From assembly GCF_008807075.1 (NCBI RefSeq), contig NZ_CP035632.1:2852001-2916000 (forward strand): 64,000 nt of DNA, written 5' to 3'. The position numbers and the translations under genes were made by a program. Under the pieces are notes generated by a model, which made no database searches, had not been told where the DNA came from, and saw nothing but the letters and a program-made list of their open reading frames with translations. This DNA comes from Synechococcus sp. RSCCF101. Its GTDB lineage: Bacteria > Cyanobacteriota > Cyanobacteriia > PCC-6307 > Cyanobiaceae. Positions 1 to 64,000 of this stretch are shown piece after piece. Positions within the stretch are counted from its first letter, which is position 1. Each line of letters starts with the position of its first letter.

Positions 1-994
1 CCAGCTGGGGGCGGCGCCACCAGCCGGCCAGCACGGCGAGAACCGCGTCGGCCCCCACGACCCCCACGAAGGCCCCGAATTCATCCACCACCACCCGTAC
101 GCCGCGGCTGCGGCGCCGCATGGAGGTGAGCAGGCGATCGGCCCGCATCATCTCGGGAACGAAGTCACTGGGTTCGCAGAGGCTGTGGATGGGCCGTTCC
201 CCCTCCCCCCTGAGCAGAGCGGTGAGCAGTTGATCCCGGCTGGCCACGCCGAGGATCTCATCGACCTCCTCACCCAGAACGACCCACCAGCTGGAGCTGG
301 AGTCCAGCAGCTCCTCCCGGGCCGACGCCAGGCTCTGCTGACCGCTCAGGGTGTCGGCCGACACGCGCGGAATCATCAGGTCCCTGGCGGTGAGGTCGTT
401 GAGCTGGAACACCTTTCCGATCATGGCCGCCTCGTCGGCCTCGATGCCACCGGTGCGGGATCCGAGCCTGGCCAGCAGGCGGATCTCGTTCTCATCGGTG
501 GTGAGTTCGCTCTGGGCGGTGATCGCCGGCATCAGGCGCTCCAGCAGCAGCACCAGCGGCAGGAGCAGGCGCAGCAGGAAGCTGAGCACAGGTGCGGCAG
601 CCAGACCGATGGCCATCGGGGTGCGGCTGGCCACCGCCTTGGGAAGGATCTCGCCCAGCAGGATCACCAGAACGGTCAGGCCCACCGAGAACAGCGGCAG
701 CGCCACTCCTTCGATCCCCATGCCGCTGAACACCGCGCTGGCGGTGCTGCCCAGCATCAGGCTGCCGAAGATGTTGAAGGCGTTGTTGGCGATGACCAGC
801 ACCACCAGGGTGCGCCCCATCCGCTGCTTCAGGCGTTCGAGGGTCCGGGCCCCCGCCACGGGATGGGGAGCCGTCGCCAGCTCGTGCACCTGAACCGGGC
901 TGGCCGTGAGCATGGCGGCCTCCACACCCGAGCTCAGGGCCGATCCCAGCAGCAATACCAGCACAAGGGCGGTCAGTCCGAGCAGCGGAGTCAT
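1..994 (-). CDS. CNNM/DUF21 membrane protein with CBS domains (3' end outside window)
   Basis: The gene enters from the left edge, so only the first 331 codons are present. Residues 1-160 are strongly hydrophobic and hold the DUF21/CNNM transmembrane module, with the typical GEILPK motif at about 114-119. A CBS-pair region starts near residue 205 (LMIPR) and continues into VVVDEFGAFVGVV near the edge. The family was long called 'hemolysin-like'; relatives are linked to Mg2+/Co2+ efflux, but the substrate cannot be read from sequence. A CorC/HlyC C-terminal domain, if present, lies outside. The ATG at 994 begins a hydrophobic segment. It is divergent from the aminopeptidase gene, with about 85 bp between the starts. 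Confidence 0.88.
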   Translation of the reverse strand, partial: MTPLLGLTALVLVLLLGSALSSGVEAAMLTASPVQVHELATAPHPVAGARTLERLKQRMGRTLVVLVIANNAFNIFGSLMLGSTASAVFSGMGIEGVALPLFSVGLTVLVILLGEILPKAVASRTPMAIGLAAAPVLSFLLRLLLPLVLLLERLMPAITAQSELTTDENEIRLLARLGSRTGGIEADEAAMIGKVFQLNDLTARDLMIPRVSADTLSGQQSLASAREELLDSSSSWWVVLGEEVDEILGVASRDQLLTALLRGEGERPIHSLCEPSDFVPEMMRADRLLTSMRRRSRGVRVVVDEFGAFVGVVGADAVLAVLAGWWRRPQL

Positions 995-1079
995 GCAGGA
1001 GCTGTGGGACCGCCGGATGCGGGAATTCGTACATTCATTAAATCGGTTGTCCCTCGTCCCGTCTCTGCGCGGGCCCGCC

Positions 1080-2399
1080 ATGGTTCAGGTCTCACCCGTT
1101 CACGGAACGCGACGCGACCGTCTGCTCAGCCAGCTCGTCGACCGTGCCGCCGTGATTCCCGCCGCGGCGCTGGTCACCCACCATGCCGACGTCGAATACC
1201 CCTTCCGCCAGGACAGCGACTTCTGGTACCTGACCGGCTTCGATGAGCCCGACGCCGTGGCGCTGTTTCTGTCGCACCGCGAGCAGGAGCGCTTCGTTCT
1301 CTTCGTGTCGCCCCGGAACCCGGCTGCGGAGGTGTGGACCGGATTCCGCTGGGGCTGTGAGGGTGCCGTGGAGCAGTTCGGCGCCGATGTGGCCCACCCG
1401 ATCGCCGAGCTGGAGAGCCGCCTCGATGAGTACCTCGACGGTGCCAGCGCCGTTCTCTTCCGGGTGGGTCGCCACCCGGGCGTCGAGCCCCTGGTGCTGA
1501 AGGCCCTGGCCCGGCAGCTCGACCGAGCCCCGCGCAGCGGCCAGGCCCCTCTGGCCCTGCAGGATCCCAGCGCGCTCCTGCACGGGATGCGCCAGATCAA
1601 GGACCCGATCGAGCTGGACCGACTGCGGGAGGCGGCCCGCATCTCGGCTGCGGCCCATGAGCTGGCCAGGGCCCGGACCCGGCCCGGCATGAGCGAGCGT
1701 CAGGTCCAGGCCCTGATGGAACAGTCGTTCCTGGAGGCCGGGGCCCGTGGGCCGGCCTACGGCTCGATCGTGGCCGGGGGCGACAACGCCTGCGTTCTCC
1801 ACTACACCAGCAATGCCGATGTGCTGCGCGACGGAGATCTGCTGCTGATCGATGCCGGCTGCAGCCTGAGCGATTACTACAACGGCGACATCACCCGGAC
1901 GTTCCCGATCAACGGGCGCTTCACCAGCGAGCAGCGGCTGCTGTACGAGCTCGTGCTCGCCTCTCAGCTGGCTGCACTGGCTGCCGTGAGGCCTGGCACG
2001 ACAGCGGACGCGGTGCACGAGACCGCTCTGCGGGTGCTGGTGGAGGGACTGCTCGATCTGGGATTGCTGCTCGGCAGTGCCGATGCCGTGATCGAGACGG
2101 GCGCCTACCGCCATCTCTACATGCACCGGACCGGGCACTGGCTCGGTCTGGATGTGCACGATGTCGGCGCCTACCGGCTCGGGGACCACCCGGTGACTCT
2201 CGAGCCCGGGATGGTGCTCACGGTGGAACCGGGGCTCTACGTGAGCGATCGGCTGCCGGTCCCGGACGGGCAGCCGGAGATCGATCCCCGCTGGCAGGGC
2301 ATCGGAATCCGCATCGAGGACGACGCGGCGGTGACCGAGAGCGGTTCCGAGGTGCTGAGCGCGGCGGCGCTCAAGCTGCCCGACGCCATGGAGCGGTGA
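1080..2399 (+). CDS. pepP: Xaa-Pro aminopeptidase (M24B metallopeptidase)
   Basis: This 439-residue protein should remove N-terminal residues that precede proline in the cytoplasm. The N-terminal creatinase-like domain carries the DSDFWYLTGF segment typical of PepP. The C-terminal 'pita-bread' domain shows the metal ligands in order: LLIDAGCS and NGDITRTFP (about 255-275), HRTGHWLGLDVHD (about 348), TVEPG (about 380) and RIEDD (about 410). The ATG at 1080 gives MVQVSPVHGTRRDRL, a normal family N terminus. The frame is open further upstream, but that part overlaps the divergent membrane-protein gene. Length fits the family. Confidence 0.93.
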   Translation: MVQVSPVHGTRRDRLLSQLVDRAAVIPAAALVTHHADVEYPFRQDSDFWYLTGFDEPDAVALFLSHREQERFVLFVSPRNPAAEVWTGFRWGCEGAVEQFGADVAHPIAELESRLDEYLDGASAVLFRVGRHPGVEPLVLKALARQLDRAPRSGQAPLALQDPSALLHGMRQIKDPIELDRLREAARISAAAHELARARTRPGMSERQVQALMEQSFLEAGARGPAYGSIVAGGDNACVLHYTSNADVLRDGDLLLIDAGCSLSDYYNGDITRTFPINGRFTSEQRLLYELVLASQLAALAAVRPGTTADAVHETALRVLVEGLLDLGLLLGSADAVIETGAYRHLYMHRTGHWLGLDVHDVGAYRLGDHPVTLEPGMVLTVEPGLYVSDRLPVPDGQPEIDPRWQGIGIRIEDDAAVTESGSEVLSAAALKLPDAMER

Positions 2400-2429
2400 C
2401 CCCGCGCCGATCCCGGCCGGTGACGGGAC

Positions 2430-3200
2430 TCACAGCGCGTCGAGCTCCGCCAGCAGTGAAGTCGTGGAGGTGAGGATGCGATCGGCTCCGGCCCCACGCA
2501 GGCGCTCGGCATAGGCCGCTCGTTCCGATTCGCTCCCGTTCAGGTGCGGCGGGGGTACCGCCAGACTCAGCCAGTCAATGGCTGGATGCTCCCTGCGCGC
2601 GGCCTGCACGGTGAGCACGTCCGCCACGGTGTCTCCGAGATAGGCCACCCGGGGCGCGGTCCCGGCGCCGCCATCCCTGTCGATCAGCGTCCTGCTCAGG
2701 CGGATCAGTCCCGTGGGGTCGGGCTTGTCGGGCGCATCGCCCATGGCGATCAGGGGGGGATCCGCCAGGCCCAGTCGCGACTCGAGCACGAAGCGGGCCG
2801 AAGCGGGTTCGGCTCCGCTCACGAATCCCCACTGGATTCCGGCGCCGCTGAGGGCTGCGAAGAAGGGGGCCGCCACCAGCAGGGGCTCGTCGCGGATGCA
2901 GCCCGTCCAGCTGCCGGGATCCTCCCCGGCTTCGGGGCCGAAGTAGAACCCGCTGAAGATTCGGATCACCTCCTCTCGCTCCGGTAAGGGCTGATGGGCG
3001 CGTCGCCTCAGCAGCTCCAGGCTGGCGTCCCAGTCGTTGTTCCAGCAGCCCTCTGATTTCAGGGCGTCGATGTGGGTGTTGTCGGGCCGCCAGCCGCTGT
3101 AGTGATGCACGGTCGCGGCGAGGGCCCTGCGGTAGCTGCGGGAGACATCGCGGATCACCCCGTCGATGTCGAAGACCACGGCACAGAGACGCGCTGACAC
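2430..3200 (-). CDS. HAD-superfamily phosphatase (TIGR01548-like)
   Basis: About 256 residues from a GTG start at 3200. The HAD motif I, VVFDIDGVIRD, is at residues 8-18 with both catalytic aspartates (11 and 13). Motif IV, YLGDTVADV, lies in the C-terminal third. The sequence after motif I (SRSYRRALAATVHHYSGW) resembles the TIGR01548 HAD-IA group seen in cyanobacteria; the substrate is unknown. An in-frame ATG at 3281 would add 27 residues, but it would overlap the divergent ATG of the PSRP-3 gene at 3280. The GTG leaves room for a promoter region, so it is preferred with moderate certainty. Confidence 0.82.
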   Translation of the reverse strand: MSARLCAVVFDIDGVIRDVSRSYRRALAATVHHYSGWRPDNTHIDALKSEGCWNNDWDASLELLRRRAHQPLPEREEVIRIFSGFYFGPEAGEDPGSWTGCIRDEPLLVAAPFFAALSGAGIQWGFVSGAEPASARFVLESRLGLADPPLIAMGDAPDKPDPTGLIRLSRTLIDRDGGAGTAPRVAYLGDTVADVLTVQAARREHPAIDWLSLAVPPPHLNGSESERAAYAERLRGAGADRILTSTTSLLAELDAL

Positions 3201-3246
3201 CTGCGTTGGGGGCTCCGGGAGGAGAGGGATGTGGCTGGTAGGGTAG

Positions 3247-3753
<507 letters not shown>

Positions 3754-4154
3754 ACGGGGGCGCACTGCGCAGCCTCACGGCCGGGCCTCGAAGTCCTGCG
3801 TTCCGGCCGCGAGGTTCTGACAGATCGATTGAAAGCCTGATCCACGGCGTTCACCCACCAGGGATCGAAGCCCACGTGCAGCCCAGCCCTTGTACGTGGG
3901 CTTTTCTCTGCCGCACGTCTGGATAAGCCAGACCTGAACGGTCACGTCGACGGATGCATCAGTGCGTCGACGGAGGAAAGCCCCCGATCAGTGAGCTGTG
4001 GTTCGCTTCACTGAACTGCTGTTCATCGGCCTCGGTGGTCGGCTCAGCTTCAATGCACCGGACAGGACGCAAGGACGGACGATCCGGGAACGGGTCGGGA
4101 GCACCCAATCGATCGCGACCAATTGGGTTGTGTGTTGCGCTGTCGCCTGTCCGA
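3754..4154. other. 401-bp non-coding gap between PSRP-3 and atpC (convergent genes)
   Basis: No convincing gene was seen. The gap holds the terminator-like hairpin at 3868-3905. A 7-bp inverted repeat (ACCCAAT at 4103-4109 with ATTGGGT at 4122-4128) and a short CGCCTG/CAGGCG hairpin (4144-4161, overlapping the atpC stop) could end the atpD-atpC transcript, but neither has a T run. Short open frames on both strands lack a recognisable product. A small RNA here cannot be excluded. Confidence 0.5.
3868..3905 (+). terminator. Terminator-like hairpin after PSRP-3
   Basis: A 10-bp inverted repeat pairs aagcccacgt (3868-3877) with acgtgggctt (3894-3903), with a 16-nt loop and a run of four T at 3902-3905. 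It lies 115 bp past the PSRP-3 stop. The T run is short, so efficiency is uncertain. Confidence 0.6.
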
Positions 4155-4568
4155 TCAGGCGTCCGTGCTGCCGCTCGCCTGGGCACGAGCACGGGCTCGC
4201 TCCAGCGTCTGCTGGGCACGCAGTTTCTCCACACTGGGAGGGGTGCCCTCGAACCGCTCAGCGGCTTCGCGGGCGCTGCTGAGTTCGTTTGAGGCCGCCT
4301 CGGAGTCGATGCCGGAGCCGAGTTCGGCACCGTTGACGAGAACGGTCACTTCATCGGTTTCCACTTCGGCAAAACCGCCCATCAGGGCGATCGACTGCCA
4401 CTCCTTGCCTTCCCTGACCTGCATCACACCGATACTCAGAGCGGTGAGCAGGGACACGTGACCGGGAAGAATGCCCAGCTGACCGGTCGTGCTGGGAAGG
4501 ATCACCTCGTCGGCCGGACCGTCAAAGACGTTCTGATCAGGAGAAAGAACGCGCAGCGTCAGCGACAT
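4155..4568 (-). CDS. atpC: ATP synthase F1 subunit epsilon
   Basis: 137 residues. The N-terminal beta-sandwich begins LTLRVLSPDQNVFDGPADEV and continues through STTGQLGILPGHVSLLTAL, both typical of the subunit. The C-terminal helical hairpin (about 88-137) is Ala/Arg/Glu-rich. It belongs to the central stalk of the thylakoid/plasma-membrane ATP synthase. It follows atpD at 87 bp on the same strand, the usual cyanobacterial atpBE pair. The spacer holds a perfect 30-bp palindrome. Confidence 0.96.
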   Translation of the reverse strand: MSLTLRVLSPDQNVFDGPADEVILPSTTGQLGILPGHVSLLTALSIGVMQVREGKEWQSIALMGGFAEVETDEVTVLVNGAELGSGIDSEAASNELSSAREAAERFEGTPPSVEKLRAQQTLERARARAQASGSTDA

Positions 4569-4614
4569 GGGTGTGGCAGGGGTTCAGGGGATGGATGGTT
4601 GGAACGGGTGGGTT

Positions 4615-4644
4615 GCAGCGCCGGCACAGCTGTGCCGGCGCTGC
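4615..4644. repeat. Perfect 30-bp palindrome in the atpD-atpC spacer
   Basis: Bases 4615-4629 (gcagcgccggcacag) are the exact reverse complement of 4630-4644. In the atpD-atpC transcript it can form a 13-bp GC-rich stem with a 4-nt loop. No T run follows on either strand, so it is not an ordinary intrinsic terminator. It sits 11 bp downstream of the atpD stop. A role in transcript processing or in lowering atpC relative to atpD is an inference. Confidence 0.85.
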
Positions 4645-4655
4645 AGGGGGGTGCC

Positions 4656-6173
<1,518 letters not shown>

Positions 6174-6277
6174 TTACCACCGCTCGCCACCCCTCCTCCG
6201 GGCCGCCCTGATGGACGGTTCCTGTTCGGTCAACCGCACGCCGAAGCGGTGGCGCTACGGACGCCTCAACCCATACG

Positions 6278-6304
6278 TTGGCACTCAGCGGGCATGAGTG
6301 CCAG
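6278..6304 (+). promoter_or_regulatory. CIRCE operator (HrcA binding site) upstream of groES
   Basis: The inverted repeat TTGGCACTC-N9-GAGTGCCAG (6278-6286 and 6296-6304) matches the CIRCE consensus TTAGCACTC-N9-GAGTGCTAA in spacing and in 7 of 9 bases per arm. It lies 66 bp before the groES ATG, the usual place for HrcA repression of groESL. Confidence 0.9.
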
Positions 6305-6369
6305 GTCCAGCGCCGGGCAGCCCGTTTTTCTGTGGTGCACCGCGCCACATCCCCGTCATTTTTCCAACC

Positions 6370-6681
6370 ATGGCTGCTGTTTCCCTCAGCGTCTCCACGG
6401 TCAAGCCGCTCGGAGATCGCGTGTTCGTGAAGGTGTCCGCTGCGGAGGAGACCACCGCCGGCGGCATCCTCCTGCCCGATACGGCTCAGGAGAAGCCCCA
6501 GGTCGGTGAGGTGGTCCAGGTGGGCCCCGGCAAGCGCAACGACGACGGCACCCGCCAGGCTCCCGAAGTGAGCGTCGGCGACAAGGTGCTCTACAGCAAG
6601 TACGCCGGCACGGACATCAAGCTCTCGACGGATGAGTACGTGCTGCTGTCCGAGAAGGACATCCTGGCTGTCGTCAGCTGA
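6370..6681 (+). CDS. groES: Co-chaperonin GroES (10 kDa)
   Basis: 103 residues. [28 protein letters not shown] covers the conserved start and the mobile loop that docks to Gro[16 protein letters not shown] and EKDILAVV complete the family pattern. The ATG at 6370 ([17 protein letters not shown]) is preferred; the frame is open to 6298, but that part runs into the CIRCE element. groEL follows after 51 bp. Expression should be heat-inducible through HrcA. Confidence 0.97.
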
Positions 6682-8367
<1,686 letters not shown>

Positions 8368-8458
8368 TCCGATCCACGCAGGGGTCGCAGCCATGCGCCG
8401 CGACCCCTCATCGGTTGGCCATGGCCGGTGCCACGTGCAGCGGCCGGACGGACGAAGC

Positions 8459-8483
8459 AGGAGGGCTCAGGCCCTCCTTTTTT
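8459..8483 (+). terminator. Intrinsic terminator of groESL
   Basis: An 8-bp stem (aggagggc at 8459-8466 with gccctcct at 8471-8478) has a 4-nt loop and is followed by T residues to 8483, so both parts of a Rho-independent terminator are present. A second hairpin without a T run (ggggtcg at 8381-8387, cgacccc at 8401-8407) lies closer to the groEL stop. Confidence 0.9.
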
Positions 8484-8504
8484 GTTCCTCGTTTTCAGTG
8501 CGCT

Positions 8505-9050
8505 TCAGCCGGGCTCGAACACCAGGGCGACGCCGTTGTTGCAGTAGCGCTTGCCGGTGGGTCGGGGGCCGTCATTGAAGACATGACCCTGGTGCCCGCC
8601 GCAGCGGCGGCAGTGGTACTCGGTGCGGGGGATGATCAGCTTGAAATCCACCTTGGTGCGAATCGCGTCGGGAAGGTGGTCGTAGAAACTGGGCCAGCCG
8701 GTGCCGCTGTCGTACTTGGTAACCGAACTGAACAGGGGTAGACCGCAGCCGGCACAGAGAAAGGTGCCGTCGCGCTTCTCATTGTTGAGCGGACTGCTGA
8801 AGGGGCGTTCCGTTCCTTCCTGGCGCAGCACCTCGAACGCTTCCTTGGACAGGCGCTTGCGCCACTGCTGTGGCGTCAGATCCCAGGCCGGATCGTCTGC
8901 CGCAGAGGCGGCCAGCGCCGCCGGGATCGGCAGGGCCAGTGGCAGGGAGACACCCAGAAGGGCCTGGAGGACGCTGCGTCGCGGCAGCGCGATGGAATGG
9001 TCGTGGTCCGTTGAAGCGTCGTGGGGCACGCGGATGAGAAACGAGGTCAC
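8505..9050 (-). CDS. msrB: Peptide-methionine (R)-S-oxide reductase, predicted exported
   Basis: 181 residues from a GTG start. The catalytic domain (about 52-181) has both zinc CxxC pairs (CAGC, CRRC), the KYDSGTGWPSF segment, HVFNDGPRPTGKRYCNNG and the active-site Cys in RYCNN. The N terminus contains LPRRSVLQALLGVSLPLALP, a hydrophobic stretch after a twin arginine, then AALA. It therefore looks like a Tat-type or Sec signal peptide, which is unusual for a core MsrB and points to the periplasm or thylakoid lumen. The GTG overlaps the secG stop (GTGA). Confidence 0.92.
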   Translation of the reverse strand: MTSFLIRVPHDASTDHDHSIALPRRSVLQALLGVSLPLALPIPAALAASAADDPAWDLTPQQWRKRLSKEAFEVLRQEGTERPFSSPLNNEKRDGTFLCAGCGLPLFSSVTKYDSGTGWPSFYDHLPDAIRTKVDFKLIIPRTEYHCRRCGGHQGHVFNDGPRPTGKRYCNNGVALVFEPG

Positions 9051-9274
9051 AGCCAGCCGGCGCTCAGAATCACCGCCAGTCCGAGGAAGAGGGTCAGCAG
9101 CGTCCAGCTGATGCGGTTCAGTGTGGCTTCCGCGCTGCTGGCACTGCTGAACATGGAGCTGCCGCTGGCGGCCAGACCACCCATGCCATCTCCCTTGGGA
9201 CTGTGGAGCAGAACACTGATGATCAGAAGGATGGCCGTGGCGATCCAGATCCAGGACAGGACGGTGGCGACCAT
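9047..9274 (-). CDS. secG: Preprotein translocase subunit SecG
   Basis: 75 residues with two transmembrane helices (about 5-24 and 54-73). Between them is the SecG loop LLHSPKGDGMGGL, and AASGSSMFSSASSAEATLNR carries the small-residue stretch of the family. It assists SecYE-mediated export. It lies 6 bp after gpmI and overlaps msrB by 4 bp, so the three genes should be co-transcribed. Confidence 0.92.
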   Translation of the reverse strand: MVATVLSWIWIATAILLIISVLLHSPKGDGMGGLAASGSSMFSSASSAEATLNRISWTLLTLFLGLAVILSAGWL

Positions 9275-9280
9275 GGCGAA

Positions 9281-10930
9281 TCAGACGGGCTGGGGAGTTC
9301 TGGGCAGAGTCGGCAGGCTGAGGGGGCGCACCAGCGACTCACCGGTCATGTTGGCAGGCTGGGCGAGTCCGAGAATCTGGAGCAAGGTGGGTGCGATGTC
9401 CGCCAGCCCGCCTCCGTCACGCAACTGGATGGCATTGCCGTAGCCGGCCAGCTTGCGCTTCTCCCCCTCCACCAGGATCAATGGAACTGGGTTGGTGGTG
9501 TGGGCGGTCCAGGGCTGGCCGTTCTCTCCCTGCATCACTTCCGCGTTGCCGTGGTCGGCCGTGATCAGCATCGTGCCGCCCATGCGGTTGGTGGCCTCGA
9601 GCAGGCGCCCGAGCGAGGCATCCACCGCGGCGATCGCCTCGGTGGTGGCCTCCATGCGGCCGGTGTGGCCCACCATGTCGGGGTTGGCGTAGTTGATCAC
9701 CACCAGGGAGTAGGTGCCCTGACGGATGGCGTCGATGCAGCTGTCGGTCAGCTCCACGGCGGACATGGCGGGAGCCTGGTCGTAGGTGGCGACCCTCGGT
9801 GAGGGCACGAGATGCCGCTCCTCACCGGCGAAGGGTTTTTCGATGCCCCCGTTCATGAAGTAGGTGACGTGGGGGTACTTCTCCGTTTCCGCGGTGCGGT
9901 ATTGCGACAGGCCGGCATCGGCCACCACCTGACCGAGCAGACCGTCGAGGCTCTCGGGCGGAAAGGCCACCCGGACCGGCAGATTCCGTTCGTACTGAGT
10001 GAAGGTCACCACATCGAGAGCCGGCACCGGACCCCGCTCGAAGCCCTGGAAGTCCCTGCTGACCAGGGCATGCAGGATCTGGCGCATGCGATCGGGCCGG
10101 AAGTTGAAGCAGATCAGCCCATCGCCATCCTTGAAATGGCCCGGCTGGAGACGCACGGGCTCAAGGAATTCATCGCCCACTCCGTCGGCGTAGGACGCGG
10201 CGAGGGCCTGCAGCGGAGAGGCCCCGGAGGGCTCGCCGGGTTCGGCCATCAGCCGGTAGGCGCGTTCGGTGCGCTCCCAGCGGGTGTCCCGGTCCATGGC
10301 CCAGTAGCGACCGCACAGGGTGGCGACGGTTCCGGTGCCCGTTGCGTCGATGGCCTGTTGAAGCGTGGTGAGTGCGGACTCAGCACTGCGGGCGGGGGTG
10401 TCACGACCATCGGTAATGGCGTGGATGACCACATCGTTGATGGCGTTGGCGGCAGCCCACTCCAGCAGCCCGATGAGGTGGGACACATGGCTGTGGACTC
10501 CCCCCTCGGAGCACAGTCCCATCAGATGGAGCGTGCCGCCGCTGGAGCGGAGCTCGGCCGCAAGGCTCTGGAGAGCCGGGTTCGGGGCCAGATCGCCATT
10601 CCGGACGGCCTGGCCGATCCGCACCAGCTCCTGGCGGATGATGCGCCCGGCACCGATGGTCAGATGCCCCACCTCGGAGTTGCCCATCTGCCCGTCGGGA
10701 AGGCCCACGTCGGCTCCGCTGGCCTGGATCAGGGTGTGGGGGTAGGCGCTCCAGAGCGCATCCATGACGGGGGTGTCGGCCTGCCGGATCGCGTTGTGGT
10801 CGCTCTGAGGGCGATAGCCCCAGCCATCGAGGATGGTGAGCACCACCGGAGCCACGGAGGCTCGACCCGTTGGGGCCGCGTGCGAGTCACGCTCAGGACC
10901 GGACGATGAAGAGGGGACGGATACCGGCAC
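9281..10930 (-). CDS. gpmI: 2,3-bisphosphoglycerate-independent phosphoglycerate mutase
   Basis: 549 residues from a GTG at 10930. It interconverts 3- and 2-phosphoglycerate. The conserved core starts [15 protein letters not shown], where the Asp binds Mn2+. The phospho-serine motif is [51 protein letters not shown] and [11 protein letters not shown] supply the rest of the active site and metal ligands. The first 25 residues are low-complexity; a second GTG at 10855 (VAPVVL) is a possible true start, although an AG-rich stretch precedes the upstream GTG. Confidence 0.95.
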
Positions 10931-11002
10931 CGGGTCTTCTTCAGCACTTCTTCATGATCCAACGCTAACCCTGGGGCCTTCAGCCGCAGCACGCCGGCCC
11001 GC

Positions 11003-11041
11003 TCAGGTCAGACAACCTGAACACAGTCCACTTCCTAGTGT
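11003..11041 (+). promoter_or_regulatory. Possible pyrR promoter region with small inverted repeat
   Basis: TCAGGT (11003-11008) pairs with ACCTGA (11015-11020) around a 6-nt loop. TAGTGT at 11036-11041 is a possible -10 box. Transcription would then start only about 10 bp before the pyrR start codon. No clear -35 box was seen, so this is a weak call. Confidence 0.3.
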
Positions 11042-11055
11042 GATGGGCGCAGACG

Positions 11056-11634
11056 GTGAGAATGGAACGAAGCTCCGGCGCGGTTGACGCCCTGCAGCGG
11101 GTAGAGATCCTCTCGGCGGAGGCTCTGCGCCGCACCATCCGACGCCTGGCCTCCCAGGTGCTGGAGAGCGTCCAGGACGCCGGCGATCTGGTGCTCCTAG
11201 GAATTCCTACCCGCGGCGTGGCCCTTGCCGATGTGCTGGCCGCCGAGATCGAACGCGTCTCCGGCCATCCCGTGGACCGCGGAACGCTGGACCCCACCTT
11301 CCACCGGGATGATCTCGAGCGGGTCGGCACGCGGCTGGTCGAACCCACGCAGCTGCCGGCGTCGGTCGAAGACCGGGAGGTGGTGCTGGTGGATGACGTG
11401 ATCTTCACCGGGCGCACGGTGCGTGCCGCGCTGGAGGCGCTTCAGACCTGGGGCAGGGCCCGCCGCGTGCAGCTGGTCGCGATGGTGGATCGGGGCCACC
11501 GCGAACTGCCGATTCAGCCCGACTTCTGCGGCCGGCTCGTCCCCACCAGCCGGCTGGAGCGCATTCATCTCTGTCTGGCCGCGATCGACGGAGAGGAGGG
11601 CGTCTATCTGATCAAGGAGCCCGCCGCCGACTGA
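11056..11634 (+). CDS. pyrR: PyrR: pyrimidine regulatory protein / uracil phosphoribosyltransferase
   Basis: 192 residues. The PRPP-binding loop VVLVDDVIFTGRTVRAALE (about 113-131) is the diagnostic motif, preceded by LVLLGIPTRGVALA and DPTFHRDDL and followed by RRVQLVAMVDRGHRELPI. In Bacillus PyrR binds pyr mRNA attenuators; in cyanobacteria it may act mainly as a UPRTase. No pyr biosynthesis genes adjoin it here. It can start at GTG 11056 or ATG 11062 (MERSSGAVDALQ). Confidence 0.92.
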   Translation: MRMERSSGAVDALQRVEILSAEALRRTIRRLASQVLESVQDAGDLVLLGIPTRGVALADVLAAEIERVSGHPVDRGTLDPTFHRDDLERVGTRLVEPTQLPASVEDREVVLVDDVIFTGRTVRAALEALQTWGRARRVQLVAMVDRGHRELPIQPDFCGRLVPTSRLERIHLCLAAIDGEEGVYLIKEPAAD

Positions 11635-11648
11635 TCCGGATCCGCCGG

Positions 11649-12479
11649 TCAGCGACGGCAGGCGCTTTCCGGTCCGAACTCCTCGATGCGACCGCCCAGC
11701 TCGCGGCAGCCCGCCTCGAACGCCTGCCAGGCATCCATCCCGGCAGCCAGGTGGCGCTGCACAACCGGGTCGAGCTCCTCGGCCGGCACCGCATCCGAGG
11801 GGCCGTCGCCATGGGTGTGCAGAGCCTCCTCAGCTTCGCGGCTGGCTTCGATGCCGGCCTCGGCCCTGCGTCGCAGATCGGCGGCCCGGTTCTGCCACCA
11901 CGGGTGATCCAGCCGGTTGATCGCTGCGAGGGCTTCCCACCAGCGCTCCTCCCGGACCAGACGATCCCCACGGTCATGGTCGAGCTGGTTGCGGTTCCAG
12001 ATCTCCCTGAAGGTGTCGCCCAGGGCGTCGCCATCAGCGTTGCCGGCGACGCCGAGGGGCTCGAGCAGGGCCAGGGAACGGTCCAGATCACCCTCCCGGA
12101 AGCGCTCCACAGCCTGGTTGCGCAGCTGGTCCTCCCAGACCACGAGCCGCTCCCTGTCGCTGTCAAGGGCAACCGGTGACTGGGCCAGCTTGCGCTGGAG
12201 CGCGATGGCGCCGGTCCATTCCGAGCGGCTCCAGAGCTGCTCCGCCTGGGTTCGGCGGCATCCCGCCTGGGCGTCCTGACCACCGCCTGACAACCAGCGC
12301 AGGGCGGCCATCTGCTCGCCATACCGCAGGCAGGCCTCCAGATCCCCCCGCGCGGCCGCGGCCTCGAGTCGTCTGGGCAGCTGCTTCTCCCACCAGAGGG
12401 CCGATCCGACTCCGGCCGCCACCAGGGACAGGGTGGCCACCAGCCAGAACCGCGGGAGCCGGTGGCGGCGCAGGGCCAA
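11649..12479 (-). CDS. Membrane-anchored protein of unknown function next to Hsp70
   Basis: 276 residues from a TTG at 12479. One N-terminal transmembrane segment (FWLVATLSLVAAGVGSALWW, about 11-30) is followed by a long, soluble, Trp- and Arg-rich helical region with motifs such as GDLEACLRYGEQMAAL, EWTGAIALQRKLAQSP and GDLDRSLALLEPLG. These resemble degenerate TPR-like helical pairs. It lies 67 bp downstream of the Hsp70-like gene on the same strand, so the two are probably co-transcribed. I do not recognise a named family. It converges on pyrR, with 14 bp between stops. Confidence 0.75.
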   Translation of the reverse strand: MALRRHRLPRFWLVATLSLVAAGVGSALWWEKQLPRRLEAAAARGDLEACLRYGEQMAALRWLSGGGQDAQAGCRRTQAEQLWSRSEWTGAIALQRKLAQSPVALDSDRERLVVWEDQLRNQAVERFREGDLDRSLALLEPLGVAGNADGDALGDTFREIWNRNQLDHDRGDRLVREERWWEALAAINRLDHPWWQNRAADLRRRAEAGIEASREAEEALHTHGDGPSDAVPAEELDPVVQRHLAAGMDAWQAFEAGCRELGGRIEEFGPESACRR

Positions 12480-12546
12480 CGCCTGAAATGAAGGGGTTTT
12501 GCAATCCTAGGCGGATTGCGTCTCCGCTCCGACCTGCCGTGAGGGT

Positions 12547-14190
12547 TCAGCGGAGCGTGCCGAGCACGATCTCACCCATCTCCGCCTCTGTGAGCAGATC
12601 CCTCCAGCTCAGGGTCAGGGCGCCGCGGCCCGTGATCGACCAGCGCAGGAGCACGCGGTCGCTGCCCGGCTGACCGGGGGGGCTGAGCGGAAGGGTCAGG
12701 GGATCACCTGGCCAGGGTCGTGCCGTCTCCCGTTCCGGGTCGTCGTCCTGTCCGACAGGCATGACCACCGGCAGGCCGTCCACCATCACCACCTCCCGCT
12801 GGGAGCGCAGCGTGGGCTCACCCAGGACGAGCTCGATCGCGGGCTGGTCGGGATGCTGGCAGCCGAGCACCAGCTCCAGTGGCGTGGTGGTGGGCGTGGT
12901 CTGGCCGGCGAGGAAGAGCGGGTGCCAGCGATGCACCGACTGACGACGGTCCCAGGTGCGCAGGCTCACGCCCCGATGCAGCACATCCTGGATTGCCACG
13001 TTCGGCGTCAGCGAGAGGGCTCCCCGGGAGACGGCCTCGATCGGATGGCGGTCCAGGCAGCGCCAGCGTCCGCAGCGCTCCTGCAGCCAGCGACGCACCA
13101 GGGGCAGCCGGGCGGACCCGCCCACCGGCAGCACCGCATCGATCTGTTCCTCCGCCACGCTGCCAGCCCTGGCGCCGGTGAGCACCTCCTCCAGCATCCG
13201 GTCGAGTGCGCCCTCCAGGCCGTTCCGCTGCAGAAGATCGTCCAGTTCACTCCGCGTCAGCCTCAGCCGAGCGGTGTCCGGGTCCCCGTCACCGGTCAGT
13301 TCCACCTCCTCCGCTGGGTCCTCACGGCCGTTCACCTCAGCGTCACTGAGGCGGCACTTCAGCCGTTCGGCCGCCCGGAGCAGGGCCGCGGAAGCCGGCC
13401 GATCCGGGCAGAGATGCCGGGCGATCCAGCGATCCACATCCCGCCCGCCCAGACGGAGGCCGGCCTTGGCGATCACCCTGGCGCATCGCAGCGTCTGGCC
13501 GCCGGAGTCCCGCTGCGGCAGGTCCCGCCCCGCGAACCGGAGCAGCTGGGCAAGGGGCGCTGCCCGTCCCTCTCCCCCCTCCAGGGCGACCAGCGCCATG
13601 TCGATCGTTCCTCCGCCCAGATCCACCACGAGCAGTCGGGACCCGGCCGGCACCCCGGCACCGATGGCCGCGGCGGTGGGTTCGTCCACCAGAGCCACCT
13701 CGGGGATGTCCAGCGAGGCCACGGCCTCCATCAACCAGCTCCGGTAAGCCCTGTAGCCATCCACCGGTGCGGTCAGGACGAGCCGGTCGGGCACCAGCTC
13801 GCCGGGCAGACGCGCCCAGAGTCGCTGGATCAGCAGCGAGCCCGCAGTCTCAGCAGAGAACGCGGGAAGCGAGGCCTCGACGGGACGCTCCACGCCGGGC
13901 GGAGCACCGATCCAGCGCTTGAAATCCCGCTTCAGCTCGGTGGCGGGAGCCACATCCAGACCCGCCTCCAGCACCTGCCGGCCCACCAGGACCGCCCCAT
14001 CCGGGATCGTTCCATCGGCTCGGGCCTCCATCGCCGCTCCGCCCCGGGACCAGACCAGGCTGGGGATGACGGCAGGATCCCCGAGCGAGAGCTCCGGGAT
14101 CGCCACCAGCTCGCAGGTCGGGCTGCCGCTGGCCTGAAACGCCACGACGGTGGTGGTGCTGCCCAGGTCGATCGCAAGCGTGCCGTGCAT
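12547..14190 (-). CDS. Divergent Hsp70-family protein
   Basis: 547 residues. The nucleotide-binding domain is clear: phosphate-1 loop LAIDLGSTTTVVAFQ (about 5-19), a KRDFKRWIG segment, the connect motif LVDEPTAAAIGAG, the phosphate-2 loop LLVVDLGGGTIDMALV and adenosine motif AVLPVGGSARLPLVRRW. The remaining 160 residues do not look like a canonical DnaK substrate domain and the EEVD-type tail and obvious helical lid are missing. It is shorter than DnaK (about 640). It is not dnaK2 or dnaK3 by this tail. Its partner may be the membrane-anchored protein downstream. Confidence 0.85.
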   Translation of the reverse strand: MHGTLAIDLGSTTTVVAFQASGSPTCELVAIPELSLGDPAVIPSLVWSRGGAAMEARADGTIPDGAVLVGRQVLEAGLDVAPATELKRDFKRWIGAPPGVERPVEASLPAFSAETAGSLLIQRLWARLPGELVPDRLVLTAPVDGYRAYRSWLMEAVASLDIPEVALVDEPTAAAIGAGVPAGSRLLVVDLGGGTIDMALVALEGGEGRAAPLAQLLRFAGRDLPQRDSGGQTLRCARVIAKAGLRLGGRDVDRWIARHLCPDRPASAALLRAAERLKCRLSDAEVNGREDPAEEVELTGDGDPDTARLRLTRSELDDLLQRNGLEGALDRMLEEVLTGARAGSVAEEQIDAVLPVGGSARLPLVRRWLQERCGRWRCLDRHPIEAVSRGALSLTPNVAIQDVLHRGVSLRTWDRRQSVHRWHPLFLAGQTTPTTTPLELVLGCQHPDQPAIELVLGEPTLRSQREVVMVDGLPVVMPVGQDDDPERETARPWPGDPLTLPLSPPGQPGSDRVLLRWSITGRGALTLSWRDLLTEAEMGEIVLGTLR

Positions 14191-14275
14191 GGCTGAGTTC
14201 TTGAAGCTTTCCTGCTGGCGGGTTCCTCAGGCGCGCTCCCTCGCCAGCTTGGGAAGAGACGGTCGATCAAGTGTC

Positions 14276-14566
14276 ATGGGTGGAGAGCGCCTGCAGCGAC
14301 TTCTGTTCTCCTTCTACAGGGAGGAGCCTCACCTCTGGGATCGCCTCGAGCCGCTGCAGGACTGCCAGTTCTCCCGCCTCTGGGGGGTGCTTCGGGTCCA
14401 TTGCGTCGACGGCGCCCACCTGGAGGAGGTCAACGCCCTGATCGATCTGCTCAGAGCCCCGATCCTGGCCCTGGGCCTGGCCAGGCAGATCGTGCTCCGG
14501 GCGCCCGGCCGGCCCACGCGCAGCTACCCCGTGCGGGTGAGCCTTTCGCCGGATCTCCTGGCCTGA
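14276..14566 (+). CDS. Small protein of unknown function
   Basis: 96 residues from the ATG at 14276 (MGGERLQRLLFSFYREEPHL). It is rich in Leu, Arg and Val, with RLWGVLRVHCVDGAHLEEV and RQIVLRAPGRPTRSYPVRVS; the pattern suggests a small mixed alpha/beta fold. There is no signal peptide or membrane helix. It is divergent from the Hsp70-like gene and lies 43 bp upstream of rpoZ on the same strand. I do not recognise the family. Coding potential is supported by position, codon use and lack of overlap. Confidence 0.6.
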   Translation: MGGERLQRLLFSFYREEPHLWDRLEPLQDCQFSRLWGVLRVHCVDGAHLEEVNALIDLLRAPILALGLARQIVLRAPGRPTRSYPVRVSLSPDLLA

Positions 14567-14609
14567 GGGCCTCGCCTAGAGTCAGCTTCTCCGTTGCCGC
14601 ACCTCGCGC

Positions 14610-14834
14610 TTGAGCCTTCATCCCAATGCCAACGACCTCGCCCAGAGGGCCGAGAGTCTGATCGCCAAGTCGAGCAACCGGTATCTCACCACCGTGAGGG
14701 TTGCCTTCCGCGCCAAGCAGCGCCGCTTTGACGATTTCGACGGCCTGCTCGAGGAAGCACCCCTGAAGCCCGTTCAGCGGGCGATCGTGGAACTCAGCGA
14801 TGAACAGGACCAGCCCGCTCTGCTCGCCGGCTGA
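14610..14834 (+). CDS. rpoZ: RNA polymerase subunit omega
   Basis: 74 residues from a TTG start. The sequence [20 protein letters not shown], then [15 protein letters not shown] and [20 protein letters not shown], fits the cyanobacterial omega subunit. Omega helps assemble beta-prime. Just upstream, CCTAGAGTCAGCTT at 14575-14588 resembles the -10 region of the small gene at 45749, so it may have its own promoter (TAGAGT at 14577-14582). No ATG is available in frame. Confidence 0.88.
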
Positions 14835-14878
14835 GTCGGCTGCAGTGAACCGCTGGTCTGACCTCCCGATCAGGACGG

Positions 14879-15289
14879 GTGATCGTTGAGGAGGGACCTG
14901 GTTGGCGGTTCAGCCTGGACAGAACCCGCGAGACCCATGCCCTGCTGCTTGCCGGAGAGGATTGGGCTGCGGAGTTCACGCTGCAGGAGGGTCACGACCT
15001 GGCCCGCGCGGCGGCCGATCTGGAGCGGGAATGGTCTCGCTGCTCGGCGAATCTGATGCCCGAGGAGGAGCTCTGCCTGGAGCTCGAGCGTGGTGAGCTG
15101 TGGGTTCAGCTGGAGGGCTGTCGCCAGCAGCGCACGCTCCGGTTCGTCCTCACGCCGGCGCAGCCCGGCCGTCGCGGCGTCGAGGGGGCCTGGCACGGAG
15201 CGGCGACCCGCGCGCTGATGGCCTCGCTGCGGTTGCTGCGACAGGGGGCTCTCACCGATGCCGGTGGCGTTGACGCCTCACCCGTCTGA
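14879..15289 (+). CDS. DUF1818 family protein
   Basis: 136 residues from a GTG start. The opening VEEGPGWRFSLD and ALLLAGEDWAAEFTLQEGHDLARAAADL pattern, with ELCLELERGELWVQLEG and FVLTPAQPGRRGVEGAWHGAA, matches the cyanobacteria-specific DUF1818 family, which has no known function. It probably follows rpoZ in one transcript (44 bp gap). Its 3' end overlaps the convergent membrane-protein gene by 12 bp. Confidence 0.82.
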   Translation: MIVEEGPGWRFSLDRTRETHALLLAGEDWAAEFTLQEGHDLARAAADLEREWSRCSANLMPEEELCLELERGELWVQLEGCRQQRTLRFVLTPAQPGRRGVEGAWHGAATRALMASLRLLRQGALTDAGGVDASPV

Positions 15290-16006
15290 ATGGCGCCGCT
15301 GCCAGCGGCGAAAGCAGCTGATCTGGATCAGGATTGCCATCGGCAGGCTGATCAGCACCCCGCCCACCATCAGCAGCAGCCCCCCGGCCGCGACCGCCAC
15401 CATCAGCAGCAGCAGCAGTGTGGCTTCGAACCGGTGTGCCGCCAGCACCCGGTGGCTGCTCCGGATCGCCTCGAAGGGGCCCCGCCGGGTCAGCACCGCC
15501 ATGGGAAGGGCGAACAGCTGGGTGATGATCTGCTCCAGGGCCACCAGTCCCACCGCGGCAAGCAGCACGAGACCGGCGAAGTCGGACAGGGGCTGAATCA
15601 GCACCCATCCCCCCAGGGCGAGCAGGGCCAGGCCGGCCACCAACAGGATCTGGAGCGCCGGAACCAGAAGTGCCCTGCGCAGGGCCTCCGGCAGGGGGGG
15701 CTGTCCGCTGCTGCGCTGCTCCAGACCGTCACCGAAACGCATCACCAGCGCCACGGTCAGCGGTGGCATGGTCAGGCTGAGGGCGGTCAACACGAGGGAT
15801 GGAATCAGCAGAGCCCCCCGCGCTCCCCGTTCACTCTCCTGGAGAGCGCGGGCCAGAAGCCCGAGGCCGATGAAGGCGGCACTCCCCGCAGCGGAGAGAC
15901 CCAGAAAGCGCCAGGGCGCCTGATGGAACAGATCCCAGGCCTGACTCAGACTGGCCCCCGGCCTCAGTGGCTCATCGTCCCCTTGACGTGCGGGTTCAGG
16001 GGGCAC
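15278..16006 (-). CDS. Multi-pass membrane protein of unknown function
   Basis: 242 residues from a GTG start. After a soluble N terminus there are about five or six hydrophobic segments (near 34-52, 66-88, 112-135, 140-168, 195-228). The pattern 'SLSQAWDLFHQAPWRFLGL' then paired helices, and RGPFEAIRSSHRVLAAH, resembles bacterial DUF975-like or glycerophosphoryl-diester-associated membrane domains, but the match is loose. No catalytic motif was seen. It lies 11 bp after the EVE-domain gene on the same strand. Confidence 0.7.
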   Translation of the reverse strand: MPPEPARQGDDEPLRPGASLSQAWDLFHQAPWRFLGLSAAGSAAFIGLGLLARALQESERGARGALLIPSLVLTALSLTMPPLTVALVMRFGDGLEQRSSGQPPLPEALRRALLVPALQILLVAGLALLALGGWVLIQPLSDFAGLVLLAAVGLVALEQIITQLFALPMAVLTRRGPFEAIRSSHRVLAAHRFEATLLLLLMVAVAAGGLLLMVGGVLISLPMAILIQISCFRRWQRRHSDG

Positions 16007-16017
16007 GGTGCGTCGGG

Positions 16018-16479
16018 TCAGGCGCCTGCGGGGATCATGGCGAGGATCCTCTCCGCAACGCTGTCCGGAACGGGCAGAACCGAGAGACGGTTGCCGCGCC
16101 GCACCAGGATGAACTCCTCCGGTGTGAAGGTCTCCCGGAGCGTCGGCAGGTCGATGATGCCTGGGTAGGTGCGGCGGTGGCGGAGCCTGGCGCAGTCCCA
16201 GCGGGGGCGTTCGGGAGAGGAGGCGGGATCGAAATAGGGAGACGTGGTGTCGAACTGGCTGGGATCGATCACACCGGTTTCGATCACCTCCATCTCGCCG
16301 ACGATGCCGGTCGGCCTGGCATTGGAGTGGTAGAAGAACACCAGCTCTCCCGGCTGCATCGTGCGCATGTGATTGCGCGCCTGGTAGTTGCGGATCCCAT
16401 CCCAGAGCGTGATGGTTTCTCTGGCCAGATCGCTGATGCTGTAGGCCGAAGGTTCACTCTTCATCAGCCAGGTGGCCAT
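16018..16479 (-). CDS. EVE domain-containing protein
   Basis: 153 residues from the ATG at 16479 (MATWLMKSEPSAYSISDL). The WLMKSEP start, WDGIRNYQARNHMRTMQPGE, ELVFFYHSNARPTGIVGEME and YFDPASSPERPRW are hallmarks of the EVE fold, which in several families reads modified bases in nucleic acids. The physiological ligand in cyanobacteria is not known. An ATG at 16503 would add eight residues. It follows murD on the same strand. Confidence 0.9.
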   Translation of the reverse strand: MATWLMKSEPSAYSISDLARETITLWDGIRNYQARNHMRTMQPGELVFFYHSNARPTGIVGEMEVIETGVIDPSQFDTTSPYFDPASSPERPRWDCARLRHRRTYPGIIDLPTLRETFTPEEFILVRRGNRLSVLPVPDSVAERILAMIPAGA

Positions 16480-16528
16480 CGGCAGTTCAGGCGGGCCTGC
16501 CATCCTGACGCGCTGGCCGATCGCAGGC

Positions 16529-17911
16529 TCAGAGCGCTTCGACCAGGTGCCGAAACTGATCGCCGCGATCCTCGAAATCACGGAACTGATCGAAACTGGC
16601 GCAGGCCGGTGAGAGCAGCAGGGTGCGACAGCCCAGTTGCCGGGCCAGATCAAGACCGATCGGAACGGCGTCATTCAGGCCGGTGCAGAGGGTGACCCGG
16701 CCGGGGTAGCCAGCGGCAGTGAGCTGCTCCGCCAGAGCCTGCCGCGAGGCGCCATAGAGCACCACGGCCGCGGCACGGTGGCTGAGTTGTCGGATCCAGG
16801 GCTCCGGGTCTCCCGTCTTGGCCTGGCCGCCCGCCAGGACCACCGCCGGGGCATCGATCGCGGCCAGGCCGACTTCGGCGGCATCGAAGTTCGTCGCCTT
16901 GCTGTCGTTGATGATCGTGAGACCGTCAAGCTGTCGCAGCGTCTCCAGGCGGTGGGGCACCCCCTTGAAGGAACGGAAGCCTGGCTCCAGCCTGGATCCT
17001 TCGACGCCCAGGGCGAGGGCGGCTCCGCAGCAGAGCAGCATGTTCTGCCGGTTGTGACGCCCGGGCATGGCGAGGGCGGAGACGGGCAGAATCCGGTCCT
17101 CCTCTGATCGGATCCAGTCCCCCTCGACCCAGAGGAAGGGGGCGATGCCCCCCGGCAGGGCGGACCGGTCGCCGGCGGTGACCCAGAGGGCCTGATCCCA
17201 GCTGGCGGCGAAGCGGGCGATGTCGGGATCGTCCGCGTTGAGGATCCGGTGCTGCGAGCGTTCGAGCAGTCCGCGCTTGATCGCCCGGTAGGCCTCGATG
17301 GTGCCGTGACGTTCGAGATGGTCGGGTGTGAGCGTGGTCCAGACCCCGACCCGGGGTGCGATGCAGGCTGCCGCCTCGATCTGGTAGCTGCTCAGTTCCG
17401 CCACCACGGCCTCGGGGGCCGCCCCGCCATGCCGTTCCAGAGCCAGCTCGGTGGCCGAGAACCCCACGTTCCCGCACATCGGTGCGTCCAGCCCGGCCTG
17501 GGTCAGCACATGGTTGAGCAGGTGGGTGACCGTTGTCTTGCCGTTGGTGCCGGTGATGCCGACCCAGGGCGTGTGCCGCAGGGTCTGCCAGGCCACCACC
17601 ATCTCTCCGTCGACCTGAATGCCGCTCCGGCGCATCGCCTCGATGGCCGGGTGATCCCATGCGATCCCTGGAGAGAGGATCACCCGTGTGATGGCCGTGC
17701 CGGGTGGCGCGGCCGCCCGGACAGCGTCCGGTGTGAGCGGGCAGCCCAGGGCGACGGCGATGCCCTCAGCTCTCAGGGCTGCGGCGCGCTCCTGCTGAAG
17801 AACGCCCTCGGCCGAGTCGATTCCCACCACGATCGTGCCCGGAGCCCGGCTCAGAAGACGGGCTGCACCGAGGCCGGATCGGCCGAGACCGATGACGGCG
17901 GTGGCATCCAT
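16529..17911 (-). CDS. murD: UDP-N-acetylmuramoylalanine--D-glutamate ligase
   Basis: 460 residues from the ATG at 17911; a TTG five codons upstream is possible. It adds D-Glu to UDP-MurNAc-Ala in the cytoplasm. The Rossmann start AVIGLGRSGLGAARLL, the Mur-ligase P-loop WVGITGTNGKTTVTHLLNH, the VAELSSYQIE metal region, TPDHLERHG, RHNRQNMLL, and NDSKATNFDAAEVGL are all present. The C-terminal domain ends LLLSPACASFDQFRDFEDRG. It is complete. Confidence 0.96.
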   Translation of the reverse strand: MDATAVIGLGRSGLGAARLLSRAPGTIVVGIDSAEGVLQQERAAALRAEGIAVALGCPLTPDAVRAAAPPGTAITRVILSPGIAWDHPAIEAMRRSGIQVDGEMVVAWQTLRHTPWVGITGTNGKTTVTHLLNHVLTQAGLDAPMCGNVGFSATELALERHGGAAPEAVVAELSSYQIEAAACIAPRVGVWTTLTPDHLERHGTIEAYRAIKRGLLERSQHRILNADDPDIARFAASWDQALWVTAGDRSALPGGIAPFLWVEGDWIRSEEDRILPVSALAMPGRHNRQNMLLCCGAALALGVEGSRLEPGFRSFKGVPHRLETLRQLDGLTIINDSKATNFDAAEVGLAAIDAPAVVLAGGQAKTGDPEPWIRQLSHRAAAVVLYGASRQALAEQLTAAGYPGRVTLCTGLNDAVPIGLDLARQLGCRTLLLSPACASFDQFRDFEDRGDQFRHLVEAL

Positions 17912-17945
17912 CAGACCGGTCGGCAACGGAGGTTGTGAGAACGAA

Positions 17946-18017
17946 TGGGCGATACTGGAATCGAACCAGTGACTCCTACCGTGTCAAGGTAGTGCTCTAC
18001 CTCTGAGCTAATCGCCC
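17946..18017 (-). tRNA. tRNA-Val (anticodon GAC)
   Basis: Read on the minus strand, a 7-bp acceptor stem (GGGCGAT/ATCGCCC), a 4-bp D stem (GCTC/GAGC), an anticodon stem CTACC/GGTAG with loop TTGACAC, and a T arm ACTGG-TTCGATT-CCAGT fold as a cloverleaf. The discriminator base is A and CCA is not encoded. The anticodon GAC decodes GUC/GUU. Confidence 0.96.
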
Positions 18018-18130
18018 GGTCGGAGAACGTCAGAGCCCAGGCCTGAATTCCCTCCGTGACGTCGCCGCCCGGACAGGGGATCAACCCCTCGTGCGACACC
18101 AGGAACCTAGCAGTTGCCCTGCTGAGGCCC

Positions 18131-18919
18131 TCAGCTGCGCGCCAGCTCCAGTCGCCATCGGTCCAGCTTCGTCTGGCTGATCTGTTCCACGCTCACCTCG
18201 CCCCGATCGGCCAGCTGGAGGCGATCTCCGGCTGACACCGGCCTGCTGGGCTGGCTCACCGTTTCCCAGTTCAGACGGATGCCGCCGCTGCGGATCAGCC
18301 TGGCGGCCCGGGCGCGGGAGATCCCGAATCCGGCCGAGGCCACGGCATCCAGCCGGCAGGAGGCCTCGATCGAGGTGAAGCGACGGGCAGCCCGGCGCTG
18401 GGGCGGCTGCAGCCAGTCGCAATCGATCCGCTCCAGCCTCAGCTCGAGATCCCGCAGCCTCACGCCGCGGCCGTCCAGCTGCCCGGCCGTCGTGTCCGTG
18501 CAGACCATCTGGCCGCCGCGGTCGCCGCACAGCCAGGCATCTCCCAGTGCGCCGGAGCTGACGCCCAGGCTTTCCACGGCCTGCCTCAGCTCGTCGCCGC
18601 TGGGCCGATCGAAGAGGAAGTTCGCATGCACGGCCAGGCCCTCACAGCCGGCGGCGGCGGCGGGGTCCGGGCCCGGTTGCTCCGCACGGCTGAAGATCAG
18701 TCGGCGGCGCTCCGCACCGGGCACCCCGCCATGGCTCTGCACCTGAAGCTCGCTGAGAACGGACAACCGCTCCGTCAGCTCATGCCAGATCGGGCCGGGC
18801 AGAAACGGGGTCACCTGCACGGTCCAGGTGCGCAGACTCGCCTCGGCCTGCACAAGGAGGGGGCGCAGCGCATCCGGATTGCGGCAGTCCCTCAGGAGGG
18901 CGCTCAGGCCTCCACTCAC
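18131..18919 (-). CDS. Photosystem II S4-domain protein
   Basis: 262 residues from a GTG at 18919, which overlaps the stop of the upstream gene (GTGA). The C-terminal part is an S4 RNA-binding domain: ASAGFGISRARAARLIRSGG, then IRLNWETVSQPSRPVSAGD. The N-terminal part matches the TIGR03069-type protein (QAEASLRTWTVQVTPFLPG; RRRLIFSRAE). The family is found in organisms with photosystem II, but its exact role is unknown. The frame is open for another 32 codons upstream, entirely inside the preceding gene. Confidence 0.85.
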   Translation of the reverse strand: MSGGLSALLRDCRNPDALRPLLVQAEASLRTWTVQVTPFLPGPIWHELTERLSVLSELQVQSHGGVPGAERRRLIFSRAEQPGPDPAAAAGCEGLAVHANFLFDRPSGDELRQAVESLGVSSGALGDAWLCGDRGGQMVCTDTTAGQLDGRGVRLRDLELRLERIDCDWLQPPQRRAARRFTSIEASCRLDAVASAGFGISRARAARLIRSGGIRLNWETVSQPSRPVSAGDRLQLADRGEVSVEQISQTKLDRWRLELARS

Positions 18920-19416
18920 GAATCGGAGAGCCTCACCACGCCGGCCATCGCCTGACGCTGCAGCAGCGGCCAGGGCAGAGGCACACCCATGGGCGTCTCG
19001 ATCAGCAGCAGCCATTTGCCTTCATTGAGGCGGTTCCGGAGCACGCGCACGGCGTCATCGCTGTCGGAGGTGACGCTGGCGGCCGCGGCGATGCTGCCCA
19101 TCCAGCCGGAGCCCATCCCGAGGATTCCGCCCAGGACGGCCTCGCCGATGGCTCCGGCGAAGGCGAACGGGTGGATGTCGGCGATCTGGGTGAAGGTGGC
19201 GCCGGCGAAGAAGCCGAACGGCATCAGCCACAGCGCCATCCGTTGCTGCCGGCGCCGCCGGCCGATGTTGGGGGAGAGGAGGTCCACGGCGTCCACCGGT
19301 GTCTCGCCCTCTCCGATGCGCTCGAGCCGGGAGGGGCCGGGCTCCTGGCGTTCGAGCGCGCTGCAGAGGTCGTCGAGCTGAGACCGCTTCGAGAGCACGA
19401 CGACGCAGGTGGCCAC
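18916..19416 (-). CDS. Conserved membrane protein of unknown function
   Basis: 166 residues from a GTG start. The N terminus (about 1-55) is soluble and starts with a strand-like ATCVVVLSKRSQLDDLCSAL. A central part has two Gly/Ala-rich hydrophobic stretches (MALWLMPFGFFAGATFTQI and AIGEAVLGGILGMGSGWMGS). The C terminus (RVLRNRLNEGKWLLLIETP) looks like another soluble strand-helix unit. Coupling by a 4-bp overlap to the PSII S4 gene suggests a shared photosynthesis-linked role, but that is only inference. I do not recognise a named function. Confidence 0.72.
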   Translation of the reverse strand: MATCVVVLSKRSQLDDLCSALERQEPGPSRLERIGEGETPVDAVDLLSPNIGRRRRQQRMALWLMPFGFFAGATFTQIADIHPFAFAGAIGEAVLGGILGMGSGWMGSIAAAASVTSDSDDAVRVLRNRLNEGKWLLLIETPMGVPLPWPLLQRQAMAGVVRLSDS

Positions 19417-19555
19417 GGGTACCGGGGGATCGGGCTGCCCATTCTGTCGTGCGAGTCCGGAGGCCCAGGCCCGGGAAAGGGCCTCAGGGGCCGATCCCTA
19501 CACTTCAACCGGCCACGGGCACTCGCCCGGCTCGCCCTCACCCACGGCCCCGTTC

Positions 19556-21142
19556 ATGACCAAGGTTCTGGTTTCCGACCCCATCGATCAGGCAGGAATC
19601 GACATCCTGTCGCAGGTGGCCCAGGTCGATGTCCGGACCGGTCTCAGCGCTGACCAGTTGAAGGAGGTCATCGGTGAGTACGACGGCCTGATGATCCGCT
19701 CCGGCACCCAGGTCACCGCCGACATCCTCGAAGCGGCCGGAAGCCTGCGCATCATCGGGCGTGCGGGTGTCGGCGTCGACAACGTCGATGTTCCCGCCGC
19801 CACCCAGCGCGGCGTGCTGGTGGTCAACTCACCGGAGGGAAACACGGTCGCGGCGGCGGAACATGCCCTGGCTCTGATGCTGGGTCTCTCGCGCCATGTG
19901 GCCCAGGCTCACGCCAGCATGCGCAGCGGCGGCTGGGACCGCAAGAAGTACGTCGGCAACGAGCTCTACAAGAAGACCCTCGGCATCATCGGTCTGGGGA
20001 AGATCGGCTCCCATGTGGCCCGTGTCGCCAGGGCGATGGGCATGGATCTTCTGGCTTACGACCCTTTCATCTCGGCTGAGCGGGCTCAGCAGATGCAGGT
20101 GCGCCTGACCGACCTCGACCGCGTCTTCGCCGAGGCGGATTACATCACGCTCCACCTTCCCCGCACGCCGGAGACGGAGAACCTGGTCAATGCCGAGCTG
20201 CTGCGCTCGATGAAGCCATCGGCCCGCATCGTGAACTGTGCCCGGGGCGGCATCGTGGACGAGGCGGCCCTGGCGGAGGCCGTGCGCTCCGGCGTCATCG
20301 CCGGTGCCGCCATCGATGTCTTCGCCAGCGAGCCCCTCGACCCGGCCTCCCCCCTGCGCGGCGTGGAGGAACACCTGCTCCTCACGCCCCATCTGGGTGC
20401 CTCCACCGCTGAGGCGCAGGAGAACGTGGCCATCGACGTGGCGGAGCAGATCCGGGATGTGCTGCTCGGCCTGCCGGCCCGCAGCGCGGTGAACATCCCC
20501 GGCCTCACACCGGAGGTGATGGAGCGGCTCAAGCCCCACCTGCAGCTCGCGGAAACCCTCGGCCATCTGCTCAGCCAGATCAGCGGCGGACCGCTCGATC
20601 AGCTGGAAGTGCGCCTCCAGGGGGAGTTCGCCACCTACCCATCCCAGCCCCTGGTGGTGGCGGCCCTGAAGGGCCTTCTCTCCAGTGCCCTGGGCGAGCG
20701 CATCAACTACGTGAACGCCTCACTGGAGGCCCGTGGCCGCGGCATCCATGTGGTTGAGATCCGGGATGAATCCAGCCGTGATTTCGCCGGGGGGTCCCTG
20801 CAGCTGGCCTCGCGCGGAGGGCAGGGCGACCATCAGGTCACCGGTTCGGTCTTCGCCGATGGAGTGCTGCGCATCACCGCCATCGATGAGTTCCCCGTCA
20901 ACGTTCCTCCCAGCCGGCACATGCTGTTCACCCGCCACCGGGACATGCCGGGGATCATCGGCCAGCTGGGATCTCTTCTGGGTGAGCACAACGTGAACAT
21001 CGCCTCGATGCAGGTCGGCCGCCGCATCGTCCGCGGCGATGCGGTGATGGTGCTGAGCATCGACGATCCGATTCCCCCCAGCCTGCTGGCCAGCATCCAC
21101 ACGATCAACGGCATCCAGCAGGCTCACCCCGTCACCCTCTGA
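19556..21142 (+). CDS. serA: D-3-phosphoglycerate dehydrogenase
   Basis: 528 residues from the ATG at 19556. It catalyses the first step of phosphorylated serine synthesis. IGRAGVGVDNVDVPAA, the NAD fold LGIIGLGKIGSHVARVA, the catalytic NCARGGIVDEAAL and PHLGASTAEAQENV are seen. An intervening domain (about 310-445) and a C-terminal ACT domain (FTRHRDMPGIIGQLGSLLGE, about 455-528) give the long type-1 form, consistent with serine feedback. TACACT at 19499-19504 is a possible -10 box. Upstream frame extension was rejected as non-conserved. Confidence 0.96.
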   Translation: MTKVLVSDPIDQAGIDILSQVAQVDVRTGLSADQLKEVIGEYDGLMIRSGTQVTADILEAAGSLRIIGRAGVGVDNVDVPAATQRGVLVVNSPEGNTVAAAEHALALMLGLSRHVAQAHASMRSGGWDRKKYVGNELYKKTLGIIGLGKIGSHVARVARAMGMDLLAYDPFISAERAQQMQVRLTDLDRVFAEADYITLHLPRTPETENLVNAELLRSMKPSARIVNCARGGIVDEAALAEAVRSGVIAGAAIDVFASEPLDPASPLRGVEEHLLLTPHLGASTAEAQENVAIDVAEQIRDVLLGLPARSAVNIPGLTPEVMERLKPHLQLAETLGHLLSQISGGPLDQLEVRLQGEFATYPSQPLVVAALKGLLSSALGERINYVNASLEARGRGIHVVEIRDESSRDFAGGSLQLASRGGQGDHQVTGSVFADGVLRITAIDEFPVNVPPSRHMLFTRHRDMPGIIGQLGSLLGEHNVNIASMQVGRRIVRGDAVMVLSIDDPIPPSLLASIHTINGIQQAHPVTL

Positions 21143-21175
21143 GCGGACTCCGGTCCAGGGACGGCTGAGGTGGCC

Positions 21176-22075
21176 ATGGAGAGCTGGTGGCTTCTGAGCG
21201 GACCGGTGCCCTGGGAGCTCGAGGACTCCCTCCACTGGCTCCTCAATGACCAGGGGGTGAATCGTGTCGCCTTCGAGCGCGATCCAGAGCCCGGCGGCCG
21301 GCTCGCTCTGCGGGCCTGGCTGCCGGTGGCCGACTGGCCGGAGCTGCGGCGTCGCCGCCTCGATCAGCGCTTCTCGGAGCTGACCGATCTCTCCGGCGGC
21401 CACCTGGAGCCACTGGAGTGGCGGCAGGCGCCGGAGGAGGACTGGTCCAGCCTCTGGAAGACCCACTGGCGCCCGGACCCGGTCGGCGAGCGGCTGCTGA
21501 TCCTGCCGGCCTGGCTTCCGCTCCCCGATGCTCTGCGTCAGCGCCGGGTGATTCGGATCGACCCCGGCAGCGCCTTCGGCACCGGCAGCCATGCCACCAC
21601 CCGTCTCTGTCTGGAGGCCCTGGAGCGGCTCCAGCCGGAGGGCTTCCGCCTGGCCGACCTCGGCTGCGGCAGCGGGATTCTCGGGTTGGCAGCTCTGCGC
21701 CTCGGTGCCCGCTGCGTGCTGGCGAGCGACGTCGACCCACTCGCCGTTCGAGCCAGCCAGGCCAATGCTGCGCTCAACCAACTGGGGAGCCATCTCCGGG
21801 TGGTTGCAGGCTCGGCTGAGGCTCTGCAGGGGCTGCTGGGGGACGAGCCCGCCGATCTGCTGCTCTGCAACATCCTGGCGCCGGTGCTCGTGGATCTGGC
21901 ACCGGCGTTTCAGCCGCTGGTGAAGCCCGGCGGCCTGGCGATCCTCAGCGGCCTGCTTGAGGATCAGGAATCCACCGTGCTGGCCGCTGTCCGCGATGCG
22001 GGCTGGGAACGGCTCGACGTGGCGCGACGCGAACGCTGGTCGATGCTCCTGATCCGCAGCCCGGAGAGGAGCTGA
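21176..22075 (+). CDS. prmA: Ribosomal protein L11 methyltransferase
   Basis: 299 residues from the ATG at 21176; a GTG two codons earlier is possible. It methylates L11 using SAM. The N-terminal substrate-recognition domain begins WWLLSGPVPWELEDSLHWLL. The catalytic domain has IDPGSAFGTGSHATTRLCLE, the SAM motif LADLGCGSGILGLAALRLG and the NPPF-like CNILAPVLVDLAP. It is 33 bp downstream of serA on the same strand. Confidence 0.94.
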   Translation: MESWWLLSGPVPWELEDSLHWLLNDQGVNRVAFERDPEPGGRLALRAWLPVADWPELRRRRLDQRFSELTDLSGGHLEPLEWRQAPEEDWSSLWKTHWRPDPVGERLLILPAWLPLPDALRQRRVIRIDPGSAFGTGSHATTRLCLEALERLQPEGFRLADLGCGSGILGLAALRLGARCVLASDVDPLAVRASQANAALNQLGSHLRVVAGSAEALQGLLGDEPADLLLCNILAPVLVDLAPAFQPLVKPGGLAILSGLLEDQESTVLAAVRDAGWERLDVARRERWSMLLIRSPERS

Positions 22076-22286
22076 GAGCGCGCCGGGGTGTGAGGGGACG
22101 CGGCACAAACCAACGGTGCCGATCACTTTGGCTTATGGGGAATGGCTCATCCGATTGGCCTTCCATCGAACCCGACCCTTCTCATGCGATGCCGCGCCGC
22201 TTCCGAGTTAGGACAGGGCTGTCCTTCGGGCTCCGCGGGCTTCGGCCCAACCCTTTCACGGAGATCCGAATCGTCCCACCCCGTTC

Positions 22287-22586
22287 ATGGCTTCCTACAA
22301 GGTCACCCTCGTCAACGAAGGCGAAGGTCTCAACCAGACCATCGAGGTCCCCGATGATCAGTACATCCTTGACGCGGCCGAAGAGCAGGGCATTGATCTG
22401 CCGTATTCCTGCCGTGCCGGTGCCTGCTCCACCTGCGCCGGCAAGCTGACCACCGGCACTGTGGATCAGTCCGACCAGAGCTTCCTGGACGACGACCAGA
22501 TTGAAGCGGGCTTCGTTCTGACCTGTGTGGCCTACCCCACCTCCGACTGCACCATCACCACCCACGCCGAAGAAGAGCTCTACTGA
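22287..22586 (+). CDS. petF: Plant-type [2Fe-2S] ferredoxin
   Basis: 99 residues. Cluster ligands are Cys42, Cys47, Cys50 and Cys80 ([12 protein letters not shown], then LTCVAYP), in the CX4CX2CX29C spacing of photosynthetic ferredoxins. It carries electrons from photosystem I to FNR and other enzymes. The acidic surface ([24 protein letters not shown]) is typical. It has its own 211-bp upstream gap and two hairpins downstream, which suggests a monocistronic transcript. Confidence 0.97.
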
Positions 22587-22649
22587 GCCCTGCCTCGCGC
22601 TGAGGTGTCGCGATCGAGGGGATCCGTTTCGGGTAGTCCCCTCAAGTCG

Positions 22650-22675
22650 AAAGCCACTCCCGAGGGAGTGGCTTT
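22650..22675 (+). terminator. Hairpin downstream of petF
   Basis: An 11-bp perfect stem pairs 22650-22660 (aaagccactcc) with 22665-22675 (ggagtggcttt), with a 4-nt loop cgag. The stem itself ends in three T. It looks like the petF terminator, though the T run is short. Confidence 0.65.
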
Positions 22676-22690
22676 CCCGTTGGGAGAGTT

Positions 22691-22721
22691 CGGCGGCATC
22701 CCATCAGCCGGGATGCCGCCG
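22691..22721. terminator. Hairpin between convergent petF and psbV
   Basis: A 12-bp perfect stem pairs 22691-22702 (cggcggcatccc) with 22710-22721, loop of 7 nt. It begins 17 bp past the psbV stop on the minus strand. No T run follows on either strand, so it may stabilise 3' ends rather than terminate by itself. Confidence 0.55.
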
Positions 22722-22738
22722 GGTTGGGATTCCTGCGA

Positions 22739-23251
22739 TCAGAAGTAGATCTTGCCGCCACCCCACTGGTTACCCTGAACCTTGGGAGCCACGAGGATGT
22801 AACCGGCGATGAGGCGGAGGTCGTCCTCATCGAGATCGCGCATCTTCACGAACACATCGCTGCTGCGCAGGCTGGGGTGGATGTCGGCGATGCTGAATTC
22901 ACCGTCGTACGACGTCGGATCCTTCATGTAGTCGACCAGTGAGGCCACCGAGTCCCGCGGCGGGGTGGCCAGAGCCAGGGCCTCGGGATCCAGACCCACG
23001 TTCTGGTTGGTCTTGGTGATGCCACCGGCATGGCAGGTGCCGCAGCTGTCGTTGAAGAGTCGGCGACCGGACTTGATCTCCGGCTCGGAGAAGGTCACCT
23101 CCGTTCCGCTGGCATCGGCCGGAACCGTGAGTGTGGCGGCGTCCCACTGAGCGGCCATCGCGGGCGCTCCGAGCCAGCTGATGGCGGCCAGAGGAAGGAT
23201 GAGCAGCAGCGGCCGCAGCCTGGACAGGAGGTGGGTGAGCAATCGGACCAT
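22739..23251 (-). CDS. psbV: Cytochrome c-550 (photosystem II extrinsic subunit)
   Basis: 170 residues. A signal peptide (about 1-34, ending APAMA) directs it to the thylakoid lumen. The haem-attachment motif CGTCH is at residues 70-74, and the DIHPSLRSSDVF region supplies the second axial histidine. The C terminus GGGKIYF is typical. It stabilises the Mn cluster of PSII. It is convergent with petF; rnz lies upstream on the same strand after 101 bp. Confidence 0.96.
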   Translation of the reverse strand: MVRLLTHLLSRLRPLLLILPLAAISWLGAPAMAAQWDAATLTVPADASGTEVTFSEPEIKSGRRLFNDSCGTCHAGGITKTNQNVGLDPEALALATPPRDSVASLVDYMKDPTSYDGEFSIADIHPSLRSSDVFVKMRDLDEDDLRLIAGYILVAPKVQGNQWGGGKIYF

Positions 23252-23352
23252 GGACGAAGCCGGTGGGGGTGCGTGGCACCGAGCAAAGCTCTTGTATCAC
23301 GCAGGATGGGCCCTCCGCTCACGGATCACGAACTGTTGCGCTGCGAGGGCTC

Positions 23353-24315
23353 TCAGACCATCGCGGCCGCCGGCTGGCGCCCCGCCTCCAGGGTGAGGAA
23401 ATCCCGTGCCAGAACCGTTTCGGGGAAGATCGCGCGGGCTTCGCTGAGCAGATCCTCCGGACGCTTTGCATTGCCCGGCGTGTAGCGCGGGCTGAGGTGG
23501 GTGAGCACCAGCTGCCCCACGCCGGCCTGAAGCGCCACCTGGGCCGCCATGGTGCTGGTGGAGTGGAGCCGCTGGAAGGCTAGATCGGCTTCGGCGTGGG
23601 AGAACGTGGATTCGTGGATCAGCAGATCGGTGCCGCGGGCCAGCTCCACCGCCTCCTCGCAATACACCGTGTCGGTGCAGTAGGTGATGCTCAACCCCTG
23701 CCGGTCCGGGCCGGTCAGCTGGCGGCCGTCCACCTGCCTGCCGTCGTCGAGGGTGACCGTCTCGCCAGCCTTCAGCCGGGCATAGACGGGCCCCGGGGCG
23801 ATCCCCAGCGCTGCGGCCTTGCTGACATCGAACCGGCCCGGCCGCGGCTCCTCATCCACCCGGTAGGCAAAGGCCGGGATGCGGTGGCGTAGGGGGGCGC
23901 AGCGCACCAGGAAGCCGTCGCTCGCCAGAACCGTCCCGTCGCGCTCGAGCGCCCGGGAGACCCGGTGGAAGCGAAGCGGATAGCCCAGTCGCGTCGAGGA
24001 GGTGCGCAGGGCCGATTCCACGAAGTCCTTGAGCGGATCGGGCCCGTAGAGGTCGATCCCGTTGCAGACGCCGGAGAGCCCGAGGCTCGCCAGCAGTCCG
24101 GGAAGCCCGAACACGTGATCCCCATGCATGTGGGTGATGAAGATCCTCCGCAGCTGGGAGACCTTCAGATCGGACCTCAGGAACTGGTGCTGGGTGGCTT
24201 CACCGCAATCGAACAACCACAGCTCGGATCGCTGGGGCAGCCGCAGCGCCACGGAGGACACGTTGCGGGCACGGGTCGGCACGCCCGAACTCGTGCCCAG
24301 AAAAGTGATCTGCAC
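23353..24315 (-). CDS. rnz: Ribonuclease Z (tRNA 3'-endonuclease)
   Basis: 320 residues from a GTG start ([20 protein letters not shown]). The metallo-beta-lactamase motif [15 protein letters not shown] (about 61-75) is followed by the tRNA-binding exosite region, [30 protein letters not shown] and VLTHLSPRY. It removes 3' trailers, and the encoded tRNA above lacks CCA, which fits. It is divergent from the SpoIID gene. Confidence 0.95.
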
Positions 24316-24406
24316 ACCTGATCACACCCAGCCCGCATGCTGCCATGCAGTGCACTGGCGGCGGTCGGGTGAGCGGTGCACAATCGGTTGCCCTGCAGAC
24401 GCCGTG

Positions 24407-25879
24407 ATGCGACGAGGTGGTCTGTCCGTTGCCCCCGCCCGGGGCCTGGCCGCGCTGGTCGGTGTGTGCGCGCTGCTGGCCAGCGCTCCGCTGGCGGCGC
24501 GCCCCCTGTCTCCGCACAACCGGTCCGGCCCCTCCGGACTCGATGCAAGCTCGGCGGTCGCCATGGGGAGCGATCCGATGATGCGCATCCTGGTGCGCCA
24601 TGGCCCCGATGTGACCCTTCGGGCCCCACGCGGCCGTGAGCTGGAGGTGCGCGACGGCAGCGGCCGGACGCTGGCCCGCCTGAAGGATGCTCAGCGCCTG
24701 CAGCTGCGCATGGAGGGCGGCGCGCTGACGGTTCGTGGGCCCGGGGCGGCCGGTTCAGGTCTCCGGGGAGCGCAGGCCGAGCTCTGGGTGCTCTCGGTTC
24801 CCGCCGCGGGTGGGGCGGCCGGGGGCGCCGCCGATGCCGGGGTGTGGCTCCATCCCCGCCGCTACCGGGGGGCGCTGCGGATCGTGCCGGCGGGTGAGGC
24901 GCTCGAGGTGATCAACCACATCCCGCTCGAAACCTACCTGCCGAGCGTGGTGGGTGCCGAGATGCCGGCCGAGTGGCCCCTGGCGGCGCTGCAGGCCCAG
25001 GCCGTTGCCGCCCGCACCTATGCCCTGCGCCACCGCGGGCGACGGGGTCGCTACGACCTGAAGGCCACCGTGGCCAGCCAGGTCTACAAAGGGGTTGAGT
25101 CCGAAACGGAGTCCACCCGCCAGGCCGTGCACAGCACGCGGGACCTCGTGCTCACCTTCCGCGGCCGGCTGATCGATGCGGTGTTCCACAGCAGCAGTGG
25201 TGGCCGCACCGCCTACAGCGGCCAGGTCTGGACGTCCCAGCTGCCCTATCTGATCAGCGTGCCCGATCACGACGAGCACAGCCCGGTGCATCGCTGGCGC
25301 AAGCCTCTCGATGCGGCCACGCTGCGCCGAGCCTTCTCCGAGATCGGCGGGGTTCACAGCATCCGGATCTCGGGAACGTCGCCCTCCGGCCGCGTGCGCC
25401 AGGCCCTCGTGCTCGGTCCCGGTGGTCAGCTCAGCGTCAGCGGTCGCGAGCTGCGCCGCCGTCTGGGCCTCCGCAGCACCCTGGTCACCTTCGAGCCGCT
25501 CCAGCCCGCTGCGCCCACCGCCGTCCCTGCGGACGTCGCCGCGGACCGCGCAGGAGTCCGCTGGCGGCCGGGGATGCAGCCGATGGTGGCCACTCGCTCG
25601 GTCTCCCCCTTCTCCGGCGAGATGGTCCCGGTGGCCCCTTCGCCCACCCTCCCGGTCCCGGAGACCCAGGCCATGGGTCTGGTCGCCGTCGGGCGGGGAT
25701 TCGGCCATGGCGTGGGCATGAGCCAGTGGGGTGCCCACGGGCTCGCGCTGCAGGGAGAGACTTACAGAACGATCCTGCGCCACTACTACCGGGGCGTTCA
25801 GATCACCCCCCACACCTCCATGGGTTCGGGGCCTCTGGCTCGTCTGCAGCCCGCCGGCCGGCGGGCCGCGATGCGCTGA
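24407..25879 (+). CDS. SpoIID/LytB-domain protein, predicted exported
   Basis: 490 residues from the ATG at 24407 (a GTG one codon earlier is possible). Residues about 8-32 form a signal peptide (GLAALVGVCALLASAPLAA). The SpoIID core is clear: INHIPLETYLPSVVGAEMPAEWPLAALQAQAVAARTYAL, with FHSSSGGRTAYSGQVW, and a final GRGFGHGVGMSQWGAHGLA. In sporulating Firmicutes SpoIID is a lytic transglycosylase for denuded glycan; in cyanobacteria it probably acts on septal or envelope peptidoglycan. A long variable insert separates the core from the C-terminal motif. NagB-like gene follows after 20 bp. Confidence 0.88.
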   Translation: MRRGGLSVAPARGLAALVGVCALLASAPLAARPLSPHNRSGPSGLDASSAVAMGSDPMMRILVRHGPDVTLRAPRGRELEVRDGSGRTLARLKDAQRLQLRMEGGALTVRGPGAAGSGLRGAQAELWVLSVPAAGGAAGGAADAGVWLHPRRYRGALRIVPAGEALEVINHIPLETYLPSVVGAEMPAEWPLAALQAQAVAARTYALRHRGRRGRYDLKATVASQVYKGVESETESTRQAVHSTRDLVLTFRGRLIDAVFHSSSGGRTAYSGQVWTSQLPYLISVPDHDEHSPVHRWRKPLDAATLRRAFSEIGGVHSIRISGTSPSGRVRQALVLGPGGQLSVSGRELRRRLGLRSTLVTFEPLQPAAPTAVPADVAADRAGVRWRPGMQPMVATRSVSPFSGEMVPVAPSPTLPVPETQAMGLVAVGRGFGHGVGMSQWGAHGLALQGETYRTILRHYYRGVQITPHTSMGSGPLARLQPAGRRAAMR

Positions 25880-25899
25880 GAGGCGCGATCCGGACGACC

Positions 25900-26649
25900 A
25901 TGGATGTGCGCGTGTTCGCCTCGCCCGAGGCGCTGGCCAAGGCCGTGGCCACGGAGCTGAGCCGGCGGCTGCTGGGTGGCGCTCCATGGCCTCTGGGCCT
26001 GGCCACGGGACGCACGATGGAACCGGTCTATGGACACCTCTGCCAGCAGCTGAAGGCCCATGGCTCCGGAGACGCTCTGGCGGGCATCCGTCAGCGCTGG
26101 TCCAGCTTCAATCTCGATGACTATGTCGGCCTGGACGCGGCCGATCCCGGCTCGTTCGCCGCGTACGTCAGGCGGCAGCTCGAGGAGCCGCTGGAGCTGC
26201 CGCCCGGGGCCTGCGACGGTCCCCGCGGCGAGGCATCCGATCCCCAGATCGAGGCCCGTGCCTACGGCGAGCGTGTCGCGGCCGCGGGAGGCCTGGGCCT
26301 GCAGCTGCTGGGCCTCGGTCTCAATGGTCATGTGGCCTTCAACGAGCCACCCAGCCCGCGTGACTGCACGGCCCGCGTGGTGACACTCTCCCCCAGCACG
26401 CGGCTCAGCAATGCCGGCGGCTTCGACACCGCCGCTGCCGTTCCCGCCCGCGCCATCACCCTCGGCCTGAAGGAGATCCTCTCGGCCCGCGAGCTCTGGC
26501 TCGTGGTGAACGGCACGGCGAAGGCCTCCGTTCTGGCCCGGGCCCTGCGGCAGCCGGCCGCAGCCGACTGCCCGGCCAGCTGGCTGCAGCAGCATCCCCG
26601 GTTCACGGTCTGGGCCGACGCGATGGCTGCCGCCGGGCTGCAGGGCTGA
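25900..26649 (+). CDS. nagB: Glucosamine-6-phosphate deaminase-like protein (NagB family)
   Basis: 249 residues. SSFNLDDYVGL, QLLGLGLNGHVAFNEPPS and the C-terminal ITLGLKEILSARELWLVVNG match the NagB/6-phosphogluconolactonase superfamily, and GHVAFNEP favours the deaminase (GlcN6P to Fru6P plus ammonia). It lies 20 bp behind the SpoIID gene, which would suit recycling of peptidoglycan amino sugar. A 6-phosphogluconolactonase activity is less likely but cannot be excluded from sequence. Confidence 0.85.
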   Translation: MDVRVFASPEALAKAVATELSRRLLGGAPWPLGLATGRTMEPVYGHLCQQLKAHGSGDALAGIRQRWSSFNLDDYVGLDAADPGSFAAYVRRQLEEPLELPPGACDGPRGEASDPQIEARAYGERVAAAGGLGLQLLGLGLNGHVAFNEPPSPRDCTARVVTLSPSTRLSNAGGFDTAAAVPARAITLGLKEILSARELWLVVNGTAKASVLARALRQPAAADCPASWLQQHPRFTVWADAMAAAGLQG

Positions 26650-26651
26650 GA

Positions 26652-27371
26652 TCAGGCCAGATTGCTGCTGACCGCCCGGACATCATCCAGGTTCTCCAGG
26701 CTGTCCAGCAGGTTGAGGCAGGCCGGCTCCAGATCGGCATCCACCGTGACGGTGCTGAGGGGCTGCCAGACCAGCTCCCAGCCTGTGACCGGCAACCCCT
26801 CGGCCTGCAGGCCCTCCTGCAGGGCCTGCAGGCGCTCCGGCCGGCCGATCACGTCCAGTCCCTCATCGGCGGGCCGCACATCCTCAGCCTCGAGCCTGGT
26901 GAGGAGCTCGAGCAACGGCTCGTTCTCCGCGTCCCCGGAGGCCAGGCTGATGACGGCCAGCTGCTGGAACAGGTAGCTGACGCAGCCGCTTTCGCCGAGG
27001 TTGCCGCCGTTCTTGCTGAAGGCCAGCCTCAGATCGGCCGCGGTGCGGTTGCGGTTGTCGGTCAGCGCCTCGACCAGGACCGCCATCCCGCCAGGCCCGT
27101 AGCCCTCGTAGCGCACCTCCTCGAGCTGGCTGCCGGCCAAGCCGGCCGCTCCCGAGCCCTTGGCGATGGCCCGCTCGATGTTGGCGGCGGGGACCCCGGC
27201 CGCACGGGCCTTGGTGACGGCCGTGCGCAGCTGGAAGTTGCCGGCCGGATCGGACCCGCCTCTGGCCGCGACGGTGATCTCGCGCGCCAGCCGGGTGAAG
27301 ACCACACCGCGGCGGGCATCCACCACCGCCTTGGTGCGCTTGATCTGGGCCCATTTGCTGTGACCCGCCAT
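26652..27371 (-). CDS. YebC/PmpR family protein (TACO1-like)
   Basis: 239 residues starting [22 protein letters not shown], the signature of the family. [31 protein letters not shown] and [22 protein letters not shown] are the conserved core. Members have been described as transcription regulators and more recently as factors that relieve ribosome stalling. It lies one base after the truB stop, so the pair is likely co-transcribed, and it is convergent with nagB (2 bp). Confidence 0.94.
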
Positions 27372-27372
27372 C

Positions 27373-28260
27373 TCACCCCCTCGCGTTGAGCACCAGTTTC
27401 GGCTGCAGCCACTCCCCGTCGGGATGGGCCATGCCGGCGAGGTCGCCCTCGGGCCCGAGCACCACCACCGGCCCGGGCTCGTCCGGTTCCGCCGCCCGGA
27501 GCCGTCGCCCGCACTGCCAGGCGGTCATGGCTTCATGATCCAGCCGGTGCCAGCGCCAGTGCCTCAGGGCCTGCAGGGGATCGAGCAGGTCCGGCGGTGG
27601 GGGCTCCGACAGGCGGGCCAGCGGCACCGCCTCGCTCTCCTCGAATCCGAGGGCACCCGTGCGGCGCAGCTCAGCCAGGCATCCCCCGCACCCGAGCAGC
27701 TGCCCGAGGTCGCGTGCCAGGGCCCGGATGTAGGTCCCGGCGGAGCAGACCACGCTCAGCTCCAGCTCCCCGCTGGCGGCGTCCCAGCGCTCCAGCTCCA
27801 GGGAGTGCACCGTCTGGCTGCGTGCCTGCAGCACGGCGGTCTGCCCCTGACGGGCCAGTCGGTAGGCCCTCACGCCATCCACCCGCACGGCCGACACCTG
27901 GGGCGGCACCTGCTGAATCACGCCCCGGAACCGCTCAAGCGCCGTCTCCAGCTCGTCGCGGCTGAGGTCGGGAGGCGGCTGACGCTCCAGCACCGCGCCC
28001 TCCAGGTCGTCGGTGTCGGTGCGCAGCCCCAGCTGAATGCGTCCCCGGTAGCGCTTGTCCTGCCGCAGGTAGGGCAGGAACCGGGTGGCGGCTCCCACCG
28101 CGATCGGCAGAACACCCGTCACGGCCGGGTCGAGGGTGCCGCCGTGACCGACACGCCGGAGGCCGTAGGCCCGCCTCACCCGGGAGACACAATCGTGGGA
28201 GGTCAGCCCGGCCGGCTTGTCCAGCACCAGAAAGCCGCAGGGCAGGCCCGAGCCGGTCAC
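27373..28260 (-). CDS. truB: tRNA pseudouridine-55 synthase
   Basis: 295 residues from a GTG start. [22 protein letters not shown] and [19 protein letters not shown] carry the catalytic Asp; [15 protein letters not shown] and [21 protein letters not shown] are the usual RNA-contact motifs. It makes Psi55 in the T loop of tRNAs. It is upstream of yebC on the minus strand and divergent from the transporter gene. Confidence 0.95.
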
Positions 28261-28296
28261 GCCGCTCTCACCCCTCGCTCCACATCAGCTGAACGA

Positions 28297-29082
28297 GTGT
28301 CTCACCCAGCAGTGCCGTCGGCGACGGACCATCAGGCGTTCCAGGAGCGGCGCGACCTGGTGTTTCTGCTGCTCTCGGGCCTGTTCCTGGGCACGATGGC
28401 GATGCTCAATCTGCTGGGCTTGACGCGGTTCCTGCTGCTGGGCTCCCTGGGCCGCTGGCCTCTCGTGGTGGCGGTGGGAGCGCTGCCGTACCCGCTCACC
28501 TTCCTCTGCACGGATCTGATCAGTGAGCTCTGGGGCGAGCGCCGGGCCGGCCAGCTGGTGTGGGTGGGCTTCCTGCTCAATGGCTGGATCGTGCTGATCC
28601 TCTGGCTGGGTGGCGTGCTGCCCGGGACCGATGGCTTCGGAGGCGGCCTGGGGCTGCCGGATCCGGCGGCCACCGGTGACCTGCCGGTGTTCTACGAGCT
28701 CCGCCGGCTCACCTTCGGAGGCGTGACGGCCTCGATGGTGGCCTACCTGGCCGCCCAGTTCACCGACGTGCGCCTGTTTCACTTCTGGAAACGCCTGACC
28801 GGAGGCCGTGCCCTCTGGCTGCGCAACAACGGGTCCACCCTGATCAGCCAGCTGGTCGACACCAGTGCGGTTGTGCTGATCAGTCATTACGGCGCCCACG
28901 TGCTGCCGGTGGACCCCGCTGCGGCACTGCCGCCCCAGTTGCTCGGCTTCATCGCCAGCGGCTATCTGTTCAAGCTCCTGGTCGCACTGGCGGACACCGT
29001 ACCCTTCATCCTCCTGGTGGGCTGGCTGCGCCCCTGGCTCGGGATTCCGGAGCCCGGGGAGGAGATCGCTCCCCAGGCGTAG
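28297..29082 (+). CDS. Queuosine precursor transporter-like membrane protein (DUF165/YhhQ)
   Basis: About 261 residues from GTG 28297; GTG 28312 is equally possible. There are about six transmembrane helices, with the family features GALPYPLTFLCTDLISELWGERRAGQLVWVG (helix 2-3) and LWLRNNGSTLISQLVDTSAVV. These match the YhhQ/DUF165 vitamin-like transporter family proposed to import preQ0/preQ1. Here the central loop FGGGLGLPDPAATGD is longer than in E. coli. Substrate is an inference from the family. Confidence 0.85.
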   Translation: MSHPAVPSATDHQAFQERRDLVFLLLSGLFLGTMAMLNLLGLTRFLLLGSLGRWPLVVAVGALPYPLTFLCTDLISELWGERRAGQLVWVGFLLNGWIVLILWLGGVLPGTDGFGGGLGLPDPAATGDLPVFYELRRLTFGGVTASMVAYLAAQFTDVRLFHFWKRLTGGRALWLRNNGSTLISQLVDTSAVVLISHYGAHVLPVDPAAALPPQLLGFIASGYLFKLLVALADTVPFILLVGWLRPWLGIPEPGEEIAPQA

Positions 29083-29107
29083 GTTCTGAGAGCACCGGCC
29101 TTCCGCC

Positions 29108-29863
29108 TTGACCGTCTCCCCATCGGCTGAACCGGCGGCGGACCGCTTTCTCGCCGACGGCTTCGATCTGAGGCTGCACCTGCAGGAGTACCTCGGTCTC
29201 GATTCCCAGACGCTTGAACAGCGGCTGCCCCACAGCCGGCAGGCTCTGGCTGCCCTCCATCCGGGCGGCTTCGATGAGGCCAGCCCGGAGCGCTTCTACG
29301 AGGACGCCGTGGGCACCAGTCATCTGCTGGAGCTGGCGGACTGGCATCTCGGCAGCTGCGACTACATCGCCGACACGATCCGGGTGATCGAGCAGGCGGC
29401 CACGGGGCAGGTGCTGGATTTCGGCGGGGGGATCGGTACCCATGCCCTGGCCGCTCTGGCCATGGAAGCCGTGGATCAGGTGTGGGTGGTGGATCTCAAT
29501 CCCCACAACCGGGCTTTTGTCGCCGAACGTGCCCGACGACTCGGTGTGTCATCGCGGCTGCACTGCTGCCGCGATCTCGACGACCCCGCGCTCCCGGCCC
29601 GCTTCGATACGCTCATCTGCCTCGACGTGCTGGAACACCTGAGCGACCCCGCCGGTCAGCTCGAGATCTTTGCCGAGCGGCTGACCGGAACCGGCGTGGC
29701 GGCGCTGAACTGGTACTTCTTCAAGGGGTTCTCAGGCGAGTACCCCTTTCACTACGACGACCCCGAACTGGTCGAGCGGTTCTTCCAGACGCTTCAGAGT
29801 CGCTACCTCGAGGTGTTTCACCCCTACCTGATCACCACCCGTCTGTACCGGCGTCAGCGTTGA
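29108..29863 (+). CDS. SAM-dependent class I methyltransferase
   Basis: 251 residues from a TTG start. The SAM motif GQVLDFGGGIGTHALAALAM (about 99-118), VVDLNPHNRAFV for motif II and LICLDVLEHLSDPAGQL for the post-motif region are clear. The N-terminal 95 residues are helical and not typical of a known target class. The end of the gene forms one arm of a 15-bp hairpin that spans the stop codon. The substrate cannot be told; the adjacent transporter gene (25 bp upstream) may be co-transcribed. Confidence 0.82.
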   Translation: MTVSPSAEPAADRFLADGFDLRLHLQEYLGLDSQTLEQRLPHSRQALAALHPGGFDEASPERFYEDAVGTSHLLELADWHLGSCDYIADTIRVIEQAATGQVLDFGGGIGTHALAALAMEAVDQVWVVDLNPHNRAFVAERARRLGVSSRLHCCRDLDDPALPARFDTLICLDVLEHLSDPAGQLEIFAERLTGTGVAALNWYFFKGFSGEYPFHYDDPELVERFFQTLQSRYLEVFHPYLITTRLYRRQR

Positions 29864-29880
29864 GGCGCCGGTACAGACGG
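29839..29880. terminator. 15-bp hairpin across the methyltransferase stop codon
   Basis: 29839-29853 (ccgtctgtaccggcg) is the exact reverse complement of 29866-29880, loop 12 nt that contains the TGA stop. It lies between the convergent methyltransferase and rpmA genes. There is no T run, so a role as a bidirectional 3'-end structure is likely but not shown. Confidence 0.65.
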
Positions 29881-29929
29881 TGGGGTCATCGCTTGCTGAG
29901 GCCAGGCTGGCGGTCAGCCGGGCTTCCGC

Positions 29930-30193
29930 TCAGGCCCCGACGACCGAGATGCGCTTGCGCTGGCGCAGACCGCGGCGGATCGTCTGGAACTGAACGGTTC
30001 CCTCAACAAGGGCGAAGAGGGTGTCGTCCTTGCCGAGACCCACGTTCACGCCGGGCAGAACACTGGTGCCCCGCTGACGGATGAGGATCGCGCCGGGACG
30101 CACATGCTCGCCTCCGTAGGCCTTCACGCCGAGGCGCTTGGCGTTGGAGTCGCGGCCGTTGCGGGTGGAGCCGGTGCCTTTCTTGTGAGCCAT
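29930..30193 (-). CDS. rpmA: 50S ribosomal protein L27
   Basis: 87 residues. [20 protein letters not shown] and [24 protein letters not shown] are the standard L27 start, without the cleaved N-terminal extension of Firmicutes. It lies 58 bp after rplU on the same strand, as in most bacteria. Confidence 0.97.
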
Positions 30194-30251
30194 TCGCTGA
30201 TGGGGACGCTGGAGGGAAGGGAAATGGTGGAGTTGGGCCTGTGCCGAGGCC

Positions 30252-30620
30252 TCAGCTCAGGGGCTTGCCGGCCATTGTGATGGCGGTGACGCTCACGCGG
30301 GTGAGTTCCTGGCGATGGCCGTTCTTGCGGCGCGTCTTCTTCTTGGGCCGCATCTTGTAGACGGTCACCTTGGGGCCGCGGCGGTGGGAGAGCACGGTGA
30401 GCTGAACGGCTGCGCCCTCCACGGTGGGCTGTCCGACGAGGGACTGATCCCCGTGACGGACCAGGAGCACGTCGGTCAGCTCAAGGGTGTCACCGGCTTC
30501 GGCCTGAATCCTGTCGACGTCGTAGTAACGCCCGGGTTGCAGCCACATCTGCTGACCGGAGGTCTCGACGATGGCGTACAGGGAGGTGGCCGCCGTCTCC
30601 GGGGCCGTTGTGCTGGTCAT
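30252..30620 (-). CDS. rplU: 50S ribosomal protein L21
   Basis: 122 residues from the ATG at 30620. [24 protein letters not shown] and [20 protein letters not shown] are diagnostic. An upstream in-frame start at 30656 would add 12 residues without conservation. The L21-L27 pair is divergent from kaiA, and the 182-bp gap must hold both promoters. Confidence 0.96.
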
Positions 30621-30802
30621 GGGCGTCGGGGAGCTCCTGAACACGGCTGCCGGCACCGGTTCCTCACGCCGCTGATCCGGCGGAAGAGGGCGGTGAGCGG
30701 CGATTGCCGGCCGCTTCAGATCGCTTGTGAAATCAAACAGAGATTTTCGGGCGACGGACGGGGCCCTGTCAACATTGACCTCAGCTGGGACACGCCGAAC
30801 GC

Positions 30803-31699
30803 ATGAGCCAGGCGGCTCTCACCATCGGGTATGCGCTCACGGATGACACGCTTCAGCACTCCTGCAACCAGTGGCTGAAGGCCACAGGCCACCGCCAGAA
30901 TCCGCTCGGCCTGGGATGGGATGCGGTCCGCTTCCTGAGGGAGCACCCCGATGGCTGTGATGTGATTGTTTTCGACCGGCAGGGGCTGACTCCCGAGCAG
31001 CTCAGGGATCTGCGGGATGCGGATGTCCTGGTGCCGGCCGTGGTGATCGGCGATGTGAGCGGCAGCGTCGACTACCACGAGGCCGAGGTGCACCTGCCGG
31101 CCGATCAGCTGGAGCAGCTCAGCTACAGCGTCGATGCCTGCATCGCCAGGTTCCTTCGCCAGGGGCTGCGCATGGGCGGTGCATCGGACTCCGAGAGCAG
31201 CACGGGGCCGGCAGCCCAGGGCGAGGACGCCACGCCACCGACCTGGCAGCTCGCGCAGCGCCTGCGGGAGCGCCTCGGCTATCTCGGAGTCTTCTACAAG
31301 CGGGATCCCAGCCGCTTCCTGCGCAGCCTGCCGCCGGGTGAGCGGGCCGAGTTGTTTCAGTCGCTGGAGCGAACCTACCGCGATCTGCTGTTGAGTTACT
31401 TCCGCGACCGTCCCGCTGCGAACCAGGCGCTGGAAAGCTTCGTGAACACCGCCTTCTTCAGTGATCTCCCGATTACAAAAACCGTGGAAATCCACATGAA
31501 TCTCATTGACCGATTCGGCAAGCAGCTAAAACTGGAGGGCCACAACAATGACTTTCTCCAGGACTATCGCCTGGCCCTGCTGGATGTGATGGCTCACCTC
31601 TGCGAAATGTACCGGCGCTCCGTGCCGCCCGATGCCGAGCTTGGCGCCAGGCGCCGATCCTCCTCCCGTGTCGCCAGTGAGGGGGAGGTGGCCCAATGA
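30803..31699 (+). CDS. kaiA: Circadian clock protein KaiA
   Basis: 298 residues, full length. The N-terminal pseudo-receiver domain (about 1-135) begins [19 protein letters not shown] and lacks a phosphorylatable receiver pocket. The C-terminal helical domain (about 180-285: [33 protein letters not shown]-type [42 protein letters not shown]) dimerises and stimulates KaiC autophosphorylation. Its stop overlaps the kaiB start (ATGA). The presence of an intact kaiA implies a self-sustained oscillator rather than the reduced KaiBC timer of Prochlorococcus. Confidence 0.96.
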
Positions 31700-32067
31700 G
31701 TGCCCGCAAGACCTACATCCTGAAGCTGTACGTCGCCGGCAACACGCCCAACTCGATGCGGGCTCTCAAGACCCTGCGCAGCATTCTTGAAACAGACTTC
31801 AGCGGCGTCTACGCCCTGAAGGTGATTGATGTGCTCAAGAACCCCCAGCTCGCCGAGGAAGACAAGATCCTGGCGACACCGACTCTGGCGAAGATCCTGC
31901 CACCCCCAGTGCGCCGGATCATCGGTGATCTTTCCGATCGCGAGCGTGTTCTGATCGGACTCGATCTGCTGTACGATGAATTAACGGATGACACACTTGG
32001 CATTCCGCTGAGTCAGTCTCTGGAATCGGAGGATGGAACTGCCGTTCCGGCTGATCCGACCGATTGA
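31696..32067 (+). CDS. kaiB: Circadian clock protein KaiB
   Basis: 123 residues. [21 protein letters not shown] and [43 protein letters not shown] cover the thioredoxin-like fold that switches to bind KaiC-CI. The last 20 residues ([15 protein letters not shown]) form an acidic tail longer than the S. elongatus protein of about 102 residues. It overlaps kaiA by 4 bp; kaiC follows after 73 bp. Confidence 0.97.
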
Positions 32068-32140
32068 GGCTTCTGCCCCGTCTGCCGCCACCGCTTCCAC
32101 CCTTCGCACGCGTTCCCAGCAGCGACTCTCCCCCCTCACC

Positions 32141-33685
32141 ATGATTGACCAGTCGTCCGGAACCCTGCCCCTGATGCAGGTTCAGAAGCTGCCGACGGGG
32201 ATCGAGGGCTTCGACGACATCTGTCAGGGCGGTCTCCCCGCCGGCCGGGCGACGTTGCTCAGCGGCACGTCGGGAACGGGCAAGACGGTGTTTTCGCTGC
32301 ACTTCCTCCAGAACGGAATTTCCTACTACGACGAGGCAGGGATTTTCGTCACCTTTGAGGAGTCCCCGCTCGACATCCTCCGAAACGCGGCCAGTTTCGG
32401 CTGGAATCTGCAGGAGATGGCGGAGCAGGACAAGCTCTTCATTCTTGATGCCTCACCCGACCCCGATGGTCAGGATGTGGCCGGCAGCTTCGATCTCTCA
32501 GGTCTGATCGAGCGGATCAATTACGCGATTCGCAAATACAAAGCCAAGCGGGTCGTGATCGACTCGATCACAGCTGTCTTCCAGCAATACGACGCCGTGT
32601 CCACGGTGCGCCGCGAGATCTTCCGTCTGATCGCACGCCTCAAGGAGATCGGCGTCACCACGATCATGACGACCGAGCGGATCGATGAATACGGCCCGAT
32701 CGCGCGCTATGGGGTGGAGGAGTTCGTCTCCGACAACGTGGTGATTCTCCGCAACGTGCTTGAGGGCGAGAAGCGTCGCCGCACCGTTGAGATCCTCAAG
32801 CTGCGCGGCACCACCCACATGAAGGGGGAGTTTCCCTTCACGATGGGTGCCCACGGCGTCAACATCTTCCCGCTGGGTGCCATGCGCCTCACCCAGCGGT
32901 CCTCGAATGTTCGGGTCAGCTCCGGCGTTCCGCGTCTGGACGAGATGTGTGGTGGTGGCTTCTTCAAGGATTCCATCATTCTGGCCACCGGCGCGACGGG
33001 AACCGGCAAGACGCTTCTGGTCAGCAAGTTCATTGAGAATGCCTGCGTCAACCAGGAGCGGGCGATTCTCTTCGCCTACGAGGAATCCCGCGCTCAGTTG
33101 CTGCGCAACGGATCCAGCTGGGGCACCGACTTCGAGCAAATGGAGAAGGATGGTCTGCTGAAGATCATCTGTGCCTACCCGGAGTCAACTGGCCTGGAAG
33201 ATCACCTGCAGATCATCAAAACCGAGATTCAGGAGTTCAAGCCATCCCGTATGGCCATCGACTCCCTGTCGGCTCTGGCACGAGGCGTGAGCCATAACGC
33301 CTTCCGCCAGTTCGTGATCGGAGTCACCGGTTACGCCAAGCAGGAAGAGATCGCCGGCTTCTTCACGAACACCTCGGAGGAGTTCATGGGCAGCCACTCG
33401 ATCACGGATTCCCACATCTCCACGATCACTGACACGATCATCCTGCTTCAGTATGTGGAGATCCGCGGTGAGATGGCCCGCGCAATCAACGTTTTCAAGA
33501 TGCGTGGTTCACAGCACGACAAGGGCATCCGCGAATTCGTGATCACCTCCAACGGTCCCGACATCAAGGATTCCTTCACCAACTTCGAACGCATCATCAG
33601 CGGTGTCCCCCACCGCGTCACCGGCAGCGAGCGCACCGAGCTCTCCCGCATCCTTCACGGCGTTGCCGGTGAAGACAACACCTGA
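32141..33685 (+). CDS. kaiC: Circadian clock ATPase/kinase KaiC
   Basis: 514 residues from the ATG at 32141. It is a duplicated RecA-like protein: CI has Walker A GTSGTGKT (about 44-51) and the EE pair in VTFEESP; CII has GATGTGKT (about 285-292) and YEESR. The phosphorylation pair equivalent to S431/T432 of S. elongatus is S427/T428 in SHISTITDTIILLQ. The A-loop and tail end RILHGVAGEDNT. The frame is open 36 codons earlier but overlaps kaiB. Its last 31 bp overlap the 3' end of nblS on the other strand. Confidence 0.98.
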   Translation: MIDQSSGTLPLMQVQKLPTGIEGFDDICQGGLPAGRATLLSGTSGTGKTVFSLHFLQNGISYYDEAGIFVTFEESPLDILRNAASFGWNLQEMAEQDKLFILDASPDPDGQDVAGSFDLSGLIERINYAIRKYKAKRVVIDSITAVFQQYDAVSTVRREIFRLIARLKEIGVTTIMTTERIDEYGPIARYGVEEFVSDNVVILRNVLEGEKRRRTVEILKLRGTTHMKGEFPFTMGAHGVNIFPLGAMRLTQRSSNVRVSSGVPRLDEMCGGGFFKDSIILATGATGTGKTLLVSKFIENACVNQERAILFAYEESRAQLLRNGSSWGTDFEQMEKDGLLKIICAYPESTGLEDHLQIIKTEIQEFKPSRMAIDSLSALARGVSHNAFRQFVIGVTGYAKQEEIAGFFTNTSEEFMGSHSITDSHISTITDTIILLQYVEIRGEMARAINVFKMRGSQHDKGIREFVITSNGPDIKDSFTNFERIISGVPHRVTGSERTELSRILHGVAGEDNT

Positions 33686-35817
33686 TTGGCTTTCGCCCGC
33701 GAATCGGTCCGTTCCTGGCTGCTGCGCCGCTCCACCATCAGATTGAGCTCATCCTGATCGGCTCCTTCCAGGGGGAGCTCAAACCAGAATGTGGTGCCGA
33801 TCCCCGGTTCGCTGATCATGTGAACGCGGCTGTTGTGCTTGTCGAGGATGCCGCGCACGATCGAGAGGCCAAGGCCGGTTCCGGCTTCGGTGTGCACCGC
33901 GTTCTCCACCCGGAAGAAGCGCTCGAAGATGCGCTGCTGATCCGCTTCCGACACCCCGCAGCCGCTGTCGGCGATTTCCACGCGCAGGCGCGGCAGCGGT
34001 GAACTGAGCTCGCAGCTCGGTGCATCGGCTCCGGCTTCGGCCTCACTCTCATCGTCTGCTGGGGCGTTCAGGGCGGTGTTCGGCACTGTCAGCTGACAGC
34101 TGTCCGGCCAGACGTAGGCCCGCAGCCGGATCGCTCCGCCATTGCCGGTGAACTTGAGGGCGTTGCCCAGGAGGTTGTCGATCACCTGCAGCAGCAGGTC
34201 CCAGTTGGCCAGAACGGCAGGCAGCGGATCCTCGGCCAGCAGCTCCATCAGCACCCCCTTGTCCTCGGCATTGAGCCGGTAGTTGCGCACCGCCTGCTCC
34301 AGCGCCGGACGCAGATCCATGCTCTCCAGCTTCACCTGCCGTCCCGACTCCAGCCGCGACAGGTCGAGAACGTCGTTCACCAGCCGGGTGAGGCGGTCGG
34401 TCTCGTCGTTGGCGATGGCCAGGAAGTCCCTGCGGTCCTCATCGCTCAGCTGATCGCCCAGATCGTGCAGGGTCTCGACGTAGCTCTTGATGTTGAACAG
34501 CGGTGTACGCAGCTCGTGCGACACGTTGCTGATGAAGCGGCTCTGGGCCGCATTCAGCTCCACCTCGCGGGTGAGGTCCTGAATGGTCATCGTGATGCCC
34601 TTGATGCTGGTGCCGCTGCCGTCGCGCACCGACTGGAGCACGATCCGGAGGGTGCGCGGCGGCTCGCCGAAGTTGCAGCGCACGTCGGTGCTCTCCCGCT
34701 CTCCATCCAGCACCGTTTCCAGCGGACCGCCCAGCTCGAGCGTGAGCCGTTCCGGCATCTCCAGCACCAGCTCCTTGCCCTCCAGGTTGCGGCCCTCCCA
34801 GCGGAACAGCCGCCGGGCCGTGGGGTTGACCAGCACGATCCGGCCCTCCTCATCCAGCAGCACCGCGCCATCGGCCATGGTCGCGATCAGGGACTGCTGC
34901 TTGCCCTGGGCAGCGGTGAGTTCCTCGATGTTGGCTTCGTTGTAGGCCTCCAGCTGGGAGGCCATGTCGTTGAAACCGTTGAGGAGTTCCCCCAGCTCCC
35001 CACCCACCGGGAGCGCGATGCGGGCCGAGAAGGTGCCACCGGCGATCGCGCGGACCCCGCGCAGCAGCTCCTTCACCGGTCGGGTGATGGTGAGGGCGTT
35101 GAACACGGCCCCCAGGATCACCAGCACCCAGATCGAGATGAACACCGCCACGGTCACCTCCCGGGTGAGTGCGGCCGTGGCCAGAACCGCTTCGTTGGGA
35201 TTGATGCCCAGGGCCAGCACACCCAGATAGGTGCCGTCGCTCACCATGGGCACGAACACATCGGTCACCTGCCCGGACGGGGTCAGGTGCTGGCGGATCA
35301 GGGGGTTCTGGGGGCGGTTGCGCAGGTCGGGTGGCAGCTCCAGCCGCCGGTTGAGCAGCAGCTCGCTGCCGTCGCCGGCATCGCCGCTGGCGCTGCCACT
35401 GATCGGGATGCCCAGGTAGATGATTCCCTGGGGATCGGCGAAGAAGATGTAGCGGAGGCTGCGGCTCGATCGCCAGAAGCGATCAGCGACCGAAGCCAAT
35501 TCACGGTCGTTGCCCTCCGCCACCAGGGGTGTGACGTTGGCCGAGAGCAGCAGACCCAGATCGCGGGCGTAGCGGGTGTCGCTGCTGCGGGCATCCACCT
35601 GGATGCCGTTGAGGGCGAAGAAGGTGATGCCGGTCATCACCAGGCTCACCACCAGGGTCGCCACCGCCAGCAGCTTGGTCTGCAGGCTGAATTCGGCCCA
35701 CCAGAGCGCCAGTCGCCGGCGCCAGCCCGTGGGCTGAGGCTGCAGATCCAGACCCTCGGCCCAGGCGGCCGGTTCCGGTGCGGCGGAAGCGTCAGCAGCG
35801 GCAGATGTGGGATTCAT
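33655..35817 (-). CDS. nblS: Sensor histidine kinase of the NblS/Hik33 (DspA) type
   Basis: 720 residues. Domains in order: TM1 (LLAVATLVVSLVMTGITFFAL, about 49-69), a periplasmic sensor loop, TM2 (about 220-240), HAMP (RPVKELLRGVRAIAGG), a PAS domain (ATMADGAVLLDEEGRIVLVN), the H box FISNVSHELRTPLFNIKSY, the N box DNLLGNALKF, and G boxes DSGCGV and GTGLGLSIV. The SHELRTPLFNIKSYVETL sequence is typical of NblS/Hik33, the conserved cyanobacterial kinase for high-light, nutrient and cold stress. The first 40 residues are a disordered extension. It lies 24 bp after purD is left behind on the same strand and is convergent with kaiC. Confidence 0.93.
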   Translation of the reverse strand: MNPTSAAADASAAPEPAAWAEGLDLQPQPTGWRRRLALWWAEFSLQTKLLAVATLVVSLVMTGITFFALNGIQVDARSSDTRYARDLGLLLSANVTPLVAEGNDRELASVADRFWRSSRSLRYIFFADPQGIIYLGIPISGSASGDAGDGSELLLNRRLELPPDLRNRPQNPLIRQHLTPSGQVTDVFVPMVSDGTYLGVLALGINPNEAVLATAALTREVTVAVFISIWVLVILGAVFNALTITRPVKELLRGVRAIAGGTFSARIALPVGGELGELLNGFNDMASQLEAYNEANIEELTAAQGKQQSLIATMADGAVLLDEEGRIVLVNPTARRLFRWEGRNLEGKELVLEMPERLTLELGGPLETVLDGERESTDVRCNFGEPPRTLRIVLQSVRDGSGTSIKGITMTIQDLTREVELNAAQSRFISNVSHELRTPLFNIKSYVETLHDLGDQLSDEDRRDFLAIANDETDRLTRLVNDVLDLSRLESGRQVKLESMDLRPALEQAVRNYRLNAEDKGVLMELLAEDPLPAVLANWDLLLQVIDNLLGNALKFTGNGGAIRLRAYVWPDSCQLTVPNTALNAPADDESEAEAGADAPSCELSSPLPRLRVEIADSGCGVSEADQQRIFERFFRVENAVHTEAGTGLGLSIVRGILDKHNSRVHMISEPGIGTTFWFELPLEGADQDELNLMVERRSSQERTDSRAKANQVLSSPATP

Positions 35818-35841
35818 CCGCTCCAGAGGCGTTGCCCAACC

Positions 35842-37134
35842 TTAGAGATGTCGCACCTGATGGCCGATGTCGCGCCGCAGCAGCGCTCCATCGAAGCGGA
35901 TGTCCTCGATGGCGGCATAGACCGTCTCGAAGGCGCCGTCGAAACTATCGGCCTGTCCCACCACCGCGAGCACCCGCCCGCCCGAGGTGACCAGCGTGCC
36001 GCCGGCCTCCCGTCGCGTGCCGGCATGGAACAGCTGACGATCCCCGGCCGGCTCCGGCCACGCGATCCGGATCGGGTCACCGAGCTGCACCGAGCCCGGA
36101 TAGCCGGGGGCCGCCATCACCACACAGGCGCTGCACCCGTCCCGCACTGTCAGGTCGGGGGCCTCCGCCAGCTCGCCGCGGGCGCAGGCCAGGAGCACAG
36201 CGGCCAGCTCCGGACCCATCAGGGGCATCAGGGTCTGGCATTCGGGGTCCCCGAAGCGGCAGTTGAATTCGATCACCTGGGGCCCGGCCTCGGTGACCAT
36301 CAGGCCGGCGTAGAGCACGCCGCGGTAATCGAGCCCCCGGGCCCGCAGCGCCGCCAGGGTGGGCTCGAGGATGGTGCGGCGGACCGCCTCCAGCCCGGCC
36401 GCGTCCAGCACCGGAGCCGGTGCGTAGGCCCCCATGCCGCCGGTGTTGGGCCCGGTATCCCCCTCTCCGATGCGTTTGTGATCCTGAGCCGGCGGGAGCA
36501 GCACCAGATCCTGCCCATCGCTGAGGGCCAGCACCGACACCTCGGGGCCCCGCAGCCGTTCCTCCAGCAGCAGCTGTTCTCCGGCCGCCCCGAAGCGACC
36601 GGCCAGGGCCTCGGCGATGGCCGCTTCGGCCTGCTCACGCGTTTCGGCGACGGTGACCCCCTTCCCCGCCGCGAGGCCATCGGCCTTGACCACCGGCGAT
36701 GTGGCCAGTGCGTCCAGAACGGGGCGGGCCTCCTCGAGGCTGCCGACCCGCCAGGCCCGGGCGGTGGGCACTCCCGCCTCCTGCATCAGCTGCTTGGCCC
36801 ACTGCTTGCTGGCCTCCAGCCGGGCGGCTTCGGCACCCGGACCGAAGACCTGGAAGCCCGCCCCCCGCAACCGGTCGGCCAGGCCATCGGCCAGCGGAGC
36901 CTCCGGACCGATCACCACCAGCTCGATCCGCTCGCTGCGGCAGAGGGCCTCCAGGTCGGGGTCATCGCCGGCCGCCACGGGCACGCTGCGGCAGCCCGGA
37001 TGGTCATCGCTGCCGCCGTTGCCCGGCGCGATCAGCACCTCGGCCACCCCCGGGCAGCGGGCCAGAGCCCAGCCGAGGGCGTTCTCACGACCACCGGAGC
37101 CCACCACCAGGATCCGCTCGGGGGTCAGGGTCAT
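35842..37134 (-). CDS. purD: Phosphoribosylamine--glycine ligase
   Basis: 430 residues from the ATG at 37134; upstream GTGs in frame would overlap the neighbour. ILVVGSGGRENALGWALAR, GPEAPLADGLADRLR, VVKADGLAAGKGVTVAET, LRGPEVSVLALSDG, HKRIGEGDTGPNTGGMGAYAP and VIEFNCRFGDPECQ define the ATP-grasp GAR synthetase. It works in purine synthesis with purC, which lies on the opposite strand 1 kb away. It is 24 bp upstream of nblS on the same strand, so they may be co-transcribed. Confidence 0.96.
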   Translation of the reverse strand: MTLTPERILVVGSGGRENALGWALARCPGVAEVLIAPGNGGSDDHPGCRSVPVAAGDDPDLEALCRSERIELVVIGPEAPLADGLADRLRGAGFQVFGPGAEAARLEASKQWAKQLMQEAGVPTARAWRVGSLEEARPVLDALATSPVVKADGLAAGKGVTVAETREQAEAAIAEALAGRFGAAGEQLLLEERLRGPEVSVLALSDGQDLVLLPPAQDHKRIGEGDTGPNTGGMGAYAPAPVLDAAGLEAVRRTILEPTLAALRARGLDYRGVLYAGLMVTEAGPQVIEFNCRFGDPECQTLMPLMGPELAAVLLACARGELAEAPDLTVRDGCSACVVMAAPGYPGSVQLGDPIRIAWPEPAGDRQLFHAGTRREAGGTLVTSGGRVLAVVGQADSFDGAFETVYAAIEDIRFDGALLRRDIGHQVRHL

Positions 37135-37156
37135 GCTCGTCACCACAGGAGATAGC

Positions 37157-38155
37157 GTGCGGCGGTCGGGGCCCGGACGCTTGCCTCATCTTCCTACTGC
37201 CGCGGCCGGCCTGATCTCCGGCCTGTTCCTGCTCGCGGCCGCCGGGCCTTCGGCGGCGCAGACACCACTGCCTGTGGCGATGTCGGAAGCCGACTTCCTC
37301 ACCCTGCTCGAGGACGGGACGATCGATCAGCTTCAGGCCGCCTGCAGCGAGTCGCTGGCGGCGGGGCTGGACCAGCGCCTGCAGCCGCTTCGCTCCCGCC
37401 TGCTCGAGGGCTGGCCCGCACCCCAGAACACGGTGCTGGTGATGGCCAATGCCGCGGCCTTGATCGAGTGCCGTGCCCCCTCCGCCGCCCTCACGGTGCT
37501 CAGCCGGGTCGGCCCCGCGCCGGGCCCGACCCGGCGGGCCTGGCTCGTGCTCCGCTGGCAGGCCGCCGATGCGGCCCTCGACCACCGCCGCGCCGCCAGG
37601 ACTCTGCACCGTCTGGTGGAAGGCGATCTCTCCCGCCTCGATACCGTGCTCCTGCCCGTGCGCCGAGAGGAGGACGGCACCTGGACCACCCGTGCCGCAG
37701 TCGATGTTCTTGCCGACCATTACGAGGGCATGGGCGCGCCGGATCGGGCGGTGGAGGTGCTGCTCGCAAGCCGCAGCGCCGGCCCCGAGACGGCTCAGCG
37801 GCTGGCTCGCGCTGCCGCCCTGATGGACGATCTCGCCCTGGAGCGCCGCCTTCTGCTGCTGGAGCAGGCTCTCGACCAGGCGGCCGTGGATGAGGCCTGG
37901 GGACTGGCCCTGGAGCTGCTGGTGCTTCAGGAATCGATCGAACGGGCCGCCGGTGGCGACGCCCAGCGGCCCCGCCAGCGGCGCGACCGCCTCAGTCGCC
38001 GGCTGCGTGATCCCTACAACCAGTGGCGTCTGCTTCAGGACGAAGCGCTGGATCCCGAGAGCGAGGCGCGGCGACAGAGACTGGAGGAACGGCTGCGCTC
38101 CCCCCGCGATCCCGGCGGACACGGCGCATCGACCCTCCCTCAGGCAGGCCCATGA
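37157..38155 (+). CDS. Exported helical protein of unknown function upstream of purC
   Basis: 332 residues. The GTG at 37157 is chosen because AGGAG at 37147-37151 lies 5 bp before it and it gives a signal peptide ([19 protein letters not shown]). An ATG at 37133 would overlap the purD start. The mature part is Ala/Leu/Arg-rich and helical with repeating units such as [20 protein letters not shown] and [20 protein letters not shown], plus [20 protein letters not shown]; a TPR-like solenoid is plausible. It ends in the purC start (ATGA). I do not recognise the family. Neighbouring bamA and lpx genes make an envelope role possible. Confidence 0.75.
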
Positions 38156-38913
38156 CCGGCAGCAGCGGATTCCTCTACGAAGGCAAGGCCAAGCGCATCC
38201 ATGCCGGCGCCTCGTCGGACCGGGTGGATCTGGAGTTCAAGGACGAGGCCACTGCCTTCAATGCCGCCAAGCGGGCCCATCTCGAGGGGAAGGGCTGGCT
38301 GAACTGCCAGATCTCGGCCCGGCTGTTCGATCACCTGGAACGCAGCGGTATCCCCACCCACTACCTGGGGCTGTCCCCCAGGGGCGCCCACTGGATGACG
38401 GCCAGGCGGGTGCGTGTCGTGCCCATCGAAGTGGTGATCCGCAACCGCGCCGCGGGGTCCCTCTGCCGCGAGCTGCCGATCGACCCCGGCACCCCGCTCG
38501 ATCCGCCGCTGCTCGACCTCTACTACAAGGACGATGGCCTCGGGGATCCGCTGCTGACCGAATCCAGGCTGACGCTGCTGGATCTGGTGACTCCCGAGCG
38601 ACGGCAGGAGATTGAACGGATGGCCCGCCAGGTGAATGCCGCCCTGCAGGCGCTCCTCGTTCCTCTGGATCTGGATCTGATCGACTTCAAGCTCGAGTTC
38701 GGCGAAACCGAGGCTGGAACCCTGGTGGTGGCCGATGAGATCAGCCCCGACACCTGCCGTCTGTGGGATCAGCGCGATCGGGCGGGCGACGACCCGCAGC
38801 GGAGTCTCGACAAGGACCGGTTCCGCCGCGACCTCGGCGGTGTGATCGAGGCCTACAGGGAGGTCTACAAACGGGTCCAAGGGGCCTGCCCCGACCCTTG
38901 CGTCTGCAGGTAA
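38152..38913 (+). CDS. purC: SAICAR synthase (phosphoribosylaminoimidazole-succinocarboxamide synthase)
   Basis: 253 residues. [44 protein letters not shown]-type [31 protein letters not shown] and the final [18 protein letters not shown] are the family motifs. It catalyses step 7 of purine synthesis. It overlaps the upstream unknown by 4 bp and ends 45 bp before bamA. The unusual Cys-rich end PDPCVCR is specific to this sequence. Confidence 0.95.
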
Positions 38914-38958
38914 GGTCTGCGGGCATTTGCGGCTCGGCCGCATGTCCTCAGACTTGTG

Positions 38959-41529
38959 ATGGCCGGCCACCGACAGGGATCCCTTCGTGCAGCACTGACT
39001 CGTGTCTCCTGGGCCCTGGCACTGAGCGGTGGCGCCGGCCTCATGCTGGATGGGATGGGCCCGGCACGGGCTGCTGAGCTTCCCTCTGATGCGGGCGTTG
39101 GGTCAGTGGTTGAGCTGGCCGGGCGTGCCGGTGCCGGAGAGTCCCGCGCCGCCCTCGCCGCTCTCTCGGGTGCCTCCACGGGCGTGACCTCGGTGGCCTC
39201 GGCCCTGGACGGGGCTGTTGCAGCCCTGGGCCGCACGGCGCTGTCACCACACGTGGTGACCCTCCCCCGGCTGGAGCCCCTCCCTCCGCTGGAGTCTCTC
39301 CCCCCACAGGCTGGCGAGAGCCGGCTGCCCAACGCCCAGCTGGCCCAAGCCGACGACGCTGATCCCGCCGCCCCCCCCGCTGAGGTGGAGGAGATCGAAG
39401 TGGAAGAGATCGAGGTTGAGACGGTCGAGGAGGTCCCCGCTCCCGATGCACCACCTGCCGGCGGCGGGGTGGAGGGCGCTCCGGGCCCCGCGGCGGAAGA
39501 CTTCAATCAGGAGCCGGCCGAGCCGCAGGTTCTGATCAGCGAGGTGGTGATCGAGGGCCTGGAGGGCCATCCCGAGCAGGAACGGCTCGAGCTGGAGGCC
39601 TACGACGCGATGCGCACCCGGCCGGGCAGCCTGGTGACCCGTTCGGAGCTGAGAACCGATCTCTCGGCGATCTACGCCACGGGCTGGTTCTCCGATGTGC
39701 GGATCCAGCCGGTCGATGGTCCTCTGGGCGTGCAGGTGGTGGTGATGGTCACCCCCAACCCGGTGCTCACCGAGGTGGATCTCGACCCCAGCGACGCCCG
39801 CATCCCAGACCAGATCGTTGCCGACACCTTCGCCGCTGATTTCGGACGCACCCTCAATCTGAATGTGCTCCAGACGCGCATGAAGGAGCTGCAGACCTGG
39901 TATGCGGATGAGGGCTTCTCTCTGGCGCGGGTCACCGGCCCGGAGCGGGTCAGCCCCCAGGGTGTGGTCGAGCTGAAGATCAGCGAAGGTCTGGTGGCCG
40001 GTGTGGAGGTGGAGTTCCTCAATCGGGAAGGGGAGAACGTCGATGAGAACGGCGAGCCGGTGCGGGGCAAGACCAGGCCCTGGGTGATCACCCGGGAGAT
40101 CTCCCTGCAGCCGGGCGATGTGTTCAACCGCAACGACCTGGAGGCGGATCTGCAGCGCCTCTACGGAACGAACCTCTTCAGCGATGTGAAGGTGAGCCTC
40201 AAGCCGGTGCCGGAGACGCCGGGTGAGGTCACCATCCTCCTGGGCATCGTCGAGCAGTCCACCGGCTCACTTTCAGGGGGCCTGGGCTACAGCCAGAGCC
40301 AGGGTGTGTTCGGTCAGATTCAGGTCAGTGACTCGAACCTGCTCGGGCGGGCCTGGAACACGGCCCTCAACTTCACCTACGGCCAGTTCGGCGGTCTGGC
40401 GACCCTGAGCTTCACAGACCCCTGGATCCGGGGTGACCGGCATCGCACCGCCTTCAACGCCCGCCTGTTCATCAGCCGGGAGGTGCCCCAGATCTTCCAG
40501 AGCCAGGACAACGGCAACATCCGCACTGCGTCGGATTTCTACGAGGCTCCCGGCACCGACATCGCCTACGACATCGATTCCGACAACAACCCGGCCGGCC
40601 GCAAGTTCGATTCCGTCGGCCAGGCGGAGGATCTGTTCCCGGACGAAAGCTGGTACGACTACCGCGGCAACACGGTGGCCCTCGAGCGCTTCGGCGGCAC
40701 GATGCAGTTCATCCGTCCCATGAACGGGGGTGACCCGTTCAAGCGGGCTCCGTGGACGCTGGTGCTCGGACTCAATGCCCAGCAGGTGCGCCCGATCGAT
40801 TTCACCGGTGCCAGCCGACGCTTCGGCGTGGGCACCCAGGACCGAACCGAAAGCCGGGTCCCCACCGATGATGTCATCTGCATCGCCTACAACTGCGCCA
40901 GCGAGAACCAGCTCGTGGGGCTGCGCTTCGCCGCCACGATGAACAATCTCGATGACCCCCGCAATCCCCGCGAGGGCAACTTCCTCAGCATGAGCACCGA
41001 GCAGTTCGTTTCGGTGGGTGAGGATTCACCCACCTTCAACCGACTGCGCGCCACCTACACCCAGTTCTTTCCGGTCAACTGGCTGAAGTTCTACAAGGGC
41101 TGCCGGCCCGAGCCCGGCGAACCGGAGGACTGCAAGCAGGCCCTGGCCTTCCAGGTGAAGGCGGGCACGGTGATCGGTGATCTGCCTCCCTATGAAGCGT
41201 TCTGTGTGGGCGGCACCAACTCGGTTCGGGGTTACTTCGAATGCGACCTGGCGGTGGGCCGCAGCTTCGGCGAGGCCACAATCGAATACCGCTTCCCGAT
41301 CTGGAGCATCATCAGTGGCGAGGTCTTCGCCGATGCCGCCACCGATTTCAGCAGCCAGTCTGCGGTGCCGGGCGAACCGGGCAACATCCTCGACAAGCCC
41401 GGCAGCGGCTTCTCCCTCGGCACCGGCGTGATCGTGACCACCCCGGTGGGCCCCCTGCGGCTGGAGGCTGCCAGCCGCGATCTCAGCGGCGACTGGCGCT
41501 TCAACCTGGGGGTGGGCTGGAAGTTCTGA
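38959..41529 (+). CDS. bamA: Outer-membrane assembly protein BamA/Omp85
   Basis: 856 residues from the ATG at 38959; a GTG one codon earlier is possible. A signal peptide ends near ARAAE (about 37). Residues 38-190 form an Ala/Pro/Glu-rich extension with the acidic repeat EVEEIEVEEIEVETVEE. POTRA domains follow from about 190 (VLISEVVIEGLEGHPEQERLE, VLTEVDLDPSDARIPD, GVEVEFLNREGENVDENGE), then the 16-strand barrel (GGLGYSQSQGVFGQIQVSD, GTNSVRGYFECDLAVG) ending in an aromatic GVGWKF. It inserts beta-barrels into the outer membrane. lpxC starts 2 bp later. Confidence 0.95.
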   Translation: MAGHRQGSLRAALTRVSWALALSGGAGLMLDGMGPARAAELPSDAGVGSVVELAGRAGAGESRAALAALSGASTGVTSVASALDGAVAALGRTALSPHVVTLPRLEPLPPLESLPPQAGESRLPNAQLAQADDADPAAPPAEVEEIEVEEIEVETVEEVPAPDAPPAGGGVEGAPGPAAEDFNQEPAEPQVLISEVVIEGLEGHPEQERLELEAYDAMRTRPGSLVTRSELRTDLSAIYATGWFSDVRIQPVDGPLGVQVVVMVTPNPVLTEVDLDPSDARIPDQIVADTFAADFGRTLNLNVLQTRMKELQTWYADEGFSLARVTGPERVSPQGVVELKISEGLVAGVEVEFLNREGENVDENGEPVRGKTRPWVITREISLQPGDVFNRNDLEADLQRLYGTNLFSDVKVSLKPVPETPGEVTILLGIVEQSTGSLSGGLGYSQSQGVFGQIQVSDSNLLGRAWNTALNFTYGQFGGLATLSFTDPWIRGDRHRTAFNARLFISREVPQIFQSQDNGNIRTASDFYEAPGTDIAYDIDSDNNPAGRKFDSVGQAEDLFPDESWYDYRGNTVALERFGGTMQFIRPMNGGDPFKRAPWTLVLGLNAQQVRPIDFTGASRRFGVGTQDRTESRVPTDDVICIAYNCASENQLVGLRFAATMNNLDDPRNPREGNFLSMSTEQFVSVGEDSPTFNRLRATYTQFFPVNWLKFYKGCRPEPGEPEDCKQALAFQVKAGTVIGDLPPYEAFCVGGTNSVRGYFECDLAVGRSFGEATIEYRFPIWSIISGEVFADAATDFSSQSAVPGEPGNILDKPGSGFSLGTGVIVTTPVGPLRLEAASRDLSGDWRFNLGVGWKF

Positions 41530-41531
41530 GC

Positions 41532-42395
41532 GTGGACTGGCCAGCCGATTACAGCGGCCGCTGGACCCTGGCCGGCTCCAGCAGCCGGCGTGGAGATGGA
41601 CTGCACAGCGGATCCAGCGGGTCAGTGCGTCTGGAGCCATCCGAGGTCGACGGCTTCTGGGTGCAGTGGTCGGATTCCGGCAGCGAGGGTCCCGTCCGGC
41701 TGCAGCCTGGCCAGGTCACCGACACCCGCCTCTGCACCGCCCTGGGCTTCGACAATGGCCGTCGCCTGGCCACGGTGGAGCATCTGCTGGCGGCCCTCGC
41801 CGGCTGCGGTGTGACCCAGGCCCGACTGATCGTGCAGGGGGAGGAGGTGCCGCTGCTGGATGGCTCGGCCCAGCCCTGGGTGGAGGCGATCGCCGAAGCG
41901 GGCCTGGCCCCTCTGGCGGAGCCCCCCACACGTCCGGTGGTGCGGGAACCGCTCACGGTGCAGGAGGGCACGTCGTTCGTCACGGCGCTGCCCTCCGATC
42001 GTCTGCGCATCGCCGTGGGCGTCGACTATCCCCAGGCGGCGATCGGCCGCCAGTTGGTCAGCTTCACCCTCACCCCCGAGGTGTTCGTGCGTGAGGTGGC
42101 CCCGGCCCGCACCTTCGGCTTCCGGGAGCAGCTCGAGCAGTTGCGGGCGGCCGGGCTGATCCGCGGCGGCAGCCTGGAGAATGCCCTGGTCTGCGATGGC
42201 GACCGCTGGGTCAATCCGCCCCTGCGCCAGCCCGATGAACCGGCGCGCCATAAGCTGCTGGACCTGTTGGGGGATCTGGCTCTGGTGGGTCTGCCGCGGG
42301 CCCAGGTGTTCGCCTTCCGCGCCTCCCACACCCTTCACACCCGCCTGGCCGCCGCCCTGGCGGCGTCCCCATCGCCTGAACCGATCGCTTCGTGA
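41532..42395 (+). CDS. lpxC: UDP-3-O-acyl-N-acetylglucosamine deacetylase
   Basis: 287 residues from a GTG start at 41532 ([17 protein letters not shown]). [14 protein letters not shown] provides a zinc histidine, [12 protein letters not shown] follows, and [25 protein letters not shown] and [14 protein letters not shown] supply the rest of the site. It performs the committed step of lipid A synthesis. The stop overlaps fabZ by 4 bp. An N-terminal frame extension into bamA is not conserved. Confidence 0.93.
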
Positions 42396-42847
42396 CCGCG
42401 CCGTCCACCACCCCCTGCCTGCTCTCGAGTGAAGCGATCCAGGGCCTGCTGCCCCATCGCTACCCCTTCGCCCTGGTGGACCGGGTGATCGCCCACGAGC
42501 CCGGCAAGCGGGCCGTGGCGCTCAAGAACGTGACCGTGAATGAGCCCCAGTTCCAGGGGCATTTCCCCGGCCGCCCCCTGATGCCGGGGGTCCTGATCGT
42601 GGAGGCGATGGCCCAGGTGGGGGGGCTGATCGTCACCCAGATGCCTGATCTGCCCAAGGGCCTGTTCGTGTTCGCCGGGATCGACGGGGTGCGCTTCCGC
42701 CATCCGGTGGTGCCGGGTGATCAGTTGCTGATCACCTGTGAGCTGCTCAGCCTGAAACGGCGCCGGTTCGGCAAAGTGAAGGCTGAAGCCACGGTGGAGG
42801 ACAAGCTGGTGTGCTCGGGGGAGCTGATGTTCTCGCTGGTGGACTGA
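42392..42847 (+). CDS. fabZ: 3-hydroxyacyl-ACP dehydratase FabZ
   Basis: 151 residues from a GTG start. [37 protein letters not shown] (catalytic His and Glu) and [13 protein letters not shown] are the hot-dog family signature. FabZ supplies unsaturated acyl-ACP for fatty acids, and its place between lpxC and lpxA reflects competition for 3-hydroxyacyl-ACP. The lpxA ATG lies 3 bp later. Confidence 0.96.
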
Positions 42848-42850
42848 TCG

Positions 42851-43684
42851 ATGACTCCGTCGGCCCTGCAGACCCGGGTTCACCCCACCGCCATCGTTGA
42901 TCCCCGCGCCCAGCTGGGGGTTGGGGTGGAGATCGGGCCCTACGCGATCATCGGCCCGGAAGTGAGCCTCGGCGATGGCTCTTCCATCGGTCCGCATGTG
43001 GTGATCGAGGGTCGGGTCACCATGGGCAGCCGCAACCGGGTGTTCCCCGGTGCCTGCATCGGCCTGGAGCCGCAGGATCTCAAATACAGCGGTGCGCCCA
43101 CCGAGGTGGTGATGGGTGATGACAACAGCATCCGTGAGTGCGTGACCATCAACCGGGCCACCCATGAGGGGGAGCGCACCCAGCTGGGCAGCGGCAACCT
43201 GCTGATGGCCTACAGCCACCTCGGTCACAACTGCCTGCTCGGCGACCGGGTGGTTATCGCCAACAGCGTGGCCGTGGCGGGCCACGTGCACATCGACGAC
43301 CGGGCCGTGATCGGTGGTGTGCTGGGCATCCACCAGTTCGTTCACATCGGCCGGCTGGCCATGGTGGGCGGGATGAGTCGCATCGACCGCGACGTGCCGC
43401 CCTTCTCGATCGTGGAGGGGCACCCCGGGCGTGTGCGGGGTCTCAACCGCATCGGCCTGCGGCGCAGCGGTCTGGCCCAGGCGGATGGCGGCGCCCAGAT
43501 GCGTCAGCTGCAGCAGGTCTGGACCCTGCTCTACAAGGGCGACCGGGTGCTGGCCGATGCGCTGCGGGAGGCCCGCGAGCTGGATCTGCTGCCGCCGGCG
43601 GCCCATCTGTGCGAGTTCCTCGAGGCCTCGATCGGCCCCGGCCGGCGCGGTCCCCTCCCGCCGCCGGTGGCCCAGAGCCGCTGA
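42851..43684 (+). CDS. lpxA: UDP-N-acetylglucosamine acyltransferase
   Basis: 277 residues. Left-handed beta-helix hexapeptides run from [20 protein letters not shown] through about residue 190; the motif [20 protein letters not shown] holds the catalytic His, and [21 protein letters not shown] the substrate site. A helical C-terminal domain ends it. It adds the first acyl chain to UDP-GlcNAc. Its TGA shares a base with the lpxB ATG. Confidence 0.96.
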
Positions 43685-44886
43685 TGGTGCGGCTGCTGAT
43701 CAGCACCGGCGAGGTCTCCGGTGATCTCCAGGGCAGCCTTCTGATCCAGGCCCTGCACCGGCGCGCAGCAGCCCGCGGCGTGGAGCTCGAGGTTCATGCC
43801 CTCGGAGGGCCGCGGATGGAACGGGCCGGCGCCACCCTCCTGGCGGACACCGCGCCGATGGGCGCCATCGGGCTCTGGGAGGCGCTGCCCCTGGTGCTGC
43901 CCACCCTGAAGCTGCAGCGGCGTGTGGATGCCTGGCTGCGCCGGACCCCGCCCGACGGGGTGGTGATGATCGATTACATGGGCGCCAACGTGAGCCTCGG
44001 CCGCAGACTGAGGCGCCGGCATCCCGACCTGCCGATCCTGTACTACATCGCGCCGCAGGAGTGGGCCTTCCGCCTCGGTGAGGGCGGCACCACGCGGCTG
44101 CTCGGCTTCACCGACCTGATCCTGGCGGTGTTCCCCGAGGAGGCCCGCTTCTATGCCGAGCGCGGGGCGTCCGTGTCCTGGGTCGGCCATCCCCTGCTCG
44201 ACACCGTCCGCGACGGCCCCGACCGGCAGCAGGCCCGTCGGGAGCTGGGCCTGGCGGACGATGAACGCCTGCTCCTGCTCCTGCCGGCTTCGCGCCAGCA
44301 GGAGCTGGCCTACCTGATGCCGGCCATGGCCGAGGCCGCCGCCAGGCTCCAGGCCCGGCACCCGAAGCTTCGGGTGATCCTCTCGGCCAGCATGGAGCGC
44401 TTCGAAGCCCCCCTGCAGCGCATGATCGGCGCCGCCGGGCTCAGGGCACGCATGATCGGGGCCGATCAGGCCGATGCCATGAAGCCGGTGCTGTTCGCGG
44501 CCGCCGATCTGGCGCTGACCAAATCCGGCACGGTGAACCTGGAGCTGGCTCTGCGGGATGTACCCCAGGTGGTGGGCTACCGGCTGAGCCGGATCACGGC
44601 CTTCGTGGCCCGCTGGCTGCTGCGCTTCAACGTGGCGCACATCTCACCGGTGAACCTGCTGCTGCACGAACGGCTGCTGCCGGAGCTGCTGCAGGACGAG
44701 TACACCGTGGAGCGGCTGGTGGATGAGGCCGAACGCCTGCTGAACGACGGGCTGCCCCGACAGCAGGTTCTGGACGGGTATGCGCGCCTTCGAGGCGTGC
44801 TCGGCGATCCGGGCGTGACGGACCGGGCCGCCGATGCCGTTCTCGATCGCCTCGTGCCCGCAGCCAGGGCCACCCTGCCGGCCTGA
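43684..44886 (+). CDS. lpxB: Lipid-A-disaccharide synthase
   Basis: 400 residues from the ATG at 43684. [71 protein letters not shown] and [11 protein letters not shown] are typical of GT19. It condenses UDP-diacylglucosamine with lipid X at the membrane. It ends the lpxC-fabZ-lpxA-lpxB run. lpxD and later Kdo genes are not in this window. Confidence 0.95.
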
Positions 44887-44973
44887 CCGGCGCCTGCCGG
44901 CGGCCTCCGGCCTCCCGCCCCCGTCGCTTCAGGGTCTTCGTTGGCGATGCTGGCTGTCGTTTGTGTTGCGCCG

Positions 44974-45642
44974 ATGCCTGTCCGCTCCTCCCGTGCCTCA
45001 GCCCCGTTCCTGGTGGCGGCGCTCCTCTGGGCCGGCAGCCTTCTGATGCCGGCGGCGGCCTGGGCGGCCACGGAAACGGCAATCCTGGCCGGCGGCTGCT
45101 TCTGGTGCCTGGAGAGCGACCTCGAGAAGCTGCCGGCGGTGAGCGAGGTGGTGAGCGGCTACAGCGGCGGCACGGTGGAGGCACCCACCTACCGGCAGGT
45201 CTCGGCAGGCGGCACGGGGCACCAGGAGGTGGTGCGGGTCACGTTCGATCCCGACCAGCTCAGTTACGGCGATCTGCTGCGGGCCTACTGGCGCAACGTG
45301 GATCCCTTCGACGGATCGGGCCAGTTCTGCGATCGCGGCGGCTCCTACCGGCCGGTGATCTTCACGGCTGACGAGCGCCAGGCCCGCACGGCCCGGGCCA
45401 GCCTGGATGCAGCGGCGCGTGAGCTGGGCCGCTCTCCCGAGGCGATCCAGGTGGAGATCCGGCCGGCGGCCGCGTTCTGGCCGGCGGAGGACTACCACCA
45501 GGACTACGCCAGCAAGGAGCCGGTGAAATACCGCTATTACCGGCTCGCCTGCCGGCGTGACCAGCGCCTGCGCCGTGTGTGGGGTGACAAGGCCCGCAAG
45601 GGTGGCCCCTGGAGCGTGCCTGCCGATGCCGCGACTCCCTGA
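44974..45642 (+). CDS. msrA: Peptide-methionine (S)-S-oxide reductase, predicted exported
   Basis: 222 residues from the ATG at 44974, which gives a clean signal peptide (SAPFLVAALLWAGSLLMPAAAWA). Starts at 44941 (TTG) or 44947 (ATG) would lengthen the N terminus. The catalytic motif AILAGGCFWCLESDLEKL and SGYSGGTVEAPTYRQV, GTGHQEVVRVTFDP and FWPAEDYHQDY are standard MsrA. Export to the periplasm or lumen matches the MsrB at 8505. It lies 88 bp after lpxB. Confidence 0.92.
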   Translation: MPVRSSRASAPFLVAALLWAGSLLMPAAAWAATETAILAGGCFWCLESDLEKLPAVSEVVSGYSGGTVEAPTYRQVSAGGTGHQEVVRVTFDPDQLSYGDLLRAYWRNVDPFDGSGQFCDRGGSYRPVIFTADERQARTARASLDAAARELGRSPEAIQVEIRPAAAFWPAEDYHQDYASKEPVKYRYYRLACRRDQRLRRVWGDKARKGGPWSVPADAATP

Positions 45643-45693
45643 TCGACCGTCCGGCGGGATCTGCTGCGGGGAATGCTCTGGTGCAGACCTGGC

Positions 45694-45721
45694 TTGCCTT
45701 TCCGGCTGAGCGCCCTAGAGT
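45694..45721 (+). promoter_or_regulatory. Putative promoter of the 60-residue gene
   Basis: TTGCCT at 45694-45699 and TAGAGT at 45716-45721 are spaced by 16 bp, close to a sigma-70-type promoter, and lie 28 bp before the ATG. The -10 context (CCTAGAGTCTGCTT) resembles that before rpoZ (CCTAGAGTCAGCTT, 14575-14588). Confidence 0.45.
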
Positions 45722-45748
45722 CTGCTTTCCCTGACAGGGGGTGGCTGA

Positions 45749-45931
45749 ATGTATGTGCTGACGATACGAGAAGGCCTTGTGACCCGTCACTTCGGGCCGT
45801 ACGAGAGCCCCAAGCAGGCCTCCGACGACATCGACGCTCTGCTGTGCGGCTGCGGCGAGCGGGCCCGCTGGCAGATCCATGAGCTCGAGGCTCCTCCGTC
45901 CGCCAAGACGATGGATCTCGAGGTGGCCTGA
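45749..45931 (+). CDS. Small protein of unknown function (60 residues)
   Basis: Starts MYVLTIREGLVTRHFGPYESPKQASDDIDALL and has the CGCGERARWQIHELEAP segment. The opening strand followed by YESPKQASDDIDAL looks like a tiny alpha/beta domain that binds something; two Cys and an acidic end were noted. It has a promoter-like sequence upstream and does not overlap another gene. I believe it is a real picocyanobacterial gene, but the function is unknown. Confidence 0.65.
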   Translation: MYVLTIREGLVTRHFGPYESPKQASDDIDALLCGCGERARWQIHELEAPPSAKTMDLEVA

Positions 45932-45956
45932 GCGCCGGCTGAGGAAGGGATCGGCT

Positions 45957-46193
45957 TCAGGACTTCGGCGTTCTCGGATAGCCCCGCAGCAACCCGCTCT
46001 CCACCATCAGGCCCACACCGGCTGTGATCAGGATCAGGCTGAGGGTGCCGTACCAGAACCAGGGTCCCCGGTCCTCTCCCAGCATCTGGGTGGCGCGCCG
46101 GGCGATCGCCTCACCGAACAGGCACAGCCCCAGCGGCAGCAGCAGCACACCCATCTGGGCACGGATGTACCAGCGGATCTTGCCTGCGGGCAT
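45957..46193 (-). CDS. Small membrane protein of unknown function (78 residues)
   Basis: From the ATG at 46193: MPAGKIRWYIRAQMG, a hydrophobic helix (VLLLPLGLCLFGEAI), a short loop (ARRATQMLGEDRGPWFW) and a second helix (GTLSLILITAGVGLMV), then a basic tail. The topology is a two-helix hairpin. It converges with the 60-residue gene, 25 bp between stops. The frame is open far upstream, but that part is not protein-like. Family not recognised. Confidence 0.68.
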   Translation of the reverse strand: MPAGKIRWYIRAQMGVLLLPLGLCLFGEAIARRATQMLGEDRGPWFWYGTLSLILITAGVGLMVESGLLRGYPRTPKS

Positions 46194-46256
46194 GGCAACG
46201 GCGCTGAGCTCGGTGTCCCAACCTACGGTCGGGCGCCGGTGGCAAGGGTATAGCTG

Positions 46257-46437
46257 GTGATGGCCAGGGTCTCTGCCATCACACTGGCCAACAACCTGCG
46301 GACGTGGTCGTCCACGATTTGACCGAGACCAGGTCAGCGGACCTGGTTCCGACCAATGGTTTGAAGGTGATTCGTTCGCCTGGGTCACGCTCTGGCGCCG
46401 CCCTGCTCTGTTGCGTCTATTCGTGATCTGGCAACAG
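46257..46437. repeat. Cluster of three inverted repeats in the 295-bp gap before the giant surface-protein gene
   Basis: GTGATGGC/GCCATCAC at 46257-46264 and 46275-46282; ACCAGGTC/GACCTGGT at 46328-46335 and 46340-46347 (4-nt loop); CTGTTGC/GCAACAG at 46408-46414 and 46431-46437. They lie between the divergent 78-residue gene and the ATG at 46489. They could be operators or leader hairpins. No -10/-35 pair is convincing. Confidence 0.55.
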
Positions 46438-46488
46438 TGACCACAACTATCCGGAGCAGGACGTGGGTACGGTTGATCGAACGTGTCT

Positions 46489-49400
46489 ATGGCCTTGCGG
46501 ATGGGAGTCCAGGACGAGAGACCGGCGCTGGTCAAGCTGGCCATCCCCGTCGGTCTCGCGCCCCTGCTCCTGGCCGCCAGCCTCGGCAGCGGTGTCGCCC
46601 GGGCCGGTGAGATCAAGGGTGCCTCCGGCCTCCAGAGTCTCGGCTCGGTCATCAACGGCATCCGCAACGGCTCCTGCACCGCCGGTCACTGCTCCATCAC
46701 CGGTGGCACCGGCGCCGGCAGCAACCTCTTTCACCGTTTCGAAAAATTCGATACACGCGGCTCCATCAGCGGTGCCTCGATCAACAACGATTCCTTCTCC
46801 AACGTCATCGTCGGCGTCATCGATCCCGCCGGCAGCTTCATCAACAAGATGGTCGCCCTCTCCAGCAAGGGCAATCTCTTCTGGCTCTCTCCCGGCGGCA
46901 TCTCCCTCACCGCCGGTGGCGGCTTCACCAACGTCGCCACACTCCAGCTCAGCACCGCCACCACACTCGCCGTCGGCTCCGGTTTCTTTGACGTCTACGG
47001 CAGCACCGCCTCACAGGTCGCCGGTCTCCGCGGCATCCCCATCCCAGGCTCACCTGGCCTGAGCACCGATCCCGCCAGCCTTTCCGCCATCGGCCTCTCG
47101 GCCAACGGAGACCTGACCATCGACGATGGCCTGCTCACCGTTGATCACTCCCTCCTCCTCGATTCACAGGGCGGTCATCTCCTCCTTAACGCCAGCAGCC
47201 TCTCCGCAGACGGCGGAACGATCGCCCTGGCCGGACGCTCCGTCTCGCTCGAGTCCTCCAGCCTCGATGTCAGCAATGACATCGGCAGCGGTGGATCGGT
47301 GTCGATCGATGCGGCTGACATCGTCATCGCCTCCAGCTCCATCAACGCCAGTGGCGCCACCGCCGGCGGCTCCATCTCCATCGCCGCCACGGGCAGCGTC
47401 AACCTCAGCGATTCCGATCTGACCGCCATCGGGGGGGATGGCTCCCTCCCCCTCCCCGGCGGAGCAGGCGGAGACGACACCACACAGACCGCCGACGCCG
47501 ACACCACGGCAGAGAGCACCGATGCCTCTGCGACCGCAACGGCCGCAGAGGACAACGGCAGATCCACAGAGTCGAGCCAGACCACCCCATCAACAGCAGA
47601 GACCGAGACCGCCCCCGGCGCCGATGAACCCGACGCCTCCACAACGGTGAGCACAGGCGAGCCCGAGCCCAAGCCCGAGCCCGAGCCCGAGCCACAGGAC
47701 ACTCCACAGCTGGACACCCAACCGTCCACCGCCGAGGCCAGCGCAGCCACAGACCCTGACCCTGACCCTTCCGGCAGTCTCCCCGGCAGCAGCACCGAAA
47801 CGGACGGCTCGGCTCGCAACGACGCGGCCCCGGCCGCACCGGACACCGCAGACGCCCCAGCGCCGGGCGGCACGATCCGCATCAGCGGGGCCGACATCGC
47901 CATCACCGGCGGCAGCCTGGATGCCTCCGGCAGCACGGACAGCGGACAGATCGCCACCGACTCCTCCTCCGCCAGCACATGGAGCCCCTCGCTGCAGAGC
48001 ACCGGTCTGGCAACACAGATGGATCAGGCCATCGGAGAGGCCACCGATCCCGCTTCGCCAGATCCGCTGCTCCAGCAGGAAGACAACACATCCACTCAAA
48101 CCAGCCTCAGCCCTGAGCCCACGGCTCCAGCAACAGAGAGCAGCACGACGCTCGTCTCACAGGCCGGCGGCAGCGCCGAGGCAACGACACCAGACATCCC
48201 GGCCGCTGCGGAACCGGCAGACGAACCCGAACCGGCAACAACAGCGGATGCAGCAGAACCGGCCGGCGGGGCCATCACGCTCCAGGCCGCAGACACCCTC
48301 ACCCTCACCGGCGCCACCCTCACCGCCAACGGCTCAGGGTCCCAGGCCCGCGGCGGCTCGATCCTCCTGGAAGCAGACGCCATCGCCCTGGCCGCCAGCT
48401 CCATCGATGCCAGTGGCACCGCCGCAGGCGGCACCGTTCGGATCGGTGGCGGACGGCGCGGTGAGGACACCTCCATCCGCAATGCCTCCACCCTCACGGC
48501 CGGTGCCGACACCACCATCAGCGTTGAGGCCACAACCGCTGGCGATGGCGGTGAGCTGATCCTCTATGCCTCAGACGTCGCCTCCATCGATGCGCAGCTC
48601 TCCGCCACAGGCGGTGCCGACTCCGGTGACGGCGGCTTCATTGAAACCTCCGCCGGCTTCCTCTCCGTCACCCAGGCTCCGGATATCTCCGCAACCAACG
48701 GCAACGCAGGCACGTGGCTCATTGATCCCTACAACATCGACATCGTCACCACGCCTGACTCGCGCATCACCACAGGCACACCGTTTCAGGGCACAGGGGA
48801 TGGCACCCAGAACAGTCAGCTCAGCGCCACCACCCTGAACACAGCACTCAACGCCGGCGGCACAGTTCAGATCGATACACAGGGTGCACCCTCCACCCCC
48901 GCCGGCAACATCCGCATCCTCGCGCCGATCAGCACCACGGCAGGAACAGGCGGCGCCACCCTGGTCTTCCTCGCTAACGGCAGCATTGAACTAGACGCCG
49001 ACATCCAGTCCACCGCCAATGCGCTGGACGTGGAGTTCATCGTCGATGCTGACAACAGCTCAGGCGGAGAGACCTTCCAGTGGTCCAGCGGGACCCTGGA
49101 TCTCCGGGGCGGTACAGCCAAAGCACTGACTGGAGATTCGGCAACAGATGGGCCAACCGTCATCAACGGCGCGGCTGTCGTGGCCAGCAACACCACCTTC
49201 CAAACCGGAACCACGTCTCTCGCCACCACATCGCTGACGGTCGACGGCGCCTACAACGACCTCAACGGCTTCTCCATGTCCGGCGGAACGCTGACGGGCA
49301 GCGGAGACATCACCCTCTCGGGCAACAACACATGGAGCGGCGGCACCATCTCCGGCAACGGTCAACTCACTGTCTCAGGGCCCCTTGAAATCTCAGGATC

Positions 49401-52400
49401 CACCGTCCCCACCGTCCTCGATGGACGCACCCTTAAGCACACCAACGCTGAGGGCTCCTCAAGCCTTGTTTCCGGCGCCACTGTCAGTCTCGGCAATGGT
49501 GCCACCTTCCTAAACGACACTGGAGCACACCTCAAGATAGAGGTTGTTGGTGAGAACGGTGTTACCGCTATCCGTGAGAGGGTGGACGAGGAAGGTATTT
49601 TTCGCAATAAAGGAAAAGTTGTGAAGAGTGGTCTTGGTTTGTTTCGCACTGGCCTCAGGCGCTCCACCAAGTTTACGTTCGAGAACGAGAGCTCTGGCGA
49701 GATTTTTATCCTGGAGGGACGGATTCGTGTCCGGCATCTCTTTGATCAAGAGGGGGCGATCGAGATCTCTGAAGGTGCGACACTGCGAGTGCCAGTTGGA
49801 TTCACTAACGATGGCACAATTAGCGGTCAGGGAAGGATTGGTCTGGACGATCAGGATCGTGGTGTCATCTCTACCCTCATCAACGAAGGGACCATCTCCC
49901 CCGGAGGTATCGACAATGCAGGCTCCATCACCATTACCGGCAACCTGGAGCAAGGCAGCGAGGGGAAGCTTGAGCTGGAGATTGGCGGCACCGGCTCAAA
50001 CCAGTCCGATCAGATCGTCGTCAGCGGCACCACCTCCCTGGGCGGCTCCCTCAATGCCTCCTTGATCAACAGCTACGCGCCAGCCAACGGCGATCAGATC
50101 GAGATCGCTCTGATCGAGAGCACCGGTGCCATCAGCGGCAGCTTCAGCAGCGAACCCCTCCCCCCAGGCTTCACCTCTCAGACCGACACCACCAGCACGC
50201 CGCAGAGCTTTGATCTGGTCTTTTTCAGCTGTGCCAACGGCACCATCTGCTGGGACGGCGGCGGCACCGACAACCTCTGGAGCACAGCTGAGAACTGGAA
50301 TACCGATCTCCTCCCCACAAGCATCGATCAGGTGGCCCTGGAACTGATCGGTGGAGACGCCATTCTCTTTGACGGCTCCGGTGCTGCCAATAACGTCTCG
50401 ATCGCCAGCCTGTTCTCCACAGCCGATAACAGCCTCACCATCAGCGGCGGCAGCCTCTCGCTCGACTCCACAACGCTTGCGTCGACGCTGAATGGAGGGC
50501 TGACTCTCAGCGGCGGCAGTCTGGGTGGTGCGGGGGATCTGACCCTTGCTGGGTCCACCACTTGGAGCGGCGGCACCATCGCTGGCACCGGCGGCTTGAC
50601 GGTCTCAGGTCCGCTCGCCATCACCGACAGCACGGTCCTTGATGGACGCACCCTCACCAGCAGCAGCGGCGCCAGCTTCAGCCAGAACGGCAGCCTCGAA
50701 CTGACCAATGCCGCCACGCTCGCGGTGGCCGATGGCTTCACCAACGATGGCACCATCTCCGGCAACGGCACCATCGATCTGAGCGGCAGCGGCACCCTCA
50801 CCACCCTCACCAATGCCGGCACGCTGGCACCTGGTGGCACCGACTCAGCCGGCACCCTCACCATCGACGGCAATCTGCAGCAGGCCGCTGGCGGCACGCT
50901 CGCCTTGGAGCTCGGCGGCACCGGCTCAAACCAGTCCGATCAGATCGTCGTCAGCGGCACCACCTCCCTGGGCGGCTCCCTCAATGCCTCCTTGATCAAC
51001 AGCTACGCGCCAGCCAACGGCGATCAGATCGAGATCGCTCTGATCGAGAGCACCGGTGCCATCAGCGGCAGCTTCAGCAGCGAACCCCTCCCCCCAGGCT
51101 TCACCTCTCAGACCGACACCACCAGCACGCCGCAGAGCTTTGATCTGGTCTTTTTCAGCTGTGCCAACGGCACCATCTGCTGGGACGGCGGCGGCACCGA
51201 CAACCTCTGGAGCACAGCTGAGAACTGGAATACCGATCTCCTCCCCACAAGCATCGATCAGGTGGCCCTGGAACTGATCGGTGGAGACGCCATTCTCTTT
51301 GACGGCTCCGGTGCTGCCAATAACGTCTCGATCGCCAGCCTGTTCTCCACAGCCGATAACAGCCTCACCATCAGCGGCGGCAGCCTCTCGCTCGACTCCA
51401 CAACGCTTGCGTCGACGCTGAATGGAGGGCTGACTCTCAGCGGCGGCAGTCTGGGTGGTGCGGGGGATCTGACCCTTGCTGGGTCCACCACTTGGAGCGG
51501 CGGCACCATCGCTGGCACCGGCGGCTTGACGGTCTCAGGTCCGCTCGCCATCACCGACAGCACGGTCCTTGATGGACGCACCCTCACCAGCAGCAGCGGC
51601 GCCAGCTTCAGCCAGAACGGCAGCCTCGAACTGACCAATGCCGCCACGCTCGCGGTGGCCGATGGCTTCACCAACGATGGCACCATCTCCGGCAACGGCA
51701 CCATCGATCTGAGCGGCAGCGGCACCCTCACCACCCTCACCAATGCCGGCACGCTGGCACCTGGTGGCACCGACTCAGCCGGCACCCTCACCATCGACGG
51801 CAATCTGCAGCAGGCCGCTGGCGGCACGCTCGCCTTGGAGCTCGGCGGCACCGGCTCAAACCAGTCCGATCAGATCGTCGTCAGCGGCACCACCTCCCTG
51901 GGCGGCTCCCTCAATGCCTCCTTGATCAACAGCTACGCGCCAGCCAACGGCGATCAGATCGAGATCGCTCTGATCGAGAGCACCGGTGCCATCAGCGGCA
52001 GCTTCAGCAGCGAACCCCTCCCCCCAGGCTTCACCTCTCAGACCGACACCACCAGCACGCCGCAGAGCTTTGATCTGGTCTTTTTCAGCTGTGCCAACGG
52101 CACCATCTGCTGGGACGGCGGCGGCACCGACAACCTCTGGAGCACAGCTGAGAACTGGAATACCGATCTCCTCCCCACAAGCATCGATCAGGTGGCCCTG
52201 GAACTGATCGGTGGAGACGCCATTCTCTTTGACGGCTCCGGTGCTGCCAATAACGTCTCGATCGCCAGCCTGTTCTCCACAGCCGATAACAGCCTCACCA
52301 TCAGCGGCGGCAGCCTCTCGCTCGACTCCACAACGCTTGCGTCGACGCTGAATGGAGGGCTGACTCTCAGCGGCGGCAGTCTGGGTGGTGCGGGGGATCT

Positions 52401-53931
52401 GACCCTTGCTGGGTCCACCACTTGGAGCGGCGGCACCATCGCTGGCACCGGCGGCTTGACGGTCTCAGGTCCGCTCGCCATCACCGACAGCACGGTCCTT
52501 GATGGACGCACCCTCACCAGCAGCAGCGGCGCCAGCTTCAGCCAGAACGGCAGCCTCGAACTGACCAATGCCGCCACGCTCGCGGTGGCCGATGGCTTCA
52601 CCAACGATGGCACCATCTCCGGCAACGGCACCATCGATCTGAGCGGCAGCGGCACCCTCACCACCCTCACCAATGCCGGCACGCTGGCACCTGGTGGCAC
52701 CGACTCAGCCGGCACCCTCACCATCGACGGCAATCTGCAGCAGGCCGCTGGCGGCACGCTCGCCTTGGAGCTCGGCGGCACCGGCTCAGGCCAAGCGGAC
52801 CGATTGACTGTCCGCGGCCAGGTCGATCTTGCCGGAGCTATCGAAACCAATCTGATTAACGGCTTCAATCCAGCTGATGGAGATCGCATCGTCGTTCTCG
52901 ACAGCACCGGTGTGCGTGGCGACTTTGATAGTCAAGATGATGTGCCTGCTGGATTGGTCATCCAGCAATCGCCTTTGGCGGCACCAACCAGCTTGGCTCT
53001 TGTTGATCCTGTGCCGGAAGATCCGACACCACCACCAGTTCCAATTCCAGACATCCCGGAACCTTCACTACCCCCTGTGCCCGAGGCATCCGAACAGCCC
53101 GGGCCTGAGCCCCCGGCCCCGCCGAATGGTGGTGGATCGCCGCAGGCACCCCCAGTTGTCGACGCGCCCCAGCCCGAGAGCACGACGCAACCCCTGACGG
53201 GTTCCCCTGGCCCGGTCGATCCGGCTGAGCCCTCCGAGCCTCGACTTCCTGGTCCTGTTGGGGAGTTGCTGGGTGATCCACAGGCGCAGGGCACTCTCCA
53301 GGCTGTCTCCGAGACCCAGACGGAACAGCAAACCCTCGGCACCCCGGGTGAAGATCCTGCTGCCCCATCTGCTGCCCCAGTCCCGATCGGGTCTGGTCCA
53401 TCGGAGGCTGGGTCGGAATCACCCGTAGCGCTTGGCCTTGGCGCGAGCGACTTCTCAGGCGGTGCGGCCGACTCTGAGTCTTCGACGGGCAATCAGGGGC
53501 CAGCAGGCTCTGCACCGGCTGATACCGGTACCTCTCCACAGGATGGAGCTGACGGTTCGGCCGATGCATCGGGTTCGCCTCAAGCCAGTGAGGGACCGTC
53601 GGAAAGCTCCGGCGATCGCGGCGACGACTCGGCCCAGGACGACAACTCGGGGGATGATCAAGAGGCGGGCGCGGCCGGTCCCCAGGACCCGGACAACCCC
53701 TTCGCCGGTCCTGCCGCTGTGCAGGCGCTGAGCCCCAGCCAGGCCACAGCGAGCATGAGTGAATCGGAACAACGATCCAGGGATCTGATGGAAAAGCTGC
53801 TGAATCTCAGAAGCTCTTCCTCAGGAAGCAACCTGGACGGGCCGCGAACGGTTCCAGGACCGGCTCAGCTGCAGCAGACTCTGCTCAACGCCATGGAAGT
53901 GGTGCGGCGACGCCTCCAGGGAGGCCTCTGA
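46489..53931 (+). CDS. Giant secreted filamentous-haemagglutinin-type protein with three identical 930-bp repeats
   Basis: 2480 residues from the ATG at 46489 (a GTG two codons earlier is possible). Residues about 12-39 form a signal peptide ending GVARA. About 40-200 is an FHA/TpsA-like secretion domain (SCTAGHCSITGGTGAGSNLF, KGNLFWLSPGGISLTAGGG). About 318-600 is a disordered Asp/Glu/Pro/Thr-rich linker with PEPKPEPEPEPQ. Near 718-750 is the FHA-type GFLSVTQAPDIS and GTWLIDPYNIDIV segment. Residues 1166-2095 are three copies of a 310-residue unit with CWDGGGTDNLWSTAENW and beta-helix strands. The last 385 residues are Pro/Asp/Ser-rich and end in a helix, with no barrel or sorting signal. 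A cell-surface or shed adhesin-like role is inferred. Confidence 0.85.
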   Translation: MALRMGVQDERPALVKLAIPVGLAPLLLAASLGSGVARAGEIKGASGLQSLGSVINGIRNGSCTAGHCSITGGTGAGSNLFHRFEKFDTRGSISGASINNDSFSNVIVGVIDPAGSFINKMVALSSKGNLFWLSPGGISLTAGGGFTNVATLQLSTATTLAVGSGFFDVYGSTASQVAGLRGIPIPGSPGLSTDPASLSAIGLSANGDLTIDDGLLTVDHSLLLDSQGGHLLLNASSLSADGGTIALAGRSVSLESSSLDVSNDIGSGGSVSIDAADIVIASSSINASGATAGGSISIAATGSVNLSDSDLTAIGGDGSLPLPGGAGGDDTTQTADADTTAESTDASATATAAEDNGRSTESSQTTPSTAETETAPGADEPDASTTVSTGEPEPKPEPEPEPQDTPQLDTQPSTAEASAATDPDPDPSGSLPGSSTETDGSARNDAAPAAPDTADAPAPGGTIRISGADIAITGGSLDASGSTDSGQIATDSSSASTWSPSLQSTGLATQMDQAIGEATDPASPDPLLQQEDNTSTQTSLSPEPTAPATESSTTLVSQAGGSAEATTPDIPAAAEPADEPEPATTADAAEPAGGAITLQAADTLTLTGATLTANGSGSQARGGSILLEADAIALAASSIDASGTAAGGTVRIGGGRRGEDTSIRNASTLTAGADTTISVEATTAGDGGELILYASDVASIDAQLSATGGADSGDGGFIETSAGFLSVTQAPDISATNGNAGTWLIDPYNIDIVTTPDSRITTGTPFQGTGDGTQNSQLSATTLNTALNAGGTVQIDTQGAPSTPAGNIRILAPISTTAGTGGATLVFLANGSIELDADIQSTANALDVEFIVDADNSSGGETFQWSSGTLDLRGGTAKALTGDSATDGPTVINGAAVVASNTTFQTGTTSLATTSLTVDGAYNDLNGFSMSGGTLTGSGDITLSGNNTWSGGTISGNGQLTVSGPLEISGSTVPTVLDGRTLKHTNAEGSSSLVSGATVSLGNGATFLNDTGAHLKIEVVGENGVTAIRERVDEEGIFRNKGKVVKSGLGLFRTGLRRSTKFTFENESSGEIFILEGRIRVRHLFDQEGAIEISEGATLRVPVGFTNDGTISGQGRIGLDDQDRGVISTLINEGTISPGGIDNAGSITITGNLEQGSEGKLELEIGGTGSNQSDQIVVSGTTSLGGSLNASLINSYAPANGDQIEIALIESTGAISGSFSSEPLPPGFTSQTDTTSTPQSFDLVFFSCANGTICWDGGGTDNLWSTAENWNTDLLPTSIDQVALELIGGDAILFDGSGAANNVSIASLFSTADNSLTISGGSLSLDSTTLASTLNGGLTLSGGSLGGAGDLTLAGSTTWSGGTIAGTGGLTVSGPLAITDSTVLDGRTLTSSSGASFSQNGSLELTNAATLAVADGFTNDGTISGNGTIDLSGSGTLTTLTNAGTLAPGGTDSAGTLTIDGNLQQAAGGTLALELGGTGSNQSDQIVVSGTTSLGGSLNASLINSYAPANGDQIEIALIESTGAISGSFSSEPLPPGFTSQTDTTSTPQSFDLVFFSCANGTICWDGGGTDNLWSTAENWNTDLLPTSIDQVALELIGGDAILFDGSGAANNVSIASLFSTADNSLTISGGSLSLDSTTLASTLNGGLTLSGGSLGGAGDLTLAGSTTWSGGTIAGTGGLTVSGPLAITDSTVLDGRTLTSSSGASFSQNGSLELTNAATLAVADGFTNDGTISGNGTIDLSGSGTLTTLTNAGTLAPGGTDSAGTLTIDGNLQQAAGGTLALELGGTGSNQSDQIVVSGTTSLGGSLNASLINSYAPANGDQIEIALIESTGAISGSFSSEPLPPGFTSQTDTTSTPQSFDLVFFSCANGTICWDGGGTDNLWSTAENWNTDLLPTSIDQVALELIGGDAILFDGSGAANNVSIASLFSTADNSLTISGGSLSLDSTTLASTLNGGLTLSGGSLGGAGDLTLAGSTTWSGGTIAGTGGLTVSGPLAITDSTVLDGRTLTSSSGASFSQNGSLELTNAATLAVADGFTNDGTISGNGTIDLSGSGTLTTLTNAGTLAPGGTDSAGTLTIDGNLQQAAGGTLALELGGTGSGQADRLTVRGQVDLAGAIETNLINGFNPADGDRIVVLDSTGVRGDFDSQDDVPAGLVIQQSPLAAPTSLALVDPVPEDPTPPPVPIPDIPEPSLPPVPEASEQPGPEPPAPPNGGGSPQAPPVVDAPQPESTTQPLTGSPGPVDPAEPSEPRLPGPVGELLGDPQAQGTLQAVSETQTEQQTLGTPGEDPAAPSAAPVPIGSGPSEAGSESPVALGLGASDFSGGAADSESSTGNQGPAGSAPADTGTSPQDGADGSADASGSPQASEGPSESSGDRGDDSAQDDNSGDDQEAGAAGPQDPDNPFAGPAAVQALSPSQATASMSESEQRSRDLMEKLLNLRSSSSGSNLDGPRTVPGPAQLQQTLLNAMEVVRRRLQGGL
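49279..49983 (+). repeat. Diverged upstream half-unit (B0) of the 930-bp repeat
   Basis: It encodes SGGTLTGSGDITLSGNNTWSGGTISGN and ends FTNDGTISGQGRIGLDDQ to LELEIGGTGS, which aligns with the second half (B, 405 bp) of each perfect unit, SGGSLGGAGDLTLAGSTTWSGG to LALELGGTGS. B0 is about 300 bp longer; the extra part (about 49480-49750) is AT-richer than its surroundings and is missing from the perfect copies. Confidence 0.75.
49984..52773 (+). repeat. Three tandem 930-bp direct repeats inside the surface-protein gene
   Basis: Copies at 49984-50913, 50914-51843 and 51844-52773 read as the same sequence on inspection, and the first 15 bases recur at 52774-52788. The period is exactly 310 codons, so the frame is kept. 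Each unit has an A half (525 bp, CANGTICWDGGGTDNLWSTA) and a B half (405 bp). Identity also holds at third codon positions, which indicates recent duplication or homogenisation. Confidence 0.95.
52774..53010 (+). repeat. Diverged downstream half-unit (A4) of the 930-bp repeat
   Basis: It encodes GSGQADRLTVRGQVDLAGAIETNLINGFNPADGDRI, which aligns with GSNQSDQIVVSGTTSLGGSLNASLINSYAPANGDQI at the start of each perfect unit. After about 75 residues the similarity ends and the Pro-rich tail begins. The CWDGGG part of the A half is not present here. Confidence 0.7.
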
Positions 53932-53932
53932 C

Positions 53933-55411
53933 TCAGGCCAACCCTCCCGCTGACACCCACTCCACAAGAGTCCGCACCCCGAAACCGCTGGCGCCGGAGG
54001 GCTGACCCTGGCGCGGTTTGTCGCTCCACACCGTGCCGGCGATGTCGAGGTGGGCCCAGGGAATGCTCCCCGCCACGAACTCCTTCAGGAACAGGGCCGC
54101 GGTGATCGAGCCACCCGGCCGGGGGCCGGTGTTCTTCATGTCGGCCAGATCGGATTTGAGGCCGTCGGCGTAGGAGGCCGGCATGGGCATGGCCCAGAGC
54201 TGCTCGCCGCCGCTGCGGGCGGCATCGCTGAGGGCACGGCTGAGGCTGTCGCTGCTGCTCCAGAGGCCGGCGATCTCCTCTCCCAGGGCGATCACGCAGG
54301 CGCCGGTGAGGGTGGCCAGATCCACGATCGCATCGGGCTTGAGTTCACTCGCATACACCAGCGCATCGGCCAGGGTGAGGCGGCCTTCGGCATCGGTGTT
54401 GTTGATCTCGATCGTTTTGCCGTTGGAGGCGGTGATGATGTCGCCGGGGTGAATCGCCGAGCCGTTGATCATGTTTTCGCAGGCGGCCACGATGAAGTGA
54501 ACCTCCACTCCCGCTGGTTTCAGTTCCGCGATCGCCCGCGCGGCACCGAGCACGGCGGCGCTGCCGCCCATGTCGTACTTCATCATGTGGATCTGGGCCG
54601 CACCCACCTTGAGGTTGTAGCCGCCGGAATCGAAGGTGAGCCCCTTGCCCACCAGGGCCAGCCGGCGTAAGGGAGTGCCCTCCGGCCGGTAGATCAGATG
54701 GATGAAGCGCGGCGGCAGATCCGACCCCTGCGCCACGGCCAGATAGGAGCCCATGCCCCGCTCGCGGCAGGCTTCGGCATCGAGGATGGTCACCTCAAGG
54801 CCGTGATCGCGAGCGATCGCGCTGGCCGTGTCGGCCATCACCTCCGGGGTGAGGGCATTGGCGGGCGCCGCCACCAGTTCGCGGGCCAGTTCCACGCCGC
54901 TGCAGATCGGGGCCACCCGCTCCAGGGCGGCATCGCCAGCAGCCGGCAGCTGCAGGATCTCGCAGCGCTCCGGGCGGGGATCCTGGTGCGGTTCGCTGCG
55001 GAAGCGCTGGTCGCTGTAGCCGGCCAGTCGCACCGATTCGCCGATCGCCTGGGCCGCGGCCGATGGCTCGAAACCCTCCAGCGGCAGGCACAGCCCCAGC
55101 GATCCCGTCATGCCCTTGCCGGCCTGGGCGGCGGCGGCAGCAGCGCGCCGCAGGGCCATCAGATCGAACGATTCCGGTGCCCCCAGGCCGATCAGAACCA
55201 GCCGCTGCAGCGGGCCATCGAGCAGATCGAAGCTCGCCGTGCTGCCGGGCTTGGCCTTGAAGCCGCCGGCCTCCAGGCGCTCGAGCAGGGCACTGCCGAA
55301 GCGCGTCTCCAGTGCCCGGCGGGTCGCATCACCATCCTGGGAGAAGAGCCCCACCACGAGGAGTTCGCCCTGCCAGTCACCAGGACCGGCCGGACTGCTG
55401 AGGCACTTCAT
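53933..55411 (-). CDS. pepA: Leucyl aminopeptidase (M17)
   Basis: 492 residues. The metal-binding motifs ALVGKGLTFDSGGYNLK, MKYDMGGSAAVLGAARA and NNTDAEGRLTLADALVYAS are all present, with catalytic Lys and Arg in them. The N-terminal domain (about 1-165) is the macro-like half. It acts in peptide turnover in the cytoplasm. Its stop is one base away from the stop of the convergent giant gene, so the two transcripts must be separated without a spacer terminator. Confidence 0.96.
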   Translation of the reverse strand: MKCLSSPAGPGDWQGELLVVGLFSQDGDATRRALETRFGSALLERLEAGGFKAKPGSTASFDLLDGPLQRLVLIGLGAPESFDLMALRRAAAAAAQAGKGMTGSLGLCLPLEGFEPSAAAQAIGESVRLAGYSDQRFRSEPHQDPRPERCEILQLPAAGDAALERVAPICSGVELARELVAAPANALTPEVMADTASAIARDHGLEVTILDAEACRERGMGSYLAVAQGSDLPPRFIHLIYRPEGTPLRRLALVGKGLTFDSGGYNLKVGAAQIHMMKYDMGGSAAVLGAARAIAELKPAGVEVHFIVAACENMINGSAIHPGDIITASNGKTIEINNTDAEGRLTLADALVYASELKPDAIVDLATLTGACVIALGEEIAGLWSSSDSLSRALSDAARSGGEQLWAMPMPASYADGLKSDLADMKNTGPRPGGSITAALFLKEFVAGSIPWAHLDIAGTVWSDKPRQGQPSGASGFGVRTLVEWVSAGGLA

Positions 55412-55447
55412 GACCGCTGCGTTGCTGGCGCGATCGTAGACAGCGGC

Positions 55448-56059
55448 TCAGGCCGGGCCCGCGTGAAACGGTGTGGCCCAGCGGGATCGGGTCTCCTTGT
55501 TGAAGGGCGGCTGCCAGCGCTGAATCAGGGCCTGCTCCAGCCGCCGGCGCGCGGCGCTGCCGGAGGGAACATCACTCCAGAAGCGAATCGTGGGCTGCGA
55601 CTCAAGGCCGGCCCGCACCAGGGCCTCGCGGTAGGCAGAGAGGTAGGCCTTGCAGTCGTGATCGCCCTTCCAGCGCTGATCCGCCCGGCCCGTCTCCCCC
55701 ACGTAGAGGAGCAGAGGTGAGGCCAATCCGGCCGGCTGGTCCATCACCAGGTAGATCGCCGCGCCGCTCAGGTCGGGGCTGGGCCAGCGCCAGAACTGCA
55801 GATGCCGGGGGGCCAGGGCCAGGGGGGCCAGCTCCTCGGCGTGCTGTTCGATTGAGGTCGCGCCGCTGGCGCTGCCGAGCAGGTCCATCTGCCGCCCGGG
55901 GGCAGGCTGCTTCTGCAGCAGCGGCTGCTGGTGATCGGCGATCCGCTGCAGCCAGGCGCTGAGCTGGGCGCGGCTGATCCGCAGCTCCGTGGCCTCTGCC
56001 GCCGGCGCCGCTGGCGGCTCACCGTCACCGGCCGGGAACAGGGAGATCTGGCGGGTCAT
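55448..56059 (-). CDS. GIY-YIG nuclease-family protein
   Basis: 203 residues. The C-terminal half has the GIY-YIG features: AAIYLVMD (GIY strand), LLLYVGETGRADQRWKGDH (YIG with the Arg), and RLEQALIQRWQPPFNKE (catalytic Glu and metal-site Asn). The N-terminal half (RISRAQLSAWLQRIADHQQPLLQK) is helical. The family includes repair and restriction nucleases; the role here is unknown. Its start overlaps the stop of the helix-hairpin-helix gene (ATGA). Confidence 0.85.
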   Translation of the reverse strand: MTRQISLFPAGDGEPPAAPAAEATELRISRAQLSAWLQRIADHQQPLLQKQPAPGRQMDLLGSASGATSIEQHAEELAPLALAPRHLQFWRWPSPDLSGAAIYLVMDQPAGLASPLLLYVGETGRADQRWKGDHDCKAYLSAYREALVRAGLESQPTIRFWSDVPSGSAARRRLEQALIQRWQPPFNKETRSRWATPFHAGPA

Positions 56060-56697
56060 CGCTGCTGCCGGTGCGGCCTGGCAGCACCGCCATTCCGGTG
56101 GTCGGCGCGAGTGGGAGGGAGGCTCGGACTCCGTGGCGGAGGTGAGAACAGCAGCCGGCCGATCAGGCCCTCCACCTCACCCTGGCTCAGGTTCAGCCGC
56201 TGCTGCAGATCCTGGAGGTCTCTGAATGGGCCGCGGCGGCGCTCCTCCAGCAGCTGCCGCAGATCGGCCTCCGCCAGCTGCAGCCGGGCCCGCAGCAGCT
56301 CCGCCGAGGCCCGGTTCAGATCCAGGCGGGCGGTGCCGCTGGCCAGGTGGTCAGCCGCGGCGGCACCTGCGGGTGCGGTGAAGTCGAGCACCGGCCGCCA
56401 GGCCGCCAGCTCCGCATCGCTGAGATCGAGATGACGCTGCAGGACTTCGGGAGCGTTCAGCGCAGTGCCGGCGTCCCGCAGCCGCATCAGCTGGTCCACC
56501 CGGTCGGGGCTGCAGCCGGGCAGGCGCAGCCAGTCCGCCGGGCCGGCCCGTTGCACCAGCAGCCGCCAGCCCTGCTCGGCCGCGTGGCGCACTTCCGCCG
56601 CGTCGGCGAGCCGGTGGGCGGGATTGAGACGTAGGCGCAGGGCCAGCAGATCACGCTCCACATCCTCATCCGGGTGCTGCGGTTCCGGCGCCGTCAT
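56056..56697 (-). CDS. Helix-hairpin-helix protein paired with a GIY-YIG gene
   Basis: 213 residues from the ATG at 56697. It seems to have two repeats of a ComEA-like fold: LRLPGCSPDRVDQLMRLRDAG (about 78-98) and TARLDLNRASAELLRARLQLAEADLRQLLEERRRGPFRDLQDLQQRLNLS (about 136-185), the second containing the LDLNRAS and RGPFRDLQDL signatures. Such domains bind DNA or, in PsbU, protein. The C terminus is basic (RADHRNGGAARPHRQQR). It has no signal peptide, so PsbU is excluded. Overlap with the nuclease gene suggests a common process. Confidence 0.78.
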   Translation of the reverse strand: MTAPEPQHPDEDVERDLLALRLRLNPAHRLADAAEVRHAAEQGWRLLVQRAGPADWLRLPGCSPDRVDQLMRLRDAGTALNAPEVLQRHLDLSDAELAAWRPVLDFTAPAGAAAADHLASGTARLDLNRASAELLRARLQLAEADLRQLLEERRRGPFRDLQDLQQRLNLSQGEVEGLIGRLLFSPPPRSPSLPPTRADHRNGGAARPHRQQR

Positions 56698-56735
56698 CTC
56701 CCGTGCCGCGAGCAGGTCTTCAGAACGTGCCTTCC

Positions 56736-57455
56736 TTATACCCAGGCCGGCGGATTCGGAGGAGCCTTCACCACGCCGTGCTGCAGGGCCAGCACGGCGG
56801 CATGGGTTCGGTCGCGGGCGTTGAGCTTGGCCAGCACGCTGCTCACGTGGCTCTTCACGGTGTCGACCGACACGATCAGTGCATCGGCGATGACAGGGTT
56901 GCTGCAGCCTCTTGAGAGGAGCGTCAGCACCTCCAGTTCGCGTGGGCTGAGCGGTTCGGCCAGCGGCGGTCCGGCCTCCAGCCGGCATCGCTGCAGCACG
57001 GCGGCCGCATCACGATCCAGATAAGAGCCGTCGTTGAGCACGGCCTGCAGGGCTCCGTGGAAGGCGCCGGTGGCGAGCAGCCGGTCGGTGCACACCCCCT
57101 CCGTGCCCGCCTTCACCGCCGCCAGCAGGGTGCGGCAGGTGGGGCGCTGCATGATCAGCACCGCCCGCAGTGGCGGGTGCAGGGCCTTCGCCCGCCGGAT
57201 CAGGGCCACCCCATCCCCCGCCTCCAGCTCGTCGCTGCAGATGAGCAGATCCGGCGGCTGCCGGCGCACGTGCTCCAGACCCTCCTCCTCGGTGGTCACC
57301 AGACCCGTGAGCCGGCCCGGGTGGGGATAGCTCGTGGCCAGCAGGCTGAGCAGGGCCCGCTGGCCGAAGGCGAGCAGGGCGGTGAGGTTGCGCAGCAGCT
57401 GCGCTTCCTCCTTCTGACGCTGCCGGATGCCGGGGATGAGGGGGGAGAGGTCCAC
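56736..57455 (-). CDS. LuxR/NarL-type response regulator with atypical receiver
   Basis: 239 residues from a GTG start. The C-terminal LuxR helix-turn-helix is clear (PLSPRELEVLTLLSRGCSN, VIADALIVSVDTVKSHVSSVLAKLNARDRTHAAVLAL). The N-terminal receiver-like part shows PPDLLICSDELEAGDG, where a Ser or the next Asp lies at the phospho-site, so phosphorylation is doubtful. An AGGAGG directly abuts the GTG, so the true start may be further in. It lies 38 bp upstream of the HhH gene on the same strand. Confidence 0.82.
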   Translation of the reverse strand: MDLSPLIPGIRQRQKEEAQLLRNLTALLAFGQRALLSLLATSYPHPGRLTGLVTTEEEGLEHVRRQPPDLLICSDELEAGDGVALIRRAKALHPPLRAVLIMQRPTCRTLLAAVKAGTEGVCTDRLLATGAFHGALQAVLNDGSYLDRDAAAVLQRCRLEAGPPLAEPLSPRELEVLTLLSRGCSNPVIADALIVSVDTVKSHVSSVLAKLNARDRTHAAVLALQHGVVKAPPNPPAWV

Positions 57456-57627
57456 CTCCTCATCGTGCGCGGCTCGTCCGGCGCCCAGCCGCGCCCGCGG
57501 CCATTCGTCACGAAGGGTGACGGCTGCGGCAGCTCGCGGCGCGCCCGATTACGTGGATCCGCACCGGCCCGGGGGGGAGACAAGCCGTTGGAACTGAGCA
57601 GAATCGTGCAAGCTGAGCCGGCCCTCG

Positions 57628-57951
57628 ATGGGATTCTTCGAATCGGAGATCGTTCAGGACGAGGCCCGCAGCCTGTTCGGCGACTACCAGAACCTGATGC
57701 GGCTCGGCGGCGACTACGGCAAGTTCGACCGCGAAGGCAAGAAGCTGTTCATCGAGCGGATGGAGGCCCTGATGGACCGCTACCGGGTCTTCATGAAGCG
57801 TTTCGAGCTCTCCGACGACTTCCAGGCCCGGGTGACCGTGGAGCAGCTCCGCACCCAGCTCTCCCAGTTCGGCATGACGCCCGACCAGATGTTCCAGCAG
57901 ATGACCAGCACGCTGGAGCGGATGAAGCGCGAGCTGGAGCCCCAGGCCTAA
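57628..57951 (+). CDS. DUF1825 family protein
   Basis: 107 residues. [38 protein letters not shown] and [20 protein letters not shown] are diagnostic of DUF1825, a cyanobacterial and plastid-lineage family without known function. It is entirely helical. It has 172 bp upstream to the divergent regulator and lies 52 bp before tyrS. Confidence 0.88.
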
Positions 57952-58003
57952 GCCTGGGCGCTTCCCTACCATCCAGCGCTGCTCCCGCGCGTCCCCGGCA
58001 GGC

Positions 58004-59311
58004 ATGACCGCTTCCCAGGCCGATCGGCCCCAGACCGCCGCGCTGCCTCCTGCCCTGGCCCGCGGGGTGGCCGATCTGTTCCCCGATCAGCCGGGCACCG
58101 ACCCCGATCTGTGCCTGGCCGCCCGTCTGGGCGAGTCGGCAGGTGCTGCCGGCCCCCTGAGGGTCAAGCTCGGCATCGATCCGACCGGATCGGAGATCCA
58201 TCTGGGCCACAGCATCCTGTTCCGCAAGCTGCGCGCCTTTCAGGACGCCGGTCACACGGCGGTGCTGATCATCGGCGACTTCACCGCCCGCATCGGCGAT
58301 CCCACCGGCAAGAGCAGCACCCGCGTTCAGCTCTCCCCCGAGGCGGTCGAAGCCAACGCCCGCACTTATCTGCGTCAGCTGGGGGAGGGACGGCCCGCCT
58401 CGGAGGCCCTGCTCGATTTCGAGACGCCCGGCCGGCTCGAGGTGCGGCGCAACAGCGAATGGCTCGAGCCTCTGGATCTGACCCGGATCATCGAGCTGAT
58501 GGCCACGGGCACCGTCGGTCAGATGCTCGCCAAGGAGGACTTCTCTCGCCGCTACGGCGACGGCACGCCGATCAGCCTGCATGAATTCCTGTACCCCCTT
58601 CTGCAGGGCTACGACTCGGTGGCCGTGGCGGCCGACGTGGAGCTGGGCGGCACTGATCAGAAGTTCAACGTGGCGATGGGCCGGGACCTCCAGCGCCACT
58701 TCGGCCGTCGGCCCCAGTTCGGGCTGCTGATGCCGATTCTTCCGGGCACCGATGGCGTGCAGAAGATGAGCAAGAGTCTCGGCAACGTCGTGGGCCTTGA
58801 GGACGACCCGCTCACCATGTATTCGCGGCTGGAGAAGCTGGCCGATGCCGTGGTGGAGACCTACGTGACCCTGCTCACCGATCTCGACCCGAGCGCTCTT
58901 CCGGACGCGCCGCGCGAGCGCCAGAAGGCCATGGCCCTGGCGGTGACAGCCGAGCGCCACGGTTCCGCCGCGGCCGCGCAGGCCATGGCTGCGGCCGCGA
59001 CCCTGGTGGGTGGAGCCGGTCAGGCCGGCGGGTCCGAGGCGGTGCCGGAGCTGTCGCTGGAGGGGGTGAGCTTCCCCGCCACCGCCTTCTACCTGCTCCG
59101 TGCCCTGGACCTTGCTGCCAGCAGCAGCGCCGCACGCCGGAGCATTCAGGGTGGAGCGGTGCGGCTGGACGGGGAGCGTCTGGAGGATCCGAACCGGTTG
59201 TTCGAGACCCCCGATCAGCTGCACGACCGGGTGCTGCAGATCGGCCGCAAGACCTTCCGCCGTCTGGTGCACGGTTCCGCTGCGGCGGGGTCGGGAGGCA
59301 ACAGGCCGTGA
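58004..59311 (+). CDS. tyrS: Tyrosyl-tRNA synthetase
   Basis: 435 residues. The HIGH-type motif HLGHS and KMSKS ([16 protein letters not shown]) frame the catalytic domain; [19 protein letters not shown] contacts tyrosine. An S4 RNA-binding domain forms the C terminus ([19 protein letters not shown]). It is of the longer TyrS group typical of cyanobacteria. The stop overlaps pyrF by 4 bp (GTGA). Confidence 0.96.
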
Positions 59312-60033
59312 CGGCCATCGTCGGTGCCGAGCGCATCATCGTCGCCCTCGACGGGATGAGCGCCCCCGAGGCCCTGGCCTGGGTGGAGGGCGTGCCCGAC
59401 CTCAGGAACGTGAAGGTGGGTCTGGAGCTGTTCATCGAGGCCGGCCCCCCGGTTGTGACCCGGCTGCGGGAGCGCGGTCTGCGGGTCTTTCTCGACCTCA
59501 AGCTGCATGACATCCCCGCCACCATGGCCGGCAGCTGCCGCAGGGCCGCGGCGCTCGGCGTCAGCTGGCTCACGCTTCACGCCAGTGCCGGTTCCGCGGC
59601 CCTGGCGGCGGCCGGTGCGGCGGCGGAGGAGGGCGCGGCGGCCGCCGGCTTCGATCCCCCGGCCCTGCTCGGCGTCACCGTGCTCACCAGCTGGGCGCCG
59701 CAGGTGTTCCTGCGCGAGCGGCAGCTGGCCGTTCCGCTTGACGCCCACGTGGACCAGCTGGCCGATCTCAGCCGCTCTGCCGGGCTGCAGGGCTGTGTCT
59801 GCTCGCCCCTGGAGGCAGCGCGCCTGCGCACGCGCCATCCGGAACCCTTTCAGCTGATCACGCCCGGCATCCGGCCCGCCGGCAGCGGCGCCGACGATCA
59901 GGCCAGGGTGATGGGACCGGGGCAGGCGATCGCTGCCGGCGCCAGCCTGCTCGTGATCGGCCGGCCGATCACGCGAGCGGCAGACCCCACAGCGGCCCTG
60001 GCGCGCTGCGCTCAGGAACCGGCCGGCGGCTGA
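59308..60033 (+). CDS. pyrF: Orotidine-5'-phosphate decarboxylase
   Basis: 241 residues from a GTG start. [20 protein letters not shown], the catalytic [17 protein letters not shown] (Asp-Lys-Asp) and [20 protein letters not shown] with the phosphate-binding Arg are present. It makes UMP, the last step of pyrimidine synthesis. The last 65 bp overlap the 3' end of the convergent glycosyltransferase gene. Confidence 0.95.
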
Positions 60034-61168
60034 GCAGGGCGGAGTAGAGCCCCTCCAGCTGGCTGAGGCTGCCGGTGAGGGCATAGCGCTCCAGCACCCG
60101 TTGCCTGGCGCGCCGACCCAGCTCCGCGGTGAGCACCGGCTGATCGCGCAGCAGTGGCAGGAGCGTGCGCAGCTGGGTGGTGACCCCCTGGGTGCGCAGC
60201 ACGATGCCCGCTCCTCCCTCCAGCACCTCGCCATCAGCGCCGGCATCGGTGGCCACGCAGGCGGCACCGCAGGCCATCGCTTCCAGGAGTGCCAGCGACA
60301 GACCCTCAACGAGGGAGGGCAGGATGAACACCTCCGCCCGCTGCAGCAACGCGATCCGGGTGGCCTCATCGGGCTCGTGGCCCCACCAGAGCACGTCGGG
60401 TTCGGGGCTGGCCGGCTCCAGGGCGCTGCGCAGCGGCCCATCGCCCACGATCACGAGCCGGCAGCCCCTGGGGCGCACCAGGCGCCAGGCCCGCAGCAGC
60501 GCCTCCAGGTTCTTCTCGGTGGCGATCCGCCCCATGTACACGAACAGCCGCTCCCGACCCAGGCGCTGATCCAGCTGCTGGTCGCGGCTCTCCGGCCCGC
60601 GGCCCGCGGCGCCAGCGGCAGGGGCATTCCGTGCGGGACACCAGCGGTTCACATCCACGCCGTTGGCGATCACCGCCAGCCGTTCCGCCGGCACGCCGAG
60701 TCGCTCGAGGATGCCGGCCTGGAGCTGGGAGAACACGATCACCCGATCGAAGCGGGCCAGGGCCGGGGCGTAGAGCTGATACGTGAGCTGCTGGGTGCCG
60801 GCTGCCACGTGGCGCAGCCCGGCGTCGAAGGGGGGGTGGAAGGTGGCCACCAGCGGCAGCCCGAGCTGCTGGCAGAGATCCGGCAGGCGGAAATCAAGCG
60901 GCGAGAGGGTGAGGCTGGCGTGCACCAGGTCCGGCTGGAGGCGGGCCAGAGCGTCGCGCAGCTCACGCTGGGCTCCCGGGGATGGAATCGTGTACACCTG
61001 GGACTTGACCAGGTAAGGCAGCGCCACATCCGGCCAGGAGTCGCCGCTGTCGAAGTGGATGAAGCTGACCCTGTGTCCCCGCTGCCGCAGGGCCTCGGTG
61101 ATCGTGAGGCCGTAGGTGACGTTGCCGCAGAAGGGTGACTTCTTGCCGATCCAGGCGATGTGAGGCAC
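59969..61168 (-). CDS. Glycosyltransferase, GT4 family
   Basis: 399 residues from a GTG at 61168 (VPHIAWIGKKSPFCGNVTYG); a TTG at 61201 would add 11 residues. The GT-B fold shows LVATFHPPFDAGLRH, AVIANGVDVNRWCPARN, YMGRIATEKNLEALLRAWR and the E-x7-E motif VEGLSLALLEAMACG. It probably builds an envelope or storage glycan, but donor and acceptor are unknown. It lies 3 bp after the MFS gene. A 25-residue Ala/Arg linker near 190-215 looks inserted. Confidence 0.87.
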   Translation of the reverse strand: MPHIAWIGKKSPFCGNVTYGLTITEALRQRGHRVSFIHFDSGDSWPDVALPYLVKSQVYTIPSPGAQRELRDALARLQPDLVHASLTLSPLDFRLPDLCQQLGLPLVATFHPPFDAGLRHVAAGTQQLTYQLYAPALARFDRVIVFSQLQAGILERLGVPAERLAVIANGVDVNRWCPARNAPAAGAAGRGPESRDQQLDQRLGRERLFVYMGRIATEKNLEALLRAWRLVRPRGCRLVIVGDGPLRSALEPASPEPDVLWWGHEPDEATRIALLQRAEVFILPSLVEGLSLALLEAMACGAACVATDAGADGEVLEGGAGIVLRTQGVTTQLRTLLPLLRDQPVLTAELGRRARQRVLERYALTGSLSQLEGLYSALLSRRPVPERSAPGPLWGLPLA

Positions 61169-61204
61169 CCGCGTTGCTGGCCCGCTCTGTGGTGGTGGCA
61201 AACG

Positions 61205-62596
61205 CTAGCAGCGCTGCCAGGGCCGCTCCAGCACGGCGGCGATCAAGGCGATCGCGGCCAGGATCCAGAGCACGGGGACCAGCCCGTAGCGGCTCACGAT
61301 GCCGCCGGCCAGCACCAGCGGCAGGCTCAGGGCCACGTTGATCAGGTTGTTCTGCAGGCCGAACACCTTGCCCCGCATCGCTTCGGGCGTGTCCTCCTGG
61401 ATGGTGGTCTGGGCCGGGATGGCCAGCAGCGAGGCCCCCACGCCCAGAAGCCCGCACAGGGCCAGGGTGGCCGCCAGGTTGCCGCGCAGCTGGGCCAGCA
61501 GCATCAGGCACCAGCCGATCACGCCGAGACCGGTGCTGGCCAGCACCGGCCGGCGCATCAGGTGACCGGTCTGCGCCACGACCAGGGCCCCCACCGCCAT
61601 ACCCACCCCGCTCATGGCCAGCAGGGTGCCGAAGCGGGTCGGCCCCAGGCCCGGTACGGCCGAGGCCAGGCTGATGGCCAGAACGTACAGCGCGGCCAGC
61701 AGGCTGTAGAGCAGCACCAGATGGAGCAGGGCGCCGCGCACCCGGGGCAGGCGCCGGATGAGCTGAACGCCGTCGCGGATCTCCCGCCACACGCTCCGCT
61801 CCGAGGGCCCGGCCGGCTCCTCCTGCATCCGGATCGAGCTGATGCAGAGCGCGGCGCAGCCGTAGCAGAAGGGCAGCAGCAGGAACTGGCCGCCGGGCAG
61901 GCCCCAGCCGGCCAGCAGCACGCGCAGCAGCCGCAGGATCGGTTCCCCCAGGGCGAATCCGGCGATCGTGGCGGCCATGCTCGTGGCCTGATAGACGGAG
62001 TTGGCCGCCAGCAGCTGGCGCCGGGGCACCAGCAGCGGGATCGCAGCCTGCTCGGCTGGAGCGAAGAACTGGGTCAGCGTCGATTCCACCAGCGTCATCA
62101 GCACCAGTGCCCAGTACCCCCAGCCGATGCCGAGCCAGACAGGCCCCGGCGTCAGGGCCAGCGGAATCGGCAGGGCCAGCAGCGCCCTCAGCCCGTTCGA
62201 GGCCACCATCACGCTGCGCTTGGGCCAGCGATCGGCCCACACCCCCGCCACGCTCCCCAGAAGCATCGCCGGCAGCGTGTTGGCGGCGTAGATGCCGGTG
62301 GCCAGCAGGGTGATCACCTGGGCCCGCGTCTCCAGATCAAGCCGCATCACCGCGGCGGCATCGGCCAGCGCCCCGCCGCTGCCCACCGCTTCGCTCGCCC
62401 CGCTGACCCAGTGCCCCGCGATCAGGGCCACCATCAGCACGATGTAGAACTTGTCGGCCAACTGGGAGAAGATCTGGCCGATCCAGAGCCGGCGGAAGCC
62501 GCCCAGCTGCAGCACCGACCGAACGCCCCGCTCGACCGGCTCCGGCCGCGGCTCTCGCCCGGCGGGCGGTCTGCTTTCAGCCTTGGCTGCCGGCAC
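61205..62596 (-). CDS. Major facilitator superfamily transporter
   Basis: 463 residues from a GTG start. About 12 membrane helices; GVWADRWPKRSVMVASNGLRAL is the MFS loop 2-3 motif (G-x-x-x-D-R). The sequence FRRLWIGQIFSQLADKFYIVLM resembles the cyanobacterial drug-export-like MFS group. Substrate unknown. It is flanked closely by recO (3 bp) and the glycosyltransferase (3 bp), and all three run on the minus strand. Confidence 0.88.
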   Translation of the reverse strand: MPAAKAESRPPAGREPRPEPVERGVRSVLQLGGFRRLWIGQIFSQLADKFYIVLMVALIAGHWVSGASEAVGSGGALADAAAVMRLDLETRAQVITLLATGIYAANTLPAMLLGSVAGVWADRWPKRSVMVASNGLRALLALPIPLALTPGPVWLGIGWGYWALVLMTLVESTLTQFFAPAEQAAIPLLVPRRQLLAANSVYQATSMAATIAGFALGEPILRLLRVLLAGWGLPGGQFLLLPFCYGCAALCISSIRMQEEPAGPSERSVWREIRDGVQLIRRLPRVRGALLHLVLLYSLLAALYVLAISLASAVPGLGPTRFGTLLAMSGVGMAVGALVVAQTGHLMRRPVLASTGLGVIGWCLMLLAQLRGNLAATLALCGLLGVGASLLAIPAQTTIQEDTPEAMRGKVFGLQNNLINVALSLPLVLAGGIVSRYGLVPVLWILAAIALIAAVLERPWQRC

Positions 62597-62599
62597 CTC

Positions 62600-63433
62600 T
62601 CACGGGCGTTCGATCCGCGGACCATGCTCGCTCACGCCACTTCCCTCCGCGCCCGGCCCCGCAGCACCCCGCAGCAGCTCCAGCGAGCGGAGCGGCCGGT
62701 CGAGGCAGTCGCTGGTCCAGCTGTGCACGCAGGCCAGGAGCTGCAGCCAGGCGGGGGCCGGCCCCATCAGCTCCCCGGACCGCCGCCTTGGCAGCCTGGG
62801 CCTCAGCAGCCGCTGCAGCAGGGCCAGTTCCGAGGCATTGAGCTCCAGTGCGGCTCCCGGCCGGCTGCCGATCGCCACCCCCTCTCCGGGCAGCAGGCTG
62901 CAGCGCCACTGCCAATCTCCCAGAGGCGGCTCGAGCACTGCGCCGCTGCAGCAGCACCGCTGCAGCGGCAGGGCGAAGCCTCCCAGCGCCAGCAGCTGAA
63001 CGCAGCCCTTCACCGCCACGGCCAGGGCGTGATGGGGCGCCTCGCCCGGACGCAGCCCCTCCTCCAGCTGGCCCAGATGCAGGCGCAGGGCCTCCAGCAG
63101 TCCCGGGCAGCTCGCTCCGTCCGGCACCAGGGCCAGGGCCAGTTCCATCAGGGTCTGGGCGGCGGCCAGCAGATCGAGGCGCTGCCCGAGCCGCCCGAAC
63201 GACTGGAGCACCCGCAGCTGCCGGATCCGCCGCAGCCCCCGGCGCCCCACCACCTGCAGCTCCAGCACGGCGAAGGGTGCGGCCGCCGCCAGGCTGCTGC
63301 CGGGCCGGCGGGCGCCCGGAGCCGCCAGCCGGGTGATGGCATCGGCGTCGGTCAGGAGCGTGATGAGCCGGTCCCGCTCGCCCAGCGGACCGACCTTGAG
63401 CACCAGGCCTCCCAGCCTGGACTCAGCGGCCAA
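62600..63433 (-). CDS. recO: DNA repair protein RecO
   Basis: 277 residues from a TTG start. The N-terminal OB-fold (GLVLKVGPLGERDRLITLLT) and the ARRPGSSLAAAAPFAVLELQ segment fit RecO. The zinc site is abbreviated: CCCSG appears near 175 but the second cysteine pair is not evident. It mediates RecA loading with RecR. It overlaps the end of deoC by 11 bp. Confidence 0.88.
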   Translation of the reverse strand: MAAESRLGGLVLKVGPLGERDRLITLLTDADAITRLAAPGARRPGSSLAAAAPFAVLELQVVGRRGLRRIRQLRVLQSFGRLGQRLDLLAAAQTLMELALALVPDGASCPGLLEALRLHLGQLEEGLRPGEAPHHALAVAVKGCVQLLALGGFALPLQRCCCSGAVLEPPLGDWQWRCSLLPGEGVAIGSRPGAALELNASELALLQRLLRPRLPRRRSGELMGPAPAWLQLLACVHSWTSDCLDRPLRSLELLRGAAGPGAEGSGVSEHGPRIERP

Positions 63434-64000
63434 GACCTCCCCGTGCCTCCTGCCGCTGAGCCTCGATCAGGGCCGGCGCCCGGCTGGTGCCGAGCCGGTT
63501 CGCACCCGCCAGCACCAGGGAACGGGCCTGATCGAGCTCGGTGATGCCGCCCGAGGCCTTGATGCCGGCCCGGCCGCGGGCCAGCTGGCGCAGCAGGCCC
63601 ACATCCTCCGCCCGCGCCGGCGGGCCGAAACCGCTGCCGGTCTTGAGGATGGTGACCCCGGCATCAATCGCGGCCTCCACCGCCACGCTGAGCAGAGCCC
63701 GGTCCAGCCGCCCCACTTCGAGGATGGCCTTCACCGGCGGGCCCAGCTCGCAGATGGCCGCCAGGTCCTCGGCGAAGGCGGAGCTGCGACCTTCGGCGAG
63801 AGCGGCCAGATCCGGCATCACATCGAGTTCATCGGCGCCGGCGGAGGCGGCCCATTCGGCCTCGGCCCAGCGCACTTCGGCGGGCACGGCACCGAAGGGG
63901 AAGGCGATGACGCCCACCAGCCGGACAGGCCCGCTGGCCCCGAGCCGCTCCCGGGCGTGGGGCAGGTTGCGGGAGGCCACGCACACCGCCGCCAGGCTGA
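63423..64000 (-). CDS. deoC: Deoxyribose-phosphate aldolase (5' end outside window)
   Basis: Only the last 192 codons are present; the gene starts right of the window. VCVASRNLPHARERLG, LVGVIAFPFGAV, GADELDVMPDLAALAEG and TILKTGSGFG (catalytic Schiff-base Lys) identify DeoC. IKASGGITELDQARSLVLAGANRLGTSRAPAL ends the barrel. It degrades deoxyribose 5-phosphate to glyceraldehyde 3-phosphate and acetaldehyde. Confidence 0.93.
   Translation of the reverse strand, partial: SLAAVCVASRNLPHARERLGASGPVRLVGVIAFPFGAVPAEVRWAEAEWAASAGADELDVMPDLAALAEGRSSAFAEDLAAICELGPPVKAILEVGRLDRALLSVAVEAAIDAGVTILKTGSGFGPPARAEDVGLLRQLARGRAGIKASGGITELDQARSLVLAGANRLGTSRAPALIEAQRQEARGGLGR

Follow-up and report, generated by a model that had tools for sequence, protein, structure and literature searches.

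Three identical repeats in one giant gene

Why would a cyanobacterium carry three tandem copies of a 930-bp sequence within a single gene, and how did they come to be identical? Surface proteins with identical repeats are known mostly from pathogens and commensals, and escape from host immunity has been invoked to explain them. Here, the same design occurs in what is probably a free-living picocyanobacterium, Synechococcus sp. RSCCF101, in which the selective agents would have to be grazers, phages, or aggregation. We analyzed a 64-kb stretch of this genome (the window), which includes the giant gene, gW, that contains the repeats (Table 1).

The original prediction, made by reading the sequence, was that the same 930-bp unit occurs three times at 49984-52773, even at third codon positions. 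This is exact to the base. When the window was compared to itself at an offset of 930 nt, 49984-51858 and 50914-52788 were 100% identical over 1875 consecutive positions (1875 = 2 x 930 + 15). The array (49984-52788) comprises three copies of the unit and the first 15 bp of a fourth (52774-52788). In a base-by-base alignment, copies 2 and 3 have 0 differences from copy 1, so nothing marks any copy as old, and all 191 fourfold-degenerate codons per copy are alike across the array. Given two independent 930-bp comparisons between copies, the divergence among them is below about 0.16% (95% Poisson bound). As was also proposed, such an array must be very young or else homogenized.

We looked for exact repeats in the window and in the genome regions that contain paralogs of gW. 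No second exact repeat of 30 nt or more was found in a search of the whole 64-kb window. A search of the whole genome with the DNA of the unit found the three copies at this locus only, and the remaining matches were to paralogs (66-81% identity). Tandem Repeats Finder did not report the 930-bp array because the longest period it considered was 500.

Table 1. Features of gW and its paralogs. Coordinates are positions in the window, except those beginning with C1.
Feature	Coordinates	Strand	Basis
gW, giant TpsA-like exoprotein gene (2482 aa)	46483..53931	+	ORF from GTG; ATG at 46489 is an alternative start
5' block with the end of the signal region and the secretion domain; identity among all five paralogs 98-100%	46537..47442	+	blastn gW-gE, 99.4% over 906 bp; sliding windows
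TPS secretion domain	46678..47415	+	PF05860, E 2e-5, below curated cut-off; 11/14 relatives match
Low-complexity linker; allele of gA and gC (100%), not of gB and gE	47443..48258	+	Pairwise comparison, sliding windows
Left flank, diverged cassette end h1	49868..49983	+	Identity to the matching part of the unit is about two thirds
Crossover tract of 15 bp, GGCGGCACCGGCTCA, encoding GGTGS	49984..49998, again at 50914, 51844, 52774	+	Edge comparison
Array copy 1 (930 bp, 310 codons)	49984..50913	+	Offset-930 self-comparison
Single cassette in the protein register (SCANGTICWDGGG ... FDLVFF); this stretch was modeled as a beta-helix	50227..51156	+	Structure model
Array copy 2, identical to copy 1	50914..51843	+	Self-comparison, fourfold sites
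Array copy 3, identical to copy 1	51844..52773	+	Self-comparison, fourfold sites
Final tract occurrence, end of identity	52774..52788	+	Edge comparison
Right flank, diverged cassette end h2	52789..52895	+	Self-comparison
C-terminal tail (SESE.RSR.LM..LLNL ... L..TL.NAM..VR.R), which has a relative in gE	53704..53931	+	Translations compared
gA (4129 codons), gB (3102), and gC (4452), adjacent	C1:2,355,673-2,390,875	-	N-terminus homology
gE (1631 codons)	C1:2,696,385-2,701,277		N-terminus homology

The edges of the array preserve a crossover

At the left edge, 49868-49983 is about two thirds identical to the matching part of copy 2, and identity is total from 49984. At the right edge, identity stops at 51858/52788 and then decays over about 100 bp. 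The two flanks, h1 (upstream) and h2 (downstream), represent the same cassette end in two diverged forms that have a 15-bp tract in common: h1 reads ...GAGATT, the tract, and AACCAG, while h2 reads GAGCTC, the tract, and GGCCAA.... Each internal junction reads GAGCTC, the tract, and AACCAG. Read from the left, it changes from h2 to h1 inside the tract. Hybrid junctions of this kind are what a misaligned exchange between h1 and h2, shifted by 930 bp, should produce, and the length of the match (two units plus 15 nt) fits the prediction of this model. Unequal crossing-over had been suggested as a way to change the length of the fibre, and the hybrid junction is direct evidence that the array arose by unequal exchange. 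The founding event was perhaps template switching rather than RecA-mediated exchange, as a 15-bp tract is short for RecA.

The tract encodes residues 230-234 of the unit, which fall in a loop predicted at residues 230-238, with a strand on either side, so the hybrid junction keeps the frame and probably the fold. Similarly, a unit of exactly 310 codons (930 is a multiple of 3) could be gained or lost without a change of frame, which agrees with the proposed in-frame steps of 310 residues.

A putative secreted protein with a predicted beta-helix

The protein had also been described as secreted and beta-helical. The evidence for secretion is homology of its N-terminus to the TPS secretion domain, which is weak but family-wide and is seen as homology rather than by curated cut-offs. 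By itself, gW matches PF05860 with just 25.1 bits (the curated cut-off is 33.5), and its score against TIGR01901 is also below the curated cut-off. Among 14 relatives, 11 match PF05860 (best E value, 1.6e-8), and their profile retrieves EtpA, a TpsA protein with a solved structure, at 4.9e-9. At the site of the NPNG motif, the gW family has a conserved LSPGGI. The TPS domain suggests that the gW fibre may be located at the cell surface.

Each cassette starts with a conserved WDGGG...W....NW......P...D motif beside a Cys pair. When a single unit was folded together with 10 related cassettes, the model was all beta (pLDDT 86.9, pTM 0.87). Its top structural match is a metagenomic beta-helix domain (Z 18.2, rmsd 3.5, 278 aligned residues), and other beta-helix matches include pertactin (Z 15.6), IcsA (15.2), Ssp (14.6), and EtpA (14.6). 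Overall, the beta-helix matches range from Z 18.2 to 13. The 310-residue unit is thus predicted to fold as a beta-helix. These matches came from the fold search: a comparison of the cassette profile to PDB sequences gave nothing meaningful. A model of two units was too uncertain at their junction (pTM 0.55, with pLDDT below 50 at residues 312-344) for us to claim a continuous rod across units. We set aside weak Pfam matches to MlrA_C and Amnionless, which were below cut-off and probably reflect chance or a common short motif.

The genome encodes one ShlB-type TpsB (E 2.7e-20), which is about 0.49 Mb from gW and about 22 kb from the gA/gB/gC cluster. Presumably, this single TpsB exports gW. It lies about 7 kb from a CHAT-domain gene (L092:504-1847 and L092:8774-10561), and the 1967-aa ORF between them has RCC1-like DGSVVTWGD repeats and an RTX-like end. 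Within the window, a POTRA_2 match at 38956-41529 belongs to an Omp85/BamA-type protein, not a TpsB. This gene is upstream of genes for an lpxA-like acyltransferase and lpxB (38956-44886); a methionine sulfoxide reductase gene and then gW follow downstream.

Arrays and mosaicism in the paralogs

Four more giant genes in this genome (gA, gB, gC, and gE) encode the N-terminus of gW, and three of the four contain near-identical in-frame arrays. In gA, there are two arrays: 3.4 copies of 690 bp without mismatches, and 2.5 copies of 1296 bp with a single mismatch. The array in gC is 684 bp x 2.3, also with one mismatch. In gB, monomers of 567 and 573 bp alternate. The odd monomers are all identical, the two even monomers differ by 2, and odd and even monomers are separated by 5 differences and a 6-nt indel. 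The gB array is thus a dimeric higher-order repeat, which is a classic signature of unequal exchange that shifts two monomers at a time. No array was found in gE. All of the within-gene repeat offsets in the family are divisible by three. In contrast to the identity within the gW array, the protein sequences of cassette paralogs within the genome share only about 60% identity.

The paralogs are also mosaics. Across all five, the first 800 bp are 98-100% identical, but most of the following 1000 bp falls into two alleles, {gA, gC, gW} and {gB, gE}, that are just 47-73% alike. At their 3' ends, gB and gC have 2903 identical bp in common. The groupings by linker allele and by 3' end conflict, which implies recombination between genes, including between loci that are 0.3-0.5 Mb apart. 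The five genes thus combine one secretion domain with two linker alleles and conflicting 3' ends, and recombination affects single units as well as whole genes and joins loci that lie far apart.

Three other features of the family were seen. There are two types of signal peptide on one mature N-terminus (GEIKGASG), and the grouping by signal peptide (gA and gB versus gC, gE, and gW) conflicts with the linker alleles. An identical block of 3747 bp is present at the gA/gB and gB/gC junctions (C1:2367293-2371039 and 2376676-2380422; L024-L025) and runs from the 3' end of one giant gene through the intergenic region into the 5' end of its neighbor; with a spacing of 9383 bp, these blocks reflect unequal exchange at the scale of genes. 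Near the 3' end of gA (C1:2355788-2355791, minus strand, L024), a C4 tract replaces the C5 of gB and gC, so gA ends with ~40 codons read in a different frame and lacks the C-terminal tail. This could be due to phase variation, decay, or a homopolymer sequencing error.

Relatives in other genomes

The N-terminal domain is present in 27 of 151 genomes of the family, including the source genome. A search for the 310-aa unit at an E value of 0.001 had no hit in 39 relatives, although distant cassettes (36-42% identity) occur in L079 and L082. A scan of genome contigs gave only distant matches (36-39%). Other genera do have exoprotein arrays at 98.8-99.3% identity: 282 bp x 6 in L074, 792 bp x 2 in L083, and 276 bp x 2.7 in L087. 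Many of the relatives' ORFs have no array, but draft assemblies may hide some. The array in L074 (98.8% identity) spans aa 2098-2663 of a 3679-aa ORF (3882-14918), which is another candidate for a length-variable exoprotein.

How the array might have formed and what it might do

We propose, with a probability of roughly 70%, that the array is a tandem amplification of a 310-residue beta-helix cassette in the passenger of a TPS exoprotein, forming a length-variable stalk in which units are gained and lost in frame by recombination, so that the reach of the surface fibres varies. An exchange between h1 and h2 inside the tract would have created the first duplicated unit. Going from two units to three would need only recombination between identical 930-bp copies, and ordinary homologous recombination is predicted to keep adding or removing units. 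Each step would change the protein by +/- 310 residues without breaking the frame, or by about 7 nm of fibre, as scaled from FHA with its known residue count. FHA is about 500 Å long (PMC5422565). The products, presumably exported by the single TpsB, could act as fibres that contact other cells, surfaces, grazers, or phages. The zero differences, the hybrid junctions, the arrays in the paralogs and in other genera, and the mosaicism support recombination-driven amplification, and the TPS domain, the beta-helix model, and the single TpsB support the TPS exoprotein. Counting against this explanation, TpsB is not adjacent, gE has no array, the TPS scores of gW are below cut-offs, and the two-unit model is uncertain at its junction.

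A single, very recent, and neutral burst of duplication would involve the same exchange but neither ongoing length variation nor selection. The zero differences fit one recent event equally well, and gE, like many relatives, has no array. However, four of the five paralogs in one genome have young arrays with unrelated periods, gB has undergone at least two rounds of exchange, and arrays of near-exact repeats occur in other genera too, which one neutral accident would not predict. We consider such a burst unlikely, though a serious competitor. Perfect identity would look the same if the true gene had one or two units and the assembler had duplicated one, but an assembly artefact is very improbable. 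The h2/h1 hybrid junction requires a duplicated unit and is impossible from a one-unit gene, a join by the assembler across 15 bp is unlikely, there are real copy-to-copy differences in the gA, gB, and gC arrays, and the genome is one contig (2,984,853 bp). A copy number of exactly three is less secure than "more than one": two or four are possible. Finally, selection on the protein alone might keep copies alike, but all it would account for is the identity of the protein copies. The fourfold-degenerate codons are identical too, and cassette paralogs in the same genome have diverged to ~60%. The identity at third codon positions refutes protein-level selection as its cause, and we give this idea virtually no weight.

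Beyond amplification within gW, the cell probably uses recombination to make its surface fibres longer or shorter and to mix them, to judge from the comparison of the five genes. More tentatively, the family might be a recombination-driven repertoire: one TpsB would export all five giant exoproteins, gene conversion would keep their secretion domains alike, and in-frame exchange, amplification, and deletion of linkers and beta-helix cassettes would vary the length and composition of the fibres. We view this larger scheme as conceivable but doubtful.

Comparison to known systems

The founding crossover can be read as a 15-bp footprint at the gW locus, and the genome contains several arrays of graded age, so the birth, growth, and homogenization of such arrays should be directly measurable. 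Periscope proteins such as SasG, Rib, and Sgo_0707 are proposed to change length by intragenic recombination (PMC8201768, PMC9704523). They are surface-type proteins, as gW presumably is, and like gW they contain long tandem repeats whose DNA is nearly identical. They are recognized by near-identical DNA repeats that encode units of more than 50 residues; gW has 3 x 930 bp at 100% identity. Thus gW would work like a periscope protein, with repeat-number variation here being a prediction from one genome. Periscope units are mostly globular and have roughly 50-150 residues, whereas the gW unit is a predicted 310-residue beta-helix cassette, and gW, unlike periscope proteins, belongs to a recombining family of five genes. 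Three things are unusual in gW: a unit of this size and predicted fold, a founding crossover that is still preserved, and coupling to a gene family that recombines.

Among TPS proteins, CdrA of Pseudomonas aeruginosa is also giant and has a repeat region, and its size varies between strains with the number of repeats (PMC8201768). However, the CdrA repeats are MBG_2 domains (PMC8201768), which the gW unit does not match. Classical TpsA proteins such as Bordetella FHA and EtpA have an N-terminal TPS domain and a beta-helix passenger, as predicted for gW, but TpsA proteins typically have imperfect repeats (PMC5422565), whereas gW has perfect repeats, SPGG in place of NPNG, and a distant TpsB. 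The autotransporter ShdA has 4-6 PATR beta-helix repeats, and variation in their number has been reported (PMC9704523). The gW repeats are likewise predicted to be beta-helical, but PATR had no match in 11 cassettes up to E 0.5, and the export routes differ (TPS in gW, autotransporter in ShdA). Our literature search on TPS proteins of picocyanobacteria found nothing on the gW family.

In related cyanobacteria, SwmB and other giant surface proteins of marine Synechococcus have been linked to motility and resistance to grazing (PMC9387257). These proteins resemble gW in being very large, repetitive, and of surface type. Those tabulated in PMC9387257 have RTX or cadherin-like domains, whereas gW is a putative TPS beta-helix protein. 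In a Nostoc strain that was selected for phage resistance, an FHA-domain protein was mutated (PMC10811720, Table 1).
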